NCBI GenBank assembly: GCA_963924555.1
Contig: OZ004583.1
Coordinates: 9,190,582 to 9,254,581 of the forward strand
Direction: 5' to 3'
From: Crambe crambe
Taxonomy: Eukaryota; Porifera; Demospongiae; Poecilosclerida; Crambeidae
Length of the DNA stretch: 64,000 bases
Positions 1-64,000 of the stretch are shown piece after piece. Under the pieces are notes generated by a model, which worked only from the letters and a program-made list of their open reading frames with translations, had not been told where the DNA came from and did not search any database. The number at the start of each line of letters is the position of its first letter. Position 1 is the stretch's first letter. The position numbers were made by a program, and so were the translations under genes.

Positions 1-112
1 AATTAGCAAGTGGTTTACAAAAAATAACAACAATCCATATATTTCCAATGATTATGCTATACATGCATGCAAGATTAGGTGAAATTCATGCTCTGTGTTT
101 TAGTTAGAGCCA

Positions 113-307
113 CTATGTGGTGAATGGAGTAGGATGTTTATATGAAGTCATGCTGACAAAATGGCTAAGCCAATGGAGTCCAGCTATTTCACACAGAAGC
201 CCTAAGCGTTCCTCCTGAAGCCCCTGCAAATTGTCCAACTGATGGAGGGACACAATGTGAAGGGGAAGAGATGGTGTCCACAGCCTGTCTCTTCTAAGGA
301 TGCTCAC
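113..307 (-). CDS. Candidate exon, unrecognised
   Basis: A minus-strand open stretch with leucine- and charge-balanced composition (for example LQGLQEERLGLLCEIAG) lies just after a possible acceptor (AAGCAG) near 306. I recognise no domain. It could be an exon of a minus-strand gene that continues beyond the window, or chance. Confidence 0.2.
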   Translation of the reverse strand: MSILRRDRLWTPSLPLHIVSLHQLDNLQGLQEERLGLLCEIAGLHWLSHFVSMTSYKHPTPFTT

Positions 308-1018
308 TGCTGCTTGTGGGTTTTTGGTTCGGATGTGTATTAAGTTAACGTCATAATGTGATTTTAAAAACTATTATGGGATAAAATGAAAACGGGTTAG
401 ACAAGACAGTCCAAAGAATCCCTAACAAGTCACTTAAAATATCCATGAAGATATTTTCACCACACAAAAACAAGCACTTACCAATTTTACTACTGTAACA
501 GTGTGTACTACAGGAACTTAAATGTGATCACATGACTGATTGTGACCAGAATAACAATATAATTCAAAAAATTTAAGTGTTCACTTATCACAGAATAATC
601 ATGCACTCAACCTCCCAAAAGACACGAATGAAATGATATTGAAAGCATCTCATAGAGAGTTTATATTTAAGGTTGAAGGCCATCCGGACTTGCAGTGACT
701 TCATTATAAATAAAAATATCCGTTTAGTGCTGTATGAAACTATCTTAAACTTTCAGTGACCTCTCAGCAGCGCAACAGTAGCAGTGTCGTGGCAACAGGA
801 CATCACACCAGTCCAGTTATCAAACAAAATGTACACTCTGACGAACATGCAGAATATGCTACAAGTTACGCAAATCAACACGGAAGATAAGGAAACTGAA
901 AATATGATACATGATCTAGAAAGATGTGTTTTATTTTGAAAAATTATTAATTCCTGTTCACATGGTGACGGTAGCTGAGGCCCTTCATAAAAGTTCAGAG
1001 TAGCACTTCTAAAGTGTA

Positions 1019-1040
1019 GGGGGGGGGGGGGGGGGGGGGG
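1019..1040 (+). repeat. Poly-G run (22 nt)
   Basis: An uninterrupted run of about 22 G residues. A similar run lies near 2512-2532, and a poly-C run near 28559-28580 is the same kind of tract on the other strand. Such runs can form G-quadruplexes but are also prone to assembly and length errors. Confidence 0.9.
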
Positions 1041-1657
1041 AATGAATAATATAACAGAGAGAGGCATGAAGATAGAACAGGCCAGGATCATGGTTACATT
1101 TCATGGCTCATTCATCACATTCCACCTTCAGCCATTACGTCTTCAGAACAATACAAGAGATAAAAAACAACCTTAAAGATGCTTGCTGAAAGACAAGTCA
1201 GCAACAGGAAAGAGACATTTGACGCTCCTCTAAACAACAAAGAAGACAGATAAATACCTCTCTGGCTACACACTTGTTGCAAGAGAACACCACCACTTGC
1301 AGGACGACACCACCACTTGTATAACGACAGGACAGATTGATCGCTTGTACATAACATGTTAGGCAGTAGCAGCGAAGAAATAGATATTTAAAATTCTTTG
1401 ACAATGACAATATGACTGTATCATAACTGATTTCTGCCATGTAAATAAAGGCAGAGGTGGTTCAACCACATATTATGTAATAATCATTCACTTCAATCAT
1501 ATCTGAGAAAAACGGATTGGATTCAGTCTTTTGACAGGACAAAGTTCATCTTTATTTTCAAGTGTTACTTACACATTATTGGAATAATCTGTTCTTGTTG
1601 CATACCAAAAACCACGCAGGTCACATGTAGGCAGGACGCATGCGTCTCTTTGCACAC

Positions 1658-1767
1658 TCCTGCAACAAGAGAGGAAGCCCGTGGAGAAGCTAATTGCTGT
1701 CTAATGTGTCTCCAATCCAAAATATCATTCATAATCGCTTTTATTTGCACAGCTTCTGTTGTGGTCA
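1658..1767 (-). CDS. Candidate exon, unrecognised
   Basis: On the minus strand an acceptor (CCTCTAG) is followed by an open frame containing EAVQIKAIMNDILDWRHIRQ and then a GTGTGC donor. The composition is protein-like, but no family is recognised and no flanking exon can be joined with confidence. Confidence 0.25.
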
Positions 1768-2105
1768 CTAGAGGAAGTTGATAAAAACCAGCAACAATCA
1801 AACATCCATTCCACTTTCATATTAGAATATGTACTTTTTTCAGTGTAATTAATATATTAAAGCATTCCTAAATATGATAACGGAGGGAATAGAATTGTGA
1901 CCAGCACAGTTCCAATTATATGCTGTGGAGAGAGATATTACTTTGATATTGTGAGGGTATGCTGTGGAGAGAGACTATGAGTAGTGGGAGTGAAGGCTGG
2001 AAGTGTAAAAGGTCAGCAACAGCCATGGGGAATTCACTACGAAACACACACAGTGAGTGAGGAAGTCAATCAGTCAGTCAGTGAGTGAGTAAACCATTAG
2101 AGAAC

Positions 2106-2400
2106 CTAGTGGACCAGCCGCACTCATTCCACCTCCTCTCTATTCTGGCCAGCTCAATCTTAGGAGACCTCCCAACGGTGGATCATACAGCAGGGAACAT
2201 TACATGATGTACTGAATATTGCATGAAGCAGAGCAGAATTCATTTCTCATAATATATAGGCACTGCATGAAAAAACCTGCCAGCCTAGTGGATTCCTGGC
2301 CTGCCAGTGGTTGGCCATTTGCAGAGCAGGTGTTGTAGGTTTGCTGGTGGAGTTGCTGAGCAAGAGTTTTCAGTTTCGGAGGAAACTTGTAGTGTAGCAG
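2106..2400 (-). CDS. Two candidate exons, unrecognised
   Basis: Two minus-strand segments look protein-like. At about 2280-2400 an acceptor (ATGGTAG) precedes a frame reading NFLLHYKFPPKLKTLAQQLH. At 2106-2178 a frame reads SPKIELARIERRWNECGWST and ends at a GTTCTC donor. Lysine, arginine and aromatic content is higher than in the surrounding AT-rich DNA. I do not recognise the protein. Chance open frames are a real alternative. Confidence 0.25.
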
Positions 2401-2511
2401 GAAGTTCTACCATAAGAGGTAAAGAGAGAAGGTGATGGCTGCTTACTCATCTCAGCCTAGAAGAGACAGAAGATTGATGCTCACAACAGGTGGGAAGGAA
2501 AGAAGATCCCC

Positions 2512-2532
2512 AGGGGGGGGGGGGGGGGGGGG
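2512..2532 (+). repeat. Poly-G run
   Basis: About 20 consecutive G residues, the second such tract within 1.5 kb. Confidence 0.9.
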
Positions 2533-4846
2533 AGATATGACTGCTCTTATCTCACCTGACTCAGGTTAGAAGATTCCCGGGTGGTGGGTGTCTTGAAGAG
2601 GCAGGAAGAACTGGTTTCAATAACACATGCTAACGCAGCAGCAGGAAGCCACCAACAATAATATTTACTATCATACACCCAGTGCTACTCACATCTGCAC
2701 ATTCATAATTACAGGGTGTGGGGAGGGCGTGTCAGTGGGTGGAGGGAAGAAGAAAGGAAGAAACTCAAGAAAGCTCACAGTATCAAAACAACACAGCTGC
2801 TACTTGAGACTCACCAGAGATTGGCCACAAGCAGTAACCAAAGAAGAGATAGGCTTACACCTATCTATCACCACACTCACATGATATGTCCCAAGCAGAA
2901 GAAACACATACAAACATGTGGTCAATGACACACTCACACTCAAAGATGAAAGAGCTCCAACTAGGCTTCAAGCAGGAGAGAGAATGCTATATCCCCGTTT
3001 GGGAAGAACATACATCTTGTTATGTTGAATTTGAGATTTGGTGGGGAATATATGAGAACCACAACAACTATAACCTCATGAACATTCAATGGGGCTCAGA
3101 CTTTCTGCGATAACTTTGAACAGGTGTGTGGTCGGATAGAACTAAGAGCACAATTTGGAGAGGGGGGTGCTACCTGTGATCACTCCAAAGGAGAACACCT
3201 TTATAATTGATCACGTACACTAAAACACTTGGTTCCTTATATGGTGTAACGCCAGTCATTAAAAAGACATCAATGCTTCAAATTCCTCACATTAATGAAC
3301 TACCGCCGATACCTTCCTTTTCAGCAAAGGAAAAATGGCGGATTTGACCACAGAAGGGGTTGTGCTTAATGGGGGCTGACTGCTACTTTAATGCCTCATC
3401 GAGTTGGGAAATTGGCATGGTCATCACATGTCAGTGTCGAATAATACTTGGAACACAGCCGTTTTACCTGGTACTCCCCCCAACAAAAAGGCATTACTTA
3501 TTAGAAAAGATTTGAGTGTTATGTCTACAGGGCAAATGCAATCAGTGACTCAAAGTAGCTGCTATGTCCAATGTAACTGGCAGTCAATTCTGATCATTAT
3601 TTTTCTCTATTTTAATTTCCATATTTGGTAGCCTGCAGTGACAGATATAGTCTAGCTATGTGCGCTATTCTGTTATACTAAAATCCAAAGTGTTATAATG
3701 TACGAGTAGAACCTCTATTTCAACCCCCATATATTTGATATGGGGACGTAATAGAGACATTTCAGGTAAAAGAGTATGTCCCTGCATTGATTATAGCATC
3801 ACCTCCAAGTTACTGCCCCATGAGGTAAGTGGGACCACTTTAGAAGCGGCTGAAGTAAGTGGTCAAAGTTGTGATGAAGTAATGTTTACTTCCAGCTGGC
3901 TGTGCTTGTCTGTACATGTTGTTGGCAGTGCAGATGATAGCATGTATACAAGAGTTGCTTTGGGAGGTGAATATTTTTACCAGCATCATGAATAATGGAA
4001 TAAATAGGAAGTAAGTTCAGTAACCATGGAGATGATGAAATTGTTATTTTCGATTTATATGAGGAGAAAGTACTTTTCATAACAGCTGCTCTACAAGTAC
4101 CTTGTAGATCTTTTCATATGTGACCGGGGTACAGCATAACACAGGGTACAGCATAACACGGCATTGAAAAAAATTTTGATTTGTTGATATGCATTATCTA
4201 TGGCCTTTTGGCTCTCCACCTCGCAAATTTCAGGAACAGCTGCTCTTACCTTGTAGATCTTATAAAGTACTCCCTTTTGCTCATCTTAATGAGAATTTAC
4301 TGAATTTAAAGGTCTTTGGTCCTGAATAACTGTGCTCTCACACGGTACCAACACACCATGTCAATGCATTATGCATGGATTGGTGTGATGCCAGTGAAGT
4401 TAGCTCCAGACATGCTGAGCTATGCTAATTAAATCTCTCCTCGACCACCCCCCACCACCTACACTTTAAAAATTATGACTTGATGAATCTCTATAAAGAG
4501 TCTGAAACATCTGCAGGTTGATGTGATGTTTGTTTACAAAATAGGCCAACTACAATGTTGAGCCAACCAACGTTTCCTTGCTGAGCCTTGCGCAATACAC
4601 CTCCTCACTCTGCTGTCAGTCAACCATGCAAACATTAGAAACCTTGTCGTGCTTTTGATGTTAAGGGCATTCAATGGTCAACCTGCCCCTTAGCAATGCA
4701 TCACCAAGACTCTTGCCATGGAATTGGTATGGAATTCCATTCCATTCCGCATTCTGTCCCAGATAAGGAATGCAATTCTATTTTTTAAGGTTCTTAGCAT
4801 GGACTTAGTAAGGAATTCCAACTAATGTATTCTGAGATGGATAAGG

Positions 4847-4982
4847 CATAGAGGATGACCCTAGGATCAAGATACCTTAATTAAACATAGAGGATAACCC
4901 TAGGATCAAGGCACCTTAATTAAACATAGAGGATGACCCTAGGATCAAAGGACCTTAATTAATGCACCTTAATTAATGCACC
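4847..4982 (+). repeat. Minisatellite, about 39-bp unit
   Basis: Three diverged direct copies begin with CATAGAGGATGACCCTAGGA and end with CCTTAATTAA, followed by two short CACCTTAATTAATG copies. No coding potential is seen. Confidence 0.85.
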
Positions 4983-5277
4983 ACATAACCAAAATACATA
5001 CACAAGTTGAAACACTAGTACTGGACACAAGAGAGAGAGAGAGTGAGGACACATCATGGAGGAGGAGGAGGAAGACCTTAAAAGGACGCATCAGAGAGAT
5101 CAAGACACACCACACCCAAGCAAAATACAGTAATTAAATAATGCAGTAAATTATAGACATGCATAATCAACACACAGATAGTCATTACCCACCCCTACCT
5201 AACCCTCTGCACGCTGGAACATAATAACACAAGATGTGTATACTGAGGCCTTGGAGTCTTGGACTATATATAAGAGG

Positions 5278-5415
5278 TTATGTCTGATCGGACTCTACAG
5301 GCCACACTCCCACACCTGCCGTCACTGGTTGTGTCTGATCGGGACTCTACAGGCCTAGCATCACAGGTTGTGTCCAACCGGACTCTACAGGCCACACTCC
5401 ACACCTGCGTCACTG
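5278..5415 (+). repeat. Short tandem array with GGACTCTACAGGCC core
   Basis: Three imperfect direct copies share a GGACTCTACAGGCC core, spaced about 55-60 bp apart. The first and third copies also share the following CACACTCC-type stretch. Confidence 0.75.
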
Positions 5416-8277
5416 CCCAATGCTTGCTATAATGTGTAATCGCTGACTATAAAATACAAGGAAATTGAAACGGAATGACTTCCTCTCTGCAAGTCAGCGT
5501 CTTTTCCACTGGAAGGACTTAAAGATCTCCAATATCGTCCTTAGAGCAGTTATCTTGATTAAATCTCTTGTAAAGACTTAAAGAGCACTGCACTGAATGA
5601 TGGGTTGATATGATTACAGAGACAATCAAAGCATTATCCTCTTATGATTGATTGTAATAAAACGGGATACTGATGACCACAAATGAAGCGCTGGCATTCA
5701 TGGCTACATTGATTTTCTCTTTGTGAATCAATAAGTTCCTATGATACAGTATATCCCATCCATTTCACTTCCAAAGAGTTTATACAGAAAAGGGACTAAG
5801 TGTCCCTGTAAAGGAGATTTCCCACTTCCTGTATTACAGGGTAATCTGTGAATGACGAGGTACTTGCACTGCTTAGTGGCATATAAACATTTAAGGAGAG
5901 CGTCCTTGCTCCCTTGTCAATACTTCTGCTTTCCCTAATTTGATGATAAATGCTGAATAAACCAAGAGGGAATCACATCATCAGATGTGCTAATAAGATT
6001 CATATGTTAATGATATTCATAGCCTGTACCCACTGGAGCAGCTTGGGTTATTGTAGCTTAGACACACTATGGTCAGGGAACAGTTGGTTTTGACCAATGG
6101 GAGCCACTAGAGACCTTCAGGAATGTACTTTTTGAGAATTTGGCGGCAAACTCGTGATAAGACTGACCATCCAAGGATAAACTTGGGGCTCGCTCTCACC
6201 ACCATATGCTGTAGAATTGTGGACTTCCTTTTGATCGAGAGATAAAGAATTCGTTGTTTAGATTAGACAGACAAGGGCTTGGTTTACCCACCAACTCACT
6301 TGGGAGCGCTAAGGCTGGGTTCTGAGCATGAACCCTGCCGTTATCTGAGCATGAGCAGTACACACTTGATACCAAGGGTACCAGATGAGGCTTGGCCTAT
6401 TGAAATATAAAAATCTACTCATTCTGATTGTGCGCCTTAAAATAGCACACCTGATATAGAACAACTCTAATAAGATCATTCCCATACCATTTTTATTTCA
6501 TGTGTTCATAAAATATTTGAATTCAACAGATGCGTTTATGGCACATGGGTTTGCTAGCCTCCTCACTGCAAGCCAGAGGAGCCAGAGAGGTGGGATGGGG
6601 ATTGATAATCACACGAATTCATTGAATAACATGCAATCATCTTTTACCGCAGACAGATGAAAATGTCATGCTCAGCGTAAACCAATACCCTTTATAACAA
6701 TACCAAAGGAATGGAATCCATTTGACTTGCATGACACATACCTCCCTGCTGCCTCCAGGATGGAATTCCCTGTCCAATACACTCATACTACATGTCCAGA
6801 TACATGCACATTACCAAATATGAATAATACATGAATGTACATCTCTAATACACACTCATTGTACATGTCTAATACATGCATGTACATGTCCAGTACATGT
6901 CTAATACACATGTACATCTCTAATACATGAATGTACATGTCCAATACATACATGCATAATGCATGCACATGCACTTGTGCACACATTGTACAGACAGGTT
7001 TCTGAAGCCCACTCATTACTATGGCACACTGGCGGCCACACACAGATCACATAGGAGGTGAGTGTATTCCCCAACCAACCAAGCGAGCAAACCAGGGGGA
7101 TGACATATGTAATAAAACCCATCCCATCAAAATTGCTGACATTTGCAGGAATTAAAGCTCTTCCGATGTCTTATAACAGTTGAATTCTTAGAAGAATAAC
7201 CATTATATCATAGAAAACACCGTTCCCCTTTCTTATAGTTATAAGTGCATTGAAAAGTGTTCTCGGGTAAGAGTTCTCCAGCCAAGGGCTCATTTTCTGG
7301 TCAGTTTCTTCATTTGTCCCAATTTTTCTATATAGCTACTGCTATTAGATAATCATGTCCGGACAATAATAAAGTGTTACTGTGAGCCCTGCTAGCCATC
7401 ACATTCAAGCCTAGTCTAACCATTCATAATAATCGCATGCAAACATGATAGAGAGCTGCTCCTCTAACCATTTTTGACAAACCCAATTTCAGTGTTTTAA
7501 AACGTGACCAAATTTCCATGTGCAATGCAATACTACTTTAGCTTAATGAGTTAATGTCCAACCGTTACCCACAAAACTAAACAATCTAGTATTTTGTTAT
7601 TCTTTGCATTTTTAATTTCTTGGCACCGTATTGCCGGCCATCTCCACATTGCTGGGCCGGCACATTGAGTATCCCAATGTTTCCATTTACATAGTGCACA
7701 CCCCACCTCCCACATTGCATCGACGATACAACCAGTCAAACCTGTTTCGGAGCATGGCGACATGCGTCAAGCAGACTGCAAACTTGGCTCGACTAGCAAA
7801 CACAAAATGTTTTCAAACAAGTCATTCCTCCACAACTCAGTATGCCTAATGCACCCCTCTATCCACTGACCAATGGTTACGGTGTTAAAGTTGGCTTGGC
7901 TTGGCTGGGGGTGGCTGATGTCAAACATATGCTTTCAAGTAACTGAACGGTGCTCACATGAATGTTTCAGACTGATATCAAGTCCTGCCGAGCTTCGGCT
8001 CTGATAAATTATGCTTTCAAATAACTGAATTGGTGCTTGCATCCTTGCACGGGGGTGAGGTGAGATGATGTGGACAGATGCAAACAAGAATCATGAAGTC
8101 AAACTTTGGCTGGACTGGTGACTATATAATGTTTCCAAACAAGCCTATATCCTTCCAGGGAATGGCTGGTCAATAATAGGTGGAGGAGGGCTTAAAGTTA
8201 GGACTCAAATATCAAGCTGACATCACACAGGCTTGGCCTAAGTTTGTGAATACATCACATATCTTTTATCCATGAGG

Positions 8278-8279
<2 letters not shown>

Positions 8280-8347
<68 letters not shown>
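8280..8347 (+). repeat. (GA)n microsatellite
   Basis: A nearly perfect GA dinucleotide run of about 66 bp. Similar long runs occur near 18043-18099 as (CT)n and 24926-24997 as (AG)n. Confidence 0.95.
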
Positions 8348-8349
<2 letters not shown>

Positions 8350-8524
8350 ACAATATCAGATATCAGCACCAGCCATGATTATCAGATGATTAGTTCTTGT
8401 TAAGCATAGCACTGCTTGAGAGAGGTGGGTGGACAGGTTATAATCGGGCAGACCAATATAGATTTTGAAGTGCACGTATAAGGGAAGAGATGATGAATGT
8501 ATGTAGCTGTGACAAGACAAGGAA

Positions 8525-8613
8525 GGTAAGTAAGCACATGCCAATGGGTTCCCTTCAGCATCCACTCTCAGTCCTTTAAGTGCCACGACTTCATATGGTC
8601 TCTACATGTTACC
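8525..8613 (-). CDS. Candidate exon, unrecognised
   Basis: On the minus strand, after a TGTAG acceptor, the frame reads PYEVVALKGLRVDAEGNPLA, which is protein-like. No clean donor is seen at its end and the open frame drifts on to about 8356. No domain is recognised. Confidence 0.25.
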
Positions 8614-11600
8614 TGTACTATCAGAGACAGCAAACTGGAATCGCTTGGTAGTGACTGCCTGATCATCTCCTGTAAATCAGCACTGACCCTACAACAATGG
8701 AATTGTGCAACAGAAAACCGCAACACTACAATTACAAGCAGCTTAACATATAACTAGCCATACTTCTCCAGAGATTCATTCACAACTTGAATGCAGGTTA
8801 GGAAATATATGGTTAGAAAATAACACAAAAAGCCTGGCAACCTTACAAGAGAGGTATTTGAAGCCTTAGAGAGGCTGTGGTTTGTCGTGGACAAGACCAC
8901 ATACAAGTGTGGTCAATCAGATTCTGACCAATCAGAGCAGCCGGGTCACTTATAGGGCCTCAGGTCACTAGCACAGGGAATCCCAGGGTACTCTCCCAGT
9001 CAATCACTTCCCACCACAGGGACCACACTTGCTATTAACTTCCTACTCACACAGTAGACTTTCATAAGGAAGCATTGGAAATATAAGCTTGGGGAGTGTC
9101 TCTCTACTGAAATTGAAATTATTGTACTAACCACATCATTTTAGTGTTGACATCAGCAGATTTGAATGCAACCTTCCAGCCTCTGTTGGTACACTAGTCC
9201 TAGTAGGAGTGTTAGTGTAAACCACTGACACTGAAAAAAAGTCACAATTATTTTGTTAAACACTTGATTGATAGCTGGTGTCTGTTGACAAGTGATATAA
9301 AGCAGATTGGAGTCACTTAATTGGCTGTTAAGAGTTATGTCATGTGACTGGCAGACTTTAGCAAAACATTGCCTACGAGTATTAGGATGACCTTTTCTTG
9401 GAGACGCAGATGATCTAGCCACTACCAAGGGTGACCACCACATAGTCAGCCATTACCAGGGTGACAACACCACATACAGCTATAGATCTCTCCAGTGTCT
9501 CAGTTTAGGTGACAACTTATCTCACTAAATTTCATTTCCAGTGGAAATCCATTGAATTTCTCACTTTTCCACATTAAGAATCTGTATATTCTAGACTAAC
9601 AATGCTGACTCTAATGGAGTGGTGGATTACAAATCTATTATTCTACAGTGTTCGCTCTAATCGGAAATATATTGGTGGTGCAGATAATGTTACCTTTCAT
9701 GATGCCATCCTACAAGGTCAATCTGTAACAAAACAAACATTCTAATCGGAAATATATCGTTGGTGGAGTTTTTATTGGGATCCTATAACATCCCCCAGTC
9801 CCTTCATATTATGCCATGCACCATCTATGCATATGGCAGTATTGTGGCAAATGTCAAATGAGAATCTGATTTGAAATACATTGGTGGCAGAGGATAGCAT
9901 ATTATGGTGGCAATTGAGTAACTGATTGTTCAATTTGAACTTTATTGCCATATGATTAGCATTGGCCTAAAAGACAAAGGAGAATCAGTTACTCTATTTC
10001 ATTCACTTTTCACCTCCAAGTGTTAGTATGACCAAACTACAAATCTCAAACACCAGTGGTCCAGGAGTAGTTAACTGATTCTCTTAACCATAATTGCAGA
10101 TGATGGTCTCATAAATCTCAAACACCAATAGAGAACGAGATACATTCTCTGCTGATGTGAACACTCAAACAGGCTTCATACTGTTCCTTTGAGATAAATT
10201 CCTGTTTCCCTATTGATGCAATGTGTTGCATGTGATAGTATTGAGCTGACTAACTAAACGGAACAGGTTTATCCCCCTCCCAGACATGATAGTAGTCCCA
10301 TCGCAAGGTGTCAGTGATATTAACAGCTAGTATTAGGGCCAGCATGATAAACTTTAACAGTTCAGTTCTGTTTATAAATAAAAACTCGAGGTGGTTGACT
10401 ACGTGACGTGACGACGCATTCATATTGACAATTTACAGTGAAACAATTGGACTTGACAGCTGATTTAATGTTGTGATAAATAAACTATTGCTTGTCTCAG
10501 TGAAATCATTTAACACTCATCACAACCTCATTTATTTTAGCATCCTGAAATGTTATTACAGTTATCCTGCAATAATGACACTTATTAAATACACTCCTGA
10601 CCAGCTTCACAAGCTCATCCATCTATTTACCTTTCTGATATCCGTTCACGAGCCCTTTTCTCAGAAAATAACGAAAAACGAGTATTAACAGCAGATGTTA
10701 TTACCTTTATCACTTCCAGAGAGGAAAAAGTAGACACCTGAGGGTTCAAAGGTGCTGTATAGTTATGAAAAAAAACTCTTCCTAAACACAAAACAAGCAA
10801 GCAAGCCCTCTAAAAATGGAATATTTGAACCATCCGTTTCGTGTTTGAGAGGAGTTTGACATGGGAGTGTATATAAAGTCCAAGAGTTCAGCACTAAACT
10901 AAGACATCATTAATCTGAATAGATATTCATTTTAAAAGGAATCTCTCAAAATGGCATAGTTGAGCTTCAACAAACACTAATTTCAAAAGTGTTCACGCCT
11001 TAAAGGTCTCTCAATTGTCACTAATACAGACAACATACAGTTCTCTCTAAGCAATTAAATCTCTTAATCATTTTCCATCATTTAGTGGTGATTATGACGT
11101 TGCTATCTTATTTATAGTCAATGTGTTTCACATGTTTGTACACAGGGAATCCTTGGACTACGAATAATGCAACAATCCTTGATAGAAATCAAATATTTTC
11201 TTAGCTCCCCCATTACTAATAGCCTTGGGGCTGAATGGTATAGAGATAACAGTGAGGATTATAACAGTCTGCCATAGGTCATTTACCAGATCAAAAGGTC
11301 AAATGTCTGATCAAGATTTGCTTTGGTCTGACATCATATTGGCATAATACATCCCATTGCACTTAGGAATGTATCTATTTAAAGGCCATATCATAATATG
11401 GCCGATCAACTCTTCTCATGGTCTGACATTTTGTCAGATCATTTCAAAAGCTTAATCACTATAGTGATAGAATACACACTACAAGTTAGGAAGAATTTCC
11501 TTAAAAGTATGCTCTTGAACAATAATTATGTTTAGGATACTAAAAAGGGATTATCAGATTTCTACTTGCTATGTAGTGTTGTTAAGTAATAACTCTTCAA

Positions 11601-13334
11601 AGGTCATCACGATATCTGAACTGCATTGAGCAACACCTGTCTTACTGTTTACTATCAATTCAGCTTGGGCTCACCAATGCTCATTTGAATACGTTCAACT
11701 TTGACCTCCATCTATTTGAATTACGCAAGCAGTTGACGGTGTGAATCGGTTGGAATTAAACTTTGTACCTGAGGTATTTTTCTCCCCAGCGAAAATGAAA
11801 TATGAATTGGTCAACAAGGTACTTGTGGCTCCACACACTAAAGGAAGAGGTGTAGTCTCCATTTATTTCTTCACTAAGCTACAGTAGAGAGAGGGTGCAC
11901 GGGAGTCCTCTTTCCCCCACACCCCCAAGGGAGGGGTGCACGGGGCTCCTCCTTCCCCCACACCCCCAAAGTAATGGGAGGGGTGCATGGGGTTCCCCCT
12001 CCAAGTTCTCTTCAATAAGGAATGTTTCATGAGTATTGATAAGGGGAAAGGTCACGTATAATCACCTAAGCCACCACCAGTGCCACCCGATAGTGCCACC
12101 AAACCCCTACAGGATACTTCAAATTGTAAGGCGAGCAGCAAAAGTTTCTTCTCACCATGGACATTGTTTGCAGACCGACTTTGTCTTGCGTGACTACCCC
12201 AGTACCTCAGCACAATCAGTCTATGAACTTAATACGACCTTGCGTGGGGCACAGTGAAATGAAGTCTTCTTTGTTGACAAAGAGACAAATACAAGAAGAT
12301 TAAATGATATCTATTTAAGTGTGGATATATTGATGACACTTTACAACCTTATCCTGCACACATTGCTATCATTAGCTGTCACATAAATAGGCACACTATT
12401 ATATCCACCATCTATCATACATTGCCTGGTAGCTTGCGGACTCATACTCTGTAACTTTAACCTTTACGAGTAACTCATCTCTTGAAGTTAAGTGAGAACT
12501 TCAGAGACATGTAAAGACACTGTCAACTCTCCTTATGATAAAGTACATACATACATACATACATACAGTTCTTATACGTAAGTCTTATCTACAGATTCCT
12601 TCAATACGCTCCCCCATAAGCTGTTGGGCTTCTCACTAAAAAATGGCTTCCCCAGCTAATTCCTGCTACTATGCACACAATAAGAAGCCTATCACAATGT
12701 TATATATGAAGCCTATCAATTGTACAGGGCTTCTTACAAATCCAATGCTGTAATGTTATATAAGAAGCCAATTAATAGGTATCAATACATCCTGATTGTA
12801 CACTGCACTAAACTGCTTCTATTTAATATTACAATTACATCATAACATCATAAGAAGCCGATTAATAGAACTAATGTGATAACCTTTATTACAATAAGCA
12901 ACCAATTTGTATCTCTTCTAACACATGAAGTATGCATTTACTGACACGTCATTCTATTGGCGCTCATTTCATGTTGCAAGAACGCACACGTACGTCCCTT
13001 CAGCTTGCCACTTGCTCACTTGCTGGAAACAATACATAACCAATGAGAGCTGCCAAATACCTCACTTATCATATACATACATACATACATACATACATAC
13101 AACTCCCTCCCTCTCTCTCCAGCTCATTGCCTGCTCTGATTGGAGCGTTCCATAACGGATAACTGACTGCATAGCTTCTGGGTGGTCCTCCTTGGACTGA
13201 CGTGACATATGGAACTATCATCGTGCTGCATTGGGGGAACAGACCCACTATGTCGGGCATCCCTAGGGAGGATACCGCTATTGATAGCACCACATTCCTA
13301 ACCAGTCAACCAATCAGATCAGCTTAACAGGAAC

Positions 13335-13336
<2 letters not shown>

Positions 13337-13377
<41 letters not shown>
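13337..13377 (+). repeat. (ATGT)n microsatellite
   Basis: About ten perfect ATGT units. The reverse-complement motif (ATAC)n occurs 260 bp upstream at about 13071-13100. Confidence 0.95.
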
Positions 13378-13378
<1 letters not shown>

Positions 13379-13563
13379 TTACCAGGGACTTACTCACTGA
13401 CTATGACTTACCACTATCTTTTAACAGTGTACCAATTCAACATGAGCCTCATTTTTTTTTTAACTGATGGATCCAACCGACTAGCTAACTAATCGCAGGG
13501 AACAGAGACAGACAGAGACCATTAGATATTCTATCCAGAAGGCGTGACCGATACAACACCATT

Positions 13564-13682
13564 CCATGGTTTGTGCTCACCCTGACTGTGCTCGCCCCAT
13601 GGTTACTGACTTACAATGGTTTGTGCTCGCCCCATGGTTACTGACTTACAATGGTTTGTGCTCACCCCATGGTTACTGACTT
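13564..13682 (+). repeat. Short tandem repeat, about 45-bp unit
   Basis: Imperfect copies of a unit containing ATGGTTTGTGCTC and CCCCATGGTTACTGACTT are arranged head to tail. Confidence 0.8.
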
Positions 13683-14820
13683 TCCTGCATGGTTGCTGAC
13701 TGCCTTTGATACGTAAAACCTCATCATTGCATTCGAATATTAGAATGCAGTTTTCTTCTTTCAGAGGAAAAAGTTGTGACCTTGCTTATTAGGAGCATAA
13801 TAGTTGTGACCTTCCTTATTAGGAGCATAATAAAACTGTTAACTGTTGACCACAGAAAAGCAAGTGTACTCTGTATGAAGTCCAGTTGACTCCCAGCACC
13901 CCAGTGCAGTCCAGTAGAGTGGGAAGGAGATATTCAATACCTCCTGCACTATGGAAGACAGGTCATGCATGATTACAGATACGGCAAAAAGGAAAAGAAT
14001 TATCCAAACGCATCCCAATGAAAGAAATATGCGGTTAGTAACAAAATCATCACAAGGGCTAATCTAACCCTGCCAGTGGGAACACTAAAACTTAATACTA
14101 CTGAAGAAATGTTGAACCAGAGAAGGTCTTTCTGGTTAAGAAAAGTTTGAACTCTCCATGGCAACAGTCTATATCGCAGAATCTGTTAAAAAGGTTTTTA
14201 TAAGTCCATTAAGTTAGCAAGAGTATCCAGTGACCAACAGTGTCATTGAACTGGTTTAGTTTGTGGAAGTATCTGTGGTTTGTGACAGCTGGAAAGTGGG
14301 GGGGATAAGGTTACAGTGAAAGTGCTAGCAGAGCTGTGTGAGGCCTCACTTCGGGAAGGGCTACCCAACCACTGCATACCTCAGCCGCTACTAAATCACA
14401 CTGGAGAGACAGTCACACAGGCAGGACTTAAAGATATTCCCAATTCACTAATCAGAGCGATTCCTTCCATAATAACCACAACTAAATTAATATTGCTTCC
14501 TCAAAAGAGGATAACCTCTCTAATTAATTCAGCTCGTTCTAAATGTATTGGACTCACAGTTTTATAGGCAATTATAAAGTTGTCATCTTTACAAAATAGA
14601 ATTGTAATGTATTCACCTATGAACATGTGGTATGAACATACGTAACAACTTGATTGCCATGGCAATTTATGGTGCTAATGACACACCTGGTTTGTAATTT
14701 GCAAGTGGTGGGTGGAATAGACCCACTCGTAAGAGTACAAGGTGCAAGCATGGACCCTCACTGACCCAGACACAGAGTTCACCCGACAAGTTCACATCTC
14801 GACTCAGTTCGATTACAAGT

Positions 14821-15045
14821 TTACACTGTCACAATTTCTATGAGAAACAAATTTCCCTGCACTTTGGACCTAAGGAGCCGCTCTTTGAAGCAGCATTTTC
14901 CCAGCCACAATGGAATGATTTGTATTTTTGAGTTGGGTGTGTGAGTCCAGTACAATATACCATGACCCATGTCTTCCTGCTCTGAGCAACTAAACAGCAC
15001 GTTAACACCACCAAGGACAGATAATACCATCAGAAAAGCTGATTT
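14821..15045 (-). CDS. Candidate terminal exon, unrecognised
   Basis: On the minus strand a GGAACAG acceptor at 15046-15052 opens a 74-codon frame ending in a stop at 14821-14823. It contains SEQEDMGHGILYWTHTPNSK and LWLGKCCFKERLLRSKVQGN, with a mixture of charged and hydrophobic residues that looks like real protein. No family is recognised. If real it is the last exon of a minus-strand gene whose upstream exons lie further right. Confidence 0.3.
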   Translation of the reverse strand, partial: KSAFLMVLSVLGGVNVLFSCSEQEDMGHGILYWTHTPNSKIQIIPLWLGKCCFKERLLRSKVQGNLFLIEIVTV

Positions 15046-15059
15046 CTGTTCCAATAACA

Positions 15060-18039
15060 CATCTAATCATTATTAATTTTGGCATAAAAGGATTTTAAGA
15101 ACTGTTTATGAATTATAAGGAAGAATATAGGCTCACTGAGTGGAGAGAAAAAAAAGATTTATACTGACTGGTATAAACATTGCATTCTGCTACATACCAT
15201 ATTAAGAATGACCTTCACCACTATACAATTTTCACAACACAGCCAGCCAAGGCCTGTGGACAACTGGTCTCGGGTTCTGTGGCCAGAAGACTCCATTGAA
15301 ATTAAAAACTAATGTAAATAAGAGTGGGCAAGGTGAAGATATTTGAGCGAGTGGGCAGGGTGGTGATTGAATTAAGAGAGCCATAATTATGGTTTCAATA
15401 ATCCATTTTTCATACCAACACCTTTCAGGTGATAATTTTCTCCTTTTTGGCTTTGAATGAGAGAAAACAAAGGATATATTACGATACTACGGTATTTTAA
15501 AAAAGGAAATATAAGGGTTAGGCAAGCACTTCAAAATAGACAAATCTTAAGTGAATGCGTGTTCTATTTTTTGTCATAAGAAGCGAACTTAATCGTTGCT
15601 ATGGAAAAGATATAACACTTTTCAGACAATAAGCATGTGCCCGTGGCAAGGATTGACGCATACATGGTCTGAGATTCAGCTAGAGAGAATTCACATGGTC
15701 CAGCCTCCACAATGAATCACATAGAGAGATAAGGGAAACAGATTCACCTCAAGGCAGCTATGCCAAGAATCCCTAGTCAGCCTATGAATCTGGGAGATTT
15801 TAGGAGGAGTGGATCAGGATTTAACGACAACCTGCAGCAGATTATCACTCGTAAATCAACTTAATGATTACTTAATAGTCTTAGAATAACTCATCAAGGA
15901 CTAGGAGCATATTCATAGTTCACTTAGCGACCTTATTTGGCAACTTGTTGACTGAACCGATAAACATTTAACGTCATTGCTCTAATCAAATCACTCCACA
16001 CACTTCTTAAACAGCTAACGTCATTCCTTTAATCAAACCACTCCACACACTTTTGAAATGTGAAGAGTTATCAGAGGAATCAGATATTTCCCTTCCTCTG
16101 ACAAATTGAATTAAAGTGTAAAAAAAATAACGTCCAGGTTTCAAAACGGATCTCAAGAGTACACTAATTGGTAAGTGAAGCAGAGATCAACAAAACATAG
16201 ATGTCTGATCACTGTACCATTTGTTACATGAGCACTGGTAGGGTACTTTATCAATAGAACACAATATTTACATAGGTCCTGAGGCTATACAAGATTACAA
16301 TATTGAATGATATATTCAAGCCTGAAGGCATCACATTATAAGATCATATGACTTGCCATAGGAAGAGAGAGAGGACTCATGATGAAATTCATGATATAAA
16401 ACTAACTACCTGGAAGGATTAAAGAACTTAGCCTAGTTATTCATAAGTAGCAGACAACCCCTACACGATACCAACATCCAAGAGAAAGGGTGCATGAATA
16501 CGTTCCGCCAATGACACACGATAAAACCATCACATATCACTGCCACTGCACACACACATACATACATACATACATACATACATACATACATACATACACA
16601 CATATACAGGATACATGAAACATTCTTCTCACAATAACATTAGCACTAGACAAGGAAGTCCGAGCTCCAACCATAACTGAAGGTACAGGCTATTAAGTTA
16701 TAATTAGAGATGATGTAATCTGGAGGAGTGGCCCGCAGGCATTTAGGGTGGGGGGCCCCTAGGGGTTAGACTGCCTGCTAAGCAAACGGGCCACTCAGAC
16801 TGTAAATGAATTAGCAAGTGATTAATTAGATCATGTGTGGTAGGCATATCAAATTGGAAAACACAATCAGTTGTTGGCAACAGATAGTGGACGGGTGCAG
16901 AGGACAGAGAGGGGCAGTTAGTCGTTATGTGCGGTACGCAAGGGTTAATTGATTGCGAATAAATGAGCAGTGAAAGTTCAGATTCTCTATAAGAGGTGGA
17001 TTACTGTTAGGATGGTGGGAGGGAAACATTCAGTCTGTTGACCATTATAGAGGCAGCGCCAGTAGTAGACCAATGAAAATGTAATTTTTATTTATGCCAA
17101 TTAATGCACAAGTAACTGCATTCCTTACACTTCACTTTTGGCCAGACAGTCTGGAGGAATCAGGATCATTAAATCTAATACTGTCACACTATTTCAACAT
17201 TGACCGTTTATGATGAGGTCAGAGAGAGGAGACATCGTGAGATAATCACAGACTTTCAGTACAGCCAAAATTAACACCCGATTTCGAGAAATCACATTCC
17301 TTAACTAAAGAAGGCATCCATAAAGCCATCTCTAGCTCAAGGGGGCATCCATAAAGCCATGTTCCTTGCTCTAGCTCTGAACTGTCTATGATGCCTTAAT
17401 AAAGGCAATCCACATATGTATAACGTTATGAGGATATCAGAACACCTCTATCAGAAACAGTAATTGCCATTCAAGGCTCTACTACCATCAAGAAACCAGC
17501 TGAGGCCTCACTGAAATTGAATTTTCATGCTATTTTTAACTAAGGACAAAGGCGGTCTGTTCTATTCAGTGGGTGCATGGTATTTTTGATTTTAAGATTT
17601 CAATGGAACATGATTAAAGTCACTGTAGAAAAGACTTTATTAATAACAATATGAAAAGAAAACAAGAGTAATTTTGTTTTTGAGATTTCGATCGGACATG
17701 ATTAAAAGTCACTGTTCAAAATAACAATATGAAACAGTGCTGATTCTACATTGAGGGCTTCAGTTGGCAGGGGATGAGGTGAAGCTACAAAAAATGACTT
17801 CACTGCTTGAGAACAGCAGGAACAATAGAGGAACATGACCATAACATGGTCAGTTACAACAGGACAGTAAACAGGAAGCTATAAAGCTGGATGGAAAACT
17901 GAAGGGACAAGGAGATACAGAAGGATTAACAGGGTCTTGTCAACTGTGAATAGATTGCTGACAAGAGGAGGCCTTAAAGTGAATGCTAGAATACAAGGTA
18001 CTCACATCACATCAGTACTCCACTCAATGACCTTATTGG

Positions 18040-18040
<1 letters not shown>
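15060..18040. other. Region without a clear gene
   Basis: Low-complexity AT-rich DNA. I see an ATAC microsatellite at about 16556-16600 but no coding segment, RNA gene or mobile-element protein that I can support. Confidence 0.6.

Positions 18041-18042
<2 letters not shown>

Positions 18043-18099
<57 letters not shown>
18043..18099 (+). repeat. (CT)n microsatellite
   Basis: About 27 CT units. It creates artificial SLSLSL or RERERE reading frames, which are not genes. Confidence 0.95.
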
Positions 18100-18103
<4 letters not shown>

Positions 18104-18137
18104 CTACCAGGTATACTCCATTGCAATAAGTATCATT

Positions 18138-18325
18138 CCCCAGGGATGTGGGGAGGTCAGAGTCCTCTATAACAAGGTCCTGGTCACTCCATTGCAGCTG
18201 GACAATAACCTTGTCTCCCCCCCAGGGATGTGGGGAGGCCAAAGTCCCCTATAACAAGGTCCTGGTCACCCCATTACAGCTGGACAATAACCTCGTCCCC
18301 CCCAGGGACATGGGGAGGTCAGACC
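18138..18325 (+). repeat. 81-bp tandem repeat, 2.3 copies
   Basis: Two full copies and a partial third of a unit that starts CCCAGGGATGTGGGGAGG and contains CTATAACAAGGTCCTGGTCA. The unit length is near 81 bp. The copies differ by a few bases. A plus-strand frame of 128 codons (18148-18534) runs through it and could be exonic, but no family is recognised. Confidence 0.8.
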
Positions 18326-20114
18326 CTTACAATTTACCAGTCAGACTAGTGGAACAGCTAATGGCAGATGATGTCGAGCTAATGGAAAGGGAAAGCAATT
18401 GTATCTGTAAAAGACTCAACCGGACCTACCAAAGATTCCTTGCACACATCTCCCAGTCTAAACCTTTCCCTCTTCCAATAATAGTGTTGGGTGGGTGGGT
18501 GGTGGGTGGGTGGACACACCTGCACATACCATAATTATACAGAAGAAGAGGGAAAGAGCACCAGGCAGCCGCCATATATGGAAGAGGGGAGAGATGCAGC
18601 TGCCATATATGGAGAGAGGCAGCTGCCATATATGGAAGAGGGAAAGAGAGACACATTTGCTATACTGCAAGTTGGTTGTGGAGAATAATTTGCCTATGGT
18701 TTACACAATTGCATAGATTGCATAGGTCATGAAAGCCACTGCCTTCCATCCAGGCCCATCCTGAAATTTTACAGGGTGCTTAGGGGATGTGAAGACCACA
18801 TCCCGTAGGAAGTGGTCACCAGAGGGACATCCCATAGGAAGTGGTCACCAGAGGGAAACCAAGTGGAACTGAGTAGCCATATTAGGAGGGACCAGTCAAG
18901 TGGACCAGTGATTGGTGGTTGGTGCAAGTCCTCAGTGGTGAGTTGCTGGAATGTGCTGGTTATCATAAAGACACCAATCAAGCTCACCACTAAAACAACT
19001 GAGGGTATTCTTTCCAACCTCTCCTCCATACAGTGTAACAGAAGACTTATATAACAATACTGCAGGGTGTTAGAGAACCACTCTGATGGGACCCATTCTT
19101 CTTTCATGTGGTTAAAACAATATATTTTAATAGCCACAAGAACATCAAATCCTTTAATGTGGTATTCAAGCACCGCTCTAATCAGTTTCACTGGGGAAAA
19201 CCGGAACCTCTATTACAGTGTCCAACATTGATCAGCTTATTTTCCTAAATAGAATTAACAGTATGGTTCAGTTCTTTCAAAAACTTCCCTAATGTTGTAT
19301 TGTGCTCCTGAAATATAGAGTTCATATAATTCACTATTAAAAATAACTTTGCCATTATCCACTGCCATACATTCTGTGGAAGTGAAAAAGGATTTATTGA
19401 TAACATATCAAATGACATGAATGCCCAGCCTCAGCCAGACCTGACTCAAAGCACAGTACACACGTATGTTGTCCCGCATGTACCAACATGTTCCTAGCAT
19501 GTACCAACACACATGACAGGGGACAAAGTATCGATGGGGAATACAGCACACCTAACAATAGAGGACAGTACAGGTCAAACAATACTCAATATTGTCCTGA
19601 AACAATACCAGCACACACATGCATGCCAGAAGCTGCTTGTTCCGTGACAAATGTCTGCCTATCAAAGAAGCCCCTTCTTGCCTCATACTGTCCACACAGG
19701 CAGGAGGCATGGGGACATGACATAAAAACTGTCTAGCAGGGAGGAATTCTTGGCAGTGGAGACCATCCTTAATCATACACTTCACTTACCTATGTATCAC
19801 TCTTCATAATAATTAATTTTAATACAATGAAACCTGTATTAAGAGACCATTCTAATCAGAAACCACTTCTCCTTAAAACCACTGGTTTATGTCCCAATAG
19901 TGCTTGTACCACCTCCATCCTTTTGGTGGTCAAGAGATGGTCACTAAATCATTGATCACTGTAATGTGAATCCTTTACTAAAGGGGTACTTGTACACTCT
20001 ATCTATCATTAGAAGAACCTGTACAATATACATCCATTAGAATTCCCTATCAGATAGCAACTATGCTATACCTGAGACAAGACTTAATGAGTCTGCACAT
20101 AATTATGGTACAAC
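18326..20114. other. Region without a clear gene
   Basis: The longest open frame is a 140-codon minus-strand frame (18769-19191) with no recognised domain, no ATG at its start and overlapping plus-strand frames. I do not call it a gene. Sequence near 19195-19220 and 19828-19960 contains GAACCTCT/GAAACCTGT-type ends resembling the MITEs described below. Confidence 0.5.
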
Positions 20115-20365
20115 TCACTCTTCAGATTTTTTGATGATTTTCTTTTTTCTTGGTCTCCCTCGTTTCCTGACTTTGCCATCTACTCCCGTCTCTCGGCAGT
20201 AGACCTCCACTGCACTGCCACACTAATACAAAAGAGGGAGAGAGAGAGAGAATATTCGTATATGCATATGCATGGAGTACTCGCACGTGTCCCTACCATA
20301 GCAACAAAGTCTTCATTGCTGGAACAAAACAGGTCTTCCAATCTTGAAGGCTCTAGTAAGTCGGG
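20115..20365 (-). CDS. C-terminal exons of an AT-hook protein (partial)
   Basis: Two minus-strand exons fit together. Exon 20297-20365 follows a CTCTAG acceptor and encodes 23 residues beginning PDLLEPSRLEDLFCSSNEDF; it ends at a GTAGGG donor in phase 0. Exon 20115-20222 follows a TATTAG acceptor and reads CGSAVEVYCRETG, then KRGRPRKKK, then a stop. The RGRP core flanked by lysines is an AT-hook, a minor-groove DNA-binding motif that also works as a nuclear localisation signal, so a chromatin or nuclear role is likely. The 5' part of the gene should lie further right on the minus strand; the exon at 24864-24924 may belong to it, but this is unproven. The protein itself is not recognised. Confidence 0.45.
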
Positions 20366-20895
20366 CTAGAGAAGAGAGAGAGAGAGAGAGACTTTTGTGG
20401 ATGGGTTCTAGTAGAGAGACTTTAATACCTACACTAATAATAATAATTTACACTCTATTCTGAGGTTTGAGTGTTTGGTTTCTTGCCTATTGAGGTTTGG
20501 TTAGTGGCCATTGGTTGGTTATGATAGATTGCACTTGCTTGTGGCCAGTATAATACACCCCATTACCCCAGCCAGCCACCCCAGACATTGTCAAGGCTGC
20601 CCCAGAGGGCATCAACCAACGCTCTTTTTTTTTTACATTGACGACCATTACCAGACTGATTAGCAGGTAGTCACATGATATGATACAGGTAGTCATATGA
20701 TATGATACAGGTAGTCACTAATTAAGTAATTATATCCCATCTGTACACAGTTGTAAGGGGATGGAAAAGGGGGAACAATAAAAGGAAGACCTTGTAACCA
20801 CTTCCACTCAACATTAACTCTTACATCATGGCTAGCGCTAAATTGAATATTGATTTAACTGTACTGACACAATACGAGTCACTTGTCACACATAT

Positions 20896-20993
20896 AGCTG
20901 CCGGTGAGTGGTCACACGCACTTGGTCAAGCCAGGATGCCTGTGCACTAAGCAGGCACTATGAGCCAGTGCTGACAAAACCTCCTGATCCTGT
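20896..20993 (+). repeat. SINE-like dispersed repeat, copy 1
   Basis: This stretch matches 24268-24350 at high identity, sharing AGCTGCCG-TGAGTGGTCA, TGGTCAAGCCAGGA, CTAAGCAGGCACT and CAGTGCTG blocks. No tRNA-like module follows this copy, suggesting truncation. Confidence 0.7.
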
Positions 20994-23900
20994 GTCCTGG
21001 ATAACTCTGGACCGATATTATAGTTAGCTATGAGTGTCGACAGCCACTGTCTGTGAGTTTATTTCTCTGAATTACAGACACACCAATGCACACACGTCAC
21101 CAGTTTCCCCATGCAGGTCAGATCACAAGGTATTGGGTTGTAAATAGAATCAAGCCTAATGCTAACGGCAGGTGTTGCTGATACATGACACGACAAAACC
21201 TTATCATGTAGTCTATCCCTGGGCATCATCATGGAATCACCTTCTACTTTCTAACCTGCCCAAGATCTAACCAAATAAAATTCCAACCCATAGACAGAAG
21301 AGTGAAATCACTGCTATGAACAGAGCATCTGTGAGATCACAGCCCTTTCACATCCTTTACCCATTCCCACCCCCACCACTGCAAGCACCACTAGCACTAT
21401 AGGATAATGAGGTCATACATTAGATGTGACCTTTCCAACAGCTGCTCAATGAAAACTATGATAATGAATTGATGAAGAGCTAGACCAGGGGACCAGATTA
21501 ATGAGACATGACCTTTCCAGCAGGCTACTCAGTGGAACTTTGAATGGAGCCAGGAAGTCTAGCTTAGAGCAGTGGACAAAGGAGGCAACCTTTCATGGCT
21601 TGCCTATCACAAGCATAATGATGCACCCTAATGCTAATGGTGCACCCTAATGCACCCACCCCTAATGCTAATGGTGGACCACCTACAGGCAATCAGGCCA
21701 GTTGGTCAGGACTAGCCCTGTCCATTAATTATTGCAATCTCAATTTCAATTTCCAATCCTGGTGAAATATGATACATGCTCCATTGCTAGCTAATAGCTG
21801 GCTAGCTAGGCTTCAGAATGACCAGTTTCATTTAGGGGGAGAGGCATTTGTTTTCCCCTCCTAACTGGAGTTGACAGTAAGTAGTAGGGACATGCAAATT
21901 ATGCCTGGCATAGTTTTGGGTATAATGCAGGGGTTGGCAGATATGGAGGTATTGATGTCGACTCTTGAGTTCCTTTGTATAAACTGCTAAATTAGAGTAG
22001 CCACCTACGTAATTGGTGGTGGTAACAAAAAAAAAACTGTCTTCTGTTGCTGTTTTCTTTACTAAAATTAATGTTCCAGCAAACTAACTTGCTACTGATA
22101 AAATTATGATTTTCTTATCAATTTTTTAAAGCATAATAGGCATTTTTGTTGAGCATAATAGGGCAGGGGTTCTGGCATTGGAGCATAGCATAATAGAGAA
22201 GAATAATTTGCATGTCTCTAATAAGAGTAGACAATGCCCCTCCACAGTTTCCATATAAATGTCTTTGGCCCCTGGACAATTTTTGAAATGAAAGCCCGAC
22301 TAATCCATATTATTCTCAAAGAAAGGCAAATACTTCAAAGTCAGTGAGTGTTCAGAAGATCTGTGAACTTATTAATCCAACATTAGTGCTTCATCTTGCT
22401 CCCATGAAGCCGGTAGGTCAAGCCTTTGCTTCACATGCATTCCTGTGTGACCACCAACTGCGTCACAGATAACCAGAAAAAGTACACCTGCAACTTCCCA
22501 ATTCCCGGCAACTCAGGGGTCCTGGGAAAGCCGGGTATCCAAAACCACCCCACTACACACACAAGCCCGACCAATGCCCAGCACACAAACCATTACCTTC
22601 CACACCAGTCATTACCTCCTAGTACAAATACTAGAAATTTATGCTATAAAAACTGGCCATGTGGTTGAAAAAATACATATTTTTCTGAAATATCCAGTAC
22701 AGTTGTGATGGAGGTACCATGAAAGCTATTCCTTGGAGGCACCAGCTCAGCAGTTAGTGGGTTTCTCCAGAAATGTGTGTTACTCACAGAAGATGAGCTG
22801 ACCACTAGCACCAAAGAAAGGCACTGAAGAATACCCAACACTCTCAGTCATTGTTATGAACTTCGATTCAATCTTTCTGCAAGCAGCCAGCTGTCTTATT
22901 GAACAGATAATTTCAGGACACTAAATTCTCAGGAGAGTACAATACCTCTCACCAAACCTTTAACAAGACATGGAACCTTGAGTTCTAGTCCTGTACAGAG
23001 CAGGGTATAAATTATGACTTCATTTCTTCAAATGTTATGGGGATATTGATCTATCAGCTGACTCCATGGTAACCAGTCAGTGGTACAGGCTATAGGACCA
23101 ACAGAAACAAGTCATGTGACTTCAAAAATCAGAATTGACCAACACAATGGTGTCAGCATGACTCCTCAGTGTTGCAACTAGGGCTACCACATACACTGTC
23201 AATATTTAGAGAGAAAAGCACCACTTCAGAGAGATCCAAAGACCTCTTCATTTTGACCCAAGAATGTATTGCATTGCTGGTTAATTTAACAGTGTTGACA
23301 GTCAGTCCTATTATGTTGGAGAATAAGACCACCTGCTGGATTATGTCATAAACTATTCAATTTTAAGCAGCTCCGGTAGTCCATTTCCTCTTCATATAAT
23401 TCATTTCTCTTTCTCTGGATACACCTAGTTGAACTATAGAATACCTACTGAAGTTTGGACTGCATAAGCATGCATGCTCAAAACCATGCTCAAAAATCAT
23501 TTCTTAAATCATTTCTTCTGCCCGTATTTTAAATTATTAATACTGTGACAATAATTTCCTATTGTAACAGTCAAAGTTTGATAAAATTCAAATTGAAAAT
23601 GTATCTCATCTGTAAATACCTCTCAACTATAGAGCTGTATTGTAGTACATCAGACAACTGGCGCCACTCTACAGCCGCCACCTCCACCACAGGAATGTTA
23701 ATCCACTATGCAACCTAAAAATCCCATTTTACTCTACACACTGTGACAGTCAATGGAGCTGTTCTAATTTAATGGCTTGCCAACTCTGAGGCGTTGATGC
23801 AGGGAAAAGCTCCCTTACTTTATTAAAAATGATGTTATATCCTACTTTCAAATCCAAGATCAAGAGGTGTTGAAGCACCCTTACTCCATATACTCCATTT

Positions 23901-24267
23901 AAAAATGATGCAATGATGTCTATATCCTCCGACTGCCTAATTTCAACTCCTCAAATTCCTTCTCACTGCATGTACATGTGGCATGTGTGTCCAATGGAAC
24001 TGCATATGGACTGCATGAGACATCCCATCACATGCATAAGGTCATGTCAGGAGTGAGATCACTATAGAGACCACCAAGAGCTACCACATATCACATGTCA
24101 TGTACATGTACATGCAATGTACATGTAATGCATGGTGTGACATGTCCACAGTGACACATGAACACACTCAATTACCCATAGGCATCACCTTCATATAAGC
24201 ACTTGTAACAATTCCAGCTAGTCACCAATCCATACATGTACATGCAAATGCAAAATGTGAATCATCT

Positions 24268-24450
24268 AGCTGCCGCTGAGTGGTCATGCGCACCTGGTCA
24301 AGCCAGGACTAAGCAGGCACTGTGAGTCAGTGCTGGCAACCTCCTGGAGTCTGGTGAAAAGGATGGATAAACACCATATGTCACTGGTGGGACTCGAACT
24401 CACGGTCTCCCGCTTACAAGCCCAGAGTGCAAACCACTCACCCAGTGACT
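24268..24450 (-). repeat. SINE-like dispersed repeat with tRNA-like module, copy 2
   Basis: The left part matches the copy at 20896-20993. The adjoining 24380-24449, read on the minus strand, resembles a tRNA: the 7-8 terminal bases GTCACTGG and CCAGTGAC pair, there is a D-arm-like GAGT...ACTC, and a B-box-like GAGTTCGAGTCCCACC. The anticodon stem does not pair well, so it is not called a functional tRNA. A tRNA-derived SINE with internal polymerase III boxes is the best reading. Confidence 0.5.
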
Positions 24451-24462
24451 CCACACATCAAT

Positions 24463-24522
24463 ACATACATACATATATACATACATACATACATACATAC
24501 ATACATACATACATACATACAA
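24463..24522 (+). repeat. (ATAC)n microsatellite
   Basis: A run of ATAC units of about 60 bp, directly abutting the SINE-like element, a position where SINE tails often carry microsatellites. Confidence 0.9.
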
Positions 24523-24863
24523 GGCCTGGGAGTAAGACCATATCTAGCACAGCACCATTGAGGGGGCTCTGTTACTGCCACTCCCCTGGAGATGGCTGCT
24601 CTGGGAAGGATTACTGACAACAGACACTCCATAGAGTGGACCTTGGTGACTGGTTGCTGAGTTAGGTAGGAAGAATGGGAGATGAAGAGAGTTTAGTTCA
24701 AAGCTATACTGTTGCTTTGAAGTGACTAAATATTGAGAGTCATCTGAGACAATATTGAGCCTCATAACCAAATGTTACCATGACAATACACAAATCATTG
24801 TACTACAATAGTGGCCTTAAAATCTTAATCTTTTAAATAAGAAGTGTGGGGGAAGAGACTCAC

Positions 24864-24924
24864 CTTATGCCGAGATGCAAAACTATGTCTTGCCTTCACC
24901 ACCTTTACAGGCACTGTTAAGATG
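24864..24924 (-). CDS. Candidate internal exon, unrecognised
   Basis: On the minus strand a very long (CT)n tract forms a polypyrimidine-rich acceptor ending in CTAG. It is followed by a 61-nt open stretch reading ILTVPVKVVKARHSFASRHK and a perfect GTGAGT donor. Both splice signals are strong, but the product is not recognised. Confidence 0.35.
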
Positions 24925-24925
24925 C

Positions 24926-24997
<72 letters not shown>
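24926..24997 (+). repeat. (AG)n microsatellite
   Basis: About 36 AG units, read as (CT)n on the minus strand, directly upstream of the candidate exon at 24864-24924, where it could act as a polypyrimidine tract. Confidence 0.95.
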
Positions 24998-24999
<2 letters not shown>

Positions 25000-26353
25000 T
25001 AATTGTTTTTCCTAAAGAATGAAGCATTTTCCACCACAACCACAGAGAACTAAAGCCTATGAACCAACTAGACCAGACCAGCCCAACACAACACCTGCAC
25101 CATGGGCCACAAGTCCACCATAACCACCGACCAACAGCCACACAACCATGCTAACTCATTAGTCACCCACAATCACCAAGGCCATCTATAGGCTTACATT
25201 CTGGTCAATATTGAAAAATCTATTCTGCTAAAAAATTAATCTTGGAGAAGCCCATTATGAGATGTACATTTCAACCAAGAGGAAGCAGTTACTGCACAGC
25301 TCTGAATAGATCACAAGAGCCCACCATAAAGGATGTCAAAATACTCATCTGAATAATATGAGATCACTACAGCCACTCTAAAGAAGGACTTCACCAACCT
25401 GCAGGCATAACAAAAAAATAACCCTCCCTCCAGCTTAACCACAAATTGCTATCTTCCACCACAAAGAGGCGGACCTTCCAAGGACTGGCTAGGCCACAGC
25501 AACAAGAAATCAAGTCTACAGGGCACCCAGACTGGTAAACACACACCCCACAAGCAAAGGGAAGAGGAGGGACTTAAAGGACAAGAAGAAAACCATAATC
25601 CCTGCCACTCACAGCCCTCACCATAGGGACACTCCCTCCCTCCCTCCCTCAGGGCACACTCTGAGGACACCCTCAGGACACACTCTGGGGACACCCTAAG
25701 GATAGAATGGAGCAGCTACTGTAGATTTCAGGATGGTTGTCAGTAAGAAATGAGAAATAGGTAGTGGTGTAAACCATAGGACAAACTGTATCCACCTATT
25801 CCCCTAACCTTCCTGACAACCAACCTGCAATGGACAGTACAAATTCAATCCAAAAACAGAAGATAATTCTAAGCAAACAAGAGAACAATGAACTGCCTTA
25901 TACTCTCACAACACACACACACTTCCACTAGACCTGGTGTGTAACCTGCCCACACAACACTACAGCCACTATACTATTTTATGTACGATAATATACTATA
26001 ATATACTATAATATACTATTTATGTTACGATAGGCTCATAAAAATCAAAACAGTAAAATTAAGTGCTGGAGTGTATATGGAGGCATGAATGAAATTCACA
26101 GAAATACATTCTTTGCCAACAACTTTAATGTTGGTACAAATGTATGATAGGACACTAATCTCAAGTTTGGCAGGAAACCAGATTTTTTGAGTTGAGTTGG
26201 AGACTAACCATTCAGAGATGATTTCCAGAAGATGCAACTCAAGTGGCAATAGGACACACCCTGACACTAACCAGGGAAGAGGGAGTTAACCAAAAAAAAT
26301 GTACCAAAATGTCAAAAAAAGGCACTTAAAAAGTGGAGCTAGTGGAATAATTA

Positions 26354-26513
26354 CAGAGGACCCTCACTAATTTAATCCGACAAATCTCATGGCTATTTTG
26401 AGGTGCATTAAATGGAAACTAGAAAGTGGTCCATGCATTCACTAATCCGAATCCTTCACTAATCAAAAATAAAATTTAATGGGGTCTGGTCCCAAGCCAT
26501 TGAGGGTCCACTG
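26354..26513. mobile_element. Pogo/Tigger-like MITE (160 bp)
   Basis: The element starts CAGAGGACCCTC and ends GAGGGTCCACTG, so its ends are near-perfect inverted repeats. A TA dinucleotide lies on each side (26352-26353 and 26514-26515), the expected target-site duplication of Tc1/mariner/pogo elements. It encodes no protein and would depend on a transposase elsewhere. Confidence 0.7.
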
Positions 26514-28558
26514 TATCGCTATTTGACTAGTGCTAATTGTATCACCCACCAGCACACAACCACAGCTCCACAAGCTGCAGGGAGTTGGAAAAGCAACAAG
26601 GGAAGTGTCGACCATTCCATAGCTATGAGAAGTAGACTAAAGACTAGATTACAATAATCACCCGTCCCCTGAGGATTTGTTAATTGATAGCCACTTGGCG
26701 CTTTGAGAAGTGAGAGTAGGAGGAATGGAAATTATTTTCACTTTTGTGTGAACACGATTCCCTAATGGTGGGCACTAGTTGAGATAACGTTATTAACTAA
26801 CCGGTAACACGTAACAAACCATTACTTTCCTGAATTAATAATGGAAATACGATACATTTATTATGGAAATAATTATATTAATCACTAAGGCACTGGAGCG
26901 CAGCTTGGCAAAATGAACTTTTGAAAAGTCATATGAAGGGGGAGGGGCTAGTGATTTTGTTATTAATTTTGAGAAAGGGGACCCTAAGGGTTAAATACAA
27001 AAATACAAAAATTATTAAAAATAAAAATAATGGGGATACTGTTTCAGTGCAGGTAGAAAACCAATGGGGGAGTGAGGATTGATACTGATGCTGCTTGCAT
27101 GTCAGGAAACTATAACAGAACTCAGGGCTGGCCTGGCTGGCTGGAGGTTCTTATGATGTAACAGTGTTTAATGAATGCAAGCCAGTGGGCTGGGGGGGAG
27201 TTCACCTATATATGACCCCAACACTTGCAAATGTTGCACCACTTCACTACAGACTTTACTAATCCACAAGTAGAACCTACCGGTATCTAAAAAACACCAA
27301 AAAAAGGTTTAATTGTGGAGTGTATAATTGGCTAGAGCTGCTGTAATGAGCATGTAACCGCAAGCTATATGCCTACTTAGTCAGCATGCATGCATCCTAT
27401 GGTTGACTGCACGTCCCATTCACTATGCACCAGTGCCCAGCAGGAACTAAACAAAATAGTTAGCAACCAACAGGACCACCAACGATGGTGATGGTGAGCA
27501 TTAAATGGAAACATGGTGAGCGCTTATGACTGACATACATAGAATGCCTATAGAGTGGTAGACCCTTTACCCAATCATGCTATATTAACTACACTGTGGG
27601 ACTTGCTGTGGACCAATGCCCCCATGATAGGACCATGCAGCCATACACTCCATTCACTCAAAAGGCAAATCATTCATGAAAGTAACTACACCTTCCATTG
27701 GCAACTAAGGCAGGGCAAAGGTCATCTCATTTAAGTACTACACACCCTTCCATTCAGGCATGAGGGACACTGAGGCAGGCCAAAGGTCACCTCATTTACA
27801 CTTGCACCAGTTCCTACCAGTGATAAATGGACGCTAGTACACACACCCTCTATTCAGGCACTAGGTACACCAATCCTTTGGTGATTGGAAAGTACCAAAG
27901 TACTCTGATGTACACAATTATACCTCCATTCAGATATGAGGCAGGGCAGCTCTTAAAATACATGCAAAAGCCACTAGAAATTACTTTTTTAAACAATGAC
28001 ACACACCCTCCATTGAGTAGGACAATTCAGGAGCACACAAAGTAGACACTTCCTTACTGTGTTTCACTGAGTGACCCCCTCCATTGAGGAAGACACTCAG
28101 AACAACCAAGGAGACACCTCACTTTACTGTTACATCACAAATGGTCTTCCATTCACTTCAAGCAAGATGTATCATACAGAGGATAAAAAGGTCACACACC
28201 CTTCAATTCACCAATCAACAATCTGGCATGGATCATCACACTAGCATACTCTAATAAATGACATCACATCTTTAAAATATGATTTTCTGCTGCTGCTTGG
28301 AAGTAATTGGGGGGTGGTTGGTATGTAATGTGTAATGCAGCCAACATATGTCAAGGGACCTGGACCTAGTGTTTGGAGTGGGTGAAATGGTGATGTCATA
28401 GGCACTTCATAGGGTAACATCACCATGGAGAGTAAATAAACAATCAGTTGAGTGGGTGGGGTGACATCACTGGCATGGAGGGAATAGAATATTGATACAT
28501 CCTGGAGAGCCTTACAAACATGAAATTAAACTTCAAACTTCACACACACACACCACAT

Positions 28559-28580
28559 CCCCCCCCCCCCCCCCCCCCCC
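28559..28580 (+). repeat. Poly-C run
   Basis: About 20 consecutive C residues after an AC-rich stretch. It may form G-quadruplex or i-motif structures. Confidence 0.9.
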
Positions 28581-28709
28581 CAAGAAAACTATTTTTGGAA
28601 TAGTGGCCCAGTGGCCCACTTACTCTGGTGATTGGGTCAAATTGGAGGGGTCTACTTCAGGAATCCTCAGCAGCAACCTGGAGTGGGTAAAGGGTTCCAT
28701 TATAGAATA

Positions 28710-31091
28710 TCATTTGGTAAAGGGTTTACACATTTGGAAACAGCTAACTAGTTGCAAATTGAATATTGTGTGGAGTACATACTCTAGTCTTGGTACAAAT
28801 TCATGTTGAAGGTCCTGAGTCAGAAGTTGGGGGAATTTGGTGAGGAGAGAGAGGGCCTGTTCTCTGGAGAAGCTTCGCGAGGTGAGAGCACGATACTTTA
28901 ACCTCACACCACAGCCTGGATCCACCAATCCAGTCATTGCACGCAACTATAAATAAACCATTAAACCATTAAATTGCTTAATACTAGGAAGTGGTCACTT
29001 CATAATAATATTATTCTGGTATATTAACCTTTGACCTTGCCACAGAGGGAGAATCAAAGAGTGTGGTCAAGTATTTCAAATGTTTGCGTAACTTCTTCTG
29101 CACAAGATTGCCAGGATAATAATGCATCATAAATAAACAAACAAACAAACAAATAAACAAACAAATAATCAAAACAAACAGACACACCATATCCGTGATG
29201 CTGCAGAGGATGTGTGGCACTGTCTCCAGTAACTTGGCGATGTCCTGAGGATCCAGGTATAAAGGTTTACCCGACAGTATCTTCAGAACATCCTGCAGGT
29301 TCTCAACTACAGGACGAATACATGATTAGCAGGGCTCTCCCCACATAGAGTGAAGGTGATACCATTTTGTTGGAAGAAGTGAGGACACTTGTGGAGGACA
29401 CATTGAGGGTCGGCACTATAGGAGTGGAGGATGGTAGTCAAGAGGGCTGTGTCCCGACACAGTTTCACACGACAAGACGAGTTTCCCAACTAAAAGAAGA
29501 TTCTTATCATTAGCATTATTGTTGGTTACATACTGATTTAATTATAGTACTAGCAGCAGGGTTCGCCCCTTAATGATAACTTACTATATTTTGTAGTATG
29601 AGGGGGGAGATGGCATGAGTGCCGAGACCCTCCAACTTGAACTCCTGGAGAACATCCATGGCTTCCCCCTTCAGAGGGACAGAGGCCAGAATGGGAGCCT
29701 GGTCTAGGAGATTGGCTGGAGGAGGGGGAGGAGGGAGGAGGAGGGAGGAGGGGGGAGGGGAGGGAAGGGAGAGGAGGGGGGAGGGGAGAGGAGGGGAGGG
29801 AGGGGGAGGAGGGAGGAGGAGAGGGGGAGGTAATCTGCATTTTATTCCATGACGTCACTAACTTACCTATTTCAGTCGAAGAGAGATTCAAGTCTTTCAG
29901 CTTCAGTACAGATCTCCGAATCTGAAAGATGAAAAGAACTCGTATATCAAAATAGTGAATACTGACACCAAACATTCAGAACTATGTGAATAGAGGTTTA
30001 CATGTATTCCTCAATTGCAGTCTTAATATTAGACTGACCTTACCATATGATACTAGACTGACCTTATCACTATCCAGCACGAAGATGAATGGATGTCGTT
30101 TCATCAGACCAGTGATCAAATGTTCCTTTATCCCTACCTCCTTGGCTAAGAGGAGATACACATCCTTAAAGTTAGACCAGTCCACATCCATACAGAAAGA
30201 TAAACACGACAGAATATTCGTCACTTGCTTCTTCTTACCAAACCCAAGACCTTTCAAGATTTCCACTCTCTTCTTCATATCGTTCAAAGTGACCCCAAGC
30301 AGAGATGGGGGGGAGTTAAGGTACTTGGAGGCATTGGCCTTCGAGAGCCCCACCTCCGTCACCAAGTAGTCCACCACCTCCCTCACTTCAGGGAGAACAT
30401 GGTCAGTTGCCATAGAGCTCACCTCCTTCACAGTAGTGTCCAAAGCAGCAAATTCAAACTCGTCTGCGATGAAGTTATCATTGGTGAGAGCACAACTTCG
30501 GCTTGAACTGCGTTTCTTGAGTGTGTCATAGTCCATACTACGATTCCCTGTGTGGTAAAGGAGTGGTTTGGATCCCTCGCTGATGGGGAGGACTTCCACA
30601 GGAGTCACCAACACCTTCCCTTCCCCCACTTGCTCCCTCATCACACTCCTCTTCCCACCTTTCACCTTTGACCCTGTCTCTGACCCTGCCATTGGTTCAG
30701 TTGTTGCCATGGAGACATCAGATTTGGTTACTTTAGTACTTAACTGGGTCTCATCTCCATTCACATGTCGACGACCACGCCCCTTTACTGCCCTGCCCCC
30801 TTTTGCCACACCTCTGCTTAGTTTTGTCTCTGTAAAGCACTCTTGTTGTCTGCCTCTATTTTCCTTGATAGTGTCTGAAGACTCCCTTTTCAGCTTTTCC
30901 TGTGAAAGTTCCATCTTGGAGCTAGAGGAGTCTGGAGAGACCCCAAGGGTTGTGATGGCTGTGTTCACGTGCCTCAGTTTCCCTGTGGACGTGGCGACTG
31001 GGCTCAGGAGACCTAGTGTTCTGCACACCTTTCCATGCAGCAGCAGCTGCGGTAAGGACGAACGAAGAAACATGGAAGATAAACAACTCAT
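28710..31091 (-). CDS. mTERF-domain protein
   Basis: Mitochondrial transcription termination factor family; members bind mitochondrial nucleic acid or ribosomal RNA through stacked mTERF helices. Seven exons fit in phase: 30063-31091, 29867-29921, 29585-29715, 29363-29489, 29188-29306, 29036-29097 and 28710-28902, giving about 571 residues. The first Met is taken at 31091 (MSCLSSMFLRSSLPQLLLHG), an arginine/leucine-rich start without acids that looks like a mitochondrial targeting peptide. Residues about 225-343 hold the first mTERF motifs, such as YLVTEVGLSKANASKYLNSP and VEILKGLGFGKKKQVTNILS. Later exons supply further motifs, such as ILSGKPLYLDPQDIAKLLET and ALSLLTKFPQLLTQDL. A long linker separates presequence and repeats. 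The subfamily (MTERF1-4) is not assigned. The very C-terminus is uncertain because a GTATGT donor is available inside the last exon. The start lies 97 bp from gene A on the other strand. Confidence 0.8.
29716..29830 (+). repeat. GGA/GGAGG-rich purine tract
   Basis: About 110 bp of almost pure purine lie within an intron of the mTERF gene. On that gene's strand this is a very long pyrimidine tract directly before the acceptor of exon 29585-29715. Confidence 0.9.
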
Positions 31092-31187
31092 CTTTCCATG
31101 GCCATTTTGTCGACACGTGCGACATGAAGCTTTAACCTTTGACCCGCTTATGTTTGCGCGCCAACCAACGTCTGCTGCTTGCCCACC
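31092..31187. promoter_or_regulatory. Bidirectional promoter between mTERF and gene A
   Basis: Only 96 bp separate the two divergent start codons, so 5' leaders must be short or overlapping. The segment holds TTTGCGCGCC, which fits an E2F-like TTTSSCGC site, and a GACACGTGCG E-box. Function is inferred from position. Confidence 0.5.
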
Positions 31188-34100
31188 ATGTCTCAAGAAG
31201 AAGTGATGCCGCTATTTATGAGGGCAGTAAAAGAAGAAAATCTTACTTTGGTCCATCAATACTTGTGCGAAGGTAAAGTCGACGTGAATGAAGAGTGGTC
31301 GGACTATCGGTACGAGTGGTCTAGGTATAAAACTGCGCTGATATTGGCTTGTAGTACTGGGAACCTTGAAATGGCTGAATTATTAATAAAAGGAGGAGCA
31401 ATGACTGATCATTCAGTGTTTGGAGAATCTGCTTTAACCGTAGCAAGTGAAGTTGGAAATTATGAAATAGTCGAGCTACTTTTAGAGAAGGGTGCACGGG
31501 CTAATTTACAGCATGCTCTGAGGATCACCTGTGAAAAAGGGTACACATCTCTGGTAAGAGTGCTATTGGAGCATGGTGCAAAGGCTTTGGTAAACAAACT
31601 TGTATCAATTTCATACCCTAACAAGTCTCCTTTAATGATTGCAAGCAGTCATGGTCATGATGGAGTGGCTGAAGTGCTGCTAGAAAACAGTGCTAAGGTT
31701 GACTTACAAAATGAAAGAGGATTTTCTGCTTTAATGCTTTCACAAAATGGAGCAGTTGCCAAGGTACTATTAAAATATGGTGCAACGGTTGACTTACTAA
31801 ACCGTCGTGAAAATGATCGATCTGCTTTGATCATAAAAGCAAGTCATGAAGATCATTGCAGTGAAGTTGTCAAAGTATTGTTAGAAAATGGAGCTCAAGT
31901 TGACCTACAAGATAAGAATGGGATATCTGCTTTGATGCAAACAGTTAAGTGCTTTCCAGTCACTAAAGAGCTTAAAGCTGTGGCAAAACTAATAATAAAA
32001 AATGGTGCTAAAATGGATCTTTGTGATATATATGGGAAATCTGCTTTGAAATTCTCACTTGAGCATGAACAGACTGAAATGACTGAAATACTGCTAGATG
32101 GTGGTGCTCGAGTGGATTTGCAGGATAATGAAGGGATTTCCCCTTTAATGTGGGTGTGTCTTCAAGTGTCTCCAAAACTGAAAGCTATTGAGCTGCTACT
32201 AAGAAATGGTGCCACAGTTGATCTACAAGACAATAAAGGAATGTCAGCTCTATTATATGCGTGTCAAAGGAATTTAAACTATTCTTACTTTGCCGCTCAA
32301 CTAAGAACACTTAAAAAAGAAATTATCAAAATAATTCAATTATTGGCAAAAAATTCAAGTCATTCAACAAACAATAAAGGAGAGTCTGCTCTGATGTTAG
32401 CATGTATAAGCGATGATGAACTTAGAGACGTTATTGTGGGAACACTGTTGAACATTGGTGTTCAGATTGATTTGCAAAACGTGGATGGAGACTCAGCTTT
32501 GATGTTGGCATGTAAGAGTCACAAGACTAATGCCTATAACATTGTGAATAAACTATTGCACAATGGTGCTAAAGTTGATTTACAAAACATGGATGGAGAT
32601 TCTGCTTTGATGTTGGCATGTAAAAATTACAACAGTTGTGCCTATAACATTGTGGTTGGATTATTGGACAGTGGTGCTGATGTTGGTTTTAAAAATGTGG
32701 ATGGAAATTCTGCTTTAATGTTGGCATGTAAAAGTAGCAACAATGATATTGTGTCTAAACTATTGCACAGTGGTGCTGCCATTGATTCACAAAACAAGAA
32801 TGGAAAATCTGCTTTGATGATGGTGGCAGCAGATTATAGAATTCAAGCTTCCGATGTCATGTCATCACTGCTAAACAAACTTGCCAAAACAAATTTACAG
32901 GACAATGATGGAGAGACTGCTCTAATGATAGCAAGTAAATGTGGTCATCATGAACTAGTACAGTTGCTACTGGAAAATGGTGCTACAACTGATTTACGCA
33001 ACAAAGATGGAAAATCTGCACTAGATCTTGGTTCAAATTCCGAAGCAGTCACTAAATTATTGAAGGTGAGAAAAGTATGATTTAGATTCACGACTATCCT
33101 CCATTAGTCCCCTCCTCTCCACTTTCAAAAGTGTCCCATGCTTCCCCATAAGCAGATTGCACACTATATTCATAGCCCCTATATAATCAACAAGCTACTT
33201 TCTAATCTATAGACATACTTATAAGCAATATAATTATAATTTCTGCCGTTTATATAGACATATGTGGGATCTGAAGTGCAACAACCTGAAAATACAGCAC
33301 AAGACGAGCAACCTGTTAGTGTCTCCAAACGAGATGAAGATGAATCCGAAGGAGAAGACATGGAATGTAGCCCACAAGATGAACAACCTGTCAGTATGAG
33401 TCAAGATGAATCAGGAGACATGGAAAGTAGCCGACAACACCGAAGTAAGCCCTACCCACCACATTCATTCTTGTACAGCACACTCTGCACTCACTACCTC
33501 TTAGACACACCTCATAGTTGTAAAACCCTATCGATATTTTGCAGATAAGGAATTCATCAAGGGAATTGAAGATGCCTTCGCCAAAAGTGGGAAGGTTGAC
33601 AAAAGAATGGCACAGTTTATGTTCGTTGGTCCTCCTGAGTCTGGTAAGAGTTCACTGATGGATCGTCTCCTTGGTAGACCAAGGAAGAATTTCTCTCTTT
33701 CAACTGGTGTTAGTAGCTCCATCATCATAGTCGATATCGATGAGATCAACCAGACCACTTTCTATTCTGCCGCCACCGAAGAAGACTCAGATATATGGAA
33801 AGAAATAGAGCACAAAGCTTCTTTTGTGAATCAAATGGCACCCGAAAAAAAAAATAGGCCTGGGAACGAGGCTACAGGAACCATTGTAGTTCCTCCACAG
33901 TCTGAGCAAGATACAACCAAGTCCCCAAAAGTACAAAGTGAGAGTCAGACTTCCACACAATCGGCACCTAGTGAGTCCATTGCAAGTCATGGTCGTGTTC
34001 CTTCCGAATCAATTGAAAGTATATCCTTTAAGCTGCCAAGTTCTATTGTATCAATTCTTGAAAAATATTCCCATAAAATCCAGAAGAAAAGATGTTCTCT

Positions 34101-36311
34101 GTATTTCAGGGATACTGGAGGTCAAGTTGAGTTCCAGGAAACGCTAGCTGTCGTGATTTTTGGTCCATCCTTATTTTTCTTTGTCTTCAATCTCGATCTA
34201 GATTTCAAGAGTAAATTCACCATCCAATACAGGTCCAGTACCAGTGAGTCTACTAACTGCTACACTTCCTCAATCACCACAGAAGAAGCCCTTCTCCAAT
34301 GCCTGGCTAGTGTGTATGCAATGGACACATCAGATGAAGGCAGTGTCAAGACACACAGACCTCTGGTTATCATTGTGGGCACACACAAAGATAAGCTGGG
34401 CTCCGTGGCTGATAGCAAAATCACCCAACTGAATCAAGATCTCGATTCATTGATAAAAAGAAATGGGTTTGAAAGTCTTGTTCAGTATGCAGACGTGTCC
34501 GAAGGTCAAGTCATGTATGCAGTGGATAACACTTCTGATAGTGAAGAAGATTTCAAGAGGATTCGATGCAATGTTAACAGTCTTGTTAATATCCGAAAAG
34601 AATTCAGCATTGAATACCCCATCAGCTATCTCCTGTTCTGTCTCGATCTTCAGAATATTGAGAAGAGTGTCTTATCCCTTGATGAATGCAAGGTTTTAGC
34701 AGCCAGGTATGGCATTGAAGGAGACGAGGTGTTTCATCTCTTGCACTTTCTCCATATCAGAACTGGCGTGATTCTGCATTTCAATGTCGAAGGACTTAGT
34801 CATATTATTGTGAAAGAGCCTCAAGTCCTCTTTGATAAGCTAACTACTCTTATTGTCAAAACCTTCTCTTCCAAGTCCCTCACTTCAGAAGAGATGCGAA
34901 GTTTCAAGACAAAAGGCATTTTGGCAGCGTCTACTTTTGAAGATATTACAAGTAGTGATGATAAGATTGGCCACAAGGAATTTCTACAGCTTCTGGTCCA
35001 CCTACGCATTATCACTCCATTCATTACTACAGACAACCAGGAAGAAAGATATTTCATTCCATGTGTCCTAAACCATCTCAATGAATCTCACGAAGATGAC
35101 CTTGAAACTGACATTTTACCATTAGCTTTCAAGTTCCAGTGTTGTCACCCTCCTAAAGGTCTCTTTGGTGTTTTGATCATTCGTCTCATCACCTCCAAGT
35201 CAAAGATTGAGTTCCATCTTTTGCAAGACAAGATATATAAAGACCAAGTTATTCTTGAAGTCTGTTGGGACAATGATCATGATGAAATATCCTTGAAACT
35301 CAAGCCCTCTCACCTGGAAGTAAAGTTCTTTCCTGCAAAATCAAGTTCAGATCTCCAAGTGCATTCTGTATCAGAAGTGTGCAATGCAGTGCGTGAGAGT
35401 ATCGCTGAGTGTATTGATCAATCCATCGAGGATCTTCATTACAGTAAGGCCAAAGTAGGTCCAGAAGCATGCTTCAAATGTGATACCTGTCCTGAACTGC
35501 ATCCTGTGAAGAATGAGACTCTATATTGTCCAAGAAAGAAAGAAAAGAGCCATATTCCAAAGGATGGAATGTACTGGTTCAATAGAGGTGAGATTCATCT
35601 GACATAACAGTCCCCTGCTTATGTAATATTTTTGTACATATAGTGACCTGTACACAGAAGGTTTTGCCATCGGATCAACTCACCTCTAGGAAAAGGACTC
35701 TCGATGAAGATGACTCACTTCAACTACCACTGAAAAGAATATCAAAGGTTAGTTGTTGCTATAGTTACCATAACTTGCATGTGATAGCAACACTCAATGT
35801 TGACTGTGCTCTTAATTGGTTCCATGAAAGTGTCTGATTATAGACTATATGTTTACAGGCCACCACTTTGGAAGAACATCAGTCCAGTGAGTAATGAAAT
35901 TTTTACACGTGTATACAATACAATTACTATACATTCCCTATTATTATTATATAGTTGACACATTAACCATAGCTGACCACTACTATGTCACACAGTACTT
36001 GAGAAGTCTGAACAGTGAGGAGTTAGTACTTCTAGGTCTAGCTCTAGGTTTGCTATACCCCAGCCTGCAAAGGATGAAGTCCACCCCTGGAGGTCTCCCT
36101 AATGACATGATAGCTGCATGGTTGAGGAAAGACAGTAACGTTACAGAACCTCCCACCTGGACCAGTTTGGCTGCAGCCCTGGAAAAAAATGATCACAATG
36201 GACTTGCCTCCGACATCAGGAGAGGTAATGGTTGTAGCCAGCAGTCTCTAATTATTCTATTTATAATTTATTATGTTATTATCAGATCATCCGCCATGCC
36301 AAGCTATCTAA
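31188..36311 (+). CDS. Gene A: ankyrin-Roc-COR-death domain protein
   Basis: Seven exons fit in phase: 31188-33065, 33258-33444, 33545-35587, 35644-35747, 35859-35886, 35955-36224 and a short last exon 36286-36311, giving 1511 residues. The first exon (626 residues) carries about 16-17 ankyrin repeats, ending in near-identical units such as DGDSALMLACKS. An acidic linker (EQPVSVSKRDEDESEGED) follows. The Roc GTPase has a P-loop GPPESGKS near residue 716, a G3 motif DTGGQVEF and a G4 motif GTHKDK, with a Ser/Thr-rich insert between G1 and G3. A COR-like region follows (ISYLLFCLDLQNIEKSVLSL onward), then a conserved tail ending GMYWFN. Residues about 1414-1503 form a death domain (typical end PTWTSLAAALEKND). 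This resembles the logic of DAPK/MFHAS1-type ROCO proteins: a sensor, a GTPase switch and a death-fold output. The ATG at 31188 has a good context (CCACCATGT). The last exon is the least certain part. There is no 2A leader. Confidence 0.85.
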
Positions 36312-36576
36312 TAGTGGATGCAAGAGAACTCCTCTTATCCATACATCACATACACATCACATACATCAAGATAATAATTTAGCATAGATCTATTACTGTA
36401 CATGTATTATTATTTTTACCTTGCTTTGATCGAGTGGCCATTATCTAGTTTCGCGCGCGCGTATCCAGATGATCGATATCCCAATCACTAGTTTGGGGGT
36501 GTGGCACTTATTTATATGGACCAGAAGCTTCGAGTCGTTCTGCAAATTCAGTCTTGCTACGCTACCGCAGCCTACG

Positions 36577-39500
36577 ATGCTATCTGGGTCCTTTTACAGG
36601 TTCTTTCTACTGGGCCTGTGTGTATCTTTGCTACGTCAATGGTGCAGGTGCGAGTGGAAGGGGGAGGGGCTGGTCCAGGACAATAATCTAGCTGTCAAAC
36701 ACCTCTTGCATGGCCACTTGAGGAAGACGAGACTATGGAGGAGAGTAGTGGGAGAAACTCGCCACTCCAGAGGAAAGGGCAGACCAGCTTGGTTCCTGTT
36801 GGGTATCCTGTTCCTCTCTGGAGATGTGGAGTTGAATCCTGGACCCAAGACCAGAGCAGCTGATAAAGGTGATTATGGCATAGCTACAGTACTGAATTTC
36901 TTCCTTTAAAAGTAATAATTCTGAGAAAAACTAGCTATGTGTTTGGCTACAATAAATTCAGAGTGACTACATTTAAAAGAAAATAACCCTCATTTTGAAC
37001 CTAACACCACTTTCTCCTTATCCAGAGGAGGGCCATGTGGTGAAGGTAACGCTGCAAAAAACTGCACAGGAATTTGGATTCACCATGATTGGAGGTGATC
37101 ATCTTGGAGAATATCTCCGAATCAAAAATATAATTCCAGGAAGCATTGCTGATAGAGATGGAATGCTAATGGATGGGGACATCCTCGTTCGAATAAATGG
37201 AATATTTGTTATGACATACAGTCACCAGGAGGTCATGGATCTACTTCAGGATTTTCATATTGGGTCTCATGTTACCATAGAGGTCTGCAGGGGAGAAATA
37301 TCATCAGAGTATGGTTTGTTAGAAAAAAGTGTTGATATTATCAAAGGTCCTCAAGGTTTTGGCTTTTCTTTGGGTGAGTATTAGTATTAAGTCATTTCCT
37401 TTGATGTGATTGTCATGTGATCACTAGGTGAGTCAGCATTAGGCCCAGTAGTGAAGCTGATTACGAACTTCCGTAGTTGTGCTGAGCTACAAGAAGGTGA
37501 CCTGATCCTAAAAGTAAATGATGAGAGTGTCAGGTATTATACCCACGAACATCTGACCGCTGTCCTCGAGAGTTGTCCCAAGGGGAACCAGGCCACCTTC
37601 CTTGTCCACCGACGTCATTCACAAGATGAGGTAATAGCTATCTGAAAATACTTTAAGATCCTATTTGTGATACCTTAATTCCAGCCGATACTCCGGGATG
37701 ATGAACTTAGAATTCCAAGTGGATATACCATTCTTAAGATCCACCTCACAAGACAGGTCCAAGGATTTGGATTCAAGATTAGTGGTGGCAGGAGGAAAGG
37801 TTCCCAGGTCAGTCATAATATCCCCCACACAATTATCAGTAACTTTTCCCCTACATGCAGGCAAATGTAGGGGGCATTTTATCAGGTGGTGCAGCAGCTG
37901 TAGATGGACGTCTCCAGGTAGAGCACTAAATTATACATATCAAACCACCATTCCATGGTCCATTGATGCTACTTATGATAAAGTTATTAGCCTCTTCTTG
38001 ACAGATTGGTGATGAACTGTTGATGATAAATGGAAATAGTGTGTTGGGCATGCTCCACTCTGATGTTGCCAATCTCATCAGACTTGGAGGAGACACTGTC
38101 GAGCTAATCATACGCAGACAAATAAAGGAATCACTCAACTGTAAGTGACGCACTTTTTGTACTAGTTAAGACCAATTGATGGCTATACATGTGATAATGA
38201 CTGCATCACGATCCATGCTACCTATTTATGTTTTGGCTCCAACACACAGTTGATGGAGAGATCCAGCGACACAAAGAAGCTTATATTAAGATCATTGAAG
38301 AGAAACTGAGTGTCGACATAGACATAATCAGACTGGTTTATTTTGGCCTTCCTCGATCAGGAAAGACATCCACTATGCGTCGCTTGATGGGGGACATGTT
38401 GAATATTCTCATTGGCATGAGAGGTAAGGAAGAACCAAGCACTGGAGTGGCAGATGTAAAGCAGATCTTTGTCAGGAATATCTATTCTGAAGTGGGAACG
38501 ATCATATCAAGTAAGTGGTCCAGAACTGACTTGCAGGAAGAAGCTGCAATGCTCACTCAGTTCTTCTACCAAGTTGCTAAGCATAGTGCCGTGAAGGATC
38601 CCTCATCACCACAAAGAAAACCTCCTCCGACAGGAAAGGAGGAGTCCTCTCCCTCCACAGTTAGACCATCCACTGACTTGACTGTTAATGAAGCTACTGC
38701 ACAAATATCACCAACCACAGAGTTCAGGACTTCTAATCCCTCATTATCCAGTGCCTCTAGTTCTCTGTCACCAAATAGAGAAGCGAGTAGAGACAAGGGT
38801 GCAGATATTGATGACATGTTCTCAGCTTTCGAGGAAGCAATAAAAACCGACAGTTTGGACAAGGTTAAGTACTTACTGGAAGATACAACCCTGCTCATCA
38901 ACACAGACACTGGTGGCCATGCTGAGTTTCTGGAAATGCATGCTGCACTCGTCATGGGACCATCCCTTTATCTTCTCTTCAGCCGATTGACCGACAAACT
39001 GGAGAGCCTCTTCAAAGTGTATTACACAAATGAAGAAGGAAAGTCGAGTGAAAAAGAAGATTCTACCTTGACCATGGAAGAAGTTTTCTTCCAAGCTCTA
39101 TCAAGCATCGCATGTTTTAGTGGGTCATCTCCTGATGTCAGTGACACCGTTTCAGGGGTATCTGCTGAAAATTGCAAGCAGACAAAGTACTGCACCAGTC
39201 ACTCTGAATCCAAGGCCCTCTTTGTGGGGACACACCTGGATAAGATAAATCAGCGAAAGTTAAAGAAGAAGGATGAGCTCCTTCAGAAGAAGGTGACATG
39301 TACAAGCTTCTACACGAAAGGGATTATTGAACGTGCTTCTGAAGATCAACTCATGCTTGCAGTGAATAATTACAGTGGTGGCCAGGAAGAGATAGAAGAG
39401 GTCAGAAATATCCTAGAAAGGATAATCAAGAATCGCTTCAAAAAGATCAGGATTCCAGCAGCCTGGCTGATGTTGAGTCTCTATATTCGCAGGAAGGATT

Positions 39501-41045
39501 TGCGTGTGATGACTTTGGATGAGTGTGCTAGACTAGCAGCAAAGCTTGGAATTGATCCCCAGGAAGAGCTGCAGGAGGCACTGTGGTTTCTCCATCACTG
39601 TGTGGGGCTAATCCTATATTACCCGAAGCTAGATGTGCTCAAGGATACAGTGATTTGCGATGTGCAGGTCGTATTTGATAGTGTCACCAAGCTTGTCAAG
39701 AATACATTCACACTTGATAAAGTCACTCCTACAAGAGTGGATGAGTTCAGGGAGAAAGCTCAGTTCACTATGGAGGACATAGAGAACAGTGCATCCAGTG
39801 GTACTGATGCCACCATCCCATTGGATAAACTAGTAAAACTTCTCGAATACCTCAACATTTTGACACGCTTCACTCCCACAAAAGCCAGAAGTGGAGAAGT
39901 TACTTACTTCATGCCTAGTATCTTAAGAAGTGCTAGAGCAGATGACTTGAAAGTCCGTACCTCCCGTAAGGACCCTGCTCCTCTTATGCTGCGATACAAT
40001 TGTGGCTACGTCCCCTTTGGTGTGTTCTCCTACATGATCACCAATATCGTATCTAAGCAACCAAAATGGCGCTTGATAGAAGATAAAATATGGAAGAACA
40101 AGGTCCAATTCCACGTTGGAAGTGATTATGATAACGTCACTCTTATCTCTCGTCCACTGTACATTGAAGTTGTAGTTTCACGAAGTTCAAATCCTCAGAC
40201 TCCAACGAAAGTGCTGTGTGCCCACATCCGACAGGTGGTCCTGTCCACCCTTAAAATAGAGAGAAACTTCACCAGGGACTTCAAATTTGCCTTCGAATGC
40301 CCTGCCCACTCAGGGAGGGACCATCTTTGTGTGCTAGCCAGTGAGACTGCCAGACAGATGGAGTGCTTGAAGAACCCTAAGAAAATACTACCAATCCCTT
40401 TAAAGGATTCTCGATGTATGGTGTGGTTTGAAGAGGTAAGACAAATGCTGTTACTCAATATACAGAACTTATCTCAAATGCTTTCAGTCTAGCACTGATG
40501 ATGAAAGACATGCAAGTGAAGCTACTCCACAATCACTCAGTAAGTATCTTTATCTACCACTTCCATTGAAATTCACTCTCTCACATTTGTAGGAGATAGT
40601 TTGCCGACAAATATGGATGAGAAGGAGCTGAGTGAGTATGACTGTTCAAGACATGCCTTTTCCATATTTAGCTGTATTATGTCTACAGCATCTGATGATC
40701 ATGGTGAGGTGTTGGATTCGGTGGAGTCTCTTTCTGCTCAATGGAGACGACTCTCTAGCAAACTTCGCCTCAAAGGATCCTCACTGAATAGAATTGAGGA
40801 AAATAACCGAGACTGCATGATGTGTCTGGATAAGGCTTTGGTGGAGTGGTTGAACCTGAACTACAACCATTCAAAGTACGGGAGACCAAGCTGGAAGAGA
40901 TTGGCCACAGCTGTGAAGGAGCTGGATTATGCACTCTTTGAAAAGATAGTCTGGGAACATCAAGGTTAGTGTGGCTGCATAATAATTGTACTTGTGTTGA
41001 TTTAGTGTACAATGATTCTCTGCAGCTGAGACTACTGCATGTTGA
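36577..41045 (+). CDS. Gene B: 2A leader, three PDZ, Roc-COR, death domain
   Basis: Ten exons fit in phase (36577-36868, 37026-37373, 37428-37630, 37685-37807, 37861-37917, 38005-38140, 38250-40435, 40488-40539, 40593-40964, 41026-41045), giving 1262 residues. Residues 1-97 form a leader: a hydrophobic start (FFLLGLCVSLL), a basic stretch, then FLLGILFLSGDVELNPGP. This is a 2A ribosome-skipping motif with the expected break between residues 89 and 90. PDZ1 (about 100-185) has FGFTMIGGDHLG. PDZ2 (about 192-280) has FGFSLGESALG across an intron. PDZ3 (about 283-385) has FGFKISGG. The Roc domain has P-loop GLPRSGKT near 419, G3 DTGGHAEF and G4 GTHLDK. The COR-like part includes AAWLMLSLYIRRKDLRVMTL. 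A death domain spans about 1133-1256, and the protein ends AETTAC. PDZ domains would tether C-terminal peptides of membrane or scaffold proteins; the signalling role is inferred. The ATG was chosen because gene C conserves the residues from this Met onward. Confidence 0.85.
36820..36846 (+). promoter_or_regulatory. 2A ribosome-skipping motif, gene B
   Basis: Codons for GDVELNPGP match the 2A consensus D(V/I)ExNPG-P, in which the ribosome releases the nascent chain at Gly and resumes at Pro. A leucine-rich helix-like stretch (FLLGILFLS) precedes it, as in active 2A sequences. Such motifs at N-termini of invertebrate NLR proteins and in non-LTR retrotransposons are known. Activity here is not shown. 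Confidence 0.8.
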
Positions 41046-41345
41046 CAGCATGACAGCCAATCTACTCACTGAGCAATGGATTTTTTATACTTACTGCTGT
41101 GCAATACAAATGGAATAGATTGTGTAGCATTTAGCTTCTCCTTCTTATCATAGCTAGATAGCTAGCTACTTTTATTCTTGCTAGCTACAATTCAAATTCT
41201 CATTTTCTGTCATGAAAAATTTTTGAATCTCTACAATCATATCCCACTTCCTGCATGAATACACCAAGGCTTGGGGGATTTGTTAAGTAGGTGGAGTTTT
41301 CTTCCTTTCAGGCTATATATAATATATGCTTCCTAGTTATTGCAG

Positions 41346-41463
41346 AGCTCACAAGATTCTCAGGTATGGTCTAGCTTCTTCTTTTTGCCTTTTACCCTAT
41401 AACACTATTCATGTATATTGAGTAAGCAGGTGACCAGAAAACATCCTTTTCAACTGCCAGTAT
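41346..41463 (+). pseudogene. Relic of the alternative 3' exons after gene B
   Basis: An 18-nt segment (41346-41363) between TTGCAG and GTATGG matches the microexon after gene C. A second piece starting at 41430 after AGTAAGCAG reads DQKTSFSTAS, identical to the start of the methyltransferase exon after gene C. Homology stops at about 41463, where other sequence takes over and the methyltransferase is missing. If spliced in, it would give gene B a short unrelated tail ending at a stop near 41550. Confidence 0.7.
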
Positions 41464-41815
41464 TAGAATGGATCATGTTAAATCCAGGCGTAGAAGAGAG
41501 AGGGAGAGAGCTCAGCGTGCTTCCGAGACCGCTGAACATGAGATAAGGTAACTCAAACACAGAGAAAACTGAGACAGGTTTGGAGCACTTGAGGGCTAGT
41601 GCAAGTCAGCGGTTGACAGCTGAGGAAAGAGAGGACAGAGGTTATGTTCAGAGACTACTAGACTGTCAGAGGAAAGAGATGCCAGGCTCAAAATCCTGAG
41701 AGAGAGAGAAATATCGTCTTCAGAAAAGAAGTGAGAGGTCATCTTCAGAAACAGCTGAGGAGAGACAGGCTAGGCTGCAGAAAATGAGCAACTATCAAGC
41801 TACATCCTGTCTTTA
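41464..41815 (+). mobile_element. Remnant of a mobile-element ORF with arginine/glutamate repeats
   Basis: Plus-strand fragments in changing frames read RRRRERERAQRASETAEHE, SASQRLTAEERED and SERSSSETAEERQARLQKMS. Repeated RERAQRASETAEERQARL-like units are familiar from the N-terminal part of helicase-type (Helitron-like or PIF1-like) mobile-element ORFs in invertebrates. Stops and frameshifts make it a relic. It begins exactly where homology to the gene C locus is lost. Confidence 0.5.
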
Positions 41816-41958
41816 GCTAGTAGAATTTGCGCATGTGCAAGATAAATTCAAGCGAGCAAAATAAAATGGTCTTAAATTTTGCGAGCACGAATATAATTCT
41901 GTACTGTTGGCAAATTTTGTGAAAGCCAAGACACACCCGAATTTTGGTATGTTCTACA

Positions 41959-44900
41959 ATGCTTTCGGGATCCTGTTATCGGTTTGTTTTGCTGGGCCTG
42001 TGTATATCTTTGCTGCGTCAATGGTGCGAGTGGAAGGGGGAGGGGCAGGTCCAGGATAAGACCAGCTGTAATCTAGCTGTCAAACACCTCTTGCATGGCC
42101 ACTTGAGGAAGACGAGACTATGGAGGAGAGTAGTGGGAGAAACTCGCCACTCCAGAGGAAAGGGCAGACCAGCTTGGTTCCTGTTGGGTATCCTGTTACT
42201 CTCTGGGGATGTGGAGTTGAATCCTGGACCCAAGACTAGAACAGCTGATAAAGGTAGTTATAGATATCCGATATTTAATTTTACTGTGTATTTGACCATA
42301 GATAGAATAGACACGGAACAGGATTGGAAACTTAATACTACCATGCACGTGCTATCCGTGTTTGCCAGGAAATTTTGGCGCGAGATACGAATACATAGTT
42401 AAGAATGAGTTCTGCAAAAGATATCAGAGCGGATATTAGTCTAGTAGCTTAATATTACCTGGGCTAGAGTGTTTCCATGTGTTTTTATAAAAATAATAAA
42501 ATTTGAGACTATATCTAGCTAGATAGTACAAATCTATGAGAGATTCAGTATCTCAAGTTTTGAAGGATGAAGAGTTTAGTCTTCCTCTCTGGCCATCGAT
42601 GCCCGTTCTTGTGCAGAGAGAGTGGATAATAAGAAACTTTACCTTCCAAACTTCTATAGAAGAAAATTGCTACAAAAGCACTTGCACTCATAGCTCTAGT
42701 CCCACAAAGTCTGTACCTCTCTTCCTCAGAAAATGTATTGTGACAATAGGGCTAAATTCTCTATGGTTACAACGCAGATAACATGCACGAATGTATTAGC
42801 TTAATGGGTGTGATGTCACATGACGTAGGCAGTTTCCAATCCTGTTCCGTGTCTAATATCCCTTGAAAATATGTTGTTTTAGTTACTCTGTGACTGTTCC
42901 AGATTATGCATCTCCACCAACTACATCTCCTTCTTCCAACCTATCAATTGCTGACCACTTCAAAGTCACTCAAGTCCTGAAAGCCCTTGATAATAAGCAG
43001 TTGATACACCTGGGCACTGCACTGGGGCTGGAGTATCCACACTTGAAGAGGATGCAGACCTTGCCTGAGGACATGGTAGCTGCATGGTTGAACATGAAAG
43101 ACGAGGTGATGGACACCAGTGGTACTCCCACCTGGTCCAGTTTGGTCAAAGCTCTAGAGGACACCAATCAAAAAGACGTTGCTTCTCGCATCAAGGAAGG
43201 TAAGTTTAAGCCACCCATTAGCTTAATACAATTGTTGTGATCACTGACCATAATTACCATTACATAACCTTACTGTATACACTGTATGGGATTTCTCCAT
43301 TATGTGGCCAAAGAATGATAGTACAGATGGTTTATAGTGTACCTTCTTTTTTTGAAACATACATTCAAAGCAGCTAGTCCCATAGACAGTCTACAGTCAC
43401 ATCATTGGCCCATAAGGGGTTGTCCCATTTGTTTGCCAGGAGGGAAGCTAATAATCATTTGTAGAATACCCTGGTACTGCTTGCCATGCCTCCAGTTGCA
43501 GAGAAGATCAGTGGATGCATGCTTGACATCTCGTATTCTTTTCTCATAAACTTTTTTTTTTCTCTCTTTCATGCTTTCGGTAAACATTTGCAAGTGAGCT
43601 ATTGCTGTTAGATGGAGCATGGGGTTAAATACTCTCACATCACAAAAGCATCTCCTCATGTTTGCCTCCCCAAAAATCATTTACAGAGATGTCCAGCCTA
43701 GCTCCATCCTGGGTGTTAGTGGATTTTAACCTGAATGTTTCCATGGTTAAAGGTTGTAGATCTGGTTCAGTACTCACTTGACAGACTTCTGTGAGCAATT
43801 TGGCCCTTATCTTTTTGTGCCTAAGGATGGGGAAATCACCCCTGGGACAGGATAGGGCGTGTTCTACTGAGCTTAATGGGCGTGATGTCACGTGACGTAG
43901 GCAGTTTCCAATCCTGTTCCGTGTCTAATATCCCTTGAAAATATGAATATAATAGTTGTTTTAGTTACTCTGTGACTGTTCCAGATTATGCATCTCCACC
44001 AACTACATCTCCTTCTTCCAACCTATTAACAACTGCTGACCACTTCAAAGTCACTCAAGTCCTGAAAGCCCTTGATAATGTGCATTTGATACGCCTGGGC
44101 ACTGCACTGGGGCTGAAGTATCCACGCTTGAGGAGGATGCAGACCTTGCCTGATGACTTGATATTTGCATGGTTGAACATGGAAGACGAGGTGATGGACA
44201 CCAGTGGTATTCCCACCTGGTCCAGTTTGGTCAAAGCTCTAGAGGACACCGATCAAAATGACGTTGCTTCTCGTATCAAGGAAGGTAAGTTTAAGCCACC
44301 CATTAGCTTAATACAATTGTTGTGATCACTGACCATAATTACCATTACATAACCTTACTGTATACACTGTATGGGATTTCTCCATTATGTGGCCAAAGAA
44401 TGATAGTACAGATGGTTTATAGTCTACCTTCTTTTTTTGAAACATACATTCAAAGCAGCTAGTCCCATAGACAGTCTACAGTCACATCATTGGCCCATAG
44501 GGGTTGTCCCATTTGTTTGCCAGGAGGGAAGCTAATAATCATTTGTAGAATACCCTGGTACTGCTTGCCATGCCTCCAGTTGCAGAGAAGATCAGTGGTG
44601 TGAAGGATGCATGCTTGACATCTCGTATTCTTTTCTCATAAACTTTTTTTTTCTCTCTTTCATGCTTTCGGTAAACATTTGCAAGTGAGCTATTGCTGTT
44701 AGATGGAGCATGGGGTTAAATACTCTCACATCACAAAAGCATCTCCTCATGTTTGCCTCCCCAAAAATCATTTACAGAGATGTCCAGCCTAGCTCCATCC
44801 TGGGTGTTAGTGGATTTTAATCTGAATGTTTCCGTGGTTAAAGGTTGTAGATCTGGTTCAGTACTCACTTGACAGACTTCTGTGAGCAATTTGGCCCTTA

Positions 44901-47900
44901 TCTTTTTGTGCCTAAGGATGGGGAAATCACCCCTGGGACAGGATAGGGCGTGTTCTACTGAGAAAGTGTTGCCACCAGTCATATCACAAAGCAAGTGCAT
45001 CATGGAAGGCCCCTTTGTGTACGTAGCTTGGATCCAAAATCTGCAATGGGAAGAGCAGTTAACCAGCTAGAGGCACCCTTTTCAGAAGCAAACTCTACAG
45101 ATCTCCTCTTCCCCTGCCATCCATCATCTAATACCAGGCCTAGCTAGCTAGAGGATCGAGCTCTGACAAAGATCCACTGAGGTTGAGATGTGCTAAACTT
45201 GCTTGAAGGATGGGGCGCCAGCTAAATTAACAACTAGTTAAATTAGTTTGCTAGTTGGTGATCGTGTCAGATAATTTTTTTTTTTTTTTTTTTTTTTTGA
45301 AGATTGCAATTTTCACGAATGTACTCTCCTTTCGCGAATTCATGAAATATCGAAAATTAAGTGCTATATTATGGTACACTATTGGAAAGCTCTCACTCTT
45401 TTGAGACCTAAATCAAAGTTTATAGGGGGTAGTATATACTAACCCATTAATTTTTATGTTTGTCAGCTCCACACACAGATCCACTTCATGGGGAGATCCA
45501 GCGACACAAAGAAGCTTGTATTAAGATCATTGAAGAGAAACTGAGTGTCGACATAGACATAATCAGGCTGGTTTATTTTGGCCTTCCTCGGTCAGGGAAG
45601 ACATCCACTATGCGTCGCTTGATGGGGGACATGTTGAATATTCTCATTGCCATGAAAGAGAAGGAAGAACCTAGCACTGGAGTGGCAGACGTAAAGCAGA
45701 TATTTGTCAGGAATATCTATTCTGAAGTGGGAACGATCATATCAAGTAAGTGGTCCAGAGCTGACCTGCAGGAAGAAGCTGCAATGCTCACTCAGTTCTT
45801 CTACCAAGTTGCTGAGCATAGTGCTGCAAAGAATCCCTCGTCACAAGGAAAGCCTCCTTCAACAGGAAAAGCTACTGCACAAATATCACCAACCACAGAC
45901 TTCAGCACTTCTAATCCCTCATTGTCTAGTGCCTCTAATCCCCTGTCATCAAATAAAGAAACGAGTAGAGACAAGGGTGCAGATATTGATGAGATGTTCT
46001 CGGCTTTCGAAGAAGCAATAAAAACCAACAGTTTGGACAAGGTTAAGTACTTATTGGAAGATACAACCCTGCTCATCAACACAGACACTGGTGGCCATGC
46101 TGAGTTTCTGGAAATGCATGCTGCACTCGTCATGGGACCATCCCTTTATCTTCTCTTCAGCCGATTGACCGACAAACTGGAGAGCCTCTTCAAAGTGTAT
46201 TACACAAATGAAGAAGGAAAGTCGAGTGAAAAAGAAGATTCTACCTTGACCATGGAAGAAGTTTTCTTCCAAGCTCTATCAAGCATCGCATGTTTTAGTG
46301 GGTCATCTCCTGATGTCAGTGACACCGTTTCAGGGGCACCTGCTGAAAATTGCAAGCAGACAAAGTACTGCACCAGTCACTCCGAATCCAAGGCCCTCTT
46401 TGTGGGGACACACCTGGATAAGATAAATCAGCGAAAGTTAAAGAAGAAGGATGAGCTCCTTCAGAAGAAGGTGACATGTACAAGCTTCTACACGAAAGGG
46501 ATTATTGAACGTGCTTCTGAAGATCAACTCATGCTTGCAGTGAATAATTACAGTGGTGATCAGGAAGAGATAGAAGAGGTCAGAAATATCCTAGACAGGA
46601 TAATCAAGAATCGCTTCAAAAAGATCAGGATTCCAGCAGCCTGGCTGATGTTGAGTCTCTATATTCGCAGGAAGGATTTGCGTGTGATGACATTGGATGA
46701 GTGTGCTAGACTAGCAGCAAAGCTTGGAATTGATCCCCAGGAAGAGCTGCAGGAGGCACTGTGGTTTCTCCATCACTGTGTGGGGCTAATCCTATATTAC
46801 CCGAAGCTAGATGTGCTCAAGGATACAGTGATTTGCAATGTGCAGGTCATATTTGATAGCGTCACCAAGCTCATCAAGAATACATTCACACTTGATAAAG
46901 TCACTCCTACAAGAGTGGATGAGTTCAGGGAGAAAGCTCAGTTCACTATGGAGGACATAGAGAACAGTGCATCCAGTGGTACTGATGCCACCATCCCATT
47001 GGATAAACTAGTAAAACTTCTCGAATACCTCAACATTTTGACACGCTTCACTCCCACAAACGTCAGAAGCGGAGAAGTTACTTACTTCATGCCTAGTATC
47101 TTAAGAAGTGCTAGAGCAGATGACTTGAAAGTCCGTACCTCCCGTAAGGACCCTGCTCCTCTTATGCTGCGATACAATTGTGGCTACGTCCCCTTTGGTG
47201 TGTTCTCCTACATGATCACCAATATCGTATCTAAGCAAACAAAATGGCGTTTGATAGAAGATAAAATATGGAAGAACAAGGTCCAATTCCACGTTGGAAG
47301 TGATTATGATAAAGTCACTCTTATCTCTCGTCCACTGTACATTGAAGTTGTAGTTTCACGAAGTTCAAATCCTCAGACTCCAACAAAAGTGCTGTGTGCC
47401 CACATCCGACAAGTGGTATTATCCACCCTTAAAATAGAGAAAAACTTCACCAGGGACTTCAAGTTTGCCTTCGAATGCCCTGCCCACTCAGGGAGGGACC
47501 ATCTTTGTGTGCTAGCCAGTGAGACTGCCAGACAGATGGAATGCTTGAAGAACCCTAAGAAAATACGACCAATCCCTTTAAAGGATTCTCGATGTATGGT
47601 GTGGTTTGAAGAGGTATGACAAATACTGTTATTCACTATACAGAACTTATCTCAAATGTTGTTTTTTTTTTACTTTCAGTCTAGCACTGATGATGAAAGA
47701 CATGCAAGTGAAGCTACTCCACAATCACTCGGTAAGTATCTATAGCCACCACCTCCATTGAAATTCACTCTCTCACATTTGTAGGGGATAGTTTGCCGGC
47801 AAATATGGATGAGAAGGAGCTGAGTGAGTATGACTGTTCAAGACATGCCTTTTCCATATTTAGCTGTATTATGTCTACAGGATCTGATGATCATGGTGAG

Positions 47901-48236
47901 GTGTTGGATTCAGTGAAATCTCTTTCTGCTCAATGGAGACGACTCTCTAGCAAATTAGGGCTTGAAATATCCTCACTGGATAGAATTGAGAAAGATAACC
48001 CTGGAGACTGCATGATGTGTCTGGACAAGGCCTTAGTGGAGTGGTTGAACCTGAACTACAACTGTTCAAAGCATGGGAGACCAAGCTGGAAGAGATCGGC
48101 CACAGCTGTGAAGGATCTGGATTATGCACTCTTTGAAAGAATAGTCAAGGAACATCAGGGTTAGTGTGGATGTATGCATGGAGCTTACGATTTAGTGTAC
48201 ATATACTTCCATGCAGCTGAGACCACCTCGTGTTGA
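41959..48236 (+). CDS. Gene C: 2A leader, two death domains, Roc-COR, death domain
   Basis: Seven exons fit in phase (41959-42253, 42903-43199, 43985-44284, 45467-47613, 47680-47731, 47785-48159, 48217-48236), giving 1161 residues. The leader (98 residues) is nearly identical to that of gene B and carries GDVELNPGP. Exons 2 and 3 are symmetric phase-1 duplicates, each one death domain (residues about 99-197 and 198-297; shared LGTALGL and PTWSSLVKALEDT). Exon 4 encodes the Roc-COR chassis with P-loop GLPRSGKT, G3 DTGGHAEF and G4 GTHLDK. It differs from gene B by a few dozen substitutions and a shorter Ser/Pro-rich insert after the first Roc part. A third death domain occupies about 1031-1155, and the protein ends AETTSC. 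An alternative ending into a methyltransferase exon is described separately. Three death domains suggest homotypic assembly, as in apoptosis or innate signalling; this is inferred. Confidence 0.8.
42205..42231 (+). promoter_or_regulatory. 2A ribosome-skipping motif, gene C
   Basis: The same GDVELNPGP as in gene B, preceded by FLLGILLLS. Synonymous and nearby changes between the two copies leave the motif intact, which suggests selection. Confidence 0.8.
42799..44960 (+). repeat. Tandem duplication, about 1.07-1.09 kb unit
   Basis: Unit 1 (about 42799-43869) and unit 2 (about 43870-44960) are head-to-tail copies beginning GCTTAATGGG-GTGATGTCAC. Each holds one death-domain exon of gene C plus about 670 bp of intron containing a retroelement fragment on the minus strand. 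Small indels separate the copies. Confidence 0.9.
43402..43871 (-). mobile_element. Retroelement ORF fragment, copy 1
   Basis: Minus-strand frames read SVEHALSCPRGDFPILRH, then LLTEVCQVSTEPDLQPLT, DGARLDISVNDFWGG, and after a frame change CDVRVFNPMLHL. These are the conserved blocks of a protein segment that commonly accompanies reverse transcriptases in invertebrate retroelements. It is broken by frameshifts and truncated at its 5' side by the tandem duplication junction, so it is a relic within an intron of gene C. Confidence 0.6.
44480..45075 (-). mobile_element. Retroelement ORF fragment, copy 2 (longer)
   Basis: The same fragment as copy 1, extended at its 5' side by about 110 bp that add KGAFHDALALRYDW in another frame before SVEHALSC. 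The extra sequence shows that this copy lies at the original insertion and copy 1 was made by duplication. Frameshifts are present. Confidence 0.6.
45275..45298 (+). repeat. Poly-T run
   Basis: About 23 T residues in the intron before the Roc-COR exon of gene C. It could be the poly-A tail trace of a minus-strand retroposed element. Confidence 0.85.
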
Positions 48237-48510
48237 CAACATAACAGCCAGCCAATCTAGACTACTCACTGTGTGCAATGGATTTTATAGCTAGCTTACA
48301 TGAACCTCTCCTTCTATATACCACTTCTCAATTTCTTATCATAGCTAGATACTTTATTCTTGCAGTGCTACAATTCATTTTTTATTTTCTCCTGTCATGA
48401 AAAATTTTGAATCTCTACAATTACATCCCACTTCCTGGATACCAAAGCTTGTTAAGTAGGTGGAGTTTTCCTATGACACTACAGACTATTATGTTTCCTA
48501 GTTATTGCAG

Positions 48511-49468
48511 AGCTCACAAGGTTCTCAGGTATGGTCTGCCTAAGCCAGTGCTGATGATGTGTAAGTGAATTAAGTCAGGTCAGCTTCCCCTTTTTGCCTT
48601 TTACCTAAAACACTCTATTCATGTGTATATTGAGTAAGCAGGTGACCAGAAAACATCCTTTTCAACTGCCAGTAATAACTGGGAAGAGGACTTTGACCCC
48701 CACCTCTACCTCACCAGTCGCTATGGACAACCTGGGTCCAACTACAAACCTAATGTTGTCATGGACTTCTTGTTCCAGTCCATACACAACTTTTCCTACT
48801 CCTTACCAACTTACCCTCCAGACATGCGTGTGTTAGAATATGGGTGTGGCCCTGTCCCCATCCACATGACTAGTTTCTGCCGATATGGGGCAGCATCAGA
48901 AGTCGTGTTAGCCGAATATTTGGGAAAGAATCGCCAGGAGGTTGAAAAGTGGTTGCATTGTGACCCAATGATGTTTAATTGGTCGAGTTGTATCAGATAT
49001 ATTGTCAAGAATTTGGAAGGGGGAGATGAATTGGATATTGTCAAACGTGAGGAGAGGATGCGAAAAATCATCAAAGCAGTTATTCCATGTGATATTACTC
49101 AAACTCCTCCTATTGGGTGTGGCTATGAAGGACCATATGATATGATAGCAAGTATTTTTTGTATTGAGGCTGGGAGTCAGACAGAGGAGGAATACTGTGC
49201 TGGTGTGGAGAAACTGGTATCCCTATTGAAACCAGGTGGCTATATTCAGCTTTTTTCTGGGAGATGGGGGAGAAGAGACTCTAATGAGTGTGGTTTCTAC
49301 CTTGTGGGGGACAAGAGGTTTCACAATGTGGCACTCTCTGAAGACTTAGTGAGGGAAGCTCTTGCAAAAGCAAGGTGCAGTCATGTGACCATAAAACAAC
49401 TCTCTGTGTCGTTTGATCCTTCTCTCACTGATATGAATGGATTTATGTTTGTCACTGCTCGAAATTAA
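48511..49468 (+). CDS. NNMT/PNMT-like methyltransferase, probable alternative 3' module of gene C
   Basis: SAM-dependent N-methyltransferase of the NNMT/PNMT/INMT family. The exon 48642-49468 encodes 275 residues from DQKTSFSTAS to the stop. Family features are visible in order: N-terminal DFDPHLYLTSRYG, the SAM motif VLEYGCGPVPIHM, EVEKWLHCDP followed by FNW, the VIPCDITQTPPIG block, an LLKPGGYIQ strand and a C-terminal sheet. No ATG precedes the conserved N-terminal part, so it must be spliced from upstream. An 18-nt microexon (48511-48528) and this exon are both in phase 1, exactly compatible with the third death-domain exon of gene C. Skipping the stop exon 48217-48236 would give a 1436-residue fusion. 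A separate gene with an unseen first exon is the alternative. Confidence 0.75.
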
Positions 49469-49822
49469 TTTTGATGTTTAATTATTATTATCAAAATATT
49501 ACGCATGCGCAGTTGTGTCGGGACTTTCCCGCTTAACCGCTAAGACCTAGAAACCACACCCACTAATACAATCGTATCGCTCACATGCAGAAAGTACATG
49601 TGCGACGTGTCATTCACTTGAGAATTGGAACATCCCTAGAACGGTGTTCTTCAGAGTGTTATTTCTTCTAATATTTAAAGTAAGCTTTAGTCTAGCGTGA
49701 TAGTAGCCTTAAAAGTAGGCGGTTGCAACGTTTGAAGTTATTCGAGCGTTAAATTTAAGGCGGGCTTTAATTAGAATAGGTGTCTGCTCTTTCGTTTTTC
49801 CAGGTAGTGAAAGGAGTAGTTA
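49469..49822. promoter_or_regulatory. Intergenic region and probable UBAP2L promoter
   Basis: The sequence holds ACGCATGCGCAG near 49501, which fits the NRF-1 palindrome GCGCATGCGC. It is otherwise AT-rich with no gene. It separates the methyltransferase stop from the UBAP2L start by about 350 bp. Confidence 0.45.
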
Positions 49823-52800
49823 ATGGTAGGTATGAGCGGAAAGAGTAACGAGCCACGTGGTGGCCCCACTGGCAGCTCGCAGCACTCTAAGAAACAACTT
49901 GCAGTGACTAGCCACAGCAAACAGGTAAGGCATATGGTGTCAAGTGTGTCATAATATCGCCCTCCTCTCCTACTATAATCCAAATCATCTAGTAGACAAG
50001 GCTGTTGTATATGATTATTAATCCTTGGTTCATGGAACAGCAGAGTCCAACTTATCAGGGGGAGGGGAAGATTTATACTTAACCTTTGCTGTTGACGAAT
50101 GGTGCAAAACCACAAAGATTTTCAATTTCTGGATTCAGTGATATTTTGTGGCTCAAGGAACCAGGGTGACACCCAGCACACAGCATAAGAAAATACAGTT
50201 GAACCTCTGATAAAGACCCTCCAAAAAAAGCACAACCTCCCAACAAAGGATGCTCTTTTGGGCCCCTTTCCCATAGCATTAGTATCGAGGAAAGGGTAAC
50301 CTCTCCACCAAGGACAAAGTAAAGAGGTTCCACTGCTTTTCCTCCTGTCTTTCTCTCCTCCCTCCCCCCTCGTTATTCATATGACACTGATCTGACTATC
50401 CACATGCCCCACCCCCTTCCAGCCTCCTGTGGAAGCATTACAGATGGCGCAGATACTGGACTATAGTGCCAAGACCCCCTCCATGAACGACCTGGAGACT
50501 CTCATTCAAGGTGTTCTCCTGGTGGTCCCTAGTCGATCCAAGGAAGAGGCCAACATTGCCCTCCATGATAACGACTTTGACATAGAGAAGGCTATCTCGG
50601 CCTTACTGGATAATGACACAGGAATGGGCACTGTGAGTGGGTGTGGCTAAGACAAGGTGTTAAATTAAATGGGTGTGGTAAGGAAAGTGTTACATTCACT
50701 TTGACTGCCTAGTAAGGTCTACATTGGTTCAATATTGTGGCATTCTTGCAACATTCCTGTGATGTGTTTATTTCCTTAGGGGGAGTGGACCACGACAGCT
50801 AGAAAAGGCAAAAAGAAAGAAGGCAAGGGTGAGAACGAGCTGATAGTAGCCCCTGGAGACACTAAGACGACATTTGGTAAATCATCATCACGTTCATCGC
50901 GAAGCACCAACAAAGCAGGTATGTATTGATGTGTGTATGTTCAGTCACCTGATCATGTTATAAGACATAATATGCAAAACAAGGTTTTGAATGCAGCCAT
51001 AGAGCATATTTTGTTTTGGTGCAGTAAATGGGTTCTGAGTTCAGTAATATTAATATGAAGACGTAGGTCCTGTAACAGTGAAAAACAAATGCTGAGATAT
51101 GTGTGTACGGTAACAATTTTTTGCAGTAGAGGTGTGTGTGTGTGAATTGAAGGTCATCGTGGTACTTAATTAAAGTTTGGTGATGATTGAGGGATTCCTG
51201 GGATGTATTTATAGTGGGGGTAGTGGGAAAACAACCATTCAGCTGTTTTGGCATGTTTTTCATGTGAATTAAATGCATCAAGCATGTCTATGAAGCTAAG
51301 ACTGTGATCAGAGCATACATTTCAGGCTATTCAGGAAAGCTAGGTGCTGGAGTCTTATTACAAATTCTTCAACTTTCTTATCATATCATTTGCCCTTTCT
51401 AGCTGCTGGCCAGACGAGAGAGAACTATGGAGGGAGTGTTAATGTCACCATAACAGGAGACAGCCGAGGGACTCCTAAGGGTGGAAAAGGTGCAGGGCAA
51501 AGTGGGCGTGTCCAGGAGGGTCGTGGAAGGAGTCAAAGTGGGAGGAGAACTTCGGATAAGACAAGGGGACCCAAGTAGGTGTACCGGTTAAGTAATCTGA
51601 TATCTTTGATGTCTGGGCTAATAAGGGTATTGATAATGCATAGCCAATTGTGTGTTCTCAATACAGCCAAATCTTTGGGGCATAATTTTTATTTGATGAT
51701 ATGAACTTTTCCTCCCAGTGCTGATAGAAAGCGTGAAAGAGGGGGCAACAAAGGGGAGAAGGAAAGAGGAGAGCGTAATGACAAAGGAGGTGAACGTGGG
51801 GATAGAGGGGAGAGAGGGGACAGACGAGACAGGGGGGACAGAACTGACAGAGCGGAGCGGGGAGGTGGCGTTAACGGCAGCAGATTTTCAACGCGAAATA
51901 GAGGTGGACGTGGCAGACAGCAGCAGCAGCAACAGAACCCACCTCATCAGACAACACTTGATTCAGGTGAGCATCAATTGGAATACATATGACTGTTGAT
52001 ATAATAATGGTGGGTATTAACATGTTGACTGACTACGTTGTCTCTACTGTTATGTAGGGGAGCAGATGTGGGATATCCTTCCTTCCCAGACCACTTCAAC
52101 GAGTGTTTCTTTCATGGGTGACATCCAGGCGCAAGCAGTGACGTCATCATTACAGATACCTCAGCAGCGGCAGTTTACAACAGACCTTAACTCCTGGAGT
52201 GCAAGTGGGGGTAATACATGGGAAATCACCCATAATGCCACTTCAACAGTGGAGAATAAGGTACTCACTCGACTCTTTGTAACACTACTGAGAATAAAGT
52301 TCAGATTAATGGTATATTACAGCACCTATGGGTGAATAGGGTGTGGGTGATCAGATAGTGTTGTTAACATATGGTGCCTTATACAGAGGTGGTCTCATTT
52401 ATGGTCGTTGAAAGGGGGTGGTTGTGCCTTTTATGGCCCTTTAAAAGGGGGTGGTTTCGTGAGTGAGGGTGTTTATAATCCTTCAGGTTGAGAGCCACAT
52501 GTGGGAGGCGGATGATGAGGACCCTCCCATAGGCCACATCCCTGCCACTCCCCTCTTCCCAGATGCCCTCCCATCTTCCCCCTCTCCCCACCAGCTGACG
52601 GTGCTAAGCACTGCAGCAGAAACAACGCCCAACCTGATGAGTGTGGGTGAAGATAGAGGGTTCATGCAACTCCAGGCCACAGAGCAGAGGCAAGTGTCTC
52701 CTTTGTTTGGAAACAGTGACAAGACAATTATATTGTCTCTCTGCCACCTTGCAGACAAGATGTTCTTCCTGGGAGTGACCCCTCACTCAAGACAAGTGGC

Positions 52801-55791
52801 GGAAAGAGAACAAAGAGGTTGGCACGTTCACGCATCCCTTCAAAGCCGGTGGAGATGCCTGGGGGTGTCGAATCCCTGGACCTGGAGGTCAGTGTAATAC
52901 TAAAGGAAAGGTGTCTAAAATTCTGTACAAAGCTCCCAACCTGTGAATTTTGATTTCAGCCATAAAGTGTCCCATTTTCTGGTATAGTAAGTCAGTATTT
53001 TCGATAAATCAGTACGGCTGGAGGCTCTGCTAGTACACCTCACCAAACACTTACCATTTATATATTTTCCAGTTTGGACAGCTGGGTATTGACTTCATTG
53101 GAACAGAACAAGAGTCAGGACCCACACCCTCATCTGCCACACCCACTTCCCTCTCAACGGGATTCACCTCTCCCACTGAGAGAAGGTCAATGTATTCTGA
53201 TGTCCAAAGGTTAGCTCCAAACAACCAAAAAAAAAAGAGTTTATGTAGTATTCATTCTTTCAGAATAGCGGAAGATCCCAGTGTACTTTCAGTCATTCCA
53301 ACTGTATCCTCTTCCTCCAATAAGCCACTCCCACTGGAAATGCCTTCCTCAGTGGGTGTGGTTCCAACATACAGCCACCAAGCAGTGGAGCAGTCACAAG
53401 GAAGCATAGCCGCTGCAAGGATGGAGCCTACTGAGACCAAGGAAGCCCCTCTGGACGGACCACCAGGTACGTGGAATGGGGAATCAATGAGTGTAGTATA
53501 ATGTGATTTGGGTATAATAATAGTGTGGAATGGAATAAGGATATAACTCTCTCTGCAGGACTGCCTAGACCATCTTCAGTGAGTAGCCATGAGCCAGTGG
53601 TTGAGGCTTTGCCTTCCTCACAGCCACAACAACAGCAGCAACAGCAACAACAACCACACACCCTCCCCCTCCCTGTGACCTCCACTTCAGTCACTCCCTC
53701 TGTAGCCAAGACCCTAGGTCTGAGCCAGACTTCCAGTGGTGAGGTACAGTTGCCACTCCCTCCAGCTCCTGAGCCCATTGATATTGCTCATCAGCAAACA
53801 CAAATACAGAGCAGTCATGTGAGTATCATGTGACATCATAATTATGATTATGATTAGTATAATATGCTTACACTGTGATCTAACCTCTGCAGAGTCAGAG
53901 TCATTTTCCTGTGACTTCATCGAACTCTGACCTTCTGATGTCGGCAGTCACTGTCCCGTCATCTGCAGCCGTCAATCTTGCCTCCAGTGTGGGCGTGGCT
54001 TCATCCAGTTCCACCCACCTTAGATCAGGAACGAGTCAGCAGCACTCAGGAACGAGTCAGCAGCACTCATCACTGAACTCTTCCTCTACTTCACAACACT
54101 CTAGTGTCCAGCAGCCAAGTGAGTAGCCCTTATCAACAGCCACCTCCAAACACTAGCTATTCAACACCAAATCCCCTGATCTGATAACCCAGACTTCTGT
54201 CTTCAATTCCAAATCCCCTGATCTGATTACCCAGACCTCTGTCTTCAATTCCAAATCCCCTGATCTGATAACCCAGACCTCTGTCTTCAATTCCAAATCC
54301 CCTGATCTGATAACCCAGACCTCTGTCTTCAATTCATTTCAATTGAGATGCTATTTCTGTTCATCCATGCAGCAAGCAAGCATTTGCCTCCTGGGATGAT
54401 TTACCCTCCCATGAACATGGTGCCAGCTCAGTATCCTTTCAATGTCCTGGTAAGTCAACTCTCCTTGACCTTCTCCTCTGATATCCAATTATCACAATGT
54501 AAAAAGAAGTATTGTCCAGTTACTCTATTTAATGCCCACTATAGCCTGTATATCCTCCAAATTATGCTGATCCGAGTGAGTTGAATCGCTATCCTGTCTC
54601 CGTATCGATGGCATACTACCCATCCTCTGACCCCAACCTAGTGGCCTCCATGTCACGTGACCACTCCAGCTCGGCCTTTGGGGGCACAGATCAGAGCAAG
54701 TATACCAGAACCACGGATGGCACATCTCCAGTGTCTTCACAGCAACAGACACAGCAAGGTAAGAAGAATTAAATTTACAAGAAACTGGTGCCAATGTTAT
54801 GAACTATACAACACACACACACACACAGGTGGTATTCAGCAAGGACAGCCCCTGGCCACTCCGTTTATGAACTACCCAGCAGCAGCTTACAGTTTTTATC
54901 CTGCTATGTACCCCATGGCAGGATTCTCTGCTGCTCACACTCACACTGTAAGTCCACCCCTCATAGTTAATCTGATCGACATCTCCCTTCCTCATTTGCT
55001 TCATCATTTCTACTTTCTCAAAGAAAACCACCATTGTCTCAACCTCTGAATCATGTGATAGTCAAGTGATCATGCTCTTGTTTCCCATGCTTGTCTTTGT
55101 ATATAGCTTGCTCCCAAACCATCTGCTGGGGGCTCCAACCTCAGTAGTTATCAGCACCACCAGTCAGGGGGATTTGGTACATACGAGGACGTCAGTGGAT
55201 CAGTGGGTGCCACTCATGACCAGTTCAGTGCAGCCAAAATGTATGGCTCCTCCCTCTCAAAGTCTTCTTCAGTACTGCCCACTACTAGTGGAGACACGGG
55301 ACTAGGGGGTGGGGTTGCAGGCTCTTCCTCCTCCTCCTTCAAACATAGCTACGATGGGTCAAAGTCCAGCACTGGAAGCTCGGGAGCTTATAATTACAGT
55401 ATGCCCAGTAACCAAGGTTACATCCCTGCAACCTATATGGGAGTAAGTATAATACTATAGATAATTATGGGTAAACCCCTATAATTATATGCTAACATAA
55501 TTATGGGTAAACCCCTATAATTATACCAGTACTCTATTATATGTCCACTGTATAGGGAGTTTTAAGTAGGCTCACAATTGTTTCCAATAGATGCCCACCA
55601 TGGCTATGCACCACCACATGCCAGCTGCCACCCAGCAGGTGCTGCAAGGGGGTGCGACCCACGACACCACTGGTGGGATAACGAGGGGGAGCATCCCCTC
55701 TGGTCCTGGTTTACAGAAACACAACAACAAGAGCATGGGTAGCTATCAACCCCAGTCTGGATTTTGGCAGCAGCAGGGCAGTCACTCTTAA
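49823..55791 (+). CDS. UBAP2L: UBAP2/UBAP2L (lingerer) homologue
   Basis: Ubiquitin-associated protein 2-like family: cytoplasmic RNA-binding proteins involved in stress granules and translation. About 18 exons fit in phase, starting MVGMSGKSNEPRGG at 49823. Exon 50423-50632 carries the UBA domain (MNDLETLIQGVLLVVPSRSK and IALHDNDFDIEKAISALLDN). Exon 51719-51966 is an arginine/glycine-rich RGG-type stretch (RGDRGERGDRRDRGDR). The exons around 52850-53210 hold the conserved family motif (VEMPGGVESLDLE then FGQLGIDFIG). After this come long Ser/Gln-rich low-complexity parts with a poly-Gln run near 53630, then a Pro/Tyr-rich region (PPGMIYPPMNMVPAQYPFNV) and a final exon 55591-55791 ending QSGFWQQQGSHS. 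One intron near 52690 appears to use a GC donor. Intron 54118-54371 contains a minisatellite. The downstream neighbour in the same direction is RagC/D. Confidence 0.88.
50196..50335. mobile_element. MITE-like inverted-repeat element (140 bp)
   Basis: Within the first UBAP2L intron. It begins CAGTTGAACCTCT and ends AGAGGTTCCACTG, an inverted repeat with one mismatch in 13. TA precedes the left end, but the right flank is not TA. The ends resemble those at 26354-26513. Confidence 0.6.
52689..52754 (+). other. Probable GC-AG intron in UBAP2L
   Basis: The frame from the preceding exon and the frame needed for QDVLPGSDPSLKTSGG only join if the donor is GCAAGT, the usual GC form of a 5' splice site, and the acceptor is CTTGCAG before ACAAGATG. 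No GT donor nearby gives the right phase. Confidence 0.6.
54167..54334 (+). repeat. 42-bp minisatellite, four copies
   Basis: Four head-to-tail copies beginning CCAAATCCCCTGATCTGATA and ending CTGTCTTCAATT, differing at only a few bases, within a UBAP2L intron. Confidence 0.95.
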
Positions 55792-56253
55792 GACTGTTAA
55801 AAAAGATTGAGAATTCTATAATTTGAGCACTTTCAAATGTAATGTAATAATAGTATGCCATATGAAGTGTATCATAGAATGGGTGTGGTCTTTTATAAGC
55901 TCCGTCCCATGAACTACTGGACTCTACGTTATTCTTCATTACTTTATTCATATAGTAATATTATTGCTGTGTAAGTCAAACAAGCACATACAACAAAATT
56001 GATTTTCGTGTCACCATTTTTTTCTCACAAAAACAACTGCACGAGTTTGTAATTTTTTGTTTATGCCATAGATTCTAATCTCTATTTATATTATTAATTT
56101 TTGTTATAGTTGATAGCTGCAATCATGAAAATATTGAAAGTGAATGTGATTGATGATGTAAGACCTGATAATCAAATTGCGCATGCTCGCTAGGTACGTC
56201 ATGCATGACCTTGTCATGTGACTATCCCTCAACAATGCAATGCTAGACCTCTT
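55792..56253. other. Intergenic, UBAP2L 3' end to RagC/D start
   Basis: AT-rich sequence. AATAAT-type and ATTAATTTTTG stretches may be 3' UTR. A GCGCATGC box near 56180 lies about 75 bp before the RagC/D ATG. No other gene is seen. Confidence 0.5.
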
Positions 56254-58860
56254 ATGCAAAAAGGGGGATCCAGAGACCTAGAAGTGATCACTCTGCAGGA
56301 CATGGTGAGTCGGTTCTTCCCCGTACCTCTATAGCATGCGTCGTAAGATCTTTCTAGAGAGTGTGAAGTCCAATATGGTTGCTTTGTGTCTCTCTGCAGT
56401 CCTCGTACGGTGATAGCGAGCCCCACAGCTACAACATCGTCAACTCCTTCCCAGATGCTTACGAGTGAGTTAGACTCAGTGATCTGTCCGTGAGAGCGCC
56501 TGTGTGTGTTGGGAGGTGTTGCTCAGAGGCGGATGATCTTCAGTGTTTTGTTAGTGACATGGAAGTTAAAGTACCTACCAGCTACATAGCTAGTTGGCTC
56601 TTGGTAGGTTGAGAGGTGGGAGGTTAGAGAAAGAAAGCTATTATTCCTTAATGTTGCTGGTTGACAACATTCATGGCTTGGTGTTGTTCTAGTCTCAACA
56701 GCTAATATCAAAGCTGATTTTCAGAGATGAATGTAGTTGTGTTCCTCTTTACCTGCAGCTATGGGCCTGGAGAGGAAGATGCAGTTGCTGGAGGTATCAG
56801 CTCAGAGAATAAACCTCGCATAGTCCTCATGGGCCTCAGAAGGTGAAAATTAAATAAGTTCTCATGCATGCACTTGCACATGCCTGTAGCATGAAAAAGG
56901 CATGTTTACAACATGTACATAATACATGCATGTAACTTGGTGCCTTGTAAGGTAGTCATAATAGGCTAATAGCAAGGTTGGGTGATTGAGGAGTATTTGA
57001 TTTGATTGGCAGAGGTGGGAAGTCATCCATTCAGAAGGTGGTTTTCCACAAGCTGTCTCCCAACGAGACCCTCTTCCTGGAGTCGACCAGTAAGGTTGTC
57101 AAGGATGACATCAACAACAGCTCTTTTGTTCAATTCCAGGTACTATTAGAGAGTTCATAGGTCATTGACAATGTCACTATACCAGCCTATAATGTTAATT
57201 AAAGGATTTCCCTCTCCCTCCCTCCCCCCTCCATTATCATTCACCAGATCTGGGACTTCCCTGGCCAGATAGACTTCTTTGATCCAGCATTCGATTCAGA
57301 GCACATCTTTGGTGGGTGTGGTGCACTCATCTTTGTAATAGATGCTCAAGACGACTACCATCAGGCCCTTATCAAACTCCACCAGACAGTCACACGAGCC
57401 TATCAGGTCAACCAGGACATCAAGTTCGAGGTCTTCATACACAAGGTATAAAGTTTTCACCTTTTCACCAGCTCATTCAATTCTTGACATAATTCCAAAT
57501 TTCAAATACCAACATAAAGTCAAGAATTCATGCTCTCTGCTGATGTTTTAAATTTGGTCAAGAACTTTAACCAATCACTTTGCTTTAAGAATCAGTACTT
57601 CATACCTTTCACCCATGCTAGGTTGATGGATTATCTTGCCTTTCACCCATGCTAGGTTGATGGATTATCTGACGACCGCAAGATAGAGGCCCAGAGAGAC
57701 ATACACCAGCGTGCTACCGATGATCTTGCAGATGCATGTCTGGAAGGCATCCATCTTAGCTTTTATCTCACTTCAATCTATGACCATTCCATTTTTGAGG
57801 TGAGGCAGAGAACTACATGCTAGCTAGCTAGCTACTCCTTAGCAAGAGCTTCTTTAACAATGGTTCTCTAGATAAGTTTGAACTCCCTTTTCAAAGTGAA
57901 AACACAATATATTATGTTTTCTCAGGCTTTCAGTCGAGTGGTACAGAAATTAATTCCACAATTACCGACTCTGGAAAACCTACTCAACATCCTTATATCG
58001 GTGAGTGAGTCCACTGAGCATAATCTCATCGTTGGGTATAATTATTTGATGTGTATTATATAGAATTCTGGTATCGAGAAGGCATTCTTATTTGATGTGG
58101 TGAGCAAAATCTACATTGCTACTGACAGGTGAGTACACAAAAGATGAGGATCACTTTGCATGGTTAGGACAAACCTGCTGTAAGGTGATTATTACTATGG
58201 TTTACACACATTCATTGTGGTAGTTCTCCTGTGGATATGCAGTCCTATGAGTTATGCTGTGACATGATAGATGTGGTCATCGACGTTTCCTGTATTTATG
58301 GGTGAGTACTGCATGCATACATTGGCCGGAACACACTAAGTAATCATCTGTTCACTGTGTAGGTTGCGTGATGACGTTGAGGGTTGTGCGTACGATCAAC
58401 AATCTTCCTCCATCATTAGACTCAACAATAGCACTGTGCTTTACCTTAGAGAGGTCAACAGGTGCGTACCCATGGCAACCACTAGGGATTACTTTGAGCT
58501 TGATTTTGCTGTACGTAGGTTTTTGGCTCTGGTGTGCTTGTTGAGGGAGGATGTCTTTGAGAAGCAGGGACTGATAGAATACAACTTCCATTGCTTCAGA
58601 GAAGCCATCCAAGAAGTAAGTGTGTGGTGGTGACCCTTTACCCTATCTAGCTAAGCTTAGCAAATGTTGCTATCAACTGTCCAGCTTAGCAAATGTTCTC
58701 TATCAGTTTTACTAGCTGTCCAGCTTAGCAAATGTTCTCTATAACTGTCTCAGTTTTCACCAACTTCTTTATTGATTTGATCATGTGACAGGTGTTTGAA
58801 TTACGACGTAAAGCCCTGCTGAGCTCCGCTACTTCCCAGACCAGTCAGGACTTGCAGTAA
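56254..58860 (+). CDS. RRAGC: RagC/RagD GTPase
   Basis: Small GTPase that pairs with RagA/B on the lysosome and recruits mTORC1 when amino acids are present. The start [17 protein letters not shown] at 56254 is the first ATG in frame with the later exons. The N-terminal acidic stretch ([12 protein letters not shown]) leads into a G1 motif GLRRGGKSS, the family block [20 protein letters not shown], the G3 motif [10 protein letters not shown] and the G4 motif HKVDGLSDD. The second half is the Roadblock-like dimerisation domain, including [20 protein letters not shown] and [20 protein letters not shown]. These match animal RagC/D almost word for word. The basic tail ends SQTSQDLQ. Eleven or so short exons fit in phase. 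It is convergent with PEX3 downstream. Confidence 0.95.
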
Positions 58861-59207
58861 CTAACTGATTCACTGGTATACATTATCACTATGCATGCTA
58901 TGACTAAGTTCATTCAAATGGACTCCATTTATTTATCTTCTAATCTTTCTCTCATCCTTCATCAGCTCTCATTGTTGAATTGGCTCACTCTTTTTTAAAT
59001 TTTGATTTTCTATTAATTGTAGTAAGTGTTCACACACTGTTGTATGATGAACTGGAAAAATTTTTTATGGTGCCTACAGTTTAGCCCCAGCCAAAAATGC
59101 TGACATGGCATAAAAAATAAGATGTTATGCTACATGCATTCTACATGTATAAGTATGTTATACATGCATTGTACATGTATAAGTCATGTGACCCTACTCT
59201 CTAATAA
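58861..59207. other. Short intergenic space between convergent RagC/D and PEX3
   Basis: About 350 bp of AT-rich DNA with possible 3' UTRs. No gene is seen. Confidence 0.6.
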
Positions 59208-61232
59208 CTATGATGCACTATCATTTGCAAATGCTTCATAAATGTTCCTAGATAGAGTTTGCAATTCTCTGCCAGAAAGGACATTCTGTATGATACAGAC
59301 ATAGTAATTGAGGGGGTGGGGGGAATAGGGTACCACAGGACTCACTTGCATGGGGCCAGATTGAGAGGTGTGGCTAAAGAGGAAGAGAGAGGTGTCACAC
59401 ACCAGGGGAATCACACTTGCCATTGCCAACTCTGACCCACTGCAAATCAGTCACATGATAATCACATGCCATGACTCCCAGTACACCATGTGATATCTTT
59501 TTTAGTATACTTTATGTAATATCTTTCTCTAGTACACCATGTGAATATCTAGTATACTTTCTAGTATACCATGTGATATCCTTTCTAGTATACCATCTAG
59601 TATACTTTCTAGTATACCATATGAATATCTAGTATACTTCTACCAGTGTACCTGGTGATATCTAGAGTGGCAGCTGTGAAGGTGCGTGTGATGTGAGCGT
59701 CCACTTGTGTCAAGACCTGGTCCACACACCTGTCCACCACTTCCCCCACCTCTCCGCTCTCAAGCAGGTCACGCGTCCCCAAAAGCAGCACCTCTCGCTC
59801 ACCAAACACACCCTCAGGCTATATATGGATGATCAGTCATAGACCATAGAGCACAAAAATTTTTTTTACAAGTTCACCTGATGGAGAAGTGTTTCTTTGG
59901 GGAGGGCATATTGTAATAGAAAATGTTTTCTTCTTCTCTGAGACCTGAAGAAAAAAAATAGATCCATTAAGAGGCAGGAGTGGGCATGTCCATTAGGATA
60001 TGGGGAAGTCCATTGGGACAGGGGTGTGTCCAAGATTAGAGAGAAGATATGTACAAAGAAAGGTGTGTATCAGGGAAGGGGCTTACAGTGGAGAGTGAGA
60101 TGTGTGAGTATGGAGGGAGAATTGGTGACAGATGTCGTGGACCAATTGCAACACCCCATCACATGACAGCTGCTGCTTGAGAGAGTATTGTGCAAGAATC
60201 ACTTCAGCCGATGTCCTCACAGCCACTATCAGAGCATGCAATCCTGAAATACAGGGAGAGAGTTCCAACTCCACACTATAATAAGGAGCATGTAGTATTG
60301 ACATCCCTTACCTTCTTTGAGGAGGTGTTGTACAGTGGAAAGATACTGACGCTGGACTTCGGTCTCTGCTGAACTCTGATCAGTCACCCCCTGGGAGGGA
60401 TTTTAAAAATCATGAGATTTGACTACAGCCCCCTCCAATTTCGTGTACCTTATTAAGGTCTCTGAACATGCGTCCCCCTAGGATGCTGAGCTGGATCCTC
60501 ATGAATACAGAGAGAAGTGCATAGGCATATGCCCCTCCCACCAGTCGAGTGAAACCTGGCAGAGAATGGATGTGATAAGGGGAGGAGGGAGGAAGTATAA
60601 GGGGTGGAGGAGAGGAGGAAGGGGAGGGAGAAGGGGAGGAAGTATGAGGGGAGGGGGGAGGAAGTACAAGGGGAGGAGGAGGGAGTACAAGGGGAGGGGG
60701 GAGTAGGAGGGAGAGAGAAATTACACAGCAAATAATCACTTACTGATGACCTTCAGATTCTCCCAGAGGTCTCGTTTATTGGGTGGTCTAGAGTTTTAGA
60801 TAAAATAACACACTCAAGTACTTCCTGGATAACTAACAGACTGACTTTAGTCTGAGCTTTTCTGTAATGGCCTCTGCATCGAGTTCTTTTTGAATTGCTT
60901 CTTTGAGGGAGGGTAGGATGGCTGTCACTGCAGATACAGCAGTGTTGTAGTTCCCTAAGAACTGCTCGTTAAACCTGAAATATCAGTTTTAAACCCTGAC
61001 ATCACACATTATCTGGATCATTGAGGTGGACACCACATTCTGACCTGATGGATTCCAGCTTCACAGTCATCTCTTTATCCTGCAACTCCTGCAGCTTTCT
61101 CCTGATGAACTTTAACCCCTGGTACCCACCTACAAGGCAAGCTAGTTTACTGCCCTATTTCCTCACCTCCTTACCTCCTACCGACAGTGCAATTAAAATT
61201 AGCTTATTCCTATGTCTCCAAACTACAGCCAT
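59208..61232 (-). CDS. PEX3: Peroxisomal biogenesis factor PEX3
   Basis: PEX3 anchors in the peroxisomal membrane and docks PEX19 carrying new membrane proteins. Exon 1 (61175-61232) encodes MAVVWRHRNKLILIALSVGG, a basic start and membrane segment, as in other PEX3 proteins. Later exons give GYQGLKFIRRKLQELQDKEM, then NYNTAVSAVTAILPSLKEAI, PPNKRDLWENLKVIS joined to FTRLVGGAYAYALLSVFMRI, QLSILGGRMF, and QRQYLSTVQHLLKEG. The end is SGRELQTLSRNIYEAFANDS, the typical PEX3 C-terminal helix. Splice borders that fit include 61045-61129, 60846-60974, 60744-60787 and 60449-60555. A 62-bp intron precedes the last coding exon. The start is 161 bp from the OTU gene on the other strand. Confidence 0.9.
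59500..59645 (+). repeat. AGTATACCATGTGATATC-type short repeats
   Basis: Several imperfect copies of a unit with CTAGTATACCATGTGATATCTTT lie within a PEX3 intron. Confidence 0.7.
60575..60720 (+). repeat. GGAGG-rich purine tract in PEX3 intron
   Basis: Almost pure purine over about 130 bp. On the PEX3 strand it is a pyrimidine tract. It resembles the tract at 29716-29830. Confidence 0.85.
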
Positions 61233-61393
61233 GCCAGTGCGTGCTAGTGCTCAGCAATCGATCAGCTATCAGGTCTTTTATCTAGTACGTACGTCTATCA
61301 AGTGCGCTTGACGATCTTTTCCTTTCTTGGAAAGGTGGTCAGCGACTATTTCGACCCTTTACCAACCGCAGCGCTAATCGCTACTGAATCAGA
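61233..61393. promoter_or_regulatory. Bidirectional promoter between PEX3 and OTU gene
   Basis: A 161-bp gap lies between divergent start codons. No TATA box is evident. Function is inferred from position. Confidence 0.5.
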
Positions 61394-63686
61394 ATGGCTG
61401 TCCCTTATAGTATGCGTTACACCCTTTCCACTGCCTCTCCGGACAAAGCAGCACAGATCCGATCAGCAGTTACGGGTGCTTTGAAGAAGGACAGCTCTGG
61501 CCTGCTCTGTTTCGAGACAACGGTAGAAACAACATTCCTCCTCCCGTGGGACCTTAATCCAAAGGTAGTCTACTCCGTATAACTTTGTGCAACTTCCTAT
61601 AATATTGACAGATCATTGTTGTATTGGTAGGTGGAGCCTGAGAAGCTGAGCGTCTCTGTTCGTGACCAGATTCGCACCGATCTCCTTGACCAGGAGATGC
61701 TGGAGCACTTAGAGGGGTGTGGCTCCATCAATTCCTTTAATAAAGTCACATGGCAGTGTCGAGCCCTCAACAATAGAAGTGGGAGTGACCAGCAAGAGTG
61801 GGTGGATGCTGGTCAACTCCAACAATGGTTAGAGGTTGGTCACATGACAATAGGCAGGATTTCCCCCATGTATCCAAGACTACCCACCAGTCCCTTAGTG
61901 TAAGGGAATGGATACTGCATATTGTATTTCGAGTCTTGTATAATTTTCTGACTGGAGACCCAACCCTTCTCTTTGCTCACGCATGCACATTTCTCATTTG
62001 TTCCCACTCATACTGTGGACAAGCCATACTGGCTTTCCAAAAATTTCTTAAGTATGAAAAGAAAAACAGCCTACCAAAAAGGCTTCCTTCATCTTTATGC
62101 TTGTGGCAAGTGCTTATTTACATTGGCACATGATCCAGCAAGTTCATTGGGTTTTAGTACCTTCACTCAACTCATGAATATGATTAACCTCTACTTCCTT
62201 ATAAGTCAAGTCAAATTACCTATTATCACGTGCAGGCTGGGTACCATTCTTTGCACCATCAGGCGAACTTTGTACTTGACTTGGTGACGTATCAAGTGGA
62301 TTACAGACAACAGCAACTACTGAACACTTGCAACCAGGAGCTGTTCGAGACACGCAGACTGGCTCTATCTCCTCTCATGCCCATGAAGGTAAGAAGTGTC
62401 CTGATTAGAAGTGTCCTGATTAGACGTGTCCTGATTAGAAGTGTCCTGATGAAAGTGTCCTGATTAGAAGTGTCCTGATGAAAGTGTCCTGATTAGAGAG
62501 CGGTCCTCAGTTCTTACACATAGGCAATCAAACAGAAAAATTAATGTTCCCCAGGGGGGTCCTCTCATTGATGGGGATGCCTATGCTCTCAGGATTTTAT
62601 TCCCCATTGCTTGCAGACTGAGCCTGGTCCCTGTTCTCTGTTCCACGCCTGCTCCTTGGCCTTTTGGGGCGTCCACGACCGCACCTCTCTCCTGAAGGAC
62701 GCAGTGGACTACTGTCTGGCAGACCCCAAGGCACAGTTCCTCCTCTACGATCGATGGAGTCAGCAACTAGACACCAACTCCGCAAAGAAGGTCAGAGGGC
62801 AATGCAACATTCTGAATGCTGTACGATCAAGTGTATTTTAATAACAGGAATTTCCCCAATGGGAGGCAGCAAAGAAAGAATGCTCTCCTTGCCTCTACCT
62901 CTTTGCTCTCGCAAACATCGTCCAGCGACCAATTATCGTGTATGCTCACTCTGATTGCAATATCAGGTGAGGGGACCTCAGTCAGTAGATATGCACATCC
63001 CAGTTATCCCTTCTCTCTGCGTGCTCTAGTGGTGTGTATCTGCCATTGCTGTGGAAGGATTCTTGTGGACAGTACGTATGCCATGCCCACCCCCATCTTC
63101 GCAACCCCATCGCCCTAGGCTATAGCAGTAAGCACTCTGTTCTATTAAAGCACTGAAATTGCACTTTAATCTCCATGAATTTCATCACTTTTTAGCTAGC
63201 TGGTTGTTGATCCTTATCTTTCATTGCAGCTGTGACATGTCACTACACTCCTCTGGTCACCTTTAAGGGTCAAAGGGTCAGTACTACATACATACATACA
63301 TAGTATACACAGCACCATTATTATTACACCATGACAACTATAGGGACCACACCCACTACTCCTCCCTCTTATGACTTCTTCTGGAAAGCGTCTTCCAGTT
63401 CATTTTCTACTGCCAGCAGAGGTATATAATTTAAGTTCAATTTTAAATGATTTTATTTTTGTTTGTTTCTTTACAGCGTAGCAGTGACCCTGACGCTACC
63501 CAAATCCTCTCAGAGCTGATGTTCATAGATCTGATACCTCCTACTGCCACGCCCATAACTCCTCTCTCCCCCTCCTCCTCTTCCTCTTCCCTTCCATCCC
63601 AGATGTTAGTGGCCGTCTCCTATGCAGCTGAACTTCCTGAAGTGATGGACAGTCTCATCAAGCAATATCAGAGTCTCTTCCTCTGA
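61394..63686 (+). CDS. A20/Cezanne-type OTU-fold protein
   Basis: Nine exons fit in phase (61394-61564, 61631-61834, 62236-62388, 62617-62790, 62848-62966, 63030-63127, 63230-63276, 63344-63421, 63477-63686), giving about 417 residues. The OTU class of A20, Cezanne (OTUD7) and TRABID removes ubiquitin chains. Family blocks in order: RTDLLDQEMLEHLEGCGSIN, then PCSLFHACSLAFWGVHDRTS, LYLFALANIVQRPIIVYAHS, GVYLPLLW, PIALGYSSTVTCHYTPLVTF and LPVHFLL. The catalytic His region (CHYTPLV) is kept. The catalytic Cys position, normally in G-D-G-N-C followed by LLHA, reads P-G-P-C-S followed by LFHA, so Cys is displaced by one residue and Ser stands in its place. The protein has no A20 zinc fingers and ends in a Ser/Pro-rich linker and short helix. 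It may be a non-catalytic ubiquitin binder or a strongly diverged enzyme. Confidence 0.8.
62390..62500 (+). repeat. AGTGTCCTGATTAGA-type tandem repeat
   Basis: About seven copies of a 14-15-bp unit (AGTGTCCTGATTAGA or AGTGTCCTGATGAA) immediately after the donor of the OTU gene's third intron. Confidence 0.9.
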
Positions 63687-64000
63687 TTGGTCAGTGTGAC
63701 GGTCTGGGACTCACCACACAATGACCTTTGAACCTACTCATTAATAGAGCAAGTCATCATTGCATTGTAGCCATAGTTTCATATACAAAGAAAAGAGAAT
63801 TATTTTTTTACTGCTTACAATTCAAAATTATTTAAGCCATGGACACAGAAAGAGAAAGTGTGAACTGTAGGTGTGGTACACTTCAATGTACATAGCATGC
63901 ACTCTCCAGCCCTAGCCCTAGCCCTAGCCTACCCCTACCCCCCCCTAGCCCTAGCCCCCTAGCCCCTAGCCTGCTAGCTAACTACTTTGTTAGTCTCGTG
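63687..64000. other. Downstream of the OTU gene; (CCCTAG)n-like repeat
   Basis: AT-rich probable 3' UTR, then at about 63910-63972 an irregular array of CCCTAG hexamers. No gene is seen before the window ends. Confidence 0.6.

Follow-up and report, generated by a model that had tools for sequence, protein, structure and literature searches.

DAPK1 carries ankyrin repeats, a Roc-COR unit and a death domain in the same order as gene A described below, and in plant NLRs with integrated decoys a host protein domain has been duplicated into the receptor. In the sea urchin S. purpuratus, 2A-like signal sequences are located at the N-terminus of NLR proteins, as 26-aa sequences in 14 NLR entries (PMC4981915). 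In brown algae, an expanded Roc-COR family of at most 47 ROCO genes, of LRR-Roc-COR architecture only, varies its sensors through exon-shuffled LRRs and has been proposed to provide immune receptors (PMC11378527). Marine-invertebrate expansions that join death-like domains to variable parts are represented by the TRADD-N/Death-like receptors, whose C-termini vary, with 357 TRADD-N proteins in the sponge Amphimedon; AP-GTPase conflict systems and bacterial LRR-AP-GTPase-COR proteins with variable C-terminal domains are described in the same work (PMC8195603). The StopGo/2A sequence has been called rare in cellular genes (PMC12846837, 2026) and is known in non-LTR retrotransposons (PMC11512398).

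The locus described here lies in a 64,000-nt window of Crambe crambe DNA (the whole stretch that was analysed); coordinates are positions within that window, and all parts of the three genes, A, B and C, are on the plus strand. The domain make-up, exon phases and lengths claimed for this gene cluster in the original prediction were confirmed by models rebuilt from the sequence under GT-AG introns and open frames. Gene A (4536 nt, 1511 aa) has the order Ank-RocCOR-DD, gene B (3909 nt, 1302 aa) the order leader-PDZ×3-RocCOR-Death and gene C (4299 nt, 1432 aa) the order leader-DD-DD-RocCOR-Death-methyltransferase, and all three lengths are divisible by three. The PDZ block of gene B is phase 1-1 overall. 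We add to that prediction a 2A motif, a fused methyltransferase and the derivation of the PDZ block from MAGI. The exons are as follows.

31188..33065, +, gene A first exon, start codon (ATG) at 31188, ankyrin repeats, phase 0-0
33258..33444, +, gene A acidic linker exon, phase 0-1
33545..35587, +, gene A Roc-COR exon, phase 1-1, 27% identical in aa to the B exon
35644..35747, +, gene A linker exon
35859..35886, +, gene A second linker exon
35955..36224, +, gene A C-terminal death-fold exon (DD type), phase 1-1
36286..36311, +, gene A short last exon, to stop
36577..36868, +, gene B leader exon, hydrophobic N-terminus, 2A motif GDVELNPGP, phase 0-1
37026..37373, +, gene B PDZ1 exon, phase 1-1; MAGI PDZ1, 75/114 aa
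37428..37630, +, gene B PDZ2 exon, phase 1-0; MAGI PDZ2, 44/68 aa
37685..37807, +, gene B PDZ3 exon 1, phase 0-0; MAGI PDZ3, 18/28 aa
37861..37917, +, gene B PDZ3 exon 2, phase 0-0; MAGI PDZ3-like 11/18 aa, PDZ5 9/13
38005..38140, +, gene B PDZ3 exon 3, phase 0-1; MAGI PDZ5, 26/44 aa
38250..40435, +, gene B Roc-COR exon, phase 1-0
40488..40539, +, gene B linker exon, phase 0-1
40593..40964, +, gene B Death exon (Pfam 2.2e-5), phase 1-1
41346..41363, +, gene B 18-nt mini exon, phase 1-1
41430..41551, +, gene B tail exon, ending at the stop codon; start like the methyltransferase exon of C, then Arg/Glu-rich
41959..42253, +, gene C leader exon, 2A motif, phase 0-1
42903..43199, +, gene C DD1 exon, phase 1-1; 274/297 nt to a C16 DD exon 3' of a COR domain
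43985..44284, +, gene C DD2 exon, phase 1-1; tandem copy of DD1 plus intron
45479..47613, +, gene C Roc-COR exon, phase 1-0; 2062/2129 nt as in B
47680..47731, +, gene C linker exon, phase 0-1
47785..48159, +, gene C Death exon, phase 1-1
48511..48528, +, gene C mini exon, phase 1-1
48642..49468, +, gene C last exon, an in-frame NNMT/PNMT/TEMT methyltransferase ending at the stop codon

Pfam searches identified the ankyrin repeats of gene A (PF12796, 5e-88), the PDZ domains of gene B (4e-10) and the Death domain of B (24.9 bits) and of C (24.4 bits), both over the cut-off of 22.6. COR-A scored 35.5, 32.3 and 34.1 bits in the single exons of A, B and C (cut-off 35.3), and 39, 36.3 and 37.9 bits, all above that cut-off, when the genome was searched. 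The Pfam Roc domain reached 22.0 bits in A, below its cut-off of 27, and gave no match in the ORFs of B or C; the Roc G motifs GxPxSGKxS (P-loop), DTGG and VGTHxDK align across all three genes. Structure prediction for Roc-COR gave a pLDDT of 37 and no usable model. No NACHT match was present in the scanned ORFs of A, B and C, and with PADLOC neither the Roc-COR exon of A nor that of B gave a match.

The Roc-COR exons of B and C are near-identical at the nucleotide level (2062/2129), and the front ends of the two genes are unrelated. The common GTPase-COR-death chassis that had been proposed for the cluster therefore stands for B and C; it fails for gene A, and a single chassis for all three was ruled out by the 27% aa identity between the Roc-COR regions of A and B. 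Gene A is without a leader, and the death exon at its end is of the DD type. The ORF upstream of gene A, on the opposite strand, is mTERF. The introns bordering the swapped part of B and C are unalike (z 0.3 and 0.1), whereas two introns within the shared part are alike (z 13.2 and 11.3), which indicates that the swap is exon-bounded. The dN/dS of 0.28 between the two Roc-COR exons suggests that both copies are constrained. As read from these exons, the non-homologous front ends of B and C sit as phase 1-1 blocks on a near-identical core.

It is very unlikely that front ends, core and methyltransferase belong to separate short genes, or were brought together by assembly errors, and so do not form one transcript. 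The gene models come from genomic sequence, the leader-to-core gap in gene C is 3.2 kb and the methyltransferase exon could start on its own, all of which would suit such an account. Against it, GT-AG sites and frame are preserved at every junction in the three models, and the downstream exons and introns are common to B and C. Moreover, the mini exon and the methyltransferase acceptor of gene C preserve the frame, and the same acceptor is retained in B. The methyltransferase tail itself (PF01234, 1e-44) has only distant relatives in the genome, the best at 38%.

The nearest relatives of the B and C modules lie at different places: the leader at C5 9.0 Mb, the PDZ block in MAGI at C5 0.6 Mb, the DD exon on C16 and the Death exon on C18. 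In the paralogue P43, the leader matches at 75% aa, the Roc-COR region is 41.5% identical to that of A versus 25% to that of B, the Death exon is 61.5% identical to that of B and the DD exon 44% to that of C, so that in P43 a core of the A type seems to be joined to a leader and a Death exon of the B type. Order and spacing (8 kb for P43) are the grounds on which P43 and the remaining pairs of leader and Roco are treated as single genes. The separate locations of the module relatives, together with the mixture in P43, mean that exon shuffling, as originally predicted, is well supported, and better than by the window on its own; nothing here points to trans-gene splicing. The locus offers a worked case of receptor-like gene assembly by this route in an animal, with the related loci identified: a scaffold block captured from the host, a death exon that has moved and a leader common to receptor classes.

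The genome search for COR-A gave 339 candidates, of which 150 were scored, and at least 149 exceeded the family cut-off, some of them perhaps pieces of one gene, as compared with at most 47 brown-algal ROCO genes (PMC11378527). The best reading of the sequence is that B and C belong to a large intracellular Roco family with a Roc-COR switch and a death-domain output. An expanded Roc-COR family, exon-based sensor variation and a proposed role as immune receptors are common to the algal and sponge genes; unlike the algal genes, those described here differ by whole, unrelated front ends (Ank, PDZ, DD) and carry death-domain outputs. The TRADD-N/Death-like receptors are similar in joining death-like domains and variable parts; as described in the available parts of PMC8195603, their constant part is TRADD-N, not Roc-COR, with no 2A leader and no MAGI capture.

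The leaders of B and C, each of 97-98 aa and on its own phase-1 exon, both end in GDVELNPGP, a virus-like 2A/StopGo motif of putative ribosome-skipping function. The hydropathy of the B leader peaks at residues 5-19 and 72-86, giving two hydrophobic stretches. The 2A pattern D(V/I)ExNPGP occurs 208 times in the genome, compared with 0 for a reversed-pattern control; this abundance in one genome stands against the reported rarity of StopGo/2A in cellular genes (PMC12846837). Neighbourhood counts used 198 of the 208 motifs, the scored matches for DD (150 of 340 candidates), COR-A (150 of 339) and NACHT (103 of 232), and 54 hand-picked Roc matches with long open frames. Roc/COR was found downstream of at least 42/198 motifs, B and C included (strand-flipped 1/198, random 2.9), and DD within 3 kb of at least 23/198 (flipped 0, random 0.4). 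NACHT was downstream of at least 7/198 (flipped 0), and since 4.2 would be expected at random an enrichment of NACHT is not claimed. For 128 of the 198 motifs, no downstream DD, Roco or NACHT was present among the matches listed.

Nearby Death-NACHT genes begin with leaders of this family as well, with NACHT present in L070 behind such a leader, and this sharing points towards immune-type receptors. Both here and in the S. purpuratus NLRs (PMC4981915), D(V/I)ExNPGP ends a hydrophobic N-terminal leader placed before death-domain receptors, and one Death-NACHT gene of this genome has a 2A leader too. Unlike the sea urchin sequences, which are shorter, the leader occupies a separate phase-1 exon and fronts Roco genes, its family spanning Roco and NACHT. 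Among the titles and abstracts listed in literature searches, none dealt with Roco genes that carry 2A leaders; surveys of eukaryotic 2A may already include such genes.

Leader similarity tracks neighbourhood, not receptor class. Synonymous distances were computed on the last 48 codons, gap-free, leaving out L028, L023 and L058, whose lengths differ and which are out of register. Against four leaders preceding Death or Death-NACHT exons, dS was 0.085-0.147 for B and 0.084-0.116 for C; against four Roco-associated leaders at C5 5.9-6.3 Mb it was 0.29-0.38. Among the other Roco leaders the nearest is L043, from P43, at 0.152 from B and 0.118 from C. The idea that, by synonymous distance, the leaders of B and C are nearer to the NACHT type than to every other Roco leader was rejected, since L043 is equally close, and leader distance is consequently no proof of a one-way switch. 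In the leader tree, B and C fall beside Roco-associated leaders and outside the NACHT-type group (81/88).

The 3' halves of the leaders are near-identical and their 5' halves differ. On one contig, leader 3' halves are repeated in tandem and contain in-frame stops. Both observations would be in keeping with an inert 2A, in which the leader is an ordinary signal or anchor, maybe from an old retrotransposon, and the likeness reflects only gene conversion; the occurrence of 2A in non-LTR retrotransposons and the lack of a listed exact motif in 10 of 33 genome matches to the leader protein lean the same way. We regard this as quite unlikely. The exact motif is present in 23 of those 33 matches, which were found by the leader protein and not by the motif, and the dN/dS between the B and C leaders is 0.17. 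Furthermore, leaders as retrotransposon parts were rejected because no reverse transcriptase or endonuclease was among the 18 families matched by a sample of 65 nearby ORFs. This sample comprised 62 ORFs (at least 110 aa) from 30 motif loci, L009-L038, and 3 added by choice from L047, L048 and L050, which account for some of the Death matches and probably the one NACHT match.

Taken as a whole, B and C are likely to be exon-shuffled Roco receptors, probably immune, with dual-targeting leaders, and 'modular recognition system' is a plausible description of the Roco genes. In such a receptor the variable front end (PDZ, Ank or DD) would bind a ligand or partner, Roc-COR would change state, and the Death or DD modules would oligomerise and lead to cell death or inflammatory signalling. 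By analogy with the sea urchin NLRs, the leader may be a signal sequence that terminates in a ribosome-skipping 2A, such that skipping would leave the receptor in the cytoplasm, and failure to skip would send a leader-fused form to the secretory path (PMC4981915).

Judged from its exons and splice sites, the PDZ block of gene B goes back to the resident MAGI gene (C5 0.6 Mb), which contains PDZ0, a guanylate-kinase piece (1.2e-11) and PDZ1-5. Five donor sites agree between B and MAGI in codon and phase, of which three fall in PDZ1-3 and the other two in PDZ5; no MAGI intron corresponds to the entry side of the block. In an exon search with PDZ1 of B, the MAGI copy was the sole close relative (65%), the other four reaching 24-32%. 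A PDB search matched PDZ1 and PDZ2 to MAGI-2, and the third PDZ best to DLG4. The MAGI-derived domains could act as an integrated bait for ligands aimed at the real MAGI. In a more tentative proposal, less likely than not, the leader exon would be a portable piece, both signal sequence and ribosome-skipping element, exchanged between the unrelated NACHT and Roc-COR switch families; Roco receptors would capture exon blocks of the animal's own target proteins as baits, here MAGI PDZ domains, and 2A would set the division of the receptor between cytoplasm and secretory path. If true, this would be an animal counterpart of the plant integrated-decoy NLRs, from which it differs in its Roc-COR switch, its animal host and the putative nature of the bait. 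Two questions are made testable, namely whether integrated decoys exist in animals and whether the compartment of an immune receptor is determined by its 2A leader.

The C16 exon related to DD1 of gene C is C-terminal in its gene. The match is limited to the exon plus ∼ 17 nt per side, and the flanking introns are unalike (z 0.3 and 0.9). At the 18 sites that differ between the tandem copies DD1 and DD2, the C16 exon sides with DD1 at 14 and shares the DD2 base at the other 4. Changes in the exon (18/297) exceed those in the noncoding flanks (5/777; p 5e-7). Positive selection on DD2 is not claimed, as the dN/dS of 2.9 does not exceed 1 significantly (p 0.18) and an unseen donor could have supplied the changes equally well.

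The many changes in the DD2 exon, and the origin of the PDZ block in a MAGI-type scaffold, would also suit mosaic Roco proteins for self/non-self recognition or the sensing of tissue contact in place of pathogen sensing, with the PDZ block monitoring the animal's own junction proteins; this is unlikely, the leader family common to Death-NACHT genes pointing to immune-type receptors instead. The excess of exon over flank changes argues, too, against ordinary duplicated DAPK-like scaffolds of no immune role that acquired their front ends by random exon gain and loss. The domain order of gene A does resemble DAPK without the kinase, and no protein kinase family was found in the Ank and Roc-COR ORFs of gene A by Pfam scan. 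Genes B and C, unlike DAPK1, are without ankyrin and have a 2A leader; this association with 2A leaders and the expansion of the family (at least 150 COR-A matches scored among the 339 candidates) make the scaffold account highly improbable. The death fold of the DD exons is putative: Pfam recognises those of neither A nor C, and an AlphaFold model of DD1 (pLDDT 60) has six helices, with death domains as its best matches.

Genes A, B and C, three neighbouring plus-strand Roc-COR-death genes (31188..49468 of the window), were rebuilt with GT-AG boundaries at all introns and unbroken frames. Here DD denotes the death-fold exon type of A and C (DD1 and DD2 in the latter), and Death the Pfam-recognised death exon of B and C.

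Exon order and length of the three gene models
Gene A, 4536 nt: ankyrin, acidic linker, Roc-COR, two linker exons, DD, short last exon
Gene B, 3909 nt: leader, PDZ block, Roc-COR, linker, Death, mini exon, tail
Gene C, 4299 nt: leader, DD1, DD2, Roc-COR, linker, Death, mini exon, methyltransferase exon

The intron phases of the original prediction were all recovered: the leader exits in phase 1, the DD exons and the PDZ block as a whole are 1-1, the intron ahead of Roc-COR is in phase 1 and, on the tail side, Death and the mini exon are both 1-1. Pfam supported the Ank, PDZ, COR-A, Death and NNMT-type methyltransferase assignments. Roc scored under the Pfam cut-off in A and gave no Pfam match in B and C. 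An alignment of A with B/C places the Roc motifs (P-loop, DTGG, THxD) in register. The DD exons went unrecognised by Pfam. DD1 as modelled by AlphaFold (pLDDT 60) has six helices, and its top Foldseek matches are death domains, none with an E-value below 0.001. An mTERF-like ORF (29982-31211, minus strand, Pfam 2.8e-6) lies head to head with gene A and overlaps its start region.

Genes B and C agree at 2062/2129 nt in Roc-COR, 51/52 nt in the linker and 341/372 nt in Death, with a Roc-COR dS of 0.075 and dN/dS of 0.28. The Roc-COR of A is only 27% identical to that of B; between the death exon of A and the C DD, identity is 47%. The common chassis predicted for three genes therefore holds for B and C but not for A, which on these identities is a distant relative without a leader. 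Two introns inside the shared part are alike between B and C (z 13.2 and 11.3 against shuffles), whereas those after the leader and before Roc-COR are unalike (z 0.3 and 0.1). By this comparison the segment between leader and core is exchanged, in an exon-bounded swap. The tails are also unlike, being short in B and a methyltransferase in C, and the B methyltransferase seems to have been lost or replaced. Within 41430-41800 of the window, the B tail exon first resembles the C methyltransferase exon, and the sequence then becomes Arg/Glu-rich, like an inserted element. At the level of sequence, mosaic assembly, preserved frames and a constrained core are evident.

DD1 of C shares 274/297 nt with an exon on contig C16 of the same genome. 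The match spans the exon and ∼ 17 nt either side, the flanking introns showing no similarity (z 0.3 and 0.9). This C16 exon follows a COR-like ORF (locus L069; COR-A 18 bits, under the cut-off; 23% identity to the A Roc-COR, E 8e-13), and thus a death exon placed after COR in one gene has a close copy ahead of Roc-COR in another. DD1 and DD2 form a tandem duplicate pair that differs at 5/777 noncoding but 18/297 exon bases.

The closest relative of the B PDZ1 exon (65%), and the sole close one found in the genome, lies at 0.6 Mb on contig C5. The gene there (L071, L073) encodes PDZ0, a guanylate-kinase piece (1.2e-11), PDZ1-5 and a WW-like motif spotted by eye. Because of this domain set, and because its PDZ1 matches MAGI-2 and MAGI-1 in a PDB search, it is identified as the resident MAGI gene. 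B PDZ1 agrees with MAGI PDZ1 at 75/114 positions and B PDZ2 with MAGI PDZ2 at 44/68; B PDZ3 is MAGI PDZ3-like at its start and PDZ5-like at its end (26/44), its best PDB score being to DLG4. All five of the block's donor sites share codon and phase with MAGI donors, of which three lie in PDZ1-3 and two in PDZ5. The block was therefore captured as intron-bearing DNA and not as a retrocopy, with loss of the middle. The acceptor through which the block is entered is new, that position being exonic in MAGI. The MAGI-derived block might act as bait, an analogy modelled on plant integrated decoys.

The leader, the first exon of B (97 aa) and C (98 aa), ends with the 2A/StopGo motif GDVELNPGP and has hydrophobic stretches at residues 5-19 and directly ahead of that motif. 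A leader 82% identical in protein precedes a Death (5.9e-9) and NACHT (8.4e-21) gene (L070). Downstream of that gene is a cysteine-rich repeat ORF (L070:4641-5969; Pfam Carb_bind PF10645, six stretches). Over the last 48 codons, dS between the B/C leaders and four leaders that precede Death or Death-NACHT exons is 0.08-0.15. It is 0.12-0.15 for the leader of the nearby Roco paralogue P43, and 0.29-0.38 for four with Roc/COR matches downstream (contig C5, 5.9-6.3 Mb). Leader similarity therefore tracks neighbourhood, not receptor class, as would be expected from leader exon exchange or gene conversion between classes. In a tree of 23 leaders, B and C sit beside Roco-associated leaders with moderate support. 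Against NACHT-type leaders (L041, L048), the B leader agrees at 0.95-0.97 in 3' parts and 0.63-0.64 in 5' parts.

P43 (contig C5, 9.07-9.09 Mb) starts with a leader resembling that of B (75%). Next on the same strand come a core with 41.5% identity to A and 25% to B, then a Death exon of the B kind (61.5%) and lastly a DD of the C kind (44%). These parts presumably form one gene, across an 8 kb leader-to-core gap. In L074-L075 (G000:C5:9072400-9085600), that ∼ 8 kb stretch has no recognised domain, and behind the DD lies an ORF (L074:2-562, minus strand) that matches nothing in Pfam. The closest relatives of the B Death exon beyond the window are on contigs C18, C10 and C1.

In the proposed mechanism the front end would sense, Roc-COR would act as a switch and the death domains would oligomerise. 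Skipping or targeting by the leader is proposed by analogy with sea-urchin NLRs, in which an N-terminal 2A was shown to skip and, when unskipped, to direct the protein to the secretory path (PMC4981915). Genes B and C are read as exon-shuffled, probably immune Roco receptors with dual-targeting leaders, a reading considered fairly likely. That a portable 2A leader is exchanged between NACHT and Roc-COR receptors, with MAGI exons as baits, is suggested only tentatively. Both are slightly weakened by the P43 Roco leader being as close as the NACHT-type leaders. Each ingredient of B and C has precedent, in 2A leaders of sea-urchin NLRs (PMC4981915), exon-shuffled ROCO genes of brown algae (PMC11378527) and death-domain expansions in Amphimedon (PMC8195603). 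In the part of the literature covered, no precedent was found for their combination, with a leader family shared by NACHT and Roco genes together with a MAGI-capturing Roco gene.

A genome search for COR-A gave at least 149 matches over the cut-off (150 scored of 339 candidates), compared with 47 genes as the largest ROCO count given for brown algae (PMC11378527). The 2A motif matched 208 times and its reversed pattern never; the exact motif was listed in 23/33 matches to the leader protein. Downstream context was counted for the 198 motifs with listed places, with strand-flipped and random controls. Among the matches listed, Roc/COR within 40 kb and before the next 2A followed 42/198, B and C included (flipped 1, random 2.9), a DD exon lay within 3 kb of 23/198 (flipped 0, random 0.4), NACHT enrichment was not shown (7/198; flipped 0, random 4.2), and 128/198 had none of the three. 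The 65 ORFs near 2A motifs (62 from 30 loci, L009-L038, plus three chosen additions) matched 18 families, including Death (8), Ig (6) and NACHT (1), with reverse transcriptase and endonuclease families absent. 2A leaders may front Ig-domain proteins as well. Nine leaders of a different type occur at L009-L017 (G000:C1:3.55-3.99 Mb), an Ig-like ORF lying ∼ 1 kb downstream of the leader in L009, by eye. Tandem leader 3' halves at ∼ 231 bp spacing with in-frame TGA stops (L064-L067, G000:C13:2951671-2955955) look like decayed or repeat-like leader use. A mirror-image leader cluster occupies G000:C5:5.78-6.37 Mb, on the minus strand to ∼ 6.135 Mb and the plus strand from ∼ 6.176 Mb, many of its leaders having COR matches 13-39 kb downstream.
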